Positions 1 to 64,000 of a DNA stretch of 64,000 nucleotides are shown here, piece by piece; positions within the stretch are counted from its first letter, which is position 1; each line of letters starts with the position of its first letter. The notes below the pieces were generated by a model. The model made no database searches. It saw nothing but the letters and a program-made list of their open reading frames with translations, and was not told the DNA's origin. This DNA comes from Zopfochytrium polystomum (taxonomy: Eukaryota > Chytridiomycota > Chytridiomycetes > Chytridiales > Chytridiaceae), in assembly GCA_025765615.1 (NCBI GenBank), contig JAIVFJ010000102.1, positions 62,001 through 126,000 of the forward strand. The letters are read 5' to 3'. The position numbers and the translations under genes were made by a program.

Positions 1-225
1 CAGGCTGCAGCGAAACTGCTGCTCGATCGTGCCAGGCCGGGCGGTGGCGGTGGCGGTGGCGGGTGCTTGTGGCAGTGGTGGTGGTGGTAATGGTAGTGGT
101 GGTGGTGGTAGTGGTAGTGGTGGTGGTTGGTTGTGGTAGTGGTGGTGGTCGCAGGGTTCCGCCACTGTTGGAGCCAACACTTCAATTTGCCGTGACAAGC
201 ATCGGCCTCGATGTGTATGTGCGTA

Positions 226-271
<46 letters not shown>

Positions 272-873
272 CCTCTCTCTCTCGTTCAAGCGGGGCTGGC
301 TCAAGCATCGTTACACTAACCACACAAACACCGCAGCAAAATTATTATATACCGTGCGAAGTAAGGAGAAGGAGGATACCACACGACCACACGGAACTGT
401 CGGCGAAGAATACACTTGCGAATCGCATTGCGTGACTTCTTTCAGACCCCTTTTCCAGACCCGACCAATGCTCACTCACCCCAGTTTTCCACACAGCACT
501 GCCTACAAAGTTAAAAGGTCGCTCTTTGGGAAACAAAGTCCCTTTGGGCTGGCTGGGAAGGGACTCGGAAAAAGCTCAGGCTGAAGCACGAAGCACTGCT
601 CCTCACACGCAGACTCAAATCTTCCCCAATCGATTCAAGGAATCTTTTTTTGGCCATTTCTTCCGTTTTCCGTCCAGACTCGTACAGCACCCAGCGCCCT
701 GGTCCGAACACTTCCCAACGCCTAGGGGATCCTTCTTATTTCCTCGACCCTACCGTCCTTGAAAACTCTTTGTTTCCATCATTACAAAGTATCTATATTC
801 AACCAGTCTGAACAAATTCTTTGGTCCGGGTACCAACGGTTCAGAGGTGATCAATGTTTAACACTTCAAAAAA
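1..873. repeat. Microsatellite region, no gene supported
   Basis: The stretch opens with GGC/GGT triplet and GGTGGTAGT repeats (about 42-150), followed by a CT/CTGT pyrimidine microsatellite (about 225-285). The rest, to 873, is ordinary sequence with no recognisable coding exon. Long open frames here translate into poly-Val, poly-Gly or poly-Ser/Leu and are products of the repeats. It lies just beyond the 3' end of the LRRCC1-like gene and probably contains its terminator, which I cannot point to. Confidence 0.7.
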
Positions 874-3800
874 CTACCCGCTGCCCGCCCCGCCACCACC
901 GTCATCATCCTCTCCCGAAGTTGCCGTCGAAATAGCGCGCTTCAGGCGCAAAAATTTGGCACGCTGCCGCTCCAGCTGCTGCGCAAAGCTTTTCCTTTCT
1001 GCAGCATGCTGTGCCCTTTCCCGCTCAAGCTCGGCCGATCGCGCCTGAAGGTCTTGCATTGCGGCCGCGAGAGAGTTCCTCTCCCTTTCCGCCACCATTA
1101 GCCGCTTTTCCTGCGTCTGTGGATCGGTTCAAAGGCAATAGTGTGGCGGAGGAAAAGGTAAAGAAACGGGCGGGTTACGGTGAAGGAGTGAGGCGAATTA
1201 GAAGAGAGCGACAGACGATGCGGCAACTAGTTATTTGAGATAACCACTTGGGACATGAAAGCACTCTCGAGATATTGAGAATGGTCGACAACACACCTCG
1301 AGTAGCTGCTGAATCTCCGGCGATATCAATGTACGCGCCTGGACAGCTTCGTCGCGCTCCAGTATCAACCTGTGCTCTCTGGCTGCAAACACTTCTTTGA
1401 CCTTGTGAACCTGAGATTCAACGAAAGAGTCCAAGAAAGATAATATAAGAACGTCAGGGTTTCAAAATAGGAAGGCGGTAGTCTGTGTGTCACCTCTTCT
1501 TCGATTTGAGCAATACAGTCATTGCGCTCGCGGAGCTTCGACGAGAGTTCATCCACCTGCTCTTTGAGCGCAGACGCTTCCTCCCTCGCATCTTCAAGAT
1601 CCCCAGAGAGCAGTTCAATCAGCCGCTCTTTTTCCTCCAGCTTTTGTCGGTGTAGTTGGATCAGTTAGAGAAAGCCGGCTGGCTTAGCGCCGAATACCTC
1701 TTTTGTGAGCATCCTATTAGAATCTGTTTCCGACTCAAGGGAGTCCTCCAATTTTTGCAAGCGCTTGCTCCAGTCTGTTGTCGCCGCAGACTGAACGCGA
1801 GTCTTACAAACAAAAGATATGTGAGGAAATGACACCGCACGATCTCACGCATGAAATCACCTTATTCTCGATAGTGTGCTTCAGCGTCTTGATCGTGTCA
1901 TTCTGATCTTCGAGCATCTTCACTTTGACGCGCAAAGCCTGCGGATGTGCAAGGTGTTAAGAGCATCGATTGCATATTCAGCGCTCACTGTTGCGCTCTC
2001 CTCCTTTTCACGCTTGAGCATCGCCACTTCGCGCAAAGCGTCGTCCAGTTTTGCAAGAGCAGCATCCTTTTCAGTGATCAAGGTCGCCCTCTGGTGAGAC
2101 CAAAGGAAACCAAATTAGCTGACTGAATTGTAATGAACGCGTTCGTCAAACCGATTGGGAAAGCTCCGCTTGCATTCTCTGGATCTCCGCCTGTGCTTTA
2201 GAGAGGGAATTATGAAGCTCGCCAACTCTCTTTGTTGCTTGGGCTTCTTTCTGTTTTATTTCTTCCATTTGACTTCCAAGTTGAGCCAGCTGGTGAAGCC
2301 TGGTCTCCAAATCTTTGGATTTCTCCTTTTGGAAATGAAACGGAAAGAACTGTTTCAATAGAGGGCTATCTTTGATCGCAACAGACCTCATAAATGGTAA
2401 TCGCCAGGTCATTTTGCTCCTTCAAGGACAAAAGCTGGCGCTTCTGGTCCCGAACAACAAATGTGAGGTCTTTAATGACAGACTTGAGTTCGCCTTGGGC
2501 GGCGACATGCCCTTCGTTGAGCTGAGTCGGTAGAGTGAGTAGCAGTGCAAAGCCATTCTACGCGATTGGAACGACAAAGAACGATTTATCTACCGAAGAA
2601 ATGTGTCGGATATCCTCTTCTAGCTGGCGAATACGGTTGTTCGCGTTCTGAAGCGCAAATGCCTCAACTTCAAATGAATTAAGCTGGTACTAGTCGATAT
2701 GCTGTCCTCGATGGGAACAAACCTTCGCTCCGCTGGTGAAGGCGAGACTCCAGTTCCCGCTTCTCCGACTCAATCTGCTGGATTGTCCGATTCATGGCTT
2801 CAATGGCTCGATTGTGCTCTTTCATCAGTGATTCCGTTGCTGCGGTAACAGTTCGCTCGATTTCGGCCGCTGTTGCTCTGTCATCGTGCAACTGGTCAAA
2901 AAAAAATTATCAAAATTATGCAAGAAATGTGGCACCTCTCTCGTTCGGCAATTCCCTGTGCGAGACTCGCCTCTTTTGAGGCAGTGTTCGCTTGCACTGA
3001 AGTCAAGTCTTGCCGCAATTCCGCAATGTTTCGCTGATAAATTTCATTTTCCCGCTTTAGCTGTACCGGGTTCTGTCAACAACTGGGAAGCGGCCGCTGT
3101 TCACTAGTACCTCCGCAAACTTGATTTTTGCTGCTTCTCTTTCTTTCAGGATCCGAACAGACAGCCGCGACTTTTCCTCCTCCAGCTGCGAGATCTTGAT
3201 TTCGTTTTGATGCAAAAGACTCTAAATCCCGCCGGTCAGACGATGCTTCCAGATCGAGGCGCCATAAACCAGCGCACTCCCTTACATTGGCTCGATTCAT
3301 TTCGCGCTCAATACGCTCCAGGTCCTCGTCAAAGCTGACACCTTGCCTTTGGAGTTCTTCCTCGGCCGCAAGAGCCCGCGTAACAGCGGACTTGAGCTCG
3401 TTCTTGCAGTTCGCCAGCTCCTGCTGTGCTTGCTCCAACTCTGCACGCGCCTTTGCATCCTTCTGTGTCGCTTCTTCTTGGATCGCTTCGATCTTAACAA
3501 TGTAGCACGCGAGTCCCAACTTGAAAAACTTACCCGCCGGTCGAGCTCCGCGTTGCTCGTGTTGAGCTTTTGCAAAACTTCCTCTTGATGCTGGCGCTGT
3601 TCCTCCAGGAGCTTAATCTGCTGTTTCAGGATCTGTTCGCGTTCGCGCGCCGCGCGCTCTTCAGTCTCCAGCTCTGCGATGATCCGAGCCGCTGCGGCGG
3701 TCTCCTCTTCTCTCCTGCGCCTCTCATCCGCATCTTCTTGATGAGCAGTCAGACTCTCTGGTTCACTCTGTTTCTTGCGGGTCTAAGTGAACAAAACGGG

Positions 3801-5468
3801 TTGGAATGAAGCGCCGAGTCAAACCCCAACCGCACCTTTGACTTAATCTCGAATTGAGCCGAAGAACTGGAATCGTCCTCGTCACTTTTGTCAAGTAGAA
3901 AGTAAACATCGTCAGGAATCAACCAAGCGAGAAAAAAAAAAGAAGAAAAATTTTAAAAAAGGAAGAAAACGGGCACTGCACCTTGCTGAACTGGAAGCCG
4001 CACTGTCATCAGAGGTGTCGGCACGCCGGCGTCTCCTTCGCCGCCTTGCTTTGTTTGTGAGCGGCGCCGCGGCACCAGACGTCTGAGTCCCCGGCCCCGA
4101 GTAGTTCCGGTCTTCCGACAGTCGTTCGAGAAGGACTGCCAGCTTCGACTCAAGCTCGGACAGGCGATGCGTGCTGTCTTGGACGGCGCCCACGTTCCAG
4201 AAGGCCGAAGGCTGTGGTGGTGGCGGCTTGGAAGAGGCGGCGATCTGTTCAACAAGCATTTTGATAAGGTCTAGCTCCTGCTTGTGTCCGCCACCGCCAT
4301 CACGACGAGGCAGGTAACTAGTGGGCAATCGGTCTGCCGTCGAAGGGTCACTGGATATCCAACTTAAAATCGCAGTATCGATTTGTTAAAACCCCGCGCT
4401 AACGAAAATTTGAGACACACGACGGCACCTGGTTTGGTTGTGGCCCAGTTTGTCGTCCAGGGAAAGGAGCGTCTCCTCCACATCGAAGCTCACTACAAAT
4501 AAGTGTAAGTTGTATATTCCGCCGAAAGCCACAACGGATCAAATCGCGCACCATATTCGAGAATCGAGTCTACAGAAACCGACGGCAACTCGCTCCGGAT
4601 CTTCTGCTCGTACAATGGGCTTTGGCATATCGGGTTGCCCCCTTTCGTATTTGCACCGGTCGATCGAAGATTCACGGCACGAAGATGCTTATACAAAGCC
4701 CCAAAAGAGTGAGCGAAGAATATGATATTGAACGGCATCCACCCACACAAAAGTTTCGAAGATGTCGCAGCTGATCGAGGTCTGATATTAGGTTTCCCCT
4801 CAGGTCAAGGTGTGAAAGCGCACTGCTTGTATGTTGGCATAGCCCTTGGAGACCATCGAGAGACTTGATCCGATTGAAGGAAAGATTAAGATACCGAAGG
4901 TTTCGAAGCATTTCAAGCCCCTCAATGCGGGGAATCTTTTTTGTCGCAATACAGTTGAAAAAAAAATATTCAACAGTGTCAGTATGAAAACGAAAAAGTG
5001 TCCGTTTGAGATCCCACCTCGTTGCAGCTGAGATTGAGCTCCTCGAGCTCTGTCAGCGACTCCAGGGCCTCGATGCGTGATATCTGGGGGTTGGTTTGTT
5101 TTCCCGTTTTGCCAAATAGGGAAGGTTGAGACCAAAGCACATGTGTGTTCTGCACACATGGGGGGGGAAGGTGCAACGGGAATACGCACATTGTTGCTCG
5201 ACAAGTCCAGCCTGCGCAGCGACGGGATCAGTCGAAGAACGTGTCCGTCGATGAAGGGGATCGAGTTGCTGTGGAGGTTCAGCGAGTGGACGACAGCGCC
5301 GGGAGGCAATGCATGGAGGGCCGGAACGATCGCACGGAGCGAGCCCAGGCCTTCACCGATGCGAGTGATCTCGCTGCCGGCGGATCCGGCTTCCCCGCCG
5401 CCGCCGCTGCCGCCGCTGCCTCCGGCGAGCCCCCGGCCTCTTTTCTCGCGAGCCGTCGCCATCGCCAT
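874..5468 (-). CDS. LRRCC1: LRRCC1/VFL1-like leucine-rich-repeat and coiled-coil centriolar protein
   Basis: Multi-exon gene. Exon 1 (5190-5468) begins MAMATAREKRGRG, has a Gly/Ser-rich leader and then leucine-rich repeats that continue through the next exons: LNLHSNSI, LDLSSNNV, LNLSCNEV, LNLSFNRI and LDLRGNLI. An LRR-cap-like segment containing NPICQSPLYEQKIR follows. Downstream exons (about 4490 to 874) encode a long charged coiled coil rich in Glu, Gln, Arg and Ala, ending with an acidic Gly-rich tail and TAG at 874-876. Clear GT-AG introns include one after LERLSEDRNYSG...SSSAR (about 3986) and one after NTSNAELDRR (about 3535). N-terminal LRRs followed by a coiled coil match LRRCC1/CLERC and algal VFL1, proteins of the centriole/basal-body lumen. 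It is divergent from TOM20 with 172 bp between starts. Family assignment is strong; exact exons in the C-terminal half are approximate. Confidence 0.82.
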
Positions 5469-5640
5469 TTGTTGAGAGTCGGAGTTTCAAACAGGCGATG
5501 GCCCGCTTGACAAGTGCCACCCAAATGGTTCGGGACTGAACCGGTCAAGGCAAGCGAAGGATGAGGCAAGAAAGAAAAAAAAAAAAAAAAGAAAAGAAAC
5601 GGAAAAAGGGGGGAAAAAAAAAGGTTGACGGTAATCAATC
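5469..5640. promoter_or_regulatory. Shared divergent promoter, LRRCC1-like / TOM20
   Basis: Only 172 bp separate the start codons of two divergent genes. The interval holds a run of about 22 bases that is nearly all A (about 5573-5592) plus further A-rich tracts next to the TOM20 start. Poly(dA:dT) tracts commonly mark nucleosome-depleted fungal promoters. No TATA box is obvious. Promoter function is inferred from position and composition. Confidence 0.5.
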
Positions 5641-6604
5641 ATGGCCGCAGCAGCACCGGCGACGATCAAGTTCACGGCCGCGAACGCATTGACCGGGATC
5701 GCCGTCCTCGGCATCGCCTACCTGATCTACTTCGACCAACGGCGTCAGCGGGACCCCGCCTTCCGGAGAACCCTACGTACGTTTTGACGAAGGGGGACAG
5801 CCGGCAGATGGGGTACACTCTAGCGAGAGAACGGGGCGTTTTCAGGGGGGAGGTGGGGGGAGTGGTATGGCATATTGTCGTTCTCGTACGGTCGGCGGAA
5901 AGTGGGGGGCGTTCTGCCGGCCTCTTCCACTCGCTGTCGATAGTGGTGCCATTCGCACCCTCGAATGGCACCACTATCGACAGCGTGTGTGGTGCGGTAT
6001 GTTTTATCCATGCACCTTGCCGCCACAGCCCCGTTGAACGTCATTTGACCCGCACCCTCCAATCTAAATACGCTAACACCACGCGACCCCGCATTACAGG
6101 GGAGAACCGGAAGAAGGCGGCGGAGGCGAGGGAGCAGGACGCCAAGAAGGCGGCGGAGGGTGCGGACGCGAGCGTGAAGGCGGTGATGAGCGCGCTGGGT
6201 CTGGACGAAGACATCGTACCCACAACGGAGGAGGAGCGGCAACGATACCTACAGAAGCAGCTACAGCTCGGAGAGGAGCTCCTAAAACGAGGTCAGTGGT
6301 CCTCCAGCTCTTTTTCGTTTCTCGTTTTCTGCCTGGATTTTGTATGTTCTTACACGGGCTGACCGTTCATATTTTATTTTATTTTTATTTTTTTTGGACA
6401 GGACCCACATACTACAAAGCCGCCTCGACCTGCCTATACCGCGCTGTGAAGGTGTACCCTGACCCGTTCAAGCTGCTCATGGCGTTCCAGGACACGGTCC
6501 CAACTCAGGTGTTTGAAGATATCATGGCCATGATGGCGACCGACGCGGATGGTGGCAGGCAAGCGCGTCCAGCGGGTACGGCAGCGGCCGTGGAACTGGA
6601 CTGA
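5641..6604 (+). CDS. TOM20: Mitochondrial import receptor subunit Tom20
   Basis: Three exons with consensus junctions: 5641-5776, 6100-6291 and 6402-6604. The product starts MAAAAPATIKFTAANALTG, followed by a single N-terminal membrane anchor (about residues 12-28: LTGIAVLGIAYLIYF) and the basic stretch DQRRQRDPAFRR, the usual Tom20 signal-anchor arrangement. Exon 2 is a charged linker (KKAAEAREQDAKKAAEG). Exons 2-3 make the TPR-like receptor domain: QKQLQLGEELLKRG, then YYKAASTCLYRAVKVYPDP and LLMAFQDTVPTQVFEDIM. In the family this cytosolic domain binds amphipathic presequences at the outer mitochondrial membrane. It ends at TGA after a short Ala/Gly-rich tail, about 176 residues, normal for Tom20. 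Intron 1 holds a perfect 24-bp inverted repeat. Confidence 0.93.
5932..5985. repeat. Perfect 24-bp inverted repeat in TOM20 intron 1
   Basis: Left arm 5932-5955 and right arm 5962-5985 are exact reverse complements, separated by a 6-base loop. The arms are of mixed sequence, not a homopolymer, so the RNA would form a strong 24-bp hairpin inside the intron. Confidence 0.9.
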
Positions 6605-6829
6605 GCAATGATAAGAACAGCAGCCGAAGAGCGTTATGGGTGTCTTTCACTGTTTTTTTTTTTTTTTCCCCTCATGTTTGTCCCTCTTGTTTGCAATACA
6701 CTGTCAGGAACAGCTGAACGCTGCACTCTTCTGATGATGATGAATGAAATCGGAATTTGAAACAGCACGGGAAACCAGTCAACGCGAGCACCATAATATC
6801 CCCGGGGGTCACATCACATCAGTGGAGAT
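6605..6829. other. Convergent intergenic spacer
   Basis: Sequence between the 3' ends of TOM20 (+) and the small minus-strand gene. It contains a T-run (about 6653-6667) and pyrimidine-rich sequence just after the TOM20 stop. No coding exon is visible. Confidence 0.5.
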
Positions 6830-7320
6830 TCAGTACATCATCAAGTCTTCGTCGCTCTCGTCTAGGTCTTTGCGCTTGATGCCTTTCGGCTTGACCAAAG
6901 CCGGCGATGCGAACGCAAAACTGAGCTGGTTCATGGGGCGATCCTGCTTCACGATGGAGTCGGGGTGCTGCTGCTGCGGGTGCTGGTGGCCCTGGCGCTG
7001 CGGATCCTTGCTGTGAATGTGTTCCGCCACTTCGGGCTTCACCTTCGGGCCGAGCATAACGCTGCGGCGGACCTGCATCGCAGTTCTTCGGTTGGGGGCC
7101 GGGATTGTTTCGTTTTACATAAGCGATTGTTTTAGTGACCATCAATCTGGGATGTGCTCAGTTTGGACTGTTGCCGTCGTTGGAGAGTCGGGTAGGGGAA
7201 ATCACGGTCCTCAGTTCTCCGATCTGGGGGGTGGCGGACGGGCGAAACTTACAGCATCGTATTTCCGTACGGATTTGGCTTGTTAGCAAGCATGCTCTCG
7301 TCTTTTAGGCGTTTCAGCAT
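6830..7320 (-). CDS. Small conserved-looking protein of unknown function
   Basis: A two-exon reading gives about 105 residues. Exon 1 (7253-7320) starts MLKRLKDESMLANKPNPYGN; a GT donor follows at 7252. Exon 2 (6830-7085) uses an AG acceptor that keeps the frame and reads TAMQVRRSVMLGPKVKPEV, a Gln/His-rich stretch, PMNQLSFAFASPALVKPKG, and the acidic end KDLDESDEDLMMY, with TGA at 6830-6832. The Lys-rich patch followed by an acidic tail suggests a small nuclear or RNA-linked protein, but I recognise no family. The frame stays open upstream of the chosen ATG (Pro-rich, PTVIPLEPREAPRPA), so a further 5' exon between 7321 and about 7600 is possible. The introns and low-complexity avoidance argue it is real. 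Confidence 0.6.
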
Positions 7321-7778
7321 GGCTGGGCGTGGTGCCTCCCGAGGCTCAAGAGGGATGACGGTGGGGTGAGGCTGTGGTGGAGGTGGTTCAGGCGGGGTTC
7401 AGGATACAAATGCCGTGCACTCCAGACCATTTCTGTTGTCACACTCAAAGAACCACACTTACACCTTACCCCCCTCTTCTGTCCAACTCACCACATCATC
7501 TTGCTCTCCCGGCACGCACACTCCACTCGGCCTTCCACGGCGAAATCCAGAAAAAAGGAAGAAAAAGGAAAACGAAACCATTAAAAAAAGCCCCCCCAGA
7601 AAAGGTCAACAACGGACAGAGAAAGGAGGACGAATGGGACGAGGGAGACTGTGATCGGATTTCCATTGGGGGCAAGAGAGGGCGGCGAGGAGCGGGGGTA
7701 AAAGAGAGAAATAAAAGAAAAGGTTAAGTGGCCAAGACAAAAGTTGGGACAGCAGAGTACCAACCCGCTGCCTCCCCG
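7321..7778. other. Spacer / possible 5' exon of the small gene
   Basis: On the minus strand the first ~50 bases read as Pro-rich coding sequence preceded by a plausible AG acceptor (CCACCACAG), so an additional upstream exon may exist. The rest is A/G-rich low-complexity sequence between this gene and the 3' end of the GYF-domain gene. No other coding exon is visible. Confidence 0.4.
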
Positions 7779-10700
7779 TCACTTCTTCTTCTTCTTGCCC
7801 CCCTTGCCGCTGACAACAGTGAAGCTATTCGCAGTCTCAAACTTGTTCAAAGAGGAGGGTCCAATGACCGCGGAAGCTGGAAGACCAGCAGACGACCCAG
7901 CTTTGGTGGCAGATCCAGCAATGGTCCATCCGGGGTTTTCTATGTCGTTGCGTCGGCGGCGGAGGAATTCCTCGGCGAACTTGCGGGCGTCCATCGCTGT
8001 TAGCCCACCAAGGGTGTCATCACAAATTGACACCGTCGTTGCAGACTCGTTTATCGGAATCATAAACAGGATTTGGATGAATTCGTCAACTGTGAAGGGG
8101 AAATAAATTATGTCGTCTCCTTCCAGCTAAGCTGGCTTCGGAATGAAAAACAGAAACAGTCGCCTACCATTAGCAGAGGCTGAACTACGTTCAAGTGGCT
8201 TAAGCGCTTGGCGGCACCACTGAACCAAAGCGTCGGACGGTCCGGACGGTCCCCGCTTCGCTGCAGGCGCCGCAGCACTCGCAGGCCGGGTTGCTGCTGT
8301 CGTTTTGGAAGCTGCTGCAGGAACGACACGAGGGACGACAGCAGGCTTCACAGTCGATGGCGCTGCCGGTGGGGTGGGTGCAACCCTGTTTTTTTATATG
8401 GCATAGACATTAACGTCGAGAAGAAAAATCAGAAAAAGTTTGAAAGAAATACGCACACAGGCTTGACAGCGTTTCCGCTCTTTCCAACTACGCTCCATGC
8501 CTCCTACAAGCAAAACGTCAACGAAAGGCCCTTCCGCGCAAACAACACTTACCGAAGGTTTGCTTGCTACAACAGCTGGGACTTGTGCCTTGCTCAAAGC
8601 ACTTTGCGTGGGCTTGGTTGCAGCGGGAGCTCCTTTCGGCGTTGCAGCGGCAACGGCCACCCACCCTGATGATGGAGCCGCTGATTCCGTGTGCCTCTTA
8701 CCAACACTGGCTGTGGGGGAGGTGGTCGTCGAAGCGCTTGCGGCAAGCGCAGCACTAGCAGCAGCAGCTGCTGCTTCCGTGCGACGTCGCTCTTCTTCCA
8801 TTATCTCGGCCATAGTTTTGCTCTTGACTGTGGACTTCGAGCTGGTTCCCCAAACACCGCTTCCAGATGCAACAGCCGCCGAGTTCACCGCCATTGCAGC
8901 TTCCATTTCCGCGATACTTTGAGCCTCGGCGAGAACAGCAGCCTGGGCTTTCCTTTGGCGTTCGCGCTCTTTTGCTTCACGTTCGCGCTCTTCAGCCTCC
9001 TGAATCTCTTTCAAACTTTTACTTTGTGTGAGGCTGGGAGTAGATGGAGTTTTCCAAACAGTGCCGGCTGAAGCGCTGGGCTGACCGTTGGATGCGGGTT
9101 GCTGAGAAGCTATCGCCGCTGCCACAGCAGCTTTAGACTCCTGCTTCGACGCTTTTTTGCTTTTTTGGGAGGGGGCGGGCGGCTCGTCGGGCTTTGTGGG
9201 TGCTTCATTTGTCGAGTCGACTTTTGCCTTAGCACTCTTTTTTGCAGCCTTCGCGATCGCGACAGAGGACGTCGGTGGAAGGGACTGGGCAGCATCCTTG
9301 CTCGGGGTCTCGACGGGATCTTGAGCGGCAACCGCAACGGCGGGAACTTCGGATGGTTCCTCGACCACATTGGCGGTAGTGCTGAACCCATCTCCTGCTA
9401 ATGCGACGTCCGCTTCCGGCTGGGTTGGAGAAGAAACCAACTTGGGATCCCCTTGAGTGGTTTGGGATTGAACTGCAAGCCAACTCTTCGGCTCTGGGAC
9501 TGCTGGTGCCATGGAGTCACCAAAAAGGGAGAGTGACGAGACCTGGCCCGTGTATGCGGCGCTCGTTGCCCCAGATGATTCCGCCGCCTTCGTCTCCTGC
9601 GAGGGAGGGGAATGCTGATTGATGGAATCGCTCAACTGAGAGGCTCCTATTCCGGTCAAGAAATGTGATAGACCAGCCGAGTCGGTCCCAATGGCAGGCG
9701 AAGCAGCGCCTATTCCAGATCCACCGGGGCCCACATGGCCAACGCCGAGGCGATTCAATCCTAAGCCTGAATTTCCCAGGCCAATCTGGCTCCCGAGGGC
9801 AGGCGCCCAAGGTCTAGGAGCACCCCCAAGCTGGGAGAAACCATAACCTGGTTGCCTCGAATCTGCCCAACCAGAGCCGAAGGCAACACCTGGGTTGCCG
9901 TAGGCATCACGAAGTGGAGGCTGCTCGACGAAATTGGAGTTGTAGAACCTTCCCTGGCCGGGGAAAGACGAGCTCATCATTCCAGCAGTTTGGATTGGGG
10001 ACGCGTGTGGTTGATCAAATGCTCCAAACGGGCTGTAAGGGACGAAAGGTGCCCCGCCAGCCAGATCACCACCGATTCGATCCTGAATACCGCTGCCAGT
10101 TCGAAGAGGCTCTGCTCTAAACCTGCTTGCAGGTGTCTTCGCTGCGATTGCCATAGCGTCGTCGTGGCCCAAAAAAGGTGAGCTTCTCCCGTATTTGGCC
10201 ATCAGTGAGGAAAGAGGTTCGAATTGTCCATCGGCTCCGCATCGTATCATCAGCTCATCCACAAAGTAATTGTCCTTGAACCATAACTCCATTTGCTCAG
10301 TCGTAAACGTGCCTTCGGAGGGGAAAAAAAGTGAGTCAAGGAGTCACAAAGTGAAGAGGTGTCACAGGTCAAACCTTGAATGGCCCCGGTCGGGTCCTTG
10401 TAGTACCAATGAGAAATAGGGGGCTTGAAAGGTGCCGTTATCCCCGGCGGCGTTCCGGGGGCAACGCTAGTGGGGGTCGATCCCAGGAGGTTTTCCTGAG
10501 AAAGAGACGATCGAAGGAGAGAAGTAGTACCGATCGGTTGGGGTGCAAGATCTGTACTGGAAGACCTCGGTATTCCAGTACTCGCTAGGAAGTTGGAGAC
10601 TGGGGTGGCAACGGGCAGTCCTGCGCCTAAACCGCTGCCGACGGCTCGGAATATCGGGCTAGCAAGCTGTGTCGTGTCCTTTCCAGGTCCGTTTGCGAAT

Positions 10701-12248
10701 GCCTGCCCAAGGATTGAGGGCTGATCTTGGAAGCTCGATTTTCCAAGTATACCCGCGGTTGTGGGGGTCTCGGTGATGGCGAAGTTGTTAAACATGTCGG
10801 CAAACCTTGCATCCACATCGATTGCTGAACTGCTACCCACCAGCCCGGCTCCTCCAGGCGAAGATGAGAGGATTTCCGCACCAATCTTTCCACCAAAAAG
10901 TGTTGGCGCCACTGGCCTCACTTGGCTGATCGGACCCGCAGGCGCCGTATCATCCAGTAATCGGACGGCCTTCTCATCACCTTCACTCTCCACCGCCTTC
11001 GAACCTTCGAGTTAGAGAAACAACATTCAGACACCGGAACAGACCTTTTCCCTGTAATCGTCCACTCTCTCTGGCCCAGACTCATCATGGCTGTTGTGAT
11101 GGTCTTTTGACTGATCTCGCGCCTCTCCATCGAAATCGCGGTGTCTTCCACTCGTGAAAGCTATACGGTTTCACATCGTCACTCTGAATCATTCTTCAAG
11201 AATAGGACTTACAGTGCCTGTCACCCATCGTTCGCTGCCCAGGATCATAACCTACAGAGCGGCGTTATTTCAAAAAATTGAAGGACCAATTGCTCACGTC
11301 GGTTTCCCTGAGTATTGTGGCGGCCACGATGTCCGCCGTACCCTGCACGGTGACCGTCGCCAATAACGCCTTTGTCCCCATCTCGAGTTTGATTTGTCCC
11401 TCCTCTGCGAGCGTTCAGGTCACTGTTGATGAGACCCGAGCTGATAAGCTGCAAAAACGAGAAACTCAGATGGAACAACGTGGCGACCACAGTTTGCCTC
11501 ACCTTCGCTTCGATATCAGACAACGGAATCAGGGCCAAAGGCTGCAGCACCTCGTCCACCGTGACGCCCTGGACAGGCTCGTAGTCAGAGGGTGGTTGTA
11601 CGGTGGGATCGAAGCGTCCAAGCACAAAGTCCCGATCGTATCGATGCACCGTAGGAGGAGAATTACTGCTGCCAGTCTCACTCGACTTCGCTGCACCGGA
11701 TCCAAGCGGTTTCGAACCGATCGCACCAACGGAGGCGGAAGTCGCCGGTGTCGCCGCTGGGGAAGGTTCGGTCGCCGCCGTCGAGGTACCAGCCAGGTTC
11801 ATGCCACCCGCCGCAGCATCGGCGAAGGAGGGGATTTTTGACTTCACTCCAGCGAGCGGAGGGCGGTGGGCAGGGATCCCTGCGCCTCGCCCCGGTAAGG
11901 CAGATCCCGTCCAGCCAGTGTGTCCACCATCGCCTGGAACGAGCGGAGGTTTCGCGCCGGCAGCAGCACCAGCTACAGCGGCACCAGCTCCACGACCCAC
12001 TCCGGCAGGCGGGCCTGAATTCCATTGCTTAGAGGGATTCGACCACGCATTGACGACCGGGGTTGCAGAGGAGGATGCGGCTGAAGGTGCTTGAGATGGT
12101 TGCTGAGGGTTTGCTCCAGGGACTGGAGACCCACGACCAGGCTCGGCGACTGAGGCTTTCCTCATCCTTGTAACACGAAAATCAGTAACTGAGCTAGATG
12201 CGTCTCGCTTCAAGTAGCATACCATTCAGGTCCAAATTTCATAGCCAT
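7779..12248 (-). CDS. GIGYF/Smy2-type GYF-domain translational regulator
   Basis: About nine exons. Exon 1 (12223-12248) joins exon 2 at 12166 to give MAMKFGPEWMRKASV, like the LNFGPEWLR start region of animal GIGYF proteins. Exon 2 has a Pro/Ala/Gly-rich part, then RYDRDFVLGRF (about 11609-11645) and LQPLALIPLSDIEAK. These align with the eIF4E-homologue-binding YGREEML motif and the PLALVPF motif of GIGYF2. The GYF domain is split by an intron near 10318-10373: HWYYKDPTGAIQG, then TEQMELWFKDNYFVDELMIR. After it come a Gly/Ser/Pro-rich region, Arg/Glu-rich SLKEIQEAEERERE and TMAEIMEEERRR helices, DALVQWCRQALKPL, DARKFAEEFLRRRR and a poly-Lys end. In the family these proteins bind Pro-rich ligands through GYF and repress translation of bound mRNAs. 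Residue-level exon edges in the 11.0-11.4 kb part are my reading. Confidence 0.88.
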
Positions 12249-13252
12249 CTTCAAGAATCACACTGATTCGGATGCACAAGACAAAGAAAGGGATGATGAT
12301 AGTTAAAAATACCGGCACAGCAGATCTCAAAGCAAGCGAAACCAGCTCGCACAAAAAGAACTGGCGGAGCTTTTGGGCACAGGCGCAACGCGCCCCGTGC
12401 AGTCGGAGAAGAAGAAAATGGGGCAACACCCTTGCTTCTTTCCAACGCGACACCGCACAAAGGAAACCACTCACAAACAAGTGGCGGTGGGGGGCGCGCA
12501 GGACATCGGATCGCGACAGGGAAGTTGAATAGGAGGCATTGGAAGATTGAGGTTTGAGGGGGGAGAGGGGGTGTTTGACACCAGCCACGAGTGAGCGCAA
12601 GACGATGTGTGTGATGTGATTGATTAGTGGGGGTTGGGGGGTAGTTGTGGGGGGATTGGGCCCTCCTACTGGTGCACTTCGTTCGGCGACTTGCCTTGTG
12701 TTTCACTCTCTCAGTGTTGTGTTGGGGTGTGTGTGGGCAGCGTGTGTGTTGAGTGTGTGCGTCGGTCCGTTTGAAGATCTCGCTTGCTGTTTGGAGTGAG
12801 AGAAGAAGAAGAAGAAAAAAAAAAAAAAAAAAAAAAAAAGGAAAAAGAAGAACAGCAAAGTTGAATCGTTTTTGCTTTTCTTTTTTCCTTTTTTTTTTTT
12901 TTGACCTGCGTGCCTTGTTTTTTCTTGTATTTTTTTTTCTTTTTTTTTTTCCTTCCCACCTTGCCACACCCCCCACCCCTCATAAGCTGCAACAAATTCA
13001 CTTTTCCAGACTTCCTCGCCCTTCTTGTTCGTGCTTGCAGAGAGCATTGCGGCTCGCGAACTCAAAGAGGCGGCGGACGAGCAGCAGAGAGAGAAGGAAA
13101 CAGAGCGGAACAGAAGGGCGAGCCGCATATCAGAAGAAAAAGAAGAAGAAGAAGAAGAAGAAGAAGAAGGGGGTTGTAGGGCGTCGTTGTGCGGCCTTGT
13201 GCATGGCTGACACAATCATTCAACCCTCAGACTTTCCGTACACAGTACAGTA
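12249..13252. promoter_or_regulatory. Upstream region of the GYF gene: homopurine/homopyrimidine tracts
   Basis: No supported gene. The first 370 bp are ordinary sequence. About 12600-12780 is GT-rich. 12800-12960 holds several A and T runs of 10-25 bases, and 13136-13168 is a GAA microsatellite. Open frames here encode only poly-Lys or poly-Phe. The tracts probably belong to the promoter/5' leader of the minus-strand GYF gene, or to degenerate repeat DNA where the transposon-rich zone begins. Confidence 0.5.
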
Positions 13253-14109
13253 GTGGTATTGCGCAGTTAATACAGCTACTGCGAAGTTAACTAACTTACC
13301 CTAAGTAGTAAGTATATTGGGAATCTGTGGTCTCCAATGTCTTGGGGCCAATGCAACACTCTGCTCGCCATTCTTCCCTAAGAACCATGTTATTCTCCTC
13401 CTCAACAATTACCATTCAATACTCTGCAGAGCACCAATTTTTGAGCCATTTAGTTTTCAATAAGGATCGGCAGGTAGGATAGGATAGGATAGGCTTAACT
13501 GAAACCGCACTTTATCCTGGCCATCCTTAACCATAACCTCGCAGCAGCACCGACTTAACTGCAACCGAACCATATCCGCAAATACCAAATAAAGCCCTTA
13601 ACCACAGCTCAGTTTATCCTTAGAGGAATTGTACCGTTAACCTGGGATCATTAGACAGACGCGTTAACCACAAGGCGAACTGCAAATCTGCAGGATATGG
13701 AGTTTGTTATTATTACGTGCACCATATCCTAACTGGACATTGGTTAAGGAATTTTTCTTATCCTTAACTGTGCTGCAAATAAGCTCAGATTGGGGATTTA
13801 ACCGAAAATCCGCCGATACTTAGTTTACAATTTTTACTATCTTATGTACTTGATGCATTATACCTAATGGGATCAAGACAGCTTCGATGCAAAAAAATCC
13901 ATGAAAATCCAGACAGAACTACTTGGTCATTAATCCGAAAAATAAGCAGCTGAGCGAAACACAGTGTCGGGCTGGGAAAACAACTACTAAGTCAGGAAGT
14001 CAATTTGATCCAAAATGGTCCATTTCTAGGAAACCAAGTTTCACAAAGAAATATTGCAATTTGGCGAAGTTTTTCTGAGCAAAAATGTGGATTGACGCAC
14101 AAAACTCAA
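13253..14109. repeat. AT-rich non-coding repeat DNA with TAGGA and TTAACC words
   Basis: No coding frame. A short TAGGA tandem run (about 13474-13493) is followed by about 300 bp in which TTAACC, TTATCC and similar words recur irregularly. A related patch lies at about 30540-30620, at the edge of the second transposon-rich block. It may be a decayed satellite or element end. Confidence 0.4.
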
Positions 14110-14226
14110 AGGGTGGCCGAAAACAGTGTTAAATTCGGGTGCCTCTTCCTTGGGCAGTCTTTGACGGCGGTCCCTTGGGGCCACAGTGGAAAGACAGTCC
14201 CTGCTGGGCCCTCCTTTTTGTAAACA
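14110..14226 (-). pseudogene. Decayed copy of a gypsy gag zinc-knuckle segment
   Basis: The minus strand resembles the better-preserved gag segment at about 17190-17260: matching words GCCCAGCAGGGACTGT, TGTGGCCCCAAG and GACTGCCAAGGA, with substitutions and indels. Only this short piece is present and it joins an LTR fragment directly. Confidence 0.5.
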
Positions 14227-14227
14227 G

Positions 14228-14399
14228 TCTGTCACACTTGCCTAGCAACTATTATGGCATGCATATCATCATCATGTATCAATAATTCATAACAGAGTTT
14301 GATTTCTTTCTCTCCAAGTTGGGAGAAGGACCACCCACAGACACACATCTCCACTTCATTCACTCCTTCCACTCACTCACTCAGAGTAGACTGTTTACA
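14228..14399 (+). mobile_element. Copia-type LTR fragment (3' part)
   Basis: Shares long near-identical stretches with the LTRs at 31567-31855 (opposite strand) and 56694-57068: ATGTATCAATAATTCATAA, CTCTCCAAGTTGG, GAGAAGGACCACCCACA and ACTCAGAGTAGACTGTTTAC. Only the right half is present; the left joins gypsy gag debris. Confidence 0.75.
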
Positions 14400-14869
14400 C
14401 ATCAGCGCGCCAGCCATCTGGCTGCATCAACCACAGATTCTAGCTCAGAACAACACTATCTACCACCTCCAACAAACAGAATCAGCATAGCTCAACTTTA
14501 GAAACCATTTCATTTGGGAGGCCTAAAAATTTCAACACCCTCTCCCGGCCGACCCTCTCATTCAATCTGGGCTTCCAATAGTGCATCTGAAAGCTCTGAT
14601 TATCCTCTTTCGAACAAGCTGTCACGCAGCTCTCTATGTTGTCTCTACAGAATTTGATTGGCCTGAAGTTGCAAATGCTTCCTCAACTTTGCGTGATATC
14701 GTCTCGATGGCGAGAAGCGATCAGAGGACGCCCTTACACAGCTGTATTTGCCTGCTTCTGCTCTTTCCATTGATATCTAACGTGCCAAGCTACGACGCCT
14801 GCAGCAGGAGCTACAAGGGATTTTGATAAGGGGGTCCAAAAGTCAGATGACCACTACCTCCAACCAGAA
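14400..14869. other. Unassigned transposon-zone DNA
   Basis: About 470 bp with no coding exon, RNA gene or clear repeat that I can identify. It lies between an LTR fragment and a copia pol fragment, so it is probably old element sequence. Confidence 0.4.
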
Positions 14870-16640
14870 TTTTGTCCTTTCTTGTGTGACAAGTCAACCC
14901 AGCAGAACACCAAAGGTGGAGGTGGTGATTCAATGACAGATTCCAGTTCAGCGTCAATGGATGCCACTATGTGGCCTACCATTGGAGCTAGGCTCTCTTC
15001 AGGTTCATCTCGTCTTTGCCAATGACGACAGCAAATATGTTGGGGTTCCAACCATAGTCATCATCGTCCATATCTTGGGGAACTGTTGGAGGTTGATCTG
15101 AGGTGTTTGTCCATGATGATGGTGGCCACCCTGGAAGACTGGTGCAGTTGCTGGTGAGTACGAGAGGAGGGAGCACTGTCAGGAGGAGAGTTGGATAATT
15201 AGCGGGAAGAGTCAAGTGGTGGCTCAAAAGGTTCAAAAGAAGGAGAGTTGCCAGTTTCAGGAAAATCAGTAAAATCATCAGAAGGAGGAGTTAAGAAATC
15301 AGAATTAAGAGATTGAAGCTTAGTGTCACTGCGGACAAGGCCAGGAAAGACATGCTCATGCAAGTTGTAGTGGTGTGTCTGAAGGATGGTCCTTCTTGCA
15401 AAGTTGTAACTGAGGGCAATAGACTTGCTGTCTGTGTCGAAGCCCAAGAAGAGTCCAAGTGAGGCCTGAGGAGAGAGCTTGGTCTTGCGTGAGTTTGCAG
15501 GTTCTGTGTACTCATTGTTGAGTGTGACAATGAGGCAGCCAAAAATTCCAAGGTGGCGTAGATTGGGTTTTCAGCCTTGGTAATATCAAATGGAATTCAA
15601 CCAGTGTGAGTGTGTTGCACACAATTGCACAGGAATGAAGCATGGCGTATTGTGTAGGACCAGAAGAACAGTGGAAGCTGGGCTTCGATCAGGAGACAGG
15701 AAGCAATGTGGGTGATGACCTTGATGGCATTTTCTGCAACACCAATCACCCTCCTTGACGTAAGGGACAGAAGGCTAAAAGACAACGGGAGGTTGGTGGT
15801 TGATACAGTAGGCCTCAAATTGCTGAGTTTTAAGACTGAGATTGTCTGCTCATTCAAATAACATTCAATGAGTGGGGAAGAGTTGCTCTTCAAAATCAAT
15901 GCAATCAATTGTCTGCTGAGTGACGCCTGCTGTGTGAGCGACAGTGTTGACCTGAGCGTAGCCTGTGGTGTAGTCGACAATAACTTCAAAGTAGTTGAAA
16001 CCATCAAGAGAATGTGTGCTGATCTTGCCAGTTTGGTTGGTACACAGCATCTGCAGCAGAGCAAAATCAAAACAAGGCTTGGCTATGAGGTGTTGCCATA
16101 TCGCAAATGAGGCAAGGCTCGTGTGTTGTTGGTGGTGGAGCAGGAGCACTGTTGACATCACCAGACTTGAGAGTGTCACGTACTTGCTCTCGGTGGATGT
16201 GGCCAAAATGTCAGTGCTAAAGGTTGTGTGCAATTGCTGGTGATTTGTATGCAATGGGCTCAAATGAAATTGTCCTCTGCCCAGCTGGGTGCTGGACTGA
16301 GATAAGATAGGATAAAAGCCGTTATGTCGTTCGCCAATCTTGATGCCATGTTGAGATGTGAGTGTAGCAAGATCAAGAAGAAAGACTGAATCTTGAGTGA
16401 ATAGCATCCCAGCAGTTGGGTCTTGGACGACATGCAACACAGAGAGAAGCAGTTCCTTGAGTGATGGGACATGAAGCATATTGCAGAGCACCACATCAAA
16501 ACCAGGAAAGGTAAGCGTGACAGATCCAATTCCATTGATGCGGCAGAACTGTGGAACTTGAGTCTTGGCTGGGATTTGTGAACTGCAGGCTGACACTGGA
16601 GTTGTCTGTGGTGGTTGACCTTTAATACCTGGCTGTGAAC
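14870..16640 (-). pseudogene. Ty1/copia pol fragment: GAG-pre-integrase and integrase, multiply frameshifted
   Basis: Reading the minus strand from 16640 down: CNMLHVPSLKELLLSV is the GAG-pre-integrase signature. Integrase core pieces follow, including STHSLDGFNYFEVIVDYTTG and VGVAENAIKVITHIASC...LPLFFWSYTIRHASFLCNC. Then comes the post-integrase motif GLFLGFDTDSKSIAL with LQTHHYNLHEHVFPGLV, and the hinge MDDDDYGWNPNIFAVVIGKD. Frame changes and stops interrupt it several times. Reverse transcriptase and RNase H are missing downstream. It adjoins gypsy gag-protease at about 16640, forming a chimeric relic. Not a functional gene. Confidence 0.8.
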
Positions 16641-18078
16641 CTTGAATCAAGGACTTGCGAGCATGAGACTTGGGGCTTGACTTGAGTTTTGTGTGACTGT
16701 TCCAATTGGTGGAGGTTGGACTTGACCAGTGACCCAATCAATGGCAGGGTTCTGGGCTTGCAGCCATGGTAATCCCAGGATGACAGAAAATGTGGATGAG
16801 CCAAGATCCTATACTTCCAGGTTGACCATGGATGGTGGAAAGTCTTGGATGTGGAGGTTTAGGTTGGTTTCATGGCTGATTTCCTTGAACAGAGCATGAT
16901 CGGCAAAGTAGACCTTGAGGGGTGTGGGTTTCCTGATGGTGGAAATGGAACAACACTTGACAAGGGTGGCATCAATGATGTTGCAGGATGATCCAGAGTC
17001 GATAAGGGCCTTGGTTGTGATGGTTGACTTGGGTGAGAGTTGAATCTTGACATCCATGGTGAGTTGGTGGGGCTTGGAATCTGAGGTGTTTGTGGTGCTG
17101 GTGGTGGTGATGAAGCAGGGGCAGCTTGGAGGAGGGTCCAGGGAATTACCCCTCAGTGAGCCTGGACCAGGGAGTTTGGTTGCTTCTTCCTTGGCAGTCC
17201 TTGACAGCGTGGTCCTTGGAGCCACAGTAAAAACACAGTCCCTGCTGGGCCTTCCTTGTTTTCTCCTCTTGGCTCAGAGGGCACTTAGGAAGTGTCTCAA
17301 CTGCATCCACTTGCATGGGTTCAGGAACTGTAAGAGCTTGAGGACTGGGGTAGGTCTTGATGTAGGTCCTACTTGTCTTTGCTTCAGCCTTTTGGAGTAG
17401 AGTCTGTTGTCAATCTTGATGGCAAGGAGTATGTATTCTTCCAAGGTCTCAGGGATGTGCAGAGACTGGGAAAGCATGTCTTGGATATACTCATGGAGAC
17501 CATCATGGTACAACTCCATCAGAGCTGCATCATTGTATCCAGAGTCTCTGTCTCTGGCTAGTTGCTTGAATTGGTTGGTGTAGGCCACACAAGATTGCTT
17601 TCCTTACTTGATATGCTTGAGCTTGGATCTTGCTGTCCAAGATGCGTAGGGTCACCAAAGGTAGCTTCCAGCCCCTCCCAGAGCTCTTGCAGGGTAGTGG
17701 GTGCGCTTGGGAGCGATCTGTACCATGATTGGGCTTGACCAGACAGGAGGGTGCTTGTGAAAAGAACCTTGACTTGCTCACTGGGAAATCTTGAAGGTTG
17801 GAGAAGGATGACATTCTCCACAGTCGCCATAAAGTTCCTGAGGTCTTTGGCCAGCCCAGTGAACTTGTCAGGGCTGGGAACCTTGGGCTCTCTTGCTTGG
17901 TTGGCTTGAGGCAGGGGAAGAGCTTGATGTTCTTGTTGGTGAAGTTGTTGTTGAAGCTGGTGCTGCTGGTGAAGGACTTGTTCTTGAAGTTGGTGTGTCT
18001 GTCTTGAAGGGCTTGTAATTGGTCCATCAAGGCTTGGAAGGCAGTTGCATCAGGGAAGGTGTTGTTTGGGTCAGACAT
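16640..18078 (-). pseudogene. Ty3/gypsy gag and aspartic protease remnant
   Basis: Starts MSDPNNTFPDATAFQALMDQ at 18078. In a shifted frame it continues with gag-like FPSEQVKVLFTSTLLSGQAQ, SWYRSLPSAPTTLQELWEGL and MELYHDGLHEYIQDMLSQSL. A zinc knuckle follows near 17200-17245 (C-F-Y-C-G-S-K-D-H-A-V-K-D-C, the C-X2-C-X4-H-X4-C pattern). The retroviral-type protease has active-site ALIDSGSSCNII (about 16990) and the later ILGLPWLQAQNPAIDWVTG. At least two frame changes break the reading. Reverse transcriptase and integrase of the gypsy type are absent. The 5' LTR appears to lie at 18130-18548. Confidence 0.8.
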
Positions 18079-18129
18079 GATGGCAGAGAGTAGTAGGAGA
18101 GGGTGAAGTGAATTATGATGTCAGGAACA

Positions 18130-18548
18130 TGGCAGGACAGGACAAGGCAGACAAGGAACTGAGAGGAGTGATGATTGTAATGGAAACAATAATTCACTTG
18201 AGGGATGGGACAGGTCCCCCATCCCCCTTTTATACCTTTTGAGAGTCTTCCTTGTCAAGACTCAACGAAAGTTCCAGAAAGAGCAATTAGTAATATGATA
18301 CCAATGATACCAATGACAACAAGACAAGTCAGGAAAGCAAAGAAGGTTCCAGAAGGTCCTCTGGAAGGTTCCAGAGGTTTCCAGAGGGTGATTCATAACT
18401 GGCAGCGACTTTGTCGCTGCCAAAGCAGCCAAATAATCCAGAAATCGAGGAAAGAGCAGCCTCAGTGCCTTTGGCACCTCTGCTGCAAGCAAAAAAATAT
18501 GAACTATTGCAATGATGCCCACGACCCAAGGCAAATTTTCCACTGACA
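18130..18548 (-). mobile_element. Probable gypsy 5' LTR with promoter
   Basis: On the minus strand this starts TGTCAGTG at 18548 and contains a TATA-type box GGTATAAAAGGGGGA (about 18222-18236) shortly before the gag start. A closely similar segment recurs on the plus strand at 55250-55372, supporting a dispersed LTR. The exact 3' end and primer-binding site were not resolved. Confidence 0.6.
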
Positions 18549-18566
18549 ACAGACATCTCCAGGCCG

Positions 18567-19175
18567 TTGGCTGACTCTGCTGTCACCTTCAGTCAACCAC
18601 ACTCCATGACTGGGCTGCGCCAAAGCATGTACTTTGTTACCCTCAAAGGCACCTCTGAACATGGCTTAGTCTACATGGCTGGCATCTCCACCCGCAGTGC
18701 ATTTGGTAGAACAGACTACAATGGGCTGCACCCTGACGAGCTGAATGGTCAGAAACCCATCAACTACTCCGATGCTGACTTTGGAGGCACACCCTGCAAC
18801 CGTTGTTCCACCACTGGTTACATAACCACACTCTCTGGGGCTGCCATCTCTTGGTAAAGCCATGTTCAGAAAACTGCTGCGAGTACATGGCTATCTCGTC
18901 AACTGCACAAGAGGTCATTTGGCTCCATCAGCTGCAAAGGACCTGGTCACAGTCAGGCCACAGCGTCCGCCATCTTTGCGGATAACACTAGCAGCATCTC
19001 TGTTGCCAAAAGCCAAAAGATGGCAGACCCAATCAAGCATATCGACATTTGTTACAACTTTATCTGCAAGCAAGTTGCCGCAAAGGCCCTGGATGTTGTA
19101 CATGATGCTGGCAAGCATATGATTGCCAACATTCTAACAAACCTCTCCCTGTTGCACGTTCCAGACGTTGGTCCT
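18567..19175 (+). pseudogene. Copia RNase H remnant
   Basis: The plus strand reads PINYSDADFGGTPCNRCSTT then GYITTLSGAAISW. After frame changes it continues EYMAISSTAQEVIWLHQL, AIFADNTSSISVAKSQKMAD, PIKHIDICYNFICKQVA and HMIANILTN. These are the ordered motifs of a copia RNase H C-terminus (S-D-A-D-F, A-E-Y, D-N-x-S, K-H-I-D). At least three frameshifts or stops make it non-functional. It lies opposite in strand to the adjoining gypsy LTR. Confidence 0.75.
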
Positions 19176-19879
19176 TCACATGGGACTCCAGTAGGCTCGA
19201 CAAGTAGAGCAGATGGGAATGTTGTGAAACAAGAACACTTTGTCCTTGCATTGTCTTGTTCCTGTCCTTCGTCTCTCCTCTCCTTTCCTTTTCTCCTGTT
19301 CTCCTTAAATTCATTTCGAGCACATGCCCAGTGATCATGGAAACTTCTTCACCCCTGATCACTGTGCAGGTACTGCTCTCTTGACTTTGTTACCACTCTG
19401 TTTGTATCCTTACAATACATGGGAACTTCTTCATCCCTGATCACTGTGCAGGTCGCCTAGCTCCTGCTCAACAAGGACGCAAGTTTTCGTCGTGCAAGCA
19501 TCGAAGCAGTTTAATTTATCGTCATGTTACCGAGTCGCCACTGGCTATGATTATAGTCTCACTACCAAGAGTAGTGAGAAGAGCTTCTTAACACACTCGC
19601 AAAACTCCAACCAACTGTCCGTACACAGAGCTTAGATACTATGAAGCAGAGATGCTTGGTGCAGAGTTTCCTTGACAACGTTGTTTCGATCATCTGCGTA
19701 CACTCTTCGCCTGCTAAGGTTCTGTGCTTCTCAGGAGTGTCCAAGAACCAATTTGTGATCCTCTCTATTGCGGCAATGTCTGGCTCTTAGCGATCAACAA
19801 TTGTTAAATCCTTTGTTGGTATTCATTGGTGATCCCTCCCACTTTCCCACGAATTCGAATAAGAATGCCGCGAGGGCAG
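19176..19879. other. Intergenic DNA beyond the CASP 3' end, with a short imperfect duplication
   Basis: Words such as CTTCTTCACCCCTGATCACTGTGCAGG (19342-19371) recur almost unchanged at about 19424-19452. No coding exon was supported; a 60-codon minus frame at 19562-19744 has no recognisable features. Confidence 0.4.
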
Positions 19880-20021
19880 CTACTGCACCGGAAGAAGCTT
19901 TGGTCGAGGCAACGGCAATTCGTGGTCTAGAAAGAGTGCGGTGAGTAAGCGAACACGTAATAGCAAACGTTAAATGAGAGAACAAACAAACAAAAAGCGA
20001 GATAGTCACAGAGAGACAGAC

Positions 20022-20083
<62 letters not shown>

Positions 20084-23000
20084 CGAAAGTGTGCTTATGG
20101 GTGTGCGCGTGCGTGTAATACCAAAGGAGAAAAAGACAGAGAGCAAACACCCAACGCAGTTTCCACTTACCATGCCGGCACTCCCATCCGCTCATCACCC
20201 ACAAAACCCCGAAAACAACGATATGCAGAACCGCCGCGTACCCAACCACCATTCCGCGCCCTACCCTGCTTCGCGCGAGAAACTGCGTCAGCATGAACAC
20301 CGCGCGCTCCGGTGGGTTCATGCCGGACACCCGCCTCAGCTCTTCCTGACGGTGGAACCGCCGGAAGGGATCCAGCCGCGCCTCGTACGCCTGCGAGTAC
20401 CGTTCTGTCACGTCGTCGTGCGCCGACGGGCCGGGCAGCGCGTAAAGTGGTAGCGGGGTTGATGGTTGGCGGCGCGCAGCCGTGTTGGTTGTGTTCAAAG
20501 TGAATGATGGAGTCGGATCAAGCGTGAATGGCGTAGGCGACTATAATATCAATTTAGGAAAGTGTCCGGTGCTTCTTGGTTAAAATCAAGCTGTTAAGCG
20601 CAACAAAAAAAAAGAAGTACGATGCAAGCGGAATAAAACCTTTTGGGGTCCTGTAAAAGACTCCGCATATTTGAGTTTCTCAAAGAGTTTGACGTTGTCT
20701 TGCTTAAGCGACTCAATGCTCGCTTTCAACTCGGACACAGTTGTCGAGAGCATTTTATTTTGCTACCATGGTCCATGAAATAATATTTAACACGTCGAGA
20801 CCAGAGAAACACAAAAATTTTGTACTTACATCTTCCAGCTCTGAGTTGCGGTGCCGATACCGATCCCGCTGGCTCGCTAAAATCGGAATGATTGACGAAG
20901 TTTCACCGACTGCCGGGGCGGGGCGCGGGAGGAGTCGCGCCAGACATCGATCCTTTCAAGGCGGCATCTAACGACGACTGGGGAACCTCGGCCCCAGTGC
21001 TAATCATCAGAAGCGGGTCCTGGCACACCACCAAGCAAGATCGATCAGTTAGCAGGCAATTGGAGAAAGAAGAACTTTTATACCGAAGTTTGGCTTTTTG
21101 CATCTGGGGCGGATATTCCCCGTGTCGGCAGAGCGACCAACGAATTTAGTTTGTACATATCCTCTTCCAATTTCGTGATGAGTCGACTTTGGGCTTCCGA
21201 CTTTGACTGAGACGCTGAGAGCTGCTCTTTCGTTTGAGCGAGGGTTTCTTCCAACCCAGAGATCGACAACTTTAGGATAGGTCAGGTTGCGAGACCTTTC
21301 ATTGGACGCAAAGCAGTGCTTACTTTCAAGCTCGTCACATCGCCCTGAAGGCGCTTGTTTTTGTCCATCAGAAGCTTCTCGAGGGAATAATCCACGTAAG
21401 AGTCGCCACCAACGACGGCGCTCTCTGTTTCAGGGCTTTTCGGAGTTTCGCCGCTATCGCCTGCAATGGGACTTAAGAATTCTACGTGCTGGATATGCGC
21501 AAAGAAATGATTACAACGAATTCACTTTCGATGCCATGCTGCAAACCTTCATGACCTCCAACTCATGCTTAATGCGATCGTAGTCGTCAAACCGCAAGAG
21601 CTTTTCTCGCAGTTCCTCTGTTTCCAGTCGCTAAAATGACGAAATGAGCTCCGGCGCAGGCCCTCAAACGGAGAAACCAACCCGAACAGCCGACTCCCTC
21701 TCCAGTTCGTTTATTCGGCGGAGAAGTGAGGCCTCTTTCTCGTTGCGAGCGGAGCGACTTTTCTCGACCTCTTGAAGTAGCTTATTGATCTCTACCTAGA
21801 AGATCATTTTTTATCAGGGAGACTTCGCGTTTTGCTGATGACCCACATCTTGCGCCTTGATTTTGCGGAGGAGTGCGACTGGATCCTGCCACTCACCCCT
21901 CGCAACCGATGGTCCTTCACCTCTGTAGCTAGCAAGATCTTTCTTCAAAAGGGCCTGATACGAAAGAAGTGAGTGTGTTTGTAATGACAAAAAGGGGGTG
22001 AGGCGTTTACGTTCTCCCGCTCCAGTTGTGAAATCTTTGCCGATGCCCGCTCTAAATCGCCCGACACGATTTCAAGTTCTCCGAGCTTCACTGCGATTTC
22101 CTCGTCTGAGAAATCCAGCGATAAGGTCACCAACAGTGTTTTAAGCGAAAACGGTGCACATTCCCACCAAACTGCCGAGAGTGGTCGACAAGCTTTGCTT
22201 GATGCAAATCGTTGGTGCTTTTGACACCGACGAGCTCGTCCTTCAGTTGATTCAGCTGCCGCTGAAGCGAGTACTCGCTGAGAAATGTTGTTTAATTTGT
22301 ATCAGGCATCCTTTCGTTTTGTTTCGACCACCGGGCATACCTTTCTTTGTAAATTCGGATTTTTTCGTCCATGAGCTGCTTCATTTCAACCTCTTTCGCC
22401 AGGACTTTTTCATTCACCATGTCGTCAAGCTGCAGCGAAAACGGGGGATCGGTGAGAGGAATAGCAGCAAACCCCTTGGCGAAACGAAAATGCGTACCAT
22501 TTGCTCGTACTTTGACAGCCGGGCCTTGAGCGCCTGCATTGAGCCGTCGCTCCCACGCAAGCCCACGAGTTCCTTCTCCATCTCCTGCAGATCCTCCTTC
22601 AATCTCTGGTTCTCGACTTGCAGCGACACGACTTCGGAGGCCATCTTCGCGTGATTCTGAATTTTTTTTTTTAAATGTCTCAGCAGAAGTGGTAAGACGA
22701 GGCGCGCGTATACCGCGACAGAGGACATCAACGGCGCAGGGTCAGGAGCTTCGGCGAGGTGCTTGTAAAGGTTGAGGAAAGCCGTCTCTGCGACTTTGGA
22801 CCTCTTTGTAACGTGGTCGATCTCTGCTTGGTATCCTGAGGAAGCCCGGTTTCCGCTGTTAGAAAACGCCTTTCGCGCAACACCCACAAATCCCCAGCGA
22901 TACCTTTCAGCAACGACTTGAAAAGCTCCAGCTTCTGATCATCGGGAACCTTGCGGAACTCTAAATGCATTGCGGGTCAGGATTGCGGGTCAGGATTGGG

Positions 23001-23568
23001 CCACACGCTTGGTCTGGGTTGAGTGGTTGGAGGAGACCTTTGGTTTGTTCCGCAAGTCGCTTTCTGGACAGCATCCCCTCCTTTTGGTTCTCCACGATCT
23101 CGAGGCCCTGCGCATCCAGCTCCTTTTGCAGTCGGGAGAGGTCTATACCTGAATATACGGAGGGGGAGGGGAAGGGCAAAGGGTAAGGAGCGGGGAAAGC
23201 AAACGGGTGGACGCGAGTCGCGCGGGTTTGTTAGCGCTTCGAAGGATTGGGGGCTGGGGATGGGGGAAACAGCGCGTGTGGGGGGCGGGGGAGAGGGAAC
23301 TTCCACGCCGCCGGCCGGCAGCCCGGCGAGGCGGGGTTGTCGAATCGAGCGATCATGAACCAACAGGGCGCGGCTGGCGATCATCCGCGAACCGGCACCG
23401 GGAGCACGAGGGCGGCGGGGTCCGACAGCGTCCAGTGACGATTTCTCCTTCCTGCCACGCCCGCGGAGGCCCGCGCGGAGTAGTGGCGGGGGCGCGGGGG
23501 GGTTACTGAGGCGCACCTTCCCATGCCTTGACGGCGGCGTTCAGGCTGGAGAGGTACTCGTCGTCCAT
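19880..23568 (-). CDS. COY1: CASP/Coy1-like Golgi coiled-coil tail-anchored protein
   Basis: Exon 1 starts MDDEYLSSLNAAVKAWE at 23568 and splices to IDLSRLQKELDAQGLEIVEN and KEGMLSRKRLAEQTK, then EFRKVPDDQKLELFKSLLK and YQAEIDHVTKRSKVAETAFL, closely following the CASP N-terminal order. Many short exons then encode a continuous coiled coil (22.9 to 20.6 kb), including LKASIESLKQDNVKLFEKLK. The last long exon has RYSQAYEARLDPFRRFHRQE, the diagnostic CASP C-terminal motif, then a single transmembrane anchor VVGYAAVLHIVVFGVLWVM. A final exon gives HDHELPLPRPKLLPVQ and a TAG at 19880. CASP proteins are type II Golgi tethers in retrograde traffic. The intron before the last exon carries a GA/CT microsatellite (20028-20072). 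Confidence 0.9.
20028..20072. repeat. GA/CT microsatellite in a CASP intron
   Basis: About 22 uninterrupted GA units, CT on the coding strand, sit within the last intron of the CASP/Coy1 gene. On the coding strand this is a pyrimidine tract between donor and final acceptor. Confidence 0.85.
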
Positions 23569-24027
23569 GTCAGCCTTTGATGAGACAAACTTGGGACGGT
23601 CAGTCAGTCACCACCAGCGAACCACCCGAACCGCGCACGAGTGGCCAAAAAGGAAGCTCCTACGACTCGTTACACCCAATGCCCCGTTGGGTGTCCGTAG
23701 TAGTGGGTCGTACTGTATTCGGACGCAGCAGCTCTCTTTGGCTCGTAACCACAGGGGGGGTTGGGGGGCCAAAGCGAAACGGCTCGTTCCAGTCAAAAAC
23801 TCGTCATTTTATTTATGATCTGAGAGTAACCAGATAGTGTGTTCAATACACCCGAAGCCAGTGTTCGAGCCCCGCGCACGCCGTGTGGTACCCGACCCAG
23901 CAGACACCATTTGAAGTGGATTTGAACAAAAAAAAAAGGGAAGAAAAAAAAACCAGTCCAAAGGACCGCTCGTTTCGACTGTCTTCTTTTCCCCCCCTTA
24001 AATTCTCTCATACATTCGTGACATAAA
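23569..24027. other. Spacer between the CASP start and the RNA14 stop
   Basis: A tandem-gene spacer of about 460 bp. It should hold the CASP promoter and the RNA14 3' end. A-rich tracts at 23929-23951 are the only notable feature. No coding exon is visible. Confidence 0.5.
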
Positions 24028-24335
24028 TCAGCGGTGCCGCTTTCCTGGCCCGCGGTACCTTCCCCCGTCGTCGTCGTCGCTGCCGCGACCGCCCCCCTTT
24101 CGCTTGAACCCACCTCCCCCTCCACTCCGCGGCGGTGGACGATTCTACTCGCAGTGGGTAAAGGGCAGGGCAGGGGCAAGGCCGCCCGCAAGGAAGAATG
24201 TGGGGGGTTGGGAAGGGGGAAAAGCACAATGAGAGCAAGGGGCGTGAGGTGAGACACGGGAGGGTAAACGGCCAGCAAGGATTGTTTTGGCAGTTGCGAC
24301 CGACGCAAGGAAGAATACCCAAACGAAGTCCCCAC

Positions 24336-24370
<35 letters not shown>

Positions 24371-26555
24371 GAAAGCAAGAAAACGTGAACGAAACGCCAC
24401 GGCAAGAAATAGAAAGAACCGGACGCAGAAAAAGACAAAGAAAAAAATAGGATAAGTGGAGATTAAAATTAACTCCAGAGGCACGGCAGGCACGCGCTCA
24501 CACCCCTCGGGGGACAAAAAGCGAAAAATAATCAATCTTACCCTTCCGCCGCCGTCTCTCCGTCCATCTCCAGAGGAAAACCCGGGCCCTCCGCCTCCCT
24601 GTCCGGCCCACGGCGCACCCGACAGCCCCGCTCCCACCGAGGCGGGTAGCGTGACCGTGACAGGAACCATGAGGGGCGGAATGGGTGGGATTTGGACAGG
24701 AAGTCGCCGGAATATTTCAATGATGTCGTCGATCGGCACGAGTGGTCCTGTTGTGGTTTTGCGAATATGTGTGTGAGTGTGTGTCATGTTCCAGAGAATA
24801 GAGGCAAAGGGGCAACTTTTAGAGTGAGCAATTTAACTGGGCGGGGGAAAACGGTAAATAAAACGCTACCGTTATACGTTGCCGCCGGTGGGAGCACTTC
24901 GAGGAGCTTGGCCACTTGTTCCGGGACTCTAACGACTGCTGTCGGTGAGGGTATTGGCATGGGCGGGGCAAGCGGCGCACGAGCGTGCATGGGAGCGTTC
25001 GCGGGGCCACCCGTAGGAACGGTCGGTTGAATGGGCGGCATTCCCGCAGGCCCGAGACCTTCACCTGACGGGAGAGGAAGTGGGACGGGCTTGGGAGGTT
25101 CGGGCTTGTACGGGACCCATTTGCCAAATTCTGGGCGGGGGTAGCGTTCCGGATGCACGGATTCCAGGCTTTGGGCGCGGAACTCGAGGCCGACTGAAGC
25201 CGGTGGCGGTTGGACGGACGCTGCGCCTGATGGCGGGAAGGAGCCGTTGGAGCCAGCAGAAGCAGTCCGCTTATGTAGCTTGGCTTTTTGGGTCGCAGCA
25301 CTTTGCGACGAGCCTTTGGGATGCGAGGGGTCAGCTTTTGTTTGCTATTAAAAGGAGAGACGCAATGCGAGCAGTATATTGTTTACTTTGGAGACCGAGA
25401 TCCTGCTCAGCGACGTTGTTTAGGTCCAGGTACATCCAGCGTTCGGCTACGCTTTGCGACGAAGATCCATCTGCTCGACAAGTTAGCCCACAGCTTTCAC
25501 ACAAATGATAGATGAGGCGCACCCTGCTGATACATTTCCCTTCTCCGCTTTTCTGCCTTTGTTATGTTCGGAAGTTCGCCATAGCTGATTTCGTGTTTCA
25601 AGAAAATGGACCAAAGTGACTGAGCCTGCTCAGGAGGTAAAGCAACAAGTCCTCTCTCGAATAATGCGCGCGCGTCTAGATGTCACTTTTAAGTTCTTCA
25701 CCGCTGTTAGTAAGAAGAGCACGTACTCTTGTCGTCGTTCACTTGCAAAAGGAATTCCAAATATTGACCCAGCAAAACAGCGTCGTTTGCAAAAGCTTTC
25801 ACTCCAGCCTCAAAAATGTTGCACGCGACAGACGCTTGTTTGCTGCAGTAGTATTCCATAAGCGCTGGAAGAGGAGCGTACAGAATTGATCAGACGAAAT
25901 ATTGGGCAACTGAGCATCGAGAGAAATCTGGCGCAAAACATGACTTCATATTCTTCACCTGAGGCAACATAAACATGAGTTGTAATGTGAGGCGCTTTAC
26001 GCGCAAGCTTGAAAACATTTCGCGCTGCTTTGACACCCTGCGCACGGAATCGAGAAAGTCCCGCAGAGTAACAGTAGAGCGAATGGAAAGTGCAGATGCC
26101 AAAGATTAAAGCTGCACCGAGACACACGCCTTTCACCAACCTGGCACCGCCTTGCGATTCTCATATAAATTATCCAAGCCAAAGAGTATCCCTTCCTTGC
26201 GACCATCAGCTCCTGTTCTCTTGCCTCGTCGATCTTGCCGATCTCGGCGTCCGCCTGCCGCTGCCGGCCGCGATCCAACTCCCTCATCTCGCCATCCCAT
26301 TCTGACGTGTCTTTCGGCGCTTCCGCGGCGAGCTTGGCAGTAAGTCGTTCCTTTTCCTCGTCAAAACGCGCGTTGAGTTCATTGATGCCCGTTTCCAGAT
26401 TGGCGATGAGCGCGTCGAAGAGGGATGTGATTTCGGAAAAATCCTTCTTTGCGCTTTCTTTGATCTCGGCAAGTGAAAAATGGAGAAGCAGACTGGTGGA
26501 TGGGGGCAATGATCACAGATCAGAGAGATACACAAGCTTTATGTGACGACAAGGG

Positions 26556-26587
<32 letters not shown>

Positions 26588-28415
26588 CGTGGCATGATCT
26601 CTGTCGCCTCTGTCAGCATTGCTATGGCGTCCTCTTCACGCCCCAGCTCGACGAGATACGAAGCAGCATCATTCCTGTTGAAATGGTCATTCACAACAAT
26701 CACTTTTACAATGTTTCACCAAATTTCGGGGAAAAACCGCAGCATGGATAAGGCGGACTTGAAGGCGTAGACAACTCGGGCCGCAACGGCGCTCGCGTCT
26801 TCGATTCGAAGAGGATTTGATTTTTCCCACGCAATGAACTTTTTCCAAGCTTCCAGCTAATGGGTTCGTTGTTAGAAAAAAGAAAAAATAAGCGGAGGAA
26901 CAGCCTGTTCGCACCAAAGTGCACTCCGATTCGTTGAATGAGGGAGGAACAGCGTTCCAGGTTTTCGCGGAGCCGTCGATAGTGGCCATAAGATTTTTCA
27001 TCTCACGGTATGCTGTTCTGGCTGTCATGTAACCTGAGGACTTCTCAGACAGTAGCTTCTTTGCCTGTATTTGGGGAGAATGTAGAAAACGGAAAAAGAG
27101 GAAGGACAAAGGCAGAGACGGTGAGGTGCATGTTTTCAACCACTCACGAAGGAAATGCGACTTGTAGCAGAAACGAACCGTCAGTTTGTTCAGGCCATTC
27201 TCGAACAGGTCATAATCTTTCCATATGGCCTCAATGTTTGATAGGGGAATTACAAGAGCCCTATGGAAGACTTTCCTCTGGCTATCCATTTTCACTTGCT
27301 CTTCGTACATGGAAGTTGTCTGAAACAGTGTAATGAGACAGAGTACATTTGAGAGAAAGGAGGTGATAGGATAATTGAAAAAGATTGCAGAAGCGTTTGC
27401 GTCGTTTCGCGAAGCCATTTTTATTGTGAGCATGCTCGCTTCTTTTGTCTTAGAGGTCCAGCTCGAGTTGGGTGATGGAACCCAAGCTCCAGTTCGCCAC
27501 AAATACATGAAAGCATCGACAGGCGGCACTGTGAGGATCACTGTCGGGAACCGCTGGGAGGGCATGAAATACGAATGATCGGGGAAGGAGGTGGGGAAGG
27601 ATGGGAAGGGGCGAAGTGGAAGGGACCCAACGTCGCAAAACGCGTGTGTCAAGGTGCACTTTCTTACCTCTGACGCCTTCAAAAAAGCCAAGTACTCTGC
27701 CCAGAGGCTACCAGCTTCCTTGTCCAGCCCGACATTCGCCAAAACAAGCTCGAAGGCCTGAGTGATGATTTGACGAGCTTCAGCTCGTTTTTCAGCGGGG
27801 GCCGTTGCAGGGGAATGCGTTCGGCGAATATAGTTCAAATAATATCGCCACATTTCTAACGAGTTGACTTTCCGCAAGCAGCGTGTGAATATCTGTTCGA
27901 CACGATCAAGCGCCTTCTGCCGCTGCTCGAATTCGATGAACATGATCCAGTGCCTTGTCTGCTACGGATTAGACTGCTGTAAACGAGGGGTTTGTCCCAG
28001 CACCAACCGAGTTCGGAAATCGATCCAGGAACGCATCGAATGCTTCACGCGCCAAGGTCGGGTCACTTTTCGCCGTTGCTTCTTGTAGATAGACAGTCCA
28101 GTTATCCAAGTTCCACTGATCGCTTAAAGCTTTGTCCCTCAGCCTGGTTAGTCTGTCTGGCTTGGGGTCTTGCGATTTTTGCCGAGCCGGGGCCTCCGGG
28201 AGAGCGTTCCACGTCGGCGCCGGCGCTGGGGGAGAAGGGGAGGATGTCGAGCCAGTGGGGACTGCAGAAGAAACTACCCCAAGGGGATCGGCGGAAGCAC
28301 CCATTACGTGAGAAGACGTGCCAAAAGGAAACGAAGCCGCCGGTTGCGGGATTGATGGCAAGGTGGTTGAGATGGTAGCATCAGAGGGGAGGGGCATCGG
28401 GGCCGACGATGCCAT
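24028..28415 (-). CDS. RNA14: Cleavage/polyadenylation factor Rna14 / CstF-77
   Basis: The first exon begins MASSAPMPLPSDATISTTLP and runs into LTRLRDKALSDQWNLDNWTV, the first HAT repeat. Later exons carry HAT motifs typical of CstF-77: WIMFIEFEQRQKALDRVEQI, CLRKVNSLEMWRYYLNYIRR, EAGSLWAEYLAFLK, VFHRALVIPLSNIEAIWKDY, YMTARTAYREMKNLM, and an exon around 26.0-26.5 kb. The C-terminal part is Pro-rich (HPERYPRPEFGKWVPYKPEP) and has PLVPIDDIIEIFRRLP, matching the conserved C-terminal segment of the family. The last exon ends in a Gly/Arg/Asp-rich tail (FKRKGGGRGSDDDDGG...GPGKRHR) with TGA at 24028-24030. In the family the HAT domain dimerises and scaffolds the 3'-end processing complex in the nucleus. 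Several introns hold long A-runs. Exon limits between 25.2 and 26.7 kb are approximate. Confidence 0.88.
24336..24364. repeat. Poly(A) run in an RNA14 intron
   Basis: A 28-base uninterrupted A-run, T on the coding strand, lies inside the last large intron of RNA14. A second run of comparable length lies at about 26556-26583 in another intron of the gene. Confidence 0.9.
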
Positions 28416-28776
28416 CGATGCCTCCTGTCAGGAAGGGCCCGCCAGAGGCAATTAATGGTGGGAGGGAGGAGACTTTCTGCCACGAATTGGAAGCAAAAGT
28501 GGGTTGCGGTTTTACGCTGCTCTATTAATCCAAACTGCCCGGGTCGAAGTTCTCTGAAGAGACTTTGGTGCCGAATCGGCGACGATGAGGATGATGATTG
28601 CACGTCACCGCCGATTTGGGGGAAAACAACAAAAACGGAATAGAAGAAAGAAAAGAAAAAAAATGGAGATCGAGGAGAAACCAACACAGACACACACCAA
28701 AAAAAAAAAAAAAAAAACTCGCGATTGAAGTGCACTTCTTTCTCTCAAATGCTTCCACCGATGTCTATGCAGAATA

Positions 28777-30117
28777 TTACGCGTTTGGATACGCTCCCAC
28801 CCCGTAGTTTGTTGCACCCTCAAAGTATGCGTGTGTGAGCGCCTCCTTCGCCGAAATCCTCCGCTGCGGTTGGTACTCAATCATGCGCATCAGCAGGTCC
28901 AGCCCGACCGGCTCAATCATGGGAAGCTTGTTTTGGAGGGGCTGCGGGGGGTAGTACGGGAAGTTCTTCTTGTACTCTGACAGCTCCGAGACATGCGGCC
29001 AGGTGGCTTCGCTTGGCGTGCCGAGGAGCTTGAAAATTTTGGTGAGCTGGTCTTCGTTGGTTTTCCCTGGGAACAGAGGCTTGCCCGAACACATTTCCGC
29101 CATGATGCAGCCCGCAGACCAAATGTCGATCGAAGTCGAGTAATTCCGAGAGCCCAAAAGCACGTCCGGCGCACGGTACCACAGCGTGACAACCTCGTTC
29201 GAAAACGTATTGACAGGGATTCCAAAAGCACGCGCAAGACCAAAGTCGGCAAGCTTTAGCTCCATCCGTTGGTTGATGAGCTTGAAAGTGGTCAGCGAAA
29301 ACCGAAGGCGGCGATTGGAATCAGGAGGAGACCCACCAAATTTTGCGGTTTCAAGTCACGGTGCAACACGCGGTTCTCGTGGCAAAACGCAATCCCTTTC
29401 AGCAGTTGGTGCAGGAACAACTTGCAAAGCTGGGGGTTGAGGGCGCCACCGTTTCCTTGCGAGTCCATGTACTTTTTCAGGTCCTGATCCATGTGCTCAA
29501 AGACCAGCGTGAGGGTCTTCTCGGTGTGGATCACGTCATAGAGTCGAACAATGTTGTTATGCCGCAGTTCCTTCATCAAAGATATCTCTCGAATGGCTGT
29601 GGATGGGGCTCCTTCTTCGGCATCCAAGTGTATCTCCTTCAGGGCAACAACCTCGTTGGTGAATTTGTTCTTTCCCTTGTAGACGGTGGCGTAGGTGCCT
29701 TCGCCAAGCTTTTCCAGCCGAAGGTAGCGCTGCGAGCGATTGGAATCGAGGCGACGGAAGATCCACCACGGGAACGGGTTAATGGGGAAACAGACTTCGG
29801 CAACAAGTCCAGCACCCAACACAACGCGCGCATGAGAACAGCGGTCGACCTCCTCCGCCACTCGGCCACTCGGTGCCTTTTCCTCTCTCTCATCCCACTC
29901 CAATGAAGCCAGCCTGCCCGTCCCGCACGGTGCCACTCTGCAGCGCAGCGGCAGACTACGACGATCTGGAAGTGGTTGTGTGGCGACACGATCCCGCTGC
30001 TGGGCATGCATGCGGCAACGAGATAGAGACCGTCGCGATGGCGATCGTTTGGTGAGGGAGGGGGAGGGAAGGATCACACAAGGCTAATGGACCCACCTCT
30101 TTGTCGTTCGCCTGCAT
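28777..30117 (-). CDS. PHO85: Cyclin-dependent kinase, Pho85/CDK5 type
   Basis: Three exons. Exon 1 (30097-30117) gives MQANDKE. Exon 2 starts at 29729 with [19 protein letters not shown] (glycine loop), catalytic-Lys segment [10 protein letters not shown], the cyclin-binding PSTAIRE helix, and HRDLKPQNL at its end. Exon 3 has [11 protein letters not shown], then [20 protein letters not shown] (T-loop/APE equivalent), [16 protein letters not shown] and the kinase C-lobe to GVGAYPNA, with TAA at 28777-28779. All kinase residues look intact. The [20 protein letters not shown] and [13 protein letters not shown] segments are closest to yeast Pho85 and animal CDK5. Those kinases act with Pcl-type cyclins or p35 in nutrient, polarity and cell-cycle signalling. 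Total length, about 320 residues, is normal. Confidence 0.95.
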
Positions 30118-31430
30118 TATTGTTTCCGGGTGGTGCGGCGCTGCTGCTGTTGGTGTGGAGTGTGGCGGGGACGACGCAGGCGAGTTGCTCTTTTTTCGGT
30201 TTTTATTATTCTTTGTTGTTGTTCTGTTTGAGCGTCGTATGAAAAAAGTAAAAAACAAAAAAAAAAAAAAAGGGAAAAAGGGAAGCCTCCACAAATCTCC
30301 ATTCTCACCAGGTTTTGCTCTGTTTTTTTTTTTTGTAAATTTTTTTATTAATTTTTGTTTTTTATTTGCTCAAGAGACACAGGTTCATAGATGAAGAGAG
30401 AAAAAAAAATGCTCTCAGTAAATCAAATCTAATTTGTAACAGATCGCATTTATCGGAGGGTATACGGCTGTTAAAGTTATCTCAAAGAGGCTCTCTCTCC
30501 TACTCCCAGTGCAGCTACAAAAAGGAAGAGTGGTAGATAAGGCTCAGCAGTTAGGTCAGGATAGGAAAAACCTGTTTCTAACCGTACCCTATCCTGAAAA
30601 ATCTAAACTGATCCTAACCGAAAAAATAAAAAGACCGAGTAGGGAAGAAATAATACGAAACACTTATAATAGAGAAATACGTGAGAATAGAAGTTTGTTC
30701 TTGCAAGATTATGTGTATCCAACATACAAAGTCTTGGGGCTCCTTGGCTCCATGCAAGCTTAGACCCATCTGTAACCAAGGAACCAAATACCTCCTCCAC
30801 TGTCTATGATGGTCACCTTTAATGCTGTCAACAGAGAGATTTGTGACCAAAATAATTGTGTGGATTCACACTGTGAAATATTCTATAAAAATTATGGGAG
30901 CGACTTGGATGTTGGTTGGTGATTGCGAGGCATGTTGAAAGGGCATCAACAGACTTGAGTTGGCGTGGAGTGAGAAAGCTTGTTTAGAGACTAAGCCCTT
31001 TTCTTGTTAAGAGTGAAGTACCCATTGTTGCTGAAGTAGATGGAGAGCCGTTGCTGTCAGACAGATTGGTCTTGCTTAGAGTGCAGGACACCCTTTTCTT
31101 GTAAGAGCAAAGCACCCTATACAAAAGAGGTGTTGGCCTGAGGCCTTGCTTGAAGAGCTTCACAGGTCAAGGTGGAGGTTATGGCGACTCAGGTGACAGT
31201 AATGATTTTTATTTGTTCTACTCAAGGGTAGAGAGTGTTGTTGGACCCAGATGGTGCCGCACTGCGCGCAGCCAGGGCCTCGCAGGAGGAGTCCAATTAC
31301 AAACCAGATAATATGTTCGACTTGCTTATACAGTAAGGAAGCTAAGGTGCCTCACACAAATTTACTCAAAAGGCAAATGCATACATGCAAAACCCCAACC
31401 GAGTAGTTGGGTAAAATGGGTGGGCTGTAT
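30118..31430. other. CDK promoter region, then repeat DNA without a supported gene
   Basis: About 30118-30420 is rich in A and T runs, likely promoter/leader of the CDK gene. Around 30540-30620 lies TAGGATAGG-like sequence resembling the patch near 13480. From about 30860 on, repeat-zone DNA includes a partly repeated word CCCTTTTCTTGT(T)AAGAG (near 31000 and 31090). No coding exon is visible. Confidence 0.4.
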
Positions 31431-31490
31431 GGTGCAGTGAGGGATTTGAACCCTTGAGAGCATGTGCGCTGTGATAACTGCACCATTGCA
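31431..31490 (-). other. tRNA-like Pol III box sequence (decayed tRNA or SINE head)
   Basis: The minus strand has an A-box-like TGGTGCAGTTATCACAGCGC and, about 33 bases later, a perfect B box GGGTTCAAATCCC forming a T-stem. The anticodon arm is too short for a working tRNA. An unusual 8-bp pairing (GGTGCAGT with ACTGCACC) closes the unit. Probably a tRNA-derived repeat. Confidence 0.5.
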
Positions 31491-31566
31491 TCTGCTCATC
31501 ACATATATCAGACTGATTAGAGATAGTGTATTTACTATGTACTATGTCCGCTTTGTGTCTTCTCTT

Positions 31567-31855
31567 CGTAAACAGTCTACTCTGAGTGAGTGAGTGGAAG
31601 GAGTGAATGAAGTGGAGATGTGTGTTTGTGGGTGGTCCTTCTCACCAACTTGGAGAGAAAGGAGAAAAACTCTGCTATGAATTATTGATACATAATGATG
31701 ATATACACGCTGTAATAGTTGCTAGGCAAGCGTGACTGGCACAGGGTAAAACCCTCTCCTATATTATCTACTTGAGCAGAGGAGGAGGAAAACTGTTGAC
31801 ACTGGTTTCTGTTCCACTTAATACTCGGAGTATTTGTCATCACCCAAAACCAACA
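31567..31855 (-). mobile_element. Copia-type LTR, minus orientation (3' LTR of the relic at 32160-33690)
   Basis: The minus strand starts TGTTGGTTTTGGG and ends CAGAGTAGACTGTTTAC, like the LTR at 56694-57068 but about 85 bp shorter. Immediately upstream is a polypurine tract (CTTAGGGGGAAG), as expected before a 3' LTR. It lies downstream of copia RNase H remnants in the same orientation. Confidence 0.78.
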
Positions 31856-32159
31856 CTTCCCCCTAAGCTGTGGGCAGGAGCAAAGGCCAGCACAGAGGAA
31901 AACCTTAAGCCATAGTCAACTTAAGGAAACTGTACACCAGAGAAGGAAGAATCACAAACAGGTATGACTGGCCATCAGATGGCAGAACAGAAAGGACAGA
32001 CCACACTAACAAGAAATGGATGGGGGCACATATTGAACTTCAGAGGGAAAAGAAAATGAGTCAAAGTAATGAAAAGGAACAAAGAAGAAAACAGCTTCAC
32101 AGATAAGAAAAAATGAATCAGAGATAAGAAAAGAAGCAAAGACCAATGTGACTCAGGTG

Positions 32160-33690
32160 GTATTCACTGAGAATAGCTGTGAGATTTCGCAATATAGTCC
32201 GCAGGCTGCTCTCCTCCAGCAATCCATTCAAGCCATACTACTTTTTGTTCGACAAGCTCTCATTCAATGATACTTTACTATGAAATGCTTTGACTGATTG
32301 GTGCAAAGATCATTTGAACTGAGGTTGATCACACTGCTGTTGTCAGTGTAGATGACAAGAGGAGTTGGAGATGGAAGTTGAAGTGCTTAGTAGATTTGGG
32401 ATAATGCCTTAAGTTCTCGTCCTGGTTCAGGCACTGCTACATATTCAGCTTCCTGCAGTGACAGCATGACGGTGCTGCTCCAAACAGGTGTCCAACTAAT
32501 AGCCGTTCCTCCAAATAGAACATAGTAGCCAAGCTGTGATTTCCCATCTGAGTGGACACCATGGGCAGCGTCAGCGTAACCAGCTATGTTGGGATCCTTG
32601 CTGAAGGCACCAAGATATGAAACTGCTGGGGCAAGGTAGTTGATGCTGTCATGGATTGCCTGGTACAGTCTCTGACCTGCAGTTGCTTCGTCGATCCTAC
32701 GTGGCTGAAGATTGAGACTACGCAGTTACTGCAGTGCAGTTGTTGATAATGTTTGCATGGCACTGAAGTAACTCGTTGCTATAGACTTTCTTGTGTAAGA
32801 AGATTCCGTCATGTTGATGTTCCAGCTGCATATTGAGGATGGTTTTCATTGCTCCCATTTTGCAGAGTTTGTAAAAAGATGAGGCAAGGCAATGGCAGAA
32901 AAAGTTTTTGCCAGAATTGCCAAAAAACAAATATTGTTAACTTCGCTTGCAGTGGGGATGATGCAGTAATCCCAGAAGATTGCACTTTCCTGACAACTGT
33001 TTGATTTAGGTGGCTGTTCAACTCCAGCAGTCATTGTGGTGGTAATGAACTGCTCGATGCAGATTTGGCAAATTAAATATGCTGTTGAGGTATGTGTTGC
33101 TGATATCCACTGTGCCAGTGTCCCAGTGGATTCAGGCAGCCATTTCAGTGAGTAAAAGACTTAGGTGAGTGAGTATTCTGAATATCAATGCAATGATACT
33201 AAGTGGGGTCCTTAGACATGAGCTGTGCATAGAAGCACTCAAATCTGCTGTCTTCACAAAGTTTGACCTTGTAGACCCATTTGTTCCAGATTATGTTGAC
33301 ATTGAAATCTGGAGTTAGATTTGGTTCGGCAAAGGAAGAATCTGAGATGAGAATGGAACTTCAGTAATCTTGCAAGGTTGAGCTTGTTTATAGTTTGCTC
33401 TGAAAACTTGTTAGTGATGAGTGTCCAATAAAGATAAACGGTGACACTCCTCAGAATGAACCAGTTTCAAGGAACAATGTGTTTTGTCACAGAAGTTGGT
33501 TAGGATAATTCATCAGAGTGATGCAATTGAGTTGAGGACTCAGGTATGGCTGTGGAATTTCCTGTGATGTGTTAGTATGTCTGCGTATAAAAGCTGAAGC
33601 AGTCAATATGTGTGAGGTGAGGTCTCTAGCCAGGGTCAAGTAAGCCCAACAATAATAGAGTATTCCATAGTTCAAATCCTGAGTCCAGAT
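32160..33690 (-). pseudogene. Ty1/copia pol relic: RT N-terminus and RNase H
   Basis: Reading the minus strand: around 33320 NIIWNKWVYKVKLCEDSRFE is the start of copia reverse transcriptase, followed by QNTHSP. After a 300-400 bp interruption without recognisable coding (about 32720-33060), 32700-32160 gives RIDEATAGQRLYQAIHDSIN, YADAAHGVHSDGKSQLGYYV, TAISWTPVWSSTVMLSLQEA, EYVAVPEPGRELKALSQIY and IYTDNSSVINLSSN. This is an ordered RNase H. Stops and frameshifts occur throughout, and the central RT with YVDD is missing. Together with the LTR at 31567-31855 it is a decayed 3' half of an element. Confidence 0.72.
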
Positions 33691-33750
33691 TCATTTGGCT
33701 AAAATAGATAGAGTGTTTTCCAAGCCAGCAGCCTGGCACCAAGAAGACCA

Positions 33751-33905
33751 TGCCAAGATATGCTGAGACCACTTTGCAACACTGTGCTGATTGCTCCCAA
33801 ATCCTCTCACATTAGTGGAAGGACTTGTCAGGATCCATTTGTTTTTGTGTTTTTCTCTCTAGCCCGGCAACCATTGAGAGACAGAGACAGACAGCCCCTT
33901 GACTC
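33751..33905 (+). repeat. Dispersed repeat R1, copy 1
   Basis: Nearly identical to 54640-54785: TATGCTGAGACCACTTTGCA, ACACTGTGCTGATTGCTC, TTTGTTTTTGTGTTTTTCTC and GACAGACAGCCCCTTGACT are shared in the same order. No coding content. Probably a fragment of an unclassified element. Confidence 0.75.
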
Positions 33906-35141
33906 CCAGCGACAAGGAGGTAGACAGACAGCCTGTTGGCAGGTTCAAAAGCATCCCTGAAATTTGCGTCACCTAAATTTTAGGCTTCCTGTTTGAGTGA
34001 AATTATACATGAGATCAAAATTTGTTAATTTTCAAAAGTATTCCTGAAATTCATGCAACCTAAATTTTGGCCCTTCCCTGATGGAAAATGGCAGACATGT
34101 TTTGTTTTTTTTTTCTTGTATTTGCAGCAATCTCCCTTCAACCTTTGCACGACACTGTGAGTGATGATCCTGGAGGAGTTGGTCAACAGTGCAGCAGTGA
34201 CAAATAGTGACTATAGGAGTTGTTTGATGCTGTGCTTGATGGAAAAAATGGTCCAGGATAGAAGATGTGTGTTGCACAATGCTTGTTGCAAGCTGAGTGA
34301 TGGACAAAAAATTCTGAAATTGGAATAGCAGGTTGGCACTGTGTGCCAAATTTCAGGCTGATAATCAAAGTTTTGGTGGTGTTGTCCCTAAGGGAGTGTT
34401 GGAGAACGAAATGGAGAGAACTTAGAGCAATAAGGCGTGCAGCTGGGTTGATTTGTCACACAAGTAAGAACAAAATGGTAGTTGTGGAGGCAGCAGGTAG
34501 TGCAGTCTGACTTTTGAACCTTCCTTAGAAAAAATTGCTTGTTGCAGATTGGCTTAGGTACCAGAAGAAAGAGCAGAAGGAAGCCTATCTGTGGATAGTA
34601 AGAACGCTGTCTGATCGTTCTGCGACGTTGGAGGGGTTGGTTGCAAAGTTGAAGATGCTTGCTTTTTTCAACTTTGGAGACCAATCGAGTTCTGTAGAAA
34701 CGACATCGAGAGCTGTGTGATAGCTTGTTCAAAGAGGAGATTCAGAGCTTTTGAATGACAGAGTCAGCTGGGAGAGTGCATCGAAAATTTTTGGCCTCCC
34801 AAATGAATCGGTTTGGAAAGGTAAGAAAGGATTGCAAGGCCAGTAACTCTACGAAAACAAATGCCCCTACCCTGAAATTTTTTAGGTAGGAGATTGATAG
34901 ACCTTTTCAACAAGCCAAAATCAAGCAAATCAGAATTTGGTTGTGGACAGGCACACAAAGTCTGGGAAAATTGTCACTAATTGTTAGGTGTCGTATGTAT
35001 GACCCTGGATGCAAAGAGCTAGCTGCCTAAAATCTATTATGCAGGTAGATGATGATAAGAACAACTAATCCCCAAATGGGCACACCTCTACATTTTTCTG
35101 AATTTGGATAAGTAAATTTGTGTTAAAAAAGCAGCGATACC
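33906..35141. other. AT-rich stretch, no supported gene
   Basis: Two minus-strand frames (34032-34349 and 34388-34732) are open for about 100 codons each but lack motifs and compositional support. They could be older 3' parts of the decayed gene at 35142-35740, which is on the same strand. GAAATT(T/C) ATGCAACCTAAATTT-like words repeat at about 33958-33985 and 34046-34068. Confidence 0.35.
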
Positions 35142-35740
35142 TCAGTAAAATAGCCAATTGTCAATTCTATTGTTGGTAGATTTGACAGCCTTTTTAAAGT
35201 CTTTCACAATCGATGCTGCATGTAAAAATGATAAGCTAAACGAAGAAGGCAAAACAGAAATACCTTTTTTTCCGCTGGAAGACAGCCAACGTTCATGCTT
35301 GCAAGGGAACGTGTAAGGATCGAAGTCAAGAGCGGCAAAGCTATTTTGCGCTGTCCCTTGCTTGCTAGCCAATCTTTGTGGAGAGCTGCCGACTTTTCCT
35401 TCATGTCTGTCTTGAATCTGGTATCTAGGACAAGAAACTCTTTTGCTGAGTTGGCATTGTGTTTGTTAAGCGATTGTTGAGGAAATCCTTAATTTGCTGC
35501 AAGCCAGAAGTAATGGCGAATTGTCTTTCCAAGCTTTGAACTTTGTTGAGGGAGCAGTCTTTGACCATTGGGAAGACAAAGAAATCAACTACTTCATTGA
35601 GCTGCAATAGGTTAACAGGAGAGTAAAAACAAACTGAAACAAACCTCAATTGCATGGTCTTGCGACTGGCCATTCTTGACATTAAAGTCCAAATCTTTCT
35701 GTAGAGCAGGGGTATCAATGATATAGAGCACTGTCAACAT
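35142..35740 (-). pseudogene. Decayed intron-containing gene of unknown function
   Basis: From ATG at 35740 the minus strand reads MLTVLYIIDTPALQKDLDFN and VKNGQSQDHAIE. A small intron (GTTTGT...TTGCAG) follows, then LNEVVDFFVFPMVKDCSLNK, VQSLERQFAITSGLQQIKDF and LNN. A first frame change leads to AKEFLVLDTRFKTDMKEKSA and ALHKDWLASK. A second gives FAALDFDPYTFPCKHERWL. A second intron (GTATTT...ATGCAG) splices in frame to ASIVKDFKKAVKSTNNRIDN and a stop at 35142. Two introns that splice in frame, together with protein-like composition, argue for a once-real gene; two frameshifts argue that it is now broken (or that the assembly has indels). I recognise no family. Confidence 0.5.
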
Positions 35741-37596
35741 TGGGTTAGTTGCTGCGTGATGGGCAATAGCAAGGATGGTAACAAAGCACAAAAAGATTTG
35801 GCAAACAAAGGTTCTGTGACGACCATGGGTTGCGCGGGAATGGGAGGAGAGTGGAAGAGAGAGAGCGAGAGCGAGTTCCTGGCTGTTGAACAGAAGGGCT
35901 GCAATGGATGTTGGGGTTTATATATTTTCAATAAAAGAATATAAAAAAAGGAAAAGAAAAATTACTCTCCACTTGCTGTCTGTTGGAAGGGGAGAGAAAT
36001 GGTTTTTTTTGCCTCCATTTGCTGTTGAAAGGGGTAAGGACAGGCCACAGCAGAGAAGAAAAATTTGTCTCCATTTGCTGGAGCTGTTGAAAGGAGTAGG
36101 GACAGAGAAAGCTGGTTTGATTAATTGAGACAAGGAACCAGCCAAAATGGGATCAATCAACAGACTTGATTAACCAAATAATGAGACACACTCGCAGTGA
36201 AGTATGTTGCTGTCTGTTTCATTTCAGATCGAGCTTTGACAAGGCATCTTTTCAGAACTGCATGCCAAGTCGTTCTTTCTGAATGTGTGACAAGGCATCC
36301 TTTCATAACAAGCTTGACAAGTCGTTCTTTTAGAATGCCAGCTCATTCTATTCCAATTGATTGATCTGTTCAAGCGATTGAACCCTCCCACCACCACAGT
36401 GTACAGTGTGAAAGAGATTGAACTTAGGATCAAGATGTTGAGAGGCAATGAAGAAATGGTAACAGGGGGATCGATCAGCTTCAATACGAAGCGTGTCGAT
36501 GTGCGAGAGATTTAGAGAGTGATTGAGAGAAAATGGTCACTGGGATTTGTTTGGAAAGATCAAAGCAATGAAAGAGAGTGGAAGGATTGATCTGTGATGT
36601 GAGTGACAGATCAAGAGAGATTGAGAATTGGTATTAGGTTGGAATAATCGAGAGGTGATGAAGGAAATCATGACTGGGATTTGTTTTGGAAAGACCTAAG
36701 CGTTCCTAAGTGATCGATTGAGAGATACGCTTAGCTGTAAGAGTGGATGGGGGAGGGTATTGTTTGGAAGGGTCATGAGAGAGATTGGGGCAGTGGGTCA
36801 CTAGCCTGAATGGCATGGGGTCACAAAAAGAATAGTAAATCAAGGGGGTTTGTTCAACTAGTTCGACCTGAGATGCACAGAAGATTATGAAAAAAAAGGA
36901 TTTATTAATGTCAAACGTTTACAAAACAACCTACCTACTGCAACCAGGGGTGATACATGGATCTTGACAAGTCGTCCTTTCAGAATGAGTGTGACAAGGC
37001 GATCTTTCTGAAAGTGCGTGACAAGGGGTAAACGGTCATGTGAAAGATGTACAATGAAGGTTGCAAAGTCTAAAGACGAATGACAATTGAATATAGCACT
37101 GGCATTACAATAAATATTTTGCTTCGAGAATTTTCTTTTGTTTCTTCTTTGGTATAAAGACAAACACAAGACTGACAGAAGCCACCACCACCACCATCTT
37201 CAGTAGAGTATACCACAGCAGCCCAATCCATCAATCAGCCAATATAGCGAATTCTTTCATACAAAACTGTTACCCATCCCAATCACATTCCCCTTGGTTC
37301 CAGCCAGATCCAATCAGTAGAAGGGCTTGTACGCTTTTCAGATCTGCCAACTTTGCAGACCAATCACAGGGGCTACAGACATTGTACAGCAACTTTGTTA
37401 CTACCTTTGGAAAGCTCTTGATTTCCTCTTTCCAACGAACCCTTCTGATTGCCGATCCAACGCTCCTATGTTGTATACATTGCCTCTGAAGTTGGCATTT
37501 ACTTTTCCAACTTCAACCTCAATTTGCTCACCTTCCCCGTCCATCATCAAGTAGCTCCTACCCCAGACCAGCCTAAACAGTATGCAGAATGGTGAG
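35741..37596. repeat. AT-rich repeat region with several tandem/dispersed short repeats
   Basis: No supported gene. Three imperfect copies of a CTCCATTTGCTG...TTGAAAGG unit lie at about 35965-36110. Copies of a word like TGACAAGTCGTTCTTTCAGAATG occur at about 36234-36340 (four) and 36961-37030 (two or three). 36500-36800 is rich in GAGAGATTGAG-like words. A CCACCACCACCAC patch is at about 37182-37196. Confidence 0.5.
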
Positions 37597-37670
37597 GTGC
37601 ACTGGGACTTGAACCCAACACACTGCCATAAATGGCCAAGAGAACCAATTCTCCTGTCACACACCAGGGG
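37597..37670 (-). other. tRNA-like sequence with a B box
   Basis: The minus strand begins GGTGTGTGACAGGAG and ends GGGTTCAAGTCCCAGTGCACC: a perfect B box/T-arm (GGTTCAAGTCC) and a possible 7-bp acceptor stem with wobble pairs. D and anticodon arms are not canonical. Probably a tRNA-derived repeat head or tRNA relic. Confidence 0.4.
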
Positions 37671-38706
37671 ACTGCCACCCCCAGCTCATACACACAGTCA
37701 GAGAAGGAATAAGGGCAGGCAAGAAGACTTCAGGTACAGGTTCTAAGGGGCAACAAGAATGGGGGGTGGGCTGCTTAAATAGGAGAGGGTTGGAATCAGC
37801 AGGGTGAAGGAAGAAGGAAGGGAAAAGAGGGGAAAACATATACAAAAGAACAAAACAATAAATAAAACAACAAAGAAGAGAGAGGAGGAGTGAGTCACCA
37901 AACAATGGGGCTGAGCCATCAAACAAGGAAGACAGCTCAGAAAATCATGGAGCATTTCTTGGCATCAGCTGCCAAGAAAGATGGAGGAGATGGAGAGAGC
38001 TGGTTGGTGCAAAGAGGAAGACAGTCACTCACAGCCACAAAAGAAAAGAGAGACACACACAGAGACAACAAACAAACAAATAAATAAAAGATAAAACAGT
38101 AAAAACAGGAAAAACAGGATAAACTACTAATTGAAAAAATAAGTAAAAATCATCAATAAAGAAAGGAGAAAAAACCCTATGATCTCATACCCTTTTATGA
38201 GGCCTTTCATCATTATAGCTTATGTAGCAGCTCTGTGTTAGCTCTGTGTACACCTGGACTCTGTACTTCTACCCACTGAAGCACATCATCCTAATCCATT
38301 TCCAAAAGTGAGGGGGCAAGGCTTAGTCATAGTGCAGAACTTAGCATTTCTGCATCATTCAGTTAGTGACTGCCAGCATGTCTCGAACTTAGCACCTTTC
38401 CCATTGAAGGGAGCGCTCTACACCACTGAGCTAGAGGGCCTCTGGCCAAGAGTGCAGAGCAGCCTGAGCCATTCGGCCTGCAACTTAGTGCGTAATAATA
38501 ACATGAATAATATACATGGCCGCGGCTAAGAGACAGTCCAAATCTCAGTGGTTCGGCTTGCAGGGACAATAATAACCCATGAAAATAATAAGAAATGGGG
38601 TCCAGCCGTGTTACGTCACTTTTGTGAAACGTTGTTTGGTCAAGTCAAATTGATAATCCTCACAAGTTATCAGTTAAAAAAGCGGGGTATACTCTTTTTA
38701 TTTGAG
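37671..38706. other. A-rich unassigned DNA
   Basis: A purine-rich stretch, largely A/G on the plus strand from 37780 to 38180, with no coding support, followed by the tRNA-derived sequence and about 250 bp of ordinary DNA up to the first array element at about 38707. Nothing further recognised. Confidence 0.4.
38371..38440 (-). other. tRNA-derived sequence (pseudo-tRNA or SINE head)
   Basis: The minus strand reads GGCCCTCTAGCTCAGTGGTG then TAGAGCGCTCCC, a textbook tRNA 5' half with A box and D-arm. It is followed by an anticodon-arm-like CCCTTCAATGGG and a B-box-like AGTTCGAGAC. Stem mismatches at the T-arm and acceptor suggest it is not a working tRNA. Confidence 0.6.
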
Positions 38707-39187
38707 GTCGCAGGCAAGGATCGGGAGGGGGGACTCAACCCCCTCTTGATACTCCCTGCGAAGTAGTAGATCGGAGAGGTGCGTGTAAGGCGGGGGGCAG
38801 CGGGGTGAGCCGCCGCCCCGAGCATAGCGAGGGGGGGGGGGGGGGCGATGGGGGCAAGGGAGGAACATCGCATAATACACCCAAACCAGCAACACTCGGC
38901 TTGCCAACCCTCTTACCTTCGCATCCCGGTACTGCGAATTTCCCGGGCCGATCAGGGGGATCGCATCCCATGCGGAAGGCCTGGGGTGAGCTGCGCGGCG
39001 ACGGGCTGCACCGAGGGGGGGATCGCGCGCGAGGCCAACCGCCATCATCTCGCTACTGCTATTTTCACGAGCTGGCTGGGGGGATCGCATCCCATGTGGC
39101 GGGATGGCCAGGCGCAGCGCTGTTAAGCGCCCCGCACGCCGGCGGGTTCGCCCAACACCACCCCCGTAAATTGCAAAGTTTTTCCTA
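38707..39187 (-). mobile_element. Type B non-coding array element, copy B0 (5' part only)
   Basis: On the minus strand the element begins AGGAAAAACTTTGCAATTT at 39187 and matches the first third of B1 and B2: GGGATGCGATCCC words, TACTGGGATGCGA and a GTGTTGCTGGTTTGG segment. It stops near GGATCGGGAGGGGGGACTCA, so the GC-rich repeats and the telomere-like tail are missing. No coding frame. Confidence 0.65.
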
Positions 39188-40689
39188 CTAACCCTAACTC
39201 CTCAAGAAATTTATTATCTACTACAACTGTTTTGGTGATCGAATCCACCCTCACCGGCCCAATGATGAAGTGGAAACAACAGTTAGAGACCTGCATCTAG
39301 GCCCGAATACGCCGAGTGCGGGCGTGAGGGAAAAAAGGGCGAACCTTGAAAAAACCCACACTAACACCCAACGAAGAACAACCACCAACGGAAGCTATGA
39401 GGCCCAACCCCCCCCCCCAAATGAGGGGGGGGGTGGGAATGCGTAGGGCCCCCCGATCAGAGGGGGGGCGAGTCGAAGAAAGAAAAGCGTATGTCGAAGG
39501 GTAATGCAGAATTCGAAGAAAAAGCAGAGATCGAGTCGAAGAAAGAAAAGGAAAAATCGAAGAATAAGCACAGTTCGAAGAGGAAGCAGAGATCGAAGAA
39601 TAAGCAAAGCTCGAAGAGAAAACAAAAAGCAGAGCACGAATCACATGCGGAAGCCCCCGGACTAATCAACAGGGGCAGGTCGAGAAAAAAGCAAAGTAAG
39701 AAAAGCAGAAAACAGAGGCGTACCCCAAAAGCCCGAGGGGCGGCGCCGCCAGGCGCCGCCCCATCCAATCCGGAGTAGGTGACACCGGAGGCGCCGACCC
39801 AGCCGATATGCTGAAGGGCGGCGCTGCAAGGCGCCGCCCCAATCCAAAGGGTGGCGCCCCGCGAGGCGCCGCCCCGATCCGAAGGGTGGCGCCCCGAGGC
39901 GCCGCCCCAGCCGAAGGGCGGCGCCGCGAGGCGCCGCCCCATTCCGAAAGGTGGCGCCCCGCGAGGCGCCGACCCAGCCGAAGGGCGGCGCCGCGAGGCG
40001 CCGCCCCAATCCGAAACGCGAGAAGCGGTGCCGCACGGCGCCGCCAAAGCGGCCGGCGCCGACGGCGCCGGGAACGAGAAAGTCCGTGACATGGCAGGAA
40101 AAAAGGATCGGGAGGGGGGACTCAACCTCCTCTCGTGTTCTTACCCGCCATGGTGAATCGAGATCGAGCGGGGAGCGACAGGGTCAGCTGTCACTCCGAG
40201 CATTGCGATGGCGCAGGTCGGAGAGGATGCTACGATCGAAGAGGAGAAAAAAAAAGGAAAAGGGGGGTGCCGAGGCACCCAGAGCGACGGGGCAAGGGAG
40301 GAACGTCGCAATACCACCAAACCAGCAACACCCGGCGATCGCGCCCACACTTACTATCGCATCCCAGTACTGCTAATTTCCTGGGCCTCGGCAGGGGGAA
40401 TCGCTTCCCATGCGATCAGCCTTGAGGGGGGACGCCGAGGGGGGGATCGCGGTGCCGACGATCTGAGAGCGTCCTGCTACTGCTATTTTCGCAGGCCAGC
40501 CAGGGGGATCGCATCCCACGCTTCAGCCTCGCCGGTCCCGGCGCCGCGATCGCTCACGACGCTGCAGGGCCTGCCGCACGCCGGCGGATGGGGCCCCACA
40601 CCACCCGCCGCCGCCATCGAAGGCGACGGCGTCGGCGGCGGCGGCCTCGCCGCCGCCACCACCCCCAAAAATTGCAAAGTTTTTCCTCA
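39188..40689 (-). mobile_element. Type B non-coding array element, copy B1 (apparently full length)
   Basis: About 1.5 kb bounded by CTAACCCTAAC at both sides (39188-39198 and next to 40690). On the minus strand the order is: conserved 5' segment AGGAAAAACTTTGCAATTT; a region with GGGATGCGATCCC words; a GC-rich array of about 33-bp units with GGCGCC palindromes (39727-40075); a TCGAAGAA-type tandem array (about 39470-39640); paired C-tract/G-tract hairpins (39408-39475); and a tail ending AGGAGTTAGGGTTAG. It has no credible protein: open frames are repeat translations. Probably a non-autonomous retroelement mobilised in trans. Confidence 0.68.
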
Positions 40690-42780
40690 CTAACCCTAAC
40701 TTTTCAACAGGATTTATTCGCTCCAACCCCCCCCGAGGGAAAGGGTGAGGAATCTGCAACTTTGAAAGTTAAAAAGTGCGTACATATGAAATAGGAGAAA
40801 CATGTCCAGAGGCAAGAAAGAGGTGCCAGGTAGAGAATCAGAAAGCCCAAGAGAAACAAAGGATGGCAACTAGGTCAAAAGTAAAAGAGGGGAGGACCCA
40901 CAGAGGTGAACTGAAATTTAACAACAAGAAAACAAATAGATAACAAATGAGGTTCGAAGGACTGCACCTGAAACACTGCACAAACTGTCACCCAATTCTG
41001 GCCTCCTCATCTGAATCAGAGTCCACATGCCCATTGCCGTCCACTGTCCCCTCAACACCCTCAGTTTCCTTCTTCTTCCACTTCTCCCTTGACTCCTGCC
41101 ACTGTTTGTTCCGTACTGGATCATAGGTGGTGACGATGACTGACCTTGCAAGCGTGCGCACCCTGGCTGCTGCCAACCTTTCCTGAATGCTCATATCCTG
41201 TCTGTCCACACAACCTGCCTCCACCACAACCTCTGCCTCCTCTGCTGCCGTTGTCTCTGAAGCATCAGTGAAATTCGCAAGTCCTCCACACTCAATACGC
41301 ATCTGCATGATCATTCTGGCCAGCTTCATTCCCATCTTCTTGGAGGCAATGCGAGTCTCCTTGGAGATCTTGTCCTCAGCTTTGGTACTGTAGGGGGCCC
41401 AAAAGACCAGCGACCTTAGGCCCAAATCCACTGCTGAAATGTTCAAATCCTGTTGCTCTGCAGTGGGAATCAACTCAGGATGCAGCCTCTCCAGCCTGTC
41501 CTTAACACCTGAACACTCCAAAACATGCCTCCTAGTGCACTTCTCTGCACAGTCAGCCCTCACACACTGTTGGTGAAATGCTACCATCCCAGCCATCCAC
41601 ATCAGCAGGTGTCTGAGCCACTTCCTGTTAAATGCCGCCCCAGATCGAATAACTTGGCATGGCCCCATGTGTGAAGGCACCTCCAAAGCCCGCGCCACCC
41701 CAGTGGGGGAGGATTTCTGCTGGCACCTCACCAAAGCCCGCTTGTGCATTGCCAGCATGTCTGCAGCCTCAATGTTCTTTGTTCTCACCACCGGCAACTC
41801 AATGTCATAGGCTTTGGTTGTGGGGACCACAAGTGGCAACTCCACAAAGGAGGGCCGCCTCACCGAGTTCAAGAAATCCTGAATATCCATATAGTCAAGC
41901 GAAAACTTTGTCAAGGACTGTCCCACAGAGGCCCCTGATGCAATCTTTTCCACCATGTGCCTGTACATCTGAGCTGTTGTGTTGCGAGCATCCTGAATGT
42001 GGTGCAGTCTGAAAAAGTATCTAGCGTTCAGCATCTTGTTCCTGGCTGCCACAGGGACCACTCCAAACATCAGATGCAGGGCCGCCCCTGAGGAGGTCTT
42101 CCCCAGTGACAGCACCTGCCGCAGGCACTTGTCCTGCAACTTCTGCGCATCCTTCAGCTGTGTGTGGGTCAGGGGACGCAGTGCAAACCCATACTCCATC
42201 ATTGGTCTCAGGAAACACATGTAAACCCTGTAAGAGCTCACGGGCCTGAAGCCCCAGCCATTGAAACCCCGAGCAGCCAAAAAGGCCAGCATCTTTTCTG
42301 TTTTCCTCAGTCTCATGGCCAGTGAGGCCTCAAAGAATACCCCTGCAGGTGCGCACAAGACCCAACTGGGTAGTAGACTCCTCCTGGGGAATCTCCACTC
42401 CATTCATCTTCAACTTCAAATTCTTCTTGGCTGAAACTGCAACACACTTCTTGGCAGCAAATGTCATCCCCCGCTTAAGGGACCACTCATGCACCTTGTC
42501 TAGCATTCTCTGAAGTACTGTCGCATCCTTGGCAAAAACTGAGGAGTCGTCTGCAAAGAGTAGCGAGTTGAGCGAGGTTGCATTAAATGTCAGCATGTGG
42601 TCCCTGAAAGACATGGCCAATGTCTGAGGCAAGGAGTTGATGGCAACATTGAACAGCATGGGTGACAGGACTGTGCCTTGGAGAAATCCTCTTGTCACTT
42701 GGATCTGAGCAGACTTGTTCCCAAGTACCAGCAGCTGGCATGCATTGAAATCAAACAAAGATCTGAGAATCGGCAGCAGA
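40690..42780 (-). mobile_element. Type A non-LTR retrotransposon, copy A1, 5'-truncated in RT
   Basis: On the minus strand it starts abruptly inside the reverse transcriptase (RSLFDFNACQLLVLGN) at 42780, immediately after another element's telomere-like tail, and runs to its own tail AAAAGTTAGGGTTAG at 40690-40700. The 3' UTR has CTTTCAAAGTTGCAGATTCC. 5' truncation is the usual result of target-primed reverse transcription. Confidence 0.85.
40988..42758 (-). pseudogene. LINE reverse transcriptase C-terminal half (A1)
   Basis: Contains RGFLQGTVLSPMLFNVAINS, the catalytic NSLLFADDSSVFAKDA (F-A-D-D box) and RRGMTFAAKKC-like KRGMTFAAKKC. A one-base frameshift near 42338 comes next. The second frame holds RKTEKMLAFLAARGFNGWGF, a long thumb/connector and a C-terminal zinc-like cluster (C-x4-C-x3-C-x4-H-x3-C in CVRADCAEKCTRRHVLEC). 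It ends DSDSDEEARIG with TGA at 40988. The upstream finger/palm part and endonuclease are absent. Related to, but clearly diverged from, copy A2. Not functional. Confidence 0.88.
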
Positions 42781-44064
42781 CTAACCCTAACTCCTCAAGA
42801 AATTTATTATCTACTACAACTGTTTTGGTGATCGAATCCACCCTCACCGGCCCAATGATGAAGTGGAAACAACAGTTAGAGACCTGCATCTAGGCCCGAA
42901 TACGCCGAGTGCGGGCGTGAGGGAAAAAAGGGCGAACCTTGAAAAAACCCACACTAACACCCAACGAAGAACAACCACCAACGGAAACTATGAGGCCCAA
43001 CCCCCCCCCTTTCGGGGGGGGTGGGAATGCGTAAGGCCCCCCCCCGCACTGAGGGGGGCCAAATCGAAGTGAGAAAAGCGTAAATCGAAGAATAAGCACT
43101 GTACAAAGAGAAAGCAGAAGTCGAAGAATAAGCAAAAATCAAAGAGAGAGCCAAAATCGAAGATAAAGCAAAAACCAAGGAGTGGCGCACCAGGCACCAC
43201 CCCATCCGAAGTGGGTGACGCCGCGATGCGTCGCCCCAGCCGGAGTGCGAAGGGTGACGCCCCGAGGCGCCGCCCCAACCGAGATGCAGAGGGTGGCGCC
43301 CTGCGGCGCCTCCCCGACGCGTCGCCCCAATCCGAAGGGCGGCGCCGCTCGGCGCCGCCCCAATCCGAGGGGTGGCGCCCTGAGGCGCTGCCCCAATCCG
43401 TGGGGAGGCGCCCCGAGGCGCCGCCCCCAATCCGAAGGGCGGGGCTGCGAGGCCGCCCCAATCGAAGTGCGTGGGGTGGCGCCGCCCGATCCGAAGGCTC
43501 GACCGTGACAAGGGGGAAAAAAGGATCAGCAGGATGGGCCGTCAGGCCCGTCTGACTTGCATGCGATCGAGCGGGGGGCAGCAGGGTCAGCCGCTGCCCC
43601 GAGCGTGGTGAAGTCGTTCGAAGAGGTTGCTAAAGTCGAAGAAAAGGAAGGGCGCCGAGGCGCCCAGAGCGACGGGGGCGAGGGAGGAACGTCGCGATAC
43701 CGCCAAACCCGCAACACTCAGTTTGCCCACCCTCTTACCTCCGCATCCCAGTACTGCTAGTTTCCTGGGCCACCGGCGGGGGGATCGCATCCCATGCGTA
43801 GGCCTGGGGCGAGCTGCGGGGCCGAACAGGCGCGCCGGCCCGGGGCGCTGCACCGAGAGGGGGATCGCGCGTGAGGCCAACCGCCTGCATCTCGCTACTG
43901 CTATTTTCACGAGCCTGCCGGGGGGATCGCATTCCATGCGGCGGGATGGCCAGGCGCGGCGCTGCGATCACGATCGCAGCGCTGTCGAGCGCCCCGCTCG
44001 CCGGCGGGTGCGCCCGACACCCCCCCGCCACCCACCGACCCCAAAAATTGCAAAGTTTTTCCTA
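42781..44064 (-). mobile_element. Type B non-coding array element, copy B2 (apparently full length)
   Basis: About 1.28 kb between telomere-like junctions at 42781-42791 and 44065-44075. It has the same module order as B1: 5' segment ending at AGGAAAAACTTTGCAATTT, GGGGATGCGATCCC words, GC-rich GGCGCC array (43175-43500), TCGAAGAATAAGCA array (43060-43175), twin C/G-tract hairpins (42998-43065) and a tail nearly identical to B1. Unit number in the arrays differs from B1. No credible ORF. Confidence 0.68.
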
Positions 44065-44359
44065 CTAACCCTAACTTTTCAATAGTGTATTATTCGCTCC
44101 AACCCGAAGGTGAGGAATCTGCAGCTTGAAAGTTAAAAAAAGTGCATGCATATGAAGGAAGGAAGGTCCAAGAGGTCAGAGGGGGCCCATGTGAGAGAGA
44201 GAGAGCCAAAGAAGAAGAAAAACAAAGAGGCCAAGGTGAAGAGAAGAAGTCTGAAAGAGCAGTAGAAACAAACGTAAACCAGACAACAGCTTAATGTCAA
44301 AAAGTCAACTCAACAAAAAACAAATGGAAAACAAATGATGAGGCAACAGAAACAGACAC

Positions 44360-47201
44360 TCATCCACCTCCCACTGAAGCACCACTCTCTGTATCAGAGT
44401 CAACCCACCCGGATCTGTCTGGCTTCCCCGTCACTCCCTGAGTCTCCTTAGCCAGCCACCTGTTCCTCGATTCCCTAAACCCCTTGTTGCGCACTGGATC
44501 CCAGTGCGCACGCAGGGCTTCCCTAGCTTGCCGCCGCACCTGCGCCATCTGCATGCGAGTCCTCAGATCCGCCCTCCTATCATCCACTGTCCCTGCTTCC
44601 ATCAAATAATCTGCCTCCTGTTCTGCTGTGGTCTCTGAAGCATCCACAAAGTCTCTCATTCCAGCGCATTCCACTCGAATCTTTGCAATCAGCCTAGCAA
44701 GCTTCATCCCCAGCTTCTTTGAAGCGACCCTCGTCTCCTGAGGGATCTTATCTGCATCATTGGCTGTGTATGGTGCCCAGAAAGTCAGAGTCTGCAGCAG
44801 CAGATCCAGCACTGTGATGTTCCTCCTCACCTGCTCCAGGCTTGGGACGCACTCAGGTTGTTCTGCCTCCAGGAGGCGGCGCACGCCTGAACACTCCAAG
44901 GCATGGTTCCTGTCCAGCTCAGCATCACACTTCTTGCACTTCTGGTGATAGGCCACACGTCCACCCATCCAAGCCACAAGGCATCTCAACCACCTCCTGT
45001 TAAACATTGCACCAGAACGAACCACCTGGCAGGGCCCCGGGTGAGGGGGGACCACCAGGGGTGCCGCCACCCCAGTCAAGTTGGCCTTTTCCTTATACTT
45101 CTCCAGTGACACAGTGTGCATCTTCTGCATAGCAACAGCATCAATGTTCTTGGGCTCAGATCTGGTAACTTCAAGGTCATATGGATAAGTCCTGTGTCTG
45201 ACAAATGGAATCTGTGCCAAGGCCTTCCGTGGCACTGACCCAAAATATAGATCCACATCCGGTGTGAACAGAGTGAGCCTGGTGAGGGATCCTGCAGGAG
45301 CCCGCCGCCCCCGCTCCGCCATGTGCCTGTACATGTGTGCAGTGCTGGTCCTGAGTGTGGTGCAGTCTGTAGAAATATCTCGCGTTCAACATCTTTTTGC
45401 GTGCAACCATTGGCACAACTCCAAAAATCAGATGCATTGCCACAGTGCTGGATGTTTTCCCAAACGACAGAGCCTGGCGCAGACACATGTCCTGGACCTT
45501 CTGGGCCGGGGCCAAGAAGGCCTCTGAATTTGGCCTCAGTGCAAACCCATACTCCAGCATGGGTCGCAGAAAGCACATGTACACCCTGTACGCATTCACA
45601 GGCCGGAATCCCCAGCCATTGAACCCTTGAGATTTCAGAAACTGAAGCATCTTCTCAGTCTTCTTCACCCTCATCTGCAGAGACGTCTCAAAGTCGATGC
45701 CATTGCAATCACGCACAAGTCCCAACTGCAGTGTAGTCTTCTCGTGGGGGAGCACCACCCCATTCATCTGCAATCTCAGGTTCCTTGTCTTGGAAACAAC
45801 AACACATTTCTGTGCTGCAAAGGTCATGCCCCGCCTCTGGGACCAGTTGTGGACTTCATCAAGCATTTTCTGAAGGACAGCCTTGTTCCTTGCAAACACT
45901 GCAGAGTCATCAGCAAACAGCAGAGAGTTGATCTTCAATCCACCACATTGCAACTGGCTGTGGGGCACCCTGGAGAGCGCCTCAGGCAGCGAGTTGATGG
46001 CAACATTGAACAGCATCGGGGACAACACAGTTCCCTGTAGAAACCCCCGAGTCACTGGGATCTGATCAGACTTCTGGCCCATGACCAGAAGCTGACACGC
46101 ATTAAAGTCAAACAGGGATCTGAGAATCGGCAGCAACTGGTTCCTGGTAAACTCAGGACTCTTGTCATTCTTGGCATTCCAGATGGCCTCCCACACATAG
46201 TTCCTGTTTGTGCAATCATAGGCAGCCTTGATGTCCAAGTACACCACAGTCAGATCAGGGTACTGTTGCTGAAGCTCATGCAGAGTGAATGCCTGGTCCA
46301 TGGTGGACCTGTGGCGCCTGAACCCACCCTGTGAGGGGTGGATCATTCCTTCAACCACTCTTTCCACCTGCAGGGCCAACACCCGCTCATACACCAGCCT
46401 CAGCCTTGAGCACAGAGAGATTGGCCTGTAGTTTGCCACATCAGTGTTCACCCCCTTGTTCTTGTACACAAGGGCAACATTCGCGATCCCCCAGAGTGTG
46501 GGAACCACCTGGAGAGCTGCAAGCAACTGGAAGAATCTCTGCAACACAGGAGCCACCACATGTGGGGCAATGCACACCAGTTCGCCAAACAGGGTATCCT
46601 CCCCTGGGGCCTTGCCCCGGGGTGCAATCTTGCAAGCCTCTTCCACGGCATTCTTCTTGATCCAGGCAACTTCAGATAGCTGCAGAGGCACCATGAGTCG
46701 TTCAGCACTGCAGGCAGCTAAGACATCCTGATTGACGGCATCAGTGCCAGTTGGCTCATGGCCAATGGTTCCCCTAAAGTGATCAGCATAGTCTGGAAGT
46801 TTCTGAGGGTCAAGGGCACAGTGAGTGCGCTCCACTCTGGATTTCTGACACTTGATTCTCTTTGCTTCAGCAGCAAAGTCCTTGACAGCTAAATCCTGCA
46901 CAGCAGAGTACACCCTCTTCCTGTAGCGCTTGATGGCCACCTTTGTCAGCCGGTTCCACTGCCTGAACTTTGCCCAGGCGTCCTTCTGCCCGACAGGATC
47001 ATCATCAGGGTGGGCTTCAGCCTCCATGCGGGACAGGTCCCGCCGGCGCTTCAGCTCCTCCAAATGCTTCTCCTCGACATCAGGGCCGCCTGCACCACCC
47101 CTAAACTTGGTCTTCCCAGCCACTTGGACTCCAGTGTCCACAAGCCACTTCACCACCCCTAAACTTGGTCTTCCCAGCCACTTGGACTCCAGTGTCCACA
47201 A
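44360..47201 (-). pseudogene. LINE reverse transcriptase and C-terminal domain (A2)
   Basis: The RT block order is visible: YRPISLCSRLRLVYERVLAL, GGFRRHRSTMDQAFTLHELQ, TVVYLDIKAAYDCTNRNYVW, VTRGFLQGTVLSPMLFNVAI, SLLFADDSAVFARN (F-A-D-D catalytic box), GMTFAAQKCVVV. The thumb/connector has GFNGWGFRPVNAYRVYMCFL. Near 45335 the frame changes by one base into AHMYRHMAE... (45334-44360). That part carries CKKCDAELDRNHALEC (C-x2-C-x8-H-x3-C) and ends TESGASVGGG. Apart from the 58-bp duplication and this shift the reading is intact over about 900 codons, suggesting a fairly recent copy. Confidence 0.88.
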
Positions 47202-48138
47202 GCCACTTCACCACCAACTGAGAGACAGAGTCTGCACAGGCACGCCTGCGCTCAAAAGACCACTCCTCCTGGGCTACAGCAGCAGCATTCACAGTCTTCC
47301 ATGCTGAGTGAATCTCTTGTCTCAAGGGCTTCCTGGTCTCTGCAAGTTTCTTCTCATACTGGACTTGTCTTAACATCAGCCTGCGCACATTCAGTCTCTC
47401 AAAGGGTGGTTTCATGGTCAAGTGTGTTCGAAGCTCAAAGGTGAGCATCCTGTGGTCTGTGAAAGCCAAGTGTTCCTCAGGTTCGTCATGGACAACCAAG
47501 TTATGCACAGCTCCAAGTCCGGCTCGATTCACAAGGAGCAAGTCAGTGACACCCCTGCCCACAGGGCCAGCAATTCTAGGTGAGAAGGTGGTCCACTGGC
47601 CCCGAACTGGCTCAACCCTGCTCCATCCTGAACCATCAATCCAAGCACGCCACCAGTCTACCCTCAGCCTGGGCTGCGAGTGGGCACAGCCGTACTCCTG
47701 CAGTGAAGTGTTGAAATCTCCAATGATCAGAAAGGGTGCCTGGGGATTAGCCCCTGCAATCCTGTCTGCTGTTGCTGAGAATGACTGAAGCACCTCCAAA
47801 TCCGTCGAGGGTGCAAAGTACACCACTGCCATAATAATCTCTGACATCCTCGCAATGACCCACTCCCCCTTTGTGTCCTTCTCCAATGTCTGAACCACCA
47901 GGTCCTCCTCCATCCTCCTGCCCTTATGAATGGACACCCCCTTCTTGCCCTTATGCCCAAGCCGCTCCTCAAACTCCAACGCCGGTCCCCTTGAGTCAGC
48001 CACCAATCCCCTCAATGGGTTATTCTCCACCACAGTGATCCCAGTGTCCACCAACAAAATATAGTCTGATTGGAAATCTGAAAATGCTTGGTCTATGTTC
48101 TTGACATGTCCTGAGAGCGAGCAGTTCAAGTTCACAAA
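47101..48138 (-). pseudogene. LINE APE-type endonuclease domain (A2)
   Basis: No ATG is present at the left edge because the element is 5'-truncated; reading opens at NLNCSLSGHVKNIDQAFSDF. Endonuclease-family motifs are visible: LLVDTGI (catalytic-acid region), LIIGDFNTSL (the G-D-F-N signature), GVTDLLLVNRAGL, and LAFTDHRMLTFEL (catalytic S/T-D-H). Such domains nick the target for target-primed reverse transcription. The reading breaks at its end because a 58-bp tandem duplication (47102-47217) shifts the frame into the RT part. Confidence 0.85.
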
Positions 48139-48139
48139 A

Positions 48140-48736
48140 CTAACCCTAACTTTTCAACGGGATTTATTCGCTCCAACCCCCCCCGAGGGAAGGGGTGAGG
48201 AATCTGCAACTTTGAAAGTTAAAAAGTGCGTACATATGAAATAGGAGAAACATGTCCAGAGGCAAGAAAGAGGTGCCAAGTAGAGAATCAAAAGGCAGAA
48301 GAGAAAAACAAAGAACAGCAACTAGGTCAAAAAGAAAAAGAGGAGACGATCCACAGAGGTGAGGTGAAATTTAACAACAAGAAAAGAAATAGAAAACAAA
48401 TGAGGTTCGAAGGACTGCACCTGAAACACTGCACAAACTGTCACCCAGTTCCAGCCTCCTCCTCTGAATCAGAGTCCACATGCCCATTGCCGTCCACTAT
48501 CCCCTCAGCACCCTCGGTTTCCTTCTTCTTCCACTTCTCCCTTGCCTCCCGCCACTGTTTGTTCCTTACTGGATCATAGGTGGTGATGATGACTGACCTT
48601 GCAAGCTTGCGCACCCTGGCTGCTGCCATCCTTTCCTGAATGCTCATATCCTGTCGGTCCACACGACCTGCCTCCACCACGACCTCCGCCTCCTCTGCTG
48701 CTGTTGTCTCTGAAGCATCAGTGAAATTCGCAAGTA
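48140..48736 (-). mobile_element. Type A element copy A3, strongly 5'-truncated
   Basis: Contains only the last 80-odd codons of the ORF2 product (48441-48735: VDRQDMSIQERMAAARVRKL, ...EGIVDGNGHVDSDSEEEAGT) and the 3' UTR, almost identical to A1. It ends in the telomere-like tail at 48140-48150. Bounded by tails on both sides. Confidence 0.85.
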
Positions 48737-51025
48737 CTAACCCTAACTTTTCAATAGTGTATTATTCGCTCCAACCCGAAGGTGAGGAATCTGCAGCTTG
48801 AAAGTTAAAGGACTCATACAGGTGGACAGAAGAGTAGAGACCCAAGCAACTAAGGATATGACAACAAGGAACAGGATGGAAGGACGAAATATGAGATGCA
48901 CAAGCAATGCCTAGTAATTGCAAGCCAGCAAGGGCAATTCGGAGAGGGAAGCAGGTCATAAAACGAGGATAATGGCGCTTAGCGGTGGGAAAAAAGATAG
49001 TCTGAGAATAAAAGTAACAACAACAGCCAAAAACATAAGAAAGGAGGAAAAGAAGAAAAAGCACAACAACAACAGCTCAACCCTCCATCGCCTCAGAGGG
49101 AGGCAGGAGCCGGGCTAGGCCCGGCTCTAGCCGTGGACGGAGGTGGTCAGGGAAGGCTGCGACAATGCAGCGGCGGAGGTCAGTCGGGAAGGCGTTCCGT
49201 GCCAGTCGGGACCTTCGTCGAAGAAAAGCGTCAGCTGCACGGTCTGAGGCTGCGACAATCGCAGCTTCGTCCGTTTCAGACACAAACGGAGGGAGTGCTG
49301 TGGGGTCGAAGTCAGGGAGGTGTTCAAAGATGTTGGGGTGGTTAGAAAGGAACGTCGCGAACGGGATCACCCGTTCCTCTGCCACCCATGCCTCCCATAG
49401 ACGTAGGCCTCGGCCAATCGGAGAAAGTTCTGGTGCATACGGGGCCTTCATGGCGGCAAGCGAAGCTCGCAGCCAGTGAAGGGGGTTCTTGCGAGCCTCC
49501 GGATGCGAAATCAATGCACGGAAGTAAACGGGGACGTATCGGACGGGTTCACGCGCGGCAGGACGCGTGAGTGGTCGGAAGACAAGAGCTGGGATGGTGT
49601 CACTAGGCGCCAAGCTCAGCTCGACAGCTTGCTTGGCTTGTCGGGAGGGGTATTTAGGTTGGGCAGTCCGGTCCCCCTTGCGGGAGCCCTCGGAGCCCGC
49701 TCTGTAACCCTTTCCCTTGGCCCGAGCAGGCTGACCGTTCCCAGCTTTGGTAGGCGCGATGGGTTCGGAGAGAGGGTCGGTGTTGACGGCTGCATCAATG
49801 GCGGGGGGGCGAACTGGTGGTGGCGGTGCCACCGCCGCCGCTGCCACCGCCTCCTCCACAGCGGTCAATCGACTGCGAAGGTCGGAGATAAGCTGATCTT
49901 GGTCGGTGATGATGCGTTCCATGGTAAGAAAAATGGGGGCGAGGGTGGTGCGGGCGGCCGTGGCTAGGCTGTCGAGCTGGTTGCGGATGTACTCAGGGGT
50001 ATTCAAGTCGTTGGGACTTGCCTCGATGCGCACGATGTGGTCAAGGAAACTGCGTGGAGGCGGGTGATTCGTTCTGACGAGGTGTCGGGGGGCCGCACGA
50101 AGCAGGGCATCCAATCGTGACATGCCAGATCGGGGGAATGAACGTGAGACAGAGTGCTCTCTGTCCGCAGGCGGAGAAGCAGACAGCGTGCCGCTCATTG
50201 TACTCCCACATGTGGGAGTGGTGAGCGGCGTCGATGGCTGCGGCGGGGGCGCGACCAAATTAGGCAACGCCACCGCTCCGGAAAGTGGCTTTTCCGAATT
50301 CGAAAATTGCGGCCGTTGGGTGGCCGCAAGTGTTGATGTCGTAGGATCCGGGGGTGGAGGGGGCAGTGAGGGGGTCGCGTCCCGCGACCCCTCTCCCCCC
50401 ATTGCGGCAAGCGGCGGTAGTGCAGCCAGCGGGGAAGGGCGATCAGTGTGATCAACAGCAGGTCGTTTGCGTTCTGAGGGGAAGGCCACCTCGCCAGAGA
50501 CAGCCTCGCGAGCTCGACGAGGCAATGCTGCTAGTGAGGCCCGAAGTCGGTCGGAGAGGATGACGTTGCTACTGCCCAATACGAGGTGGAATCGTGTTTT
50601 ACACTTGCAGGCAGAGCAGCTTACGCTGAGTCCGCGAACGCCTGTAAACTTGGTCCGACGACCAGCCTTCTCTGGGCTGGTCACAGCCGCCTTGCAACAT
50701 GGCGATCGCAGAGTCGAGCGTACAGCGTAGAAAAGTGCGAGCTCCAGGGCCTCAAACTCTGCCCCAGACGTCGGGGCCCAGTTAAGCTGATCTGGGGACG
50801 GGTGATCGACGGATTTGCGTTTTGCTTGAGGTCGACTCGTTTTCGGTGTCGAGGGTGGGGGAAGCGGAGGGAAGTCGGCGCTGTGTACAGCGGCAAAGGG
50901 CGATGGCGAAAAGAAGTCTGTGATTGGGCGGGAAGGCAGGGTCGACGCTGCTGGCACCGTGGTCGACGACCCGGAGGCTGGCTTTGCAGGTGTCTTCCCC
51001 TTGCCACTCATAATCGAAAGTCACA
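48737..51025 (-). mobile_element. Type C element: ORF-only, non-RT element sharing the LINE A2 tail
   Basis: About 2.3 kb between telomere-like junctions 48737-48747 and 51026-51036. It carries a single intact 644-codon frame, a 3' UTR of about 270 bp unlike that of A2, and then a terminal block of about 60 bp (TTTCAAGCTGCAGATTCCTC...TATTGAAAAGTTAGGGTTAG) that matches the A2 tail. Sharing just the end suggests the A-type RT recognises that tail and copies this element in trans. Alternatively it is the ORF1 part of a LINE with internal loss of ORF2. Confidence 0.75.
49077..51011 (-). CDS. 644-aa Cys-motif, Pro-rich element protein (ORF1/gag-like)
   Basis: A single uninterrupted exon from MSGKGKTPAKPASGSSTTVP to LLPPSEAMEG. 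N-terminal third: Ser/Pro-rich leader with a PIP-box-like RPITDFFSPSPF, then a Cys cluster around residues 105-142 (S-P-C-C-K, later SVSCSACKCKTRFHLVLGSS), which may be a zinc-binding fold. The middle is Pro-rich and low-complexity; a helix LISDLRSRLTAVEEAVAAAA may be a coiled coil; a basic patch KGKGYRAGSEGSRKGDR follows. The C-terminal part is globular-looking, with VPVYFRALISHPEARKNPLH and LRLWEAWVAEERVIPFATFL. It could be a nucleic-acid-binding ORF1 protein of a LINE system. No known family recognised. The intact frame implies recent activity or selection. Confidence 0.75.
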   Translation of the reverse strand: MSGKGKTPAKPASGSSTTVPAASTLPSRPITDFFSPSPFAAVHSADFPPLPPPSTPKTSRPQAKRKSVDHPSPDQLNWAPTSGAEFEALELALFYAVRSTLRSPCCKAAVTSPEKAGRRTKFTGVRGLSVSCSACKCKTRFHLVLGSSNVILSDRLRASLAALPRRAREAVSGEVAFPSERKRPAVDHTDRPSPLAALPPLAAMGGEGSRDATPSLPPPPPDPTTSTLAATQRPQFSNSEKPLSGAVALPNLVAPPPQPSTPLTTPTCGSTMSGTLSASPPADREHSVSRSFPRSGMSRLDALLRAAPRHLVRTNHPPPRSFLDHIVRIEASPNDLNTPEYIRNQLDSLATAARTTLAPIFLTMERIITDQDQLISDLRSRLTAVEEAVAAAAVAPPPPVRPPAIDAAVNTDPLSEPIAPTKAGNGQPARAKGKGYRAGSEGSRKGDRTAQPKYPSRQAKQAVELSLAPSDTIPALVFRPLTRPAAREPVRYVPVYFRALISHPEARKNPLHWLRASLAAMKAPYAPELSPIGRGLRLWEAWVAEERVIPFATFLSNHPNIFEHLPDFDPTALPPFVSETDEAAIVAASDRAADAFLRRRSRLARNAFPTDLRRCIVAAFPDHLRPRLEPGLARLLPPSEAMEG

Positions 51026-51272
51026 CTAACCCTAACTTTTCAATAGTGTATTATTCGCTCCAACCCGAAGGTGAGGAATCTGCAGCTTGAAAGTTAAAAA
51101 GGTACATGCGTGTGAAGGAAGGAAGAAGGTCCAAGAGGTCAGAGAGGACACATGTGAGAGAGAGAGAGCCAAAGTAGAAGAAAAAAGGAAAGAGGCCAAG
51201 GTAAAGAGAAGAAAGCAGAAAGAACAGAAGAGACAGGCTTAAAGCAGACAACAGCTTGAAAACGAAAATCCG
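51026..51272 (-). mobile_element. Type A element copy A4: 3' UTR only
   Basis: On the minus strand this matches the A2 3' UTR (44065-44310), including CTTTCAAGCTGCAGATTCCT, GGCTCTCTCTCTCTC and CTTTGGACC-like words, and ends in the same tail at 51026-51036. All coding sequence is gone. It joins tRNA-like sequence at about 51273. Confidence 0.8.
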
Positions 51273-51333
51273 TACCTAGGAGGGAGTCGAACCCTCGCCC
51301 CTATTTTCGGAGGGTCACTTATTTTCTAGGCAC
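51273..51333 (-). other. Short tRNA-like fold lacking a D-arm
   Basis: The minus strand has a possible 7-bp acceptor stem (TGCCTAG with CTAGGTA, one wobble), an anticodon-arm-like hairpin CCCT/AGGG, and a perfect 5-bp T-stem GAGGG-TTCGACT-CCCTC containing a B box. About 61 nt, with AAAATAAGTGA in place of a D-arm. It may be a mitochondrial-type tRNA relic, a SINE head or chance. Confidence 0.4.
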
Positions 51334-51612
51334 TGTGAAACCTTGAGCATGCGTAGCACACCAGTAGCCGCTCTCATCAGTCACGCCGGTCAGTATAGCC
51401 TCCCTTAGCTGTCCTTTCGGGGAGCGTCATTGGGGACATCACTCAAGTTAACTGCGCGGCCCAGTACCACCAAGGTACTTTCCCGTTACTTGTGCTACCT
51501 CGCCTGGACTAGGTACGCCAACAATCCCTAGCCCAGACTAACCACCAGGGGGTATCCTTTGCCTGTGGCCAGGGTGTCCTTATCGGGTGGTTTTCAGTTG
51601 ATAATTCCCTGT
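51334..51612. other. Unassigned sequence between two tRNA-like pieces
   Basis: About 280 bp inside the LINE array with no coding frame. The inverted words AGGTACTTTCCC and GGACTAGGTAC are short and not convincing as a structure. It is possibly the body of a SINE or a captured host transcript copied with the flanking tRNA-like heads. Confidence 0.35.
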
Positions 51613-51682
51613 TTCGTCCTTCTGGGAATCGAACCTGGGCCCCCACTGTGCAGGTCAGCTGACTTAGCCACTGTCCTACACA
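51613..51682 (-). other. tRNA-like sequence with A and B boxes (SINE-head candidate)
   Basis: The minus strand has GTGTAGGACAGTGGCTAAGT then CAGCTGACC (A-box/D-arm-like) and, about 35 bases on, CAGGTTCGATTCCCAG, a good B box. Stems are imperfect, so a functional tRNA is unlikely. It sits right before the telomere-like junction at 51691. Confidence 0.5.
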
Positions 51683-51690
51683 GGCTGGCA

Positions 51691-52080
51691 CTAACCCTAA
51701 TGCTTCAAAGGAATTTATTATCTACTACAACTGTTTTGGTGATCAAATCCAACCCACTGGCCCAATGACAAAGTGGAAACAACAGTTAGAGATCTGCATC
51801 TAGGCCCGAATACGCCAGGTGCAACGCATGAGGGAAAAAAGGGCGAACCTTGAAAAAACCCACACTAACACCCAACGAAGAACAACCGCACACAGAAACT
51901 ATGAGGCCCAACCCCCCCCTGAAAAGGGGGGGTGGGAATGCGTAGGGCCCCCCGCTAGCCGAGGGGGACCAAATCGAAGAAACAAACGCGTAAATCAAAG
52001 GAGAAGGCAAAATACGAAGAGAAAGCAAAGTAGTGAAGAGGAAGCAAAGATAGCAAGCAAAGAACAGAAAAACAAAACTA
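51691..52080 (-). mobile_element. Type B array element, copy B3 (3' part)
   Basis: The 3' part of a type B element: tail (variant CTAACCCTAATG at 51691-51702), the conserved segment ending GGGCCTAGATGCAGATCTCT, both C/G-tract hairpins (51910-51968), and a short AAGAGGAAGCAAAGA array. The GC-rich array and 5' part are missing. This is the last recognisable member of the array on this side. Confidence 0.7.
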
Positions 52081-52914
52081 GTGGTAGCAGTGACTGATGT
52101 TGATGTCCACGGTAACAGATCTTTGCAAGCAAACTGGAGGATCCGCCTGCCCCCAGTTCATTTTCTTTTGAATCTGCTGTCCCTAAACTCTTCCAAAATA
52201 GGTTCGACGTGTGGGACCAAGACACTCGGTGAGAAAGCCGACCGCGAAAACTTGGCCCAACACCTTGTCACCATCGACAGTCGTACGCCACACTCCGTCC
52301 AAGCCATGGCCGCCGGACGAGGCTCAAATCTGCGAGACCACCGCCGCCGCCTCCTCGACAGGCTGCTGGCTCCAAAGCTCTCCGCCGCCTGGACGAGAAG
52401 ACTCAGCCGGCTCCCTCATGCTCTGCGACAACGACGTCGACGCCGTCCCCTCTACAGCAAACCCAGCCGCCGCATCAATCCCAGCCAAAACGGCGAAGGA
52501 CGTGCCCAATCGGCCACAGGTGCTGCAGCAGGGTATCGCGACAGTAGCCCTCTGACAAGCGTTTGGATAGGAACACCCATGGATCAGCGCGTCTGGGCTC
52601 ATCACGGGCCACGAGTGGCTGACGGCTACTGGCTGGTCTCCGCAGACGTCGCTGGCGAGTGAGTGGTGTGCCATCATACCTCTCTCTCTCTCCCTCCATT
52701 CAATTGCGGTGGTGGGCGTCGCCACCCAGACCCTCCCTCTTTGTGCTGGCAGCGGCCCCTCCCTCCATTTTCCCCCTGACATGCCCATTTTTCTTTGACT
52801 TCCACGTTGAAGAGTGTGGGCCTGGTTGAGTTTGTTACACCCACACAACATCCCCTTTCCCCTTTAAGCTGTTTATGACTTTATGTTGACCTTCCTCTTA
52901 CTTTCTTTGTTGAT
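52081..52914 (+). other. Possible coding remnant of unknown kind
   Basis: A plus-strand frame (52211-52555) reads protein-like: STVVRHTPSKPWPPDEAQIC, ETTAAASSTGCWLQSSPPPG and LMLCDNDVDAVPSTANPAAA. Its composition is similar to the frame at 53108-53581 (Ser/Thr/Pro-rich, same strand). No motif, start context or splice evidence decides it. It may be a decayed element ORF. Confidence 0.3.
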
Positions 52915-53045
52915 GTTAGGTGTCAATCACCTGTGCTGTTCTTTGATTTGAAAAGTGAGCAGGAGTAACTCACTGTCACAAGGTATCAATCACTTGTGCT
53001 ATTTGTCAATTTGATAAGTGAGCAATAGTTACTCACTGTCACAAA
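52915..53045. repeat. Two-copy 63-66 bp tandem repeat
   Basis: GTGTCAATCACCTGTGCTGT...TAACTCACTGTCACAAG (52918-52982) is followed directly by a second copy (TATCAATCACTTGTGCTATT...TTACTCACTGTCACAAAG) with scattered substitutions. No coding content. Confidence 0.8.
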
Positions 53046-53107
53046 GACCTTTTTCCCATTAAACCGCATGGTGTGCATCGCCTGCACCAATCCTGTGTCT
53101 CTGGGAG

Positions 53108-53581
53108 GTGCAGGGAGCATTATTTTTCAAGGCAGATCTCAATCCAATTGGAACTTTCATTGTCTCAGTTCTGTGGACCCAAGAAACCTTGCCACTGACT
53201 GCAACCCAGTTTGGTGTAATTCAGTCAACACCGTCAAGCAAAGAAACAAACTCTGCTGCCACTGCAGCAGCCTCCTTGTCTGGACTGATGGACTCGCCCG
53301 TGCACATGCCCCTGCCAGCTCGCCGTAATCCCAACTCATCCCATGGACTTAGCCCTCAAAGCAGCTCGTGCTTCGGAGTCACCTCAAACAGATCCCACCA
53401 CACCAAGTCTTGCCCACTCACATATTCTCTTCTTACCCAAACAAACCCAACGCCCACTCCCTTTCACCCATTGCGCCATGACTCTTTTGTGCGTAAGCGC
53501 CAAGTCATTCAAGTGACAACTTTGTGTCATGAGTCTTTCGAGCATCTCCATTTTCGGGTCATTCAAACAACTGCTGTTTAA
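53108..53581 (+). CDS. Hypothetical 157-codon frame, unknown
   Basis: Open from MQGALFFKADLNPIGTFIVS to HFRVIQTTAV. It is Ser/Thr/Pro/His-rich and includes LPARRNPNSSHGLSPQSSSC and LRHDSFVRKRQVIQVTTLCH. No recognised domain. It could be a single exon of a degraded gene or element together with the frames at 52211-52555 and 53720-54650. Kept as a weak candidate because composition is more protein-like than neighbouring frames. Confidence 0.3.
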   Translation: MQGALFFKADLNPIGTFIVSVLWTQETLPLTATQFGVIQSTPSSKETNSAATAAASLSGLMDSPVHMPLPARRNPNSSHGLSPQSSSCFGVTSNRSHHTKSCPLTYSLLTQTNPTPTPFHPLRHDSFVRKRQVIQVTTLCHESFEHLHFRVIQTTAV

Positions 53582-53718
53582 TCTTCCATTTCCCCCTTTT
53601 TTTCTTGTCCTTGACTAACCGTATCATCCCCCCCCTAACCCAAAAAAAAAAAAGAGTCATGCCCGAAAACAAAGTTACCCCCAGATACATTCCACTGGGT
53701 GAACAGTGACTTGCAAAA

Positions 53719-54650
53719 GCCAATGTGGATATTTAGCCAACTGCATCGTCCACTCAAGAACCAAAAGGATGGTGGCAGCAGTGGCAAGGACGACCAAGTC
53801 ATGCCTGTTACGAAGTGGAGCAGCATGAATGACACCACCAAAACTCAGGCAAGTATAACTGCAATAGAATAATTCAGAAATCTTAATGAAAAAATTTCTG
53901 ATCTTACTTGTTCTTGGTTTCTCAAATGCACAGGCCCGGAAATCCATTAAAAAACTGTTCATATGGACGGCACATTGCCAACGTCTCAGCAAAAAAAAAA
54001 GTAGAACAGGAGGTAATTGATATCAGCCCAAATGGCCTATGCGAGTATTGCAAGATCAAGGAGTCTGGATCTTGCACAGCTGAGAGTCATTTTTTCGATT
54101 GGAATACACCACCTGGAGTTCAGATGCTGCTCAGGATAATTTCCAGCACTCTGATATTTCGAAGATGGTTGGCCCTCGCACTTGGTATCTACACAGATTC
54201 TGGATCCCAGCTATGCTAACTTTGAAGGGCCCCATGACTTTAGTGTCATTCCCCATGTAGAAGAGAACGGGGAAAATGATATCCATTGTAAGCATATATT
54301 TTTAATTGCCAGGTTTGCGCTTGTCTCACATATCAAATTACTTTTTTGTTGCTTGCTTGTCATGAATCTTGATCCCATTGCAGATTATCCTGTTGATGAA
54401 TGTAACTATTGGTCACACAATTTGGAAGGTGATTTTTTTTTTTCTGGTGCGTTTCATTTTCTATTTATTTTTTTTTTGTTAGGCTAGAGATCTGATAAAG
54501 TCATTCAATATCTCTCTTTGATAATTTTGAATGTCAGATTGTGCTGACGAATTTGAATTGGAAATGGACAATGATTTTTGCACGGTGGAGGAGTTTCCAG
54601 AAGTCAATCGCTTTGAAACTGAATCTGTAGTTGGTGCCAATATATGCTGA
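53719..54650 (+). pseudogene. Candidate decayed multi-exon gene, unknown function
   Basis: Protein-like blocks follow each other on the plus strand, separated by T-rich stretches resembling short introns. They are MWIFSQLHRPLKNQKDGGSS with VMPVTKWSSMNDTTKTQ (53728-53848); ARKSIKKL after a CACAG acceptor (about 53933); NGLCEYCKIKESGSCTAESH with FFDWNTPPGVQMLLR (54032-54150); YPVDECNYWSHNLE (54387-54428); and DCADEFELEMDNDFCTVEEF with PEVNRFETESVVGANIC plus a stop (54539-54649). Cys/His content suggests a zinc-type fold. The intervening segments start GT or GC and end AG in several cases. Right after the stop comes dispersed repeat R1. No family recognised. Confidence 0.35.
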
Positions 54651-54785
54651 GACCACTTTGCAACACTGTGCTGATTGCTCGCAAATCTTCTCACCAATTA
54701 GTGGAAGGACTGGTCAGGATCTATTTGTTTTTGTGTTTTTCTCTCTTGCCCTGCAACCATTGAGACAGAGACAGACAGCCCCTTG
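54640..54785 (+). repeat. Dispersed repeat R1, copy 2
   Basis: Same orientation and near-identical sequence to 33751-33905. Divergence begins after CCCCTTGACT, so both copies share the same right boundary within a few bases. Confidence 0.75.
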
Positions 54786-55249
54786 ACTGCCACTCCCTGC
54801 GGTTCCCAGATCTCAGAAATGGAGCTCTGTCTCTTCCAGTCACATGTGACTGGGCCATCTTCCATCAAGTCTTCCAGCACTGAGAGACAGATGGACATGG
54901 CTGGTTGATGTTATGACTGCCTCTTGCGCCTCCAGCGTTGTTACCGGATTTCCTGGTCCCCTTTGGCTTTGGCTTTTGCATCCCATTGGGCCCACTCTGT
55001 GTCATGGACCAGAGAACCCTGCACATTCTTTGCTAGTGTGCCACCTTTTCACAGTTGCCTTTGGTCTGAGTGTGAGAGTCTTCTCTTTGTGTGTACTAAG
55101 AGAGTTTCTTTGTGTTTCTTGGGCTTCTTAAGACTCCAAATACATTGTCCTTTCTAGTGACCCCTAGACATCTCCTTTTTGCCCTTTTTCACTTTTCAGG
55201 ATTGGTATTTAGGTCATTGCTCTATTTGCCACCATAGCCCAGGGTGAGG
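54786..55249. other. Unassigned DNA, no supported gene
   Basis: Plus-strand frames of about 70 codons at 54913-55157 lack any motif. No repeat or RNA was identified. It lies between repeat R1 and a gypsy LTR piece. Confidence 0.4.
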
Positions 55250-55372
55250 ATTTAGAGAGCACAGTCTCACAATTGGTATTATAGGTATCATTGTATTACC
55301 AATTGTTCTTTCTGGAACTTTCTTTGAGTATTGACAAGGAAGACTCTCAAAAGGTATAAAAGGGGGACCAGT
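55250..55372 (+). mobile_element. Gypsy LTR fragment with TATA box
   Basis: Closely matches the reverse complement of 18222-18345: ATTGTTCTTTCTGGAACTTT, TTGACAAGGAAGACTCTCAA and AAGGTATAAAAGGGGGA (TATA-type box at 55353-55362). It joins copia RT sequence at about 55373 without intervening gypsy coding, giving a second gypsy-copia junction in the window. Confidence 0.75.
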
Positions 55373-56660
55373 CTCTGTTACAGCCTACCTGTACGCTTTT
55401 CTCAAAGAAGTCATCTACATGCATCCACCACAAGGCCACGAGCAATTCACTCCAGATGGAAAGAAACTGTTCTGCAAACTCCTCAAGAGCCTCTATGGAC
55501 TCCATCAATCTGGACGAAACTGGTTCCTGACCCTTCACAAGTTCATTGTCGAGAAACTTGGCTTCAATCAATCTCCTGCTGAGCCCTGCCTCTTCTCTCG
55601 AGTAGACCCTCAGCAGCAAATGTTTAAATCATCTTTGTCTTTGTCGACGACATCAATGTCATGGCCAACACCCCAGCTCTCGTTGCAAAAATTGAGGATG
55701 CTTTCGCGCTGAGTACAGCATGTCTCTCAAAGAAACCACTGTCAACCAAGTGATTCGCATCCACCTCAAGCGCAACGCTGAAGGCATTTGGATGGGCCCA
55801 GACAAATACACTAGGACAATTCTCACTGAAGAGAAAATGTGGGGCGACCTCGATATTGCATCAACTCCAATGTCTATCACCTTTATGCATGACGAAACGT
55901 CAATCAAACTCAGCGAGAGCAACTCAAGCTGGTATCAATTCACACTCAATACCTCGCAACACAAACTCAACCAGATATCGCATTTGCAACAAATGTACTC
56001 TCCCAGTTCCAACTGAAGCCATGCCAGTGCCATCGCAATGCACTCCGCTGCCTGCTTCGTTACCTCCAAGGCACCTGGGACTACGGATTATTCTACAGGC
56101 AAAGCCACAAGCCGCTACGGCTCTTCACAAATGACACCCTTGAACCAGCTGCATATGCTGATGCATCCTATGGGGGCAAACCTGGAGACTGCACATCGCA
56201 CACTGGATATGTCTTCTTCCTCATGGGCGTTGCTTGGGTCTCACACAAACAACATCGAGTATCGCTATCCACGGAAGCAGAATACTACTCACTTTCTGAA
56301 GCCTTCCCAGAAGCACAATGGCTCTTAGCCGTATTATCAGAGTTGCAACTCCCCACACAGCAGCCACTACTAATCCTCGAGGACAATCAATCTGCAATTG
56401 CACTAGTGCTCAACCCTCTCACACATGCTCGCACAAAACACATTGACATACGTGCTCATTTCCTCCAACAAGGCATAGCCACTGGAGAGATCACTGTACG
56501 CTGTGTACCAACCAGCGACAAGATCGCAGACATTCTCACAAAACCACTCTCAACGTCTCAGCACCAGCGACTGACCTCACTACCTGGCCTCCGACCCCAC
56601 TCTGACCTTTCGGACACCCATTCGGTCGAAGCCTCAGACACTTACGCACGCTTTGCATAA
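55373..56660 (+). pseudogene. Ty1/copia reverse transcriptase (C-terminal) and RNase H
   Basis: Opens in RT at AYLYAFLKEVIYMHPPQGHE, then KLFCKLLKSLYGLHQSGRNW, NQSPAEPCLF and the catalytic FVDDINVMA (a V-D-D box). Frame changes occur near 55620-55700 and 55980-56020. After the palm come TVNQVIRIHLKRNAEGIWMG and the RNase H: ADASYGGKPGDCTSHTGYVF, WVSHKQHRVSLSTEAEYYSL, LEDNQSAIALVLNPLTHART, KHIDIRAHFLQQGIATGEIT and SDKIADILTKPL. All C-terminal RNase H motifs are readable and the last 145 codons are uninterrupted. The N-terminal two thirds of the element are missing. It is followed by the 3' LTR. Confidence 0.85.
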
Positions 56661-56693
56661 AGGGTGCTTCAGCCATGGCCATCGTGCAGGGGG

Positions 56694-57068
56694 TGTTAGG
56701 CAGAACTGACTGGTTAGCAGCAAGAGGCACAAGACGGACCTGAACCTATTGTGACTGTCAGTTATTGTTCTCACAATGCCCATGGGAGAGCAAGCCACTG
56801 ACAATATAGAGCTGGGCGCAGGCTTGCGCTGTTGACAGTATTAAGTGCGACAGAAACCTGGTGTTAACAGTTTTCCTCCTCCTCTGCTCAAGCAGATAAT
56901 ATAGGAGAGGTTTTTACCCTGAGCCAGTCATGCTTGCCAAATTACAGCATGCATATCATCATATGTATCAATAATTCATAAGAGTTTTTCTCTTTCTCTC
57001 CAAGTTGGTGAGAAGGACCACCCACAAACACACATCTCCACTCACTCACTCAGAGTAGACTGTTTACA
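56694..57068 (+). mobile_element. Copia 3' LTR
   Basis: 375 bp from TGTTAGGCAGAACTGACTGG to CAGAGTAGACTGTTTACA, with TG...CA ends and a short purine run (GCAGGGGG) directly before it, as expected for the polypurine tract. It lies 34 bp after the copia reading ends. Partial copies: 14228-14399 (+) and 31567-31855 (-). Confidence 0.85.
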
Positions 57069-58279
57069 ATAACAACAGAGAGAGAGCAGGCAGATGTGAT
57101 CAAGATCAGGGATGATGATCCTCAGGAGCTGCGGGGGCTCCCCCTTTTATTCTGCAGGTGGTCTCAGGAATCAGACTTTGCTGATAGGCTTTTAACTCTG
57201 AGAGGTAGAGTTTAGACTTTGAAGCATCAGGAGGCAGGCATGACATCATTGTTGCATCACACTGATTTGGCCAGAACTTCCATGGAATTTTGCGTGCAAA
57301 GATGTAAGAAAAGCTCCTTGTCAAGCTCCTGTAATCATTTCTATCAAATTGCTGGAGTGAAGCACACTGTGTCACTGATGTGGTCTACCCCAGCTGGGGA
57401 TTGAAACTACCTCTAAGCGCTTGTGCAGTGTCAAAGAGCAGGAGAAGTGTATATAACACTAGGACAAGCCTAAACACTGTCTTAACTCATCTTTACTCTT
57501 GAAGACAGGTCAGAGGATCTTAAAAGGTATGTGTAATATGTGAAAACTCCAACACTGGAGCCCATCCCTTTTTCTGATATGACACTAATATAAACTTACA
57601 GTAAAGTAGAGCTTAAAAGCGTAAACTATGGCGAGCTCCTTGTGTGAGATGCTTGAGAATCTCAAAGAACTTGTGAACAAGTGAAATAGTGACTAGTGAC
57701 TATGTTCACTTCTCCGCACAAGTCAGATCCCCAGGCCGCACCTAGACTGAAAGGAAGTTGGCAACAAAGTGAAGTGCTGATCAGAACTGACAAGTAATAA
57801 CACCTACAATTGTCCAAAAAGCGGATGGTCAACAGTAGTGTTACTCCTCCACAAAGAAAAAGAATGATTAAAACAGAGAGAACCTGGCCCACATGGCAGT
57901 GTGACTTCAATTTCAGGGAATCACCCTCGACGTTCGGCGGGACTCTTCTGTGCTGAGCAACTTGAGTCAGAACCCAGCTAATCAAATTTTCGACCTTGTC
58001 AGAACGGCTGTTGAGTTTGCAAGCTCAAGGTGCCAACTGACAAAATAATACCCGACCCCAAAGCCACTTACACTTTCAGAATAGCTGCCCAACAATTGTG
58101 TATAAAGCTGTTTGCAGATCTTTCACTTCTAGAATATACGCGCTTGCAAGTTGCTAAGCGCGCAAGTAGGGCAGGCCCTATAGGAAACGCAGCGACGTCT
58201 ATTTAATGGCAAAAGATGTGCACCTGCCCACCGAAACTCCGAACACTGCAGTTCTCCCTGCGACGAAGCTCGACTTCGC
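57069..58279. other. Intergenic DNA, no supported gene
   Basis: About 1.2 kb between the copia LTR and the Rrg7-like gene. Frames of up to 107 codons on the minus strand (57662-57985) show no motif. The last ~150 bp probably contain the promoter of the plus-strand gene. Confidence 0.45.
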
Positions 58280-59221
58280 ATGCAACACTCAGCCACCCCG
58301 CCACCCCCGAAAGACAGAAACACCCGCCCAACACTCCGCCCGATGATCCGCCCCCTGCTTCCTCACATCGCCGTCGTAGGCGGCGGTGGCAGCGCGACCC
58401 TAATCCTCTCCGCAACAGCAGCAGCATTAGCAACAGCCTCAGACGCTGCAACAAGAACAAGGAGCACTCCACTACCATTACCGCCATCACCTAACCTCCA
58501 AGCACCACCCGCCGTAGCCGCAAAAGGAGCGGCAGAGGCCACACCAGCAGCAGCGGCAGCAGCAGCGCCGGTCGTCGTCCTCGGTACGCTCTTTGAACTC
58601 CGGGTCATGCACATCCTCGCCGCCCACCGCATGCACCTCGCGCGCGTCGGCGGCGCAAACGACCACGGGATCGACCTGCGCGGCAGCTGGGACGCGGCGC
58701 TGGAGCCTGCCGCCAGCGCCAAAGCCGCCTCCACGATCCCGACGTCTTTACCCGTCATCGTGCAATGCAAGCACGAGTCGCGCAAGTTTGGGCCCGCAAA
58801 CGTGCGCGAGTTTGAAGGCGTCATGATGCGCGAGCCGCCGGGCACGGTCGGGGTGCTGGCGACGAACAACGGCTTTTCGGACGCGGCAAAGACCCGCGTG
58901 TTTAGCTCGCAGTTTCCGCTGCTGTGCCTGGTGCACCGCGTCGATTTCGCGGCGAGGTGCTCGGCGGGGGATGGCGGCGACTCGTCGTCGTCGTCGTCGT
59001 CGTCGTCCGTCGGTGATGGCGACCTTGGCGGCAGCAGCACCAGCAAGCCGCAGCAGCCGCCGCCGCTTGCCAACGGCGCGGTGGGCCTCGGCGACTCGTT
59101 CTACTGGAACCCAAAGTTTGCGCAGATTCTCCCGTTTGTCAAGGCGCTCAAAGTACACTCGGCCGACGGGCGCGAAAGAACAGTCTTCTTTAGCAACAGC
59201 TCGCTCCTCACAAGAATGTGA
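58280..59221 (+). CDS. RRG7: Mrr-type PD-(D/E)XK nuclease-fold protein, Rrg7-like, probably mitochondrial
   Basis: A single exon ending LTRM with TGA at 59219-59221. An in-frame downstream ATG at 58343 (MIRPLLPHIAVVGGGGSATL) gives a better mitochondrial leader and may be the true start. An Ala-rich linker precedes the domain: VVLGTLFELRVMHILAAHRM, LARVGGANDHGIDLRGSWD (catalytic Asp in G-I-D-L), VIVQCKHESRKFGPANVREF (Q-C-K of the nuclease core) and VGVLATNNGFSDAAKTRVFS. This matches the fungal restriction-endonuclease-like family of Rrg7, required for respiratory growth in yeast. A Ser-run (DSSSSSSSSSVGDGD) interrupts the C-terminal third. Nuclease activity is not shown. Not part of any restriction-modification system: no partner gene. 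Confidence 0.75.
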   Translation: MQHSATPPPPKDRNTRPTLRPMIRPLLPHIAVVGGGGSATLILSATAAALATASDAATRTRSTPLPLPPSPNLQAPPAVAAKGAAEATPAAAAAAAPVVVLGTLFELRVMHILAAHRMHLARVGGANDHGIDLRGSWDAALEPAASAKAASTIPTSLPVIVQCKHESRKFGPANVREFEGVMMREPPGTVGVLATNNGFSDAAKTRVFSSQFPLLCLVHRVDFAARCSAGDGGDSSSSSSSSSVGDGDLGGSSTSKPQQPPPLANGAVGLGDSFYWNPKFAQILPFVKALKVHSADGRERTVFFSNSSLLTRM

Positions 59222-59414
59222 CGATTACCCCTCCCCCCGTCCCGCGCCGCCCTTCCTTTCCCTCTCGACCAGCGCCACCTAATGAGCAAACGAAGAACCA
59301 CAGGCGATGAGAGGAGAGTGAGAGTTGAAGGCGAATGAAAACTAATAGAAGTAAATCTGAAGTTCCAAGGAAAGAGGCTTTCGTGTTTTCGCGTGAGCGC
59401 TTTTTTCGTCTCGC

Positions 59415-61757
59415 TCAGCTTTTCTCCGACTTTGGGGGCAGGATGTAGTTGGCGCCGTGCTGGCCGTAGCCGTACGGCGGCTGCGGCCCCGAATAGTCCA
59501 GCGAGCTGTACGGGGGCGCCGCCCCGTTCGGTGACGGCGGGGAGGAGCCGGTGGCTGGATGATAACCCACATAATGCGGCTCCTGCTGCTGGTACGCTCC
59601 CTGCGGCGGCAGCGGCAAATGTGGTGAGGGCGGAGCAAAGCCCTGCGGTGACTGCGGGTAGAGCGGCTGCTGCACGAATCCGGGCTGGGGCGCGTAGCCT
59701 GGCTGGAGGGGGGCGTATCCTGGACCTGGGTGCTGCAGCGGGTAGCTCGCTCCAGAGTAGTCTGGCTGCGTGTATGCCGGTTGAACGAAGACGCCCATGC
59801 TACTGGGTCCGTACGCGGCTTGCGGACCGGCGGATTGCATGTACACATTCGTCTGAGGCTGCTGGTACATGATTTGTGGGCCGGAACTTGGTGGGGGATT
59901 CTGAAAGTAGTGTGAGAACTAATGTCCCCTCTCATTCACTCCCGCTTTCTTCCACAACTAACTCACCCCGGCGTTCACTTTTTTGCAGAAGAAACGCAAA
60001 ATGCACCAGACGGCGGTGATAACTGAGAGAAAAAGGCATTGTTTCCCGCCCCCGGGGGGTGCGAACAATCAGTGAGTTGGTCGCGTTCCCGATATGTGAG
60101 TCCTGCCTAACCTACGACAGTGATCAAAGCTCCACCAATCAGTGCCGACAAGCCGATTGCCAGCTTTTTTTGCTAAATGTACGAAGGGTATTGGGCAACA
60201 TTTAAAAAGCGAGTAAGACCCAGACTCCCTCGCGCACAGACACACGGCATACCGTGGACAGTCCAAAGTCGTACTCGCCGCCAGTCTGCCAGCTGAGGAA
60301 GATGAGCGGGTCCTGGTAGGAGTGTTGGAACGTTTCGGGTCTTTATTCTTATTTTTCTTTTTGACTTACATGCGATTCGCGAACTTCAAGGTCGGATTTG
60401 CGTGTTGCATTAGCAAGGTATGGGAGGTTCGATCTTGCATGAAAGGACCTGTAAGCCAGTACCTATAACTCCGTTCGGAATTTCGTATTTGCCTCGCTGG
60501 AAGTCGCTCACGGAGAACCTTTTTGGAAATCGTGAGGCGGCGAAGATTAACCGGTCGTTTGTTCGATGGCGTTTGCATCACTGATTTTCTGGAGGAAGCG
60601 ATGGGACGAACCTGTAATAGACGCTCGACTTGACCAAGGGAATGTACACCCCCGGAAGAAACCTCCCCTCATAAAAGCAGCCGATGTTGGAGTACCTAGC
60701 GTCACGTAATGTCAAAAAAGCATCCAAAGAATTGACGATCAAACCTTGGGTTTGAGACGTCGAGGACGTAGCCGGATGCGCTGTCTCGGACACGAATGCA
60801 AATTGAATCAAGCACAACCGGATAAGTGCAAGTGTCGCCCAGCATGACGCCCATCAGGGCGGCACATACTGTTGTGTGATGCAGTGTTTGGCGTGATGGT
60901 TTGCATTGAAACAGGCGATTGGGGGCGGGGCGGGGGACGGGGTGAGGATGAGTGCATGACGAAAGAGACGATAGGAAAAGAGCGTGAGCAAATCAAGGCT
61001 CGTACCGCTTCCACAGTCCGGTTTCTGCAAGCAGCCTGTTTCACATTGTTCGTTACACTGGGGGAAAAAAACGAGAGGTGGGCAAAAAAAAATTGAACGG
61101 ATACGTCACGCGTCAAGTCGTTCCCCGAATACGCGTTGCAGTCGCCGCTGGCCCTGCACCCAAGCTTATCCTTCGTGGACGTGCCAGAGGTATATTCGGG
61201 CATGGTCGCGGCGGAGATTGTCAGATTGGACGCGACGCCGGCGGGCGAGACGGCGGCGACGACATAGGACTTTGTGGGCGAGGTGGAGACGACGGCGGTC
61301 GAAGCGTAAAACGTCTGCGCGTACTTTGGCACACCGCTCTTGTCCGGGTCGATGACGCCCTGGTAGTCCTGGCCGGTGGTGACCATGCCGAGGGCGGCGG
61401 GGCTGCTGCCGCCGGGGAGGTAGGTGAAGTTGGCGCCGAGGAAGGTCGAAGCGTATGTGGAGGTCCAGTCGGTGACGACGGCCGTGTAGTCGTCGATGGC
61501 CCGCTCGCGCTCGTGGTTGGTGCTCAGGACGAGGAAGATGATCCCGACGATCATGCTTATGGGGCCGACGCAGACGCAAAAGAAGATGGTGCTGCATAGG
61601 CATCGGCCAAGACTCTGTTATTTGTTGGAAGTGTGGGCGAACAAAGTCGGGGGGGATAATCGAATAAGCCTCAGGGAAACGCGCCAAAAACGAAGATGAC
61701 TGCACACTCTCTCTACGCAAGTCTTACCCGTATCTCCTCGAACAGGCCCAGGATCAT
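59415..61757 (-). CDS. Two-pass membrane protein with Cys-rich ectodomain and Pro/Tyr/Gln-rich tail, unknown
   Basis: Exon 1 starts MILGLFEEIR at 61757. Exon 2 gives SLGRCLCSTIFFCVCVGPIS then MIVGIIFLVLSTNHERERAI (first transmembrane segment). An ectodomain of about 250 residues follows: DDYTAVVTDWTSTYASTFLG, ...STKDKLGCRASGDCNAYSG, then CNEQCETGCLQKPDCGS, VCAALMGVMLGDTCTYPVVL, YSNIGCFYEGRFLPGVYIPL and SFHARSNLPYLANATRKSDL. The second segment is LAIGLSALIGGALITVVVIT plus AVWCILRFFCKKVNAG. The last exon encodes a cytosolic tail with many PxY/YP units (QPDYSGASYPLQHPGPGYAP, YPQSPQGFAPPSPHL), ending LPPKSEKS with TGA at 59415-59417. Even Cys count and NxT sites suggest a secreted-side fold. The splice chain keeps frame throughout. 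No family recognised. Confidence 0.72.
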
Positions 61758-61867
61758 GTTGGGCTGTCGAAGTCGAAAATGATGGACTGGAAGCTGGAGA
61801 ACTCGTTCACAATTCTGGACAAATTTACATCGACATGAGAGGAAAAATTTGAACATTGTATTGCATT

Positions 61868-63741
61868 TCAAGCACTTCCGTACTCCTGGGACACCAAAAT
61901 CTGCTTCCGTGCCATGCCTGCTTGAGCGCGCTCGACCGCGTCAAGTACATTACGCTGCGCATCAGCCACCTCGCCAAGCAACGCAACCCGATCGTGAAAT
62001 GGTTCGCGAAACTTTCCCGCCCGCATCATCCCGAACAATTCGTTTAGCATGTCGGCCTTTGCGTCTTGCGAGCACGCCGCAAACCACCGCGTCATCCAGA
62101 AACCGCGGATGTGAAGGTCGGTAAAAATTAGCAGAGACGTCGGAATCGCGAGTGGCTCCTTGGACATGCCACCGTAAGTGACGTGAAACCCTCCGCTTCT
62201 GAAGTGATATGAGACAAACATTCATAAAGTTGCTCGACGTTTATCGATAAATTTGAAAAGAATGACTGTTGTAGGTATTCGTGCTTACCCCAGAATTCTG
62301 GCAACGTTTGTAGCACTTTTTCCTCCGACGCAATTCAAGCCCAACTTTGGTTGGCCCTGCCCGCAGAGGGCTTTGATAGCCTTGGTCGTTGCGGGCAAGC
62401 GAATCTGTTCTTCCGTGAAAACCAGGTCCGCTCCTAGCGCTTTCAGCGACGCTACTGTCTCATCAAGGTTCGGCCGGTCGCGGATGATATTGATGGACTT
62501 CAAGCCACGAACACGCGCAATTTGAATGACCGCCTGTCCGACGGCTGAGGTCGCCCCGTTTTGAACAACAGCGTCACCTATTTGTTTCAAAAATTGAGTG
62601 AGACTCAACTTGATGGAAATATGCGCGTACACACAGATGCGCACCTTCCTTGAGGTCCACGAAGTCCGAAAGCATTCTGAATGCTGAATAGGAAGCAAAT
62701 CTTAAACCGGCGCGTGAATTTCGATTCGCCACCCACCGGTGCAGGGATTTACTGTGACGGTGGCCACAGAGATGTCGGAGACCCCTTCTGCGTTGACTTT
62801 TAAAAACGCCTTCTCATCGGCGACAGCATACTGCCTCCATGTTCCTTAGTTTGCACCCCCAGCTCGAGTCAGTCACTGCTTCGAGGCGGCAAGTACCCAC
62901 CGAATCCGGTAGTGTAGGGCAGTACGCGGTCTCCAACTCGAAGGCTTGTAACAGCGGAGCCTACCTCAATGACTTGGGCTAAGCCTTCGTTTCCACCAAT
63001 TGCTGTTCCGTCGATGAAGGTGGGCTTGATTGGGTAAGACCCTGCAACAGATCGAAGAAAATTAGTTGGAGATTTCATGAAGTTGCGGTAGTCGACGAAT
63101 TGATGAAGAGCACCTTGAATTTGGTTAATGTCGGCGGGGTTGATTGGCGACGCAAGAAACTTGACTTTGACGTAGCTCGGCTCGACAGGCTCCAACGGCC
63201 GACTTTCTACCCTGGTGAAGAATTTTCATGAACGCGAGGACCGCGTCGCTAAGGGCACGCAATGACGAGGCACCGGGGAAGCAGCAGCATGCAAGAGCAG
63301 TGGCGGCAGTAGGAGAAGCGTTGGAGGCAGGGTGGGGTTCCTCGCACACCTTAACACGCTAGCAGGAGGACCGTACGCGGAAAAGACGACCGCCAACGTG
63401 GAGGATGGGCTGGTCGCCGATGAAGTCGTCCTTGCGAACGGCATGCCGTTGCCTGCGCGTCCGCGGTGGCGGCGCAGACAGCCAGGGAATGCGGACGCCA
63501 GATGAGCTTGATGGGCGATGCCGGCAGCCGCCGACAAAGACGGTCGCGTGACGGACACAAAGCGTCGCCGCCCCCACAGACCTCGGCATGCGCAGGCGAC
63601 GGCCAAGGCCGACGACGAGGCCGAGGGCGGCGGGAAGGAGGAAACGGCAGAGATCAGCGGCAGCAACATGAGGCGGGGTGGGTGGGGATCCTGCTGCTGC
63701 TGCTGCAGCTGTGATGTGGGATGGGCAGATCGAAACGGCAC
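61868..63741 (-). CDS. ETR1: Mitochondrial 2-enoyl thioester reductase (Etr1/MECR)
   Basis: Several exons. The N-terminus is Arg/Ser/Ala-rich with GRRRFVSVTRPSLSAAAG, a likely mitochondrial leader; in-frame ATGs at 63741 and about 63669 are both possible starts. It then reads AVVFSAYGPPASVLR, an intron, and VESRPLEPVEPSYVKVKFLA followed by SPINPADINQIQGAL, the MECR signature. GNEGLAQVIEVG, TWRQYAVADEKAFL, ATVTVNPCTAFRML and DAVVQNGATSAVGQAVIQIA (Rossmann NADPH site) follow. Then LNCVGGKSATNVARILG and GGFHVTYGGMSKEPLAIPTS, ending SQEYGSA with TGA at 61868-61870. No zinc-binding Cys set, as expected for this MDR branch. The family reduces trans-2-enoyl-ACP in mitochondrial fatty-acid synthesis, needed for lipoate and respiration. 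Confidence 0.92.
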
Positions 63742-64000
63742 TTGTGGTGGCGAAGAAAGGAAAGAAAATCGACCTTTTCAACTCCATGCAATCTTCTGTT
63801 TTTCGTTGAAGCGAGAGCGTCCTCTCCCCCTTTGCTCGTTCTCTAGGATGACGATGGCTAAGGCGACTTTACTCCAACAAAAAGCCTTTACATCCCCTCG
63901 CGAGCGTAGAGCCACGCTGCTTACCCGCGCGCGAACAACAAGGAAATCAGACAAAAGAGAGAGAACAGAACGAGCAGCCACACTCTCGAACGATTCGACA
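63742..64000. promoter_or_regulatory. Upstream region of ETR1 / window end
   Basis: Contains the presumed promoter of the minus-strand ETR1 gene. A 67-codon minus frame at 63778-63981 has no recognisable features and the window ends here, so no gene is called. Confidence 0.4.

Follow-up and report, generated by a model that had tools for sequence, protein, structure and literature searches.

The window array and its elements

The stretch of DNA analysed here, which we call the window, comprises 64,000 nucleotides of Zopfochytrium polystomum contig C102 (231,854 bp) and carries an array of retroelement units at least about 100 kb from both contig ends (Table 1). Four of its units are copies of a non-coding element (type B), and the remaining five comprise pieces of two LINE families, one ORF1-only element and one tRNA-like SINE. 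All nine units are on the minus strand and abut one another, with a 12-mer as the sole filler between them, and neighbours belong to different families and have differing start points. An earlier note on this DNA had described nine abutting units of one direction, an arrangement that we recover in full; its four type B units stand, while the four that it pooled as type A are not of one kind (one of LINE family 1, two of LINE family 2 and one with only an ORF1-like frame).

Table 1. Units and junctions of the window array, with the repeat on its left flank
Feature	Position	Strand	Basis
Dispersed repeat, left flank, outside the array	38581..38708		At least 39 matches at 98-100% identity, itself included, among 40 scored of 271 candidates
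Type B (non-coding) unit, intact 5' end (AGGAAAAACTTTGC...), 3' part and tail absent	38716..39186	-	Unit ends; B matches start at 38716
12-mer junction GTTAGGGTTAGT (coding strand)	39187..39198	-	
Type B unit, 5' end and 3' end ...TTGAGGA	39199..40688	-	
12-mer junction GTTAGGGTTAGT	40689..40700	-	
LINE family 2, 5'-truncated, RT fragment 42330-42758	40701..42779	-	RVT_1
12-mer junction GTTAGGGTTAGT	42780..42791	-	
Type B unit, both 5' end and 3' end	42792..44063	-	
12-mer junction GTTAGGGTTAGT	44064..44075	-	
LINE family 1, 5'-truncated, APE-type endonuclease and RT, broken frames	44076..48138	-	Exo_endo_phos, RVT_1, L1 ORF2p match
12-mer junction GTTAGGGTTAGT	48139..48150	-	
LINE family 2, 585-bp 3' fragment	48151..48735	-	Family grouping, unit ends
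12-mer junction GTTAGGGTTAGT	48736..48747	-	
ORF1-only element: 644-aa frame 49077-51011, then family-1 tail	48748..51024	-	ORF1-like frame
12-mer junction GTTAGGGTTAGT	51025..51036	-	
tRNA-like SINE with family-1 tail; B-box-like GGTTCGATTCC in head	51037..51689	-	Visible box letters
12-mer junction ATTAGGGTTAGT, A instead of G first	51690..51701	-	
Type B 3' fragment, outermost on 5' side, without 12-mer at 5' boundary	51702..52080	-	

The two LINE families are about 66-70% identical across the coding part, and the family 1 unit carries a 58-bp tandem duplication at 47093-47215. No Pfam family was found in the ORF1-only element. ARAGORN found no tRNA genes in the window, and the term tRNA-like SINE therefore rests on visible letters resembling the A/B-box consensus; an Rfam search of the window between 38 and 53 kb gave no match at E up to 1.

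The non-LTR character of these elements is evident from an RVT_1-type reverse transcriptase and an APE-type endonuclease in one frame, and from 5' truncation, with varied 5' starts and constant tails. A 755-aa frame (L019:2792-5059) matches Exo_endo_phos at 3.7e-6, over the cut-off, and RVT_1 at 4.6e-17, while a 1257-aa open frame (L016:3679-7452) matches RVT_1 at 5.8e-26 and Exo_endo_phos at 1.3e-4, just under the cut-off. Both domains occur in family 1 of the window, in agreement with the endonuclease-bearing LINEs previously described there. Against solved structures, the reverse transcriptase is closest to an L1-type enzyme (L1 ORF2p, 2e-19; R2, 3e-10), as judged by match scores and not by a tree; the endonuclease fragment had no match among solved structures, and NCBIfam returned nothing but a sub-cut-off match to a group II intron reverse transcriptase. 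Membership among telomerase-replacing elements (HeT-A/TART) is contradicted by two matches over the cut-off to the telomerase RNA-binding domain, both in C88, and by the terminal TTAGGG tracts of C15 and C20.

Junction barcodes

All eight junctions previously noted in the window are present at the positions given. The 11-mer CTAACCCTAAC occurs exactly at seven and with one change at 51691 (CTAACCCTAAT; on the coding strand, first letter A, not G), whereas dinucleotide-preserving shuffles, with one mismatch allowed, gave a mean of 0.37 matches and a maximum of 2. The full shared junction is 12 nt long, ACTAACCCTAAC on the plus strand and GTTAGGGTTAGT on the coding strand, and at 8/8 junctions a T directly follows GTTAGGGTTAG, where the telomere has G. 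Genome-wide, tail patterns that left those letters free gave the exact 11-mer in 132 of 165 tails, and not the mostly random interior copies with 3' ends devoid of TTAGGG that would have spoken against the earlier note; a telomeric tract of 7-18 nt is present in all 58 distinct junctions read. It should be noted that the tail patterns allowed only G or T at a single position further on; tails in C248 and C112 and two in C81 therefore fall outside the set of 207.

The 12-mer is an array-specific barcode common to different element families. Neighbouring 12-mers agree in 121 of 127 pairs across 44 multi-copy arrays (shuffled mean 75.7, maximum 90; 10,000 shuffles) and, among the 14 arrays in which at least one 12-mer is non-canonical, in 23 of 29 pairs (shuffled mean 4.7, maximum 13). 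One barcode is common to different families within each of C102, C52, C151, C201 and C321. This agreement indicates that arrays grow as successive insertions enter a single 12-bp site, which is duplicated each time. Two kinds of exception count against the explanation that we prefer below. Two different barcodes occur in C55, and one deviating member is present in each of C88, C151, C321 and the window. In addition, the 12-mers of some copies differ strongly from the rest (GTTACAGTTAGG, GTCAAGGCTTAG and GTTAGGACTTGG) and are not predicted by a fixed RNA tail alone.

Target sites and array locations

Related sites without an array were read at two loci. The C22 array has the 5' flank CTTGACG followed by GTTAGGGTTAGA and the 3' flank GTTAGGGTTAGA followed by CACCG, and is thus surrounded by a 12-bp duplication; the 10-mer is missing from related sites on C190 (92%) and at 20.8 kb on C22 (78%), the two at which the insertion point was read among five places matching the whole or nearly whole joined flanks. 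Of the other three, on C270, C501 and C47, the first and the last are not shorter by roughly 10 nt, so that their insertion points could be occupied. At 672 kb on C4, the filled site reads GTTAGGGTTAG followed by TAGTACTGG, while a C16 relative, which matches the 3' flank alone (93%), reads AACCAG followed by TAGTACTGG. All of these related sites are paralogues, not alleles. Two further candidates were rejected as unoccupied sites: 5'-flank paralogues exist for both C54 and C112, but the 3' side of C54 is a LINE and the C112 paralogue continues differently.

The 12-mer was found at none of eight mapped 5' boundaries of interior units (best match 7/12). This set derives from 12 of the 30 loci L027-L056, six of which had the boundary inside; L049 (C81) was dropped because of its LINE flank, and C19, C4 and the window were added. 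C22, with a 12-mer at its 5' side, is an exception kept outside the count. Because telomeric letters are missing from related sequences at two loci and the 12-mer stands at the 3' end only in eight interior copies, the elements probably supply the telomeric tail themselves. The suggestion of the earlier note that the repeat is part of the elements' tails and that the elements home to one another draws support from the same observations and from the barcodes.

The alternative that survives best, though we consider it unlikely, is that the 12-mer is only a target, made for example by telomerase as an interstitial repeat at a healed break, and that elements without a telomeric tail of their own duplicate 12 bp there. 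C22 fits such a history, with a 10-11-nt telomeric insertion that is missing from two paralogues and that flanks the elements on both sides, and the variants specific to single arrays show that later copies have target DNA as their junction 12-mer. However, a target alone does not account for a 12-mer confined to the 3' side of interior copies, or for the related sequence from which the 3'-side 11-mer of C4 is missing. At C22 itself, the 12-mer stands on both sides although two related sites lack it; this counts against our preferred explanation, which has to assume there either that the first insertion consisted of the tail alone or that an insertion of telomerase type took place.

We compared array locations on contigs of at least 80 kb, taking contig ends to stand in for chromosome ends. 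Arrays with perfect telomeric 12-mers point outward at contig ends in 20 of 24 cases, whereas the 31 with other 12-mers have no outward preference (7 outward, 7 inward, 17 interior; one-sided Fisher test on 20/24 against 7/31, 7.7e-6). Perfect-12-mer arrays thus mostly have the single orientation and terminal placement of a telomere-repeat-targeted LINE, and the 31 others are not end-bound; the concentration at chromosome ends for which the earlier note proposed a check applies to the former class alone. We give less weight to an assembly effect as the sole cause of this placement, since a break inside an array should yield outward and inward ends equally, while the ratio at ends is 20:1 for perfect 12-mers and 7:7 for the others.

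These locations also bear on a second and still less probable alternative, in which only pre-existing telomere repeats are targeted and the window array is an internalised former end or fusion point. The terminal arrays are what it predicts, two arrays lie tail to tail at 470-494 kb on C16 with degenerate TTAGGG between them, as at a fusion, and interior MoTeR relics of the blast fungus are attributed to internalised telomeres in one account (PMC8381367). Against it stand the interior and inward arrays with other 12-mers, the related sequences without telomeric letters at two interior sites, and the T at every window junction, a base accounted for by a single host site but not by a telomere tract. 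Telomere targeting, as the earlier note offered it, therefore holds as a genome-wide habit but not for the window, where the T at 8/8 junctions and the interior position do not support a former chromosome end. No unoccupied site was found for the window array: its left flank is a dispersed repeat, and its right flank matched only itself among 40 scored of 271 candidates. Next to that repeat, the leftmost unit is without its 3' end and 12-mer, and the type B fragment at the opposite end is possibly the first copy. The lack of a 12-mer at both outer ends prevents a reconstruction of the first insertion, a weakness of our preferred explanation.

That an assembly artefact, or recombination causing tandem amplification (through unequal exchange, a rolling circle or break-induced replication), produced the arrays in place of separate insertions is very improbable, even though MoTeR arrays are described with break-induced replication, D-loop amplification and some identical spacers (PMC7367193) and contig ends are repeat-rich for assembly reasons, because adjacent units differ in family and start point, unlike one amplified unit, and barcodes are mostly constant inside arrays and different between them.

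Proposed mechanism and related systems

Based on these findings, the likely explanation is that LINEs with an endonuclease have piled up in the array together with non-autonomous elements, all with a common telomeric tail, and that each insertion regenerates the 12-bp target. We propose that the element RNAs end in the 11-nt telomeric sequence (GTTAGGGTTAG) after an A-rich 3' end, with 3' ends predicted to read GUUAGGGUUAG. A first copy would insert at an ordinary site and deposit its telomeric tail; the endonuclease would then favour telomere-like 12-mers, be they genuine telomere repeats or tails left by previous copies, nicking the C-rich strand, with which the RNA tail would pair as primer. 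A staggered cut would produce the 12-bp duplication and restore the target on both sides, giving head-to-tail arrays, and every junction would inherit the host base beside the first tail (T in the window). Where these elements insert at chromosome ends, they would use real telomere repeats, leaving their 3' ends outward.

More tentatively, and as a possibility rather than an expectation, we suggest that the 11-nt tail is an RNA guide, able to pair with any telomere-like sequence once its C-rich strand is nicked, and that LINEs, SINEs and ORF1-only elements have come to use it despite their different origins. Each inserted copy would then be mobile itself and also offer a landing pad to others, so that one founder could set off successive insertions at the same base position. 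Abortive events may leave nothing but the tail, which would seed interstitial telomere motifs (C22 being an example).

The junction barcode makes each array a record of insertion into one site, and lets sequence alone separate site-specific LINE insertion from recombination or telomere addition. It also suggests how a telomere-specific element may reach the interior of chromosomes, namely by carrying its target along, and offers a source of interstitial telomere motifs besides fusion.

Several known systems resemble the one proposed here. TRAS and SART of silkworm and other insects (R1 clade) are LINEs with telomere repeats as their insertion target; they too form arrays, and they occur side by side with telomerase repeats. 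Their endonuclease is APE-type, and a telomere-like motif in the 3'-UTR of SART1 reportedly sets the start of reverse transcription. Unlike them, the elements described here have a fungal host, interior arrays with site barcodes and a 12-bp target duplication, and one telomeric tail is common to type B, SINEs, an ORF1-only element and both LINE families. By their descriptions, Tx1-1_ACar of the anole lizard and Zepp of Chlorella are likewise telomere-associated LINEs; both belong to the L1-like group, and Zepp joints carry poly(A). The tails of Athena-type Penelope elements of bdelloid rotifers are a C-rich repeat, whereas the elements here have a G-rich tail on the coding strand and possess an endonuclease. 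Athena-type elements are endonuclease-deficient Penelope-like elements. One source describes them as telomere-associated, with embedded telomeric repeats, and they are therefore a precedent for a retroelement carrying telomeric letters; it also gives opposite insertion orientations for silkworm TRAS and SART, one of which should therefore share the orientation seen in Zopfochytrium (PMC10088271).

The closest fungal parallels are MoTeR of Magnaporthe and FoTeR of Fusarium, which are also telomeric non-LTR elements. MoTeR arrays are described with telomere tracts between copies and with 5' ends towards the chromosome end (PMC7367193), and interior relics, as reported in one account, exist and are without target duplications (PMC8381367); in FoTeR, target duplications could not be identified, in contrast to the 12 bp found here. 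Both are assigned a restriction-like endonuclease and a CRE-type grouping in a further source (PMC12857005), and membership in that clade is contradicted for the elements here by their APE-type endonuclease and outward-facing 3' ends. They are a fungal APE-endonuclease counterpart to MoTeR, opposite in orientation and with a guide-like tail that the different element types here have in common.

Barcoded junctions between neighbouring elements

The earlier note reported eight telomere-like junctions in the window array (38707..52080), and all eight are present in the sequence. On the coding strand they read (G/A)TTAGGGTTAGT, and all eight have T as their twelfth letter (position 12). Around them lie nine units, every one on the minus strand (see table). 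The two LINE families are about 66-70% identical across the coding part. A family-1 copy (L016:3679-7452, on contig C16) has an open frame of 1257 aa with RVT_1 at 5.8e-26 and Exo_endo_phos slightly below the cut-off, and both domains exceed the cut-off in a family-2 frame (L019:2792-5059). The solved structures nearest by sequence are L1-type reverse transcriptases (RTs; 2e-19), with R2 second (3e-10). The non-coding type B elements contain GC-rich tandem repeats of ~33-39 bp (39813-40015 and 43213-43497), the copy number of which varies between units.

Units of the window array (window coordinates)
Element	Position	Strand	Remarks
Type B	leftmost unit	-	non-coding
Type B	39199-40688	-	non-coding
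LINE family 2	40701-42779	-	
Type B	42792-44063	-	non-coding
LINE family 1	44076-48138	-	endonuclease + RT, frames broken
LINE family 2	48151-48735	-	
ORF1-only element	48748-51024	-	
tRNA-like SINE	51037-51689	-	
Type B	51702-52080	-	non-coding

Element-specific patterns, with the telomeric letters left free or the first 11 fixed, yielded at least 207 tails (3' ends) genome-wide, a lower bound because 100 of the 142 matches of one fixed-11-mer pattern were taken in (every match on the contigs preceding C487, plus a few from C487 itself). The exact 11-mer GTTAGGGTTAG occurs in 132/165 free-pattern matches (41/51, 67/78 and 24/36 per pattern). Among these at least 207 tails, adjacent tails within an array carry the same 12-mer in 121/127 pairs from 44 arrays (shuffled mean 75.7, maximum 90, 10,000 shuffles); in the 14 arrays with any non-canonical 12-mer, 23/29 adjacent pairs agree (shuffled mean 4.7, maximum 13). 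Examples of these array-specific variants, or barcodes, are T in C102 (the window contig), C38 and C383, A in C22 and C52, C in C153 and C201, GTTAGGGATAGG in C151 and C321, GTTAGGATTAGG in C344, and GTTAGGGTTATG in C19 and C107. Exceptions are C55, which holds both C and T, and a single deviating member each in C88, C151, C321 and the window array. In the arrays of C102, C52, C151, C201 and C321, one barcode is common to different element families; therefore, in later copies the 12-mer comes from the target DNA and is duplicated with every insertion.

Origin of the telomeric letters

The C22 array has GTTAGGGTTAGA at both flanks, and its joined flanks are matched, whole or nearly whole, at five places, two of which were compared at the insertion point. 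The relative on C190 (92% identical) reads CTTGACG directly followed by GACACCG, and that at C22:20.8 kb (78%) reads CTTGACC directly followed by GGCACCG, both without the 10-mer. The C501 match equals the C22:20.8 kb match in length and identity; the matches on C270 and C47 do not fall short of the query by ~10 nt and may differ. The C22 locus recurs on C501, where the array has the same start at the same 11.7-kb spacing, as either a duplicated region or a second haplotype. At C4:672 kb, a lone 5'-truncated copy ends in GTTAGGGTTAG directly followed by TAGTACTGG; in a C16 relative of its 3' flank (93%), AACCAG stands in place of the 11-mer, while the 5' flank does not match this relative. The telomeric letters are absent from these three related sequences at two loci. 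Furthermore, the 12-mer was found at 0/8 mapped 5' boundaries of interior units (C19, C4, C54, C112, C383, C321, C38 and the rightmost window unit; best match 7/12 letters). Because the letters are missing both there and from the related sequences, the first copies seem to bring them on their own 3' end, with later copies inserting into those letters. C22, with the 12-mer on both sides, requires either a first event that left only the tail or an insertion of the telomerase type.

Contig ends and interior arrays

We located the 55 of 80 clusters that lie on contigs of at least 80 kb, with contig ends as a proxy for chromosome ends and 'outward' meaning that a cluster points toward such an end and lies within 20 kb of it. 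Clusters dominated by the perfect telomeric 12-mer GTTAGGGTTAGG are outward in 20/24 cases, with 1 inward and 3 interior, versus 7 outward, 7 inward and 17 interior among the 31 with other 12-mers (one-sided Fisher P = 7.7e-6 for outward placement; contig sizes measured for all 24 of the former, bracketed for 10/31 of the latter). Two of the three interior perfect-12-mer clusters form a pair at C16:470,478-494,325 (L016-L018), two arrays whose tails face each other across degenerate TTAGGG and a subtelomere-like stretch that recurs near the C14 start; either two chromosomes fused here or the assembly is mis-joined. A subtelomere-like sequence (GGGGGGCGACAGGACGAAG...) lies beside telomere-like tracts in four contigs: C14:1-2,010 (L013), C44 (L054, L055), C190 (L044) and C16 (L016).

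Among the stretches read, long terminal TTAGGG tracts occur only at the right ends of C15 and C20, and C14 has a degenerate tract close to its start. The C20 tract joins directly within LINE coding sequence at a TTTAGGGA motif (C20:521,150-521,330, L015), as in a broken end healed inside an array. Telomerase RNA-binding-domain matches were found in C88. At the innermost junctions of the contig-end arrays of C4, C6, C17 and C18 and of one C16 array, sequence occurring once among the loci examined (L012, L022, L020, L023, L018) is followed by 2-3 telomere repeats and then the element. Over 58 distinct junctions starting TTAGGG, the perfect telomeric tract spans 7-18 nt. The absence of longer tracts may reflect their instability, which has been reported in MoTeR arrays (PMC7367193), or an endonuclease that acts only at the edge of a tract.

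The window covers bases 62,001-126,000 of C102 (231,854 bp), one of 761 contigs in an assembly of 80.16 Mb. The window array falls into the interior class: position 12 is T, and ~101 kb and ~118 kb separate it from the two ends of C102; no mark was found of the former chromosome end raised previously as one of two options. The right end resembles a first copy, the 12-mer being absent on the outer side. The left end is a type B unit without its 3' part, broken beside a dispersed repeat, so that an unoccupied site could not be shown for the array. This repeat (38581-38708) abuts the array and has at least 39 matches at 98-100% identity, its own copy counted, among the 40 of 271 candidates scored. 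Parts of 14134-18399 are ~79-96% identical to several other contigs (L011, L013, L014, L018, L022, L051), which suggests other mobile elements or duplications. The window also holds a fungal-type RRG7 match, and the chitin synthase N-terminal domain has 14 matches over the cut-off in the assembly versus 0/14 control genomes; both families are typical of fungi, and the source organism accordingly looks fungal.

A possible mechanism and known systems

The simplest account is target-primed reverse transcription with an RNA ending in GUUAGGGUUAG; this tail, its pairing, the strand choice and the cut positions we infer from the junctions, whereas the site duplication and the lack of the letters in the three relatives are seen directly. 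A C-rich strand that is nicked at a telomere or older tail and ends CTAACCCTAAC-3' would pair with the RNA tail along its length and be extended into the A-rich 3' end of the RNA, so that the old target letters, variants included, would remain beside the new element; a second cut, 12 nt away, would duplicate the site. Where the site is unrelated, the extreme RNA end would prime through a match of 1-2 letters (AG at C4, G at C22), and the tail itself would therefore be copied in.

LINEs that target telomeres have been described in insects, the anole, Chlorella, Giardia and fungi (PMC10088271). In titles and abstract openings from a collection with few subscription papers, we found no report of site barcodes or of interior arrays that arise by self-targeting, which is weak evidence that none exists. 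The fungal MoTeR and FoTeR are described as having a restriction-like endonuclease, and the authors of the FoTeR account were unable to identify target duplications (PMC12857005); MoTeR relics are likewise described without them (PMC8381367). MoTeR 5' ends point toward the chromosome end (PMC7367193), the reverse of the orientation found here. For telomeric repeats within a retroelement, Athena, with its embedded telomeric repeats (PMC10088271), provides a precedent.
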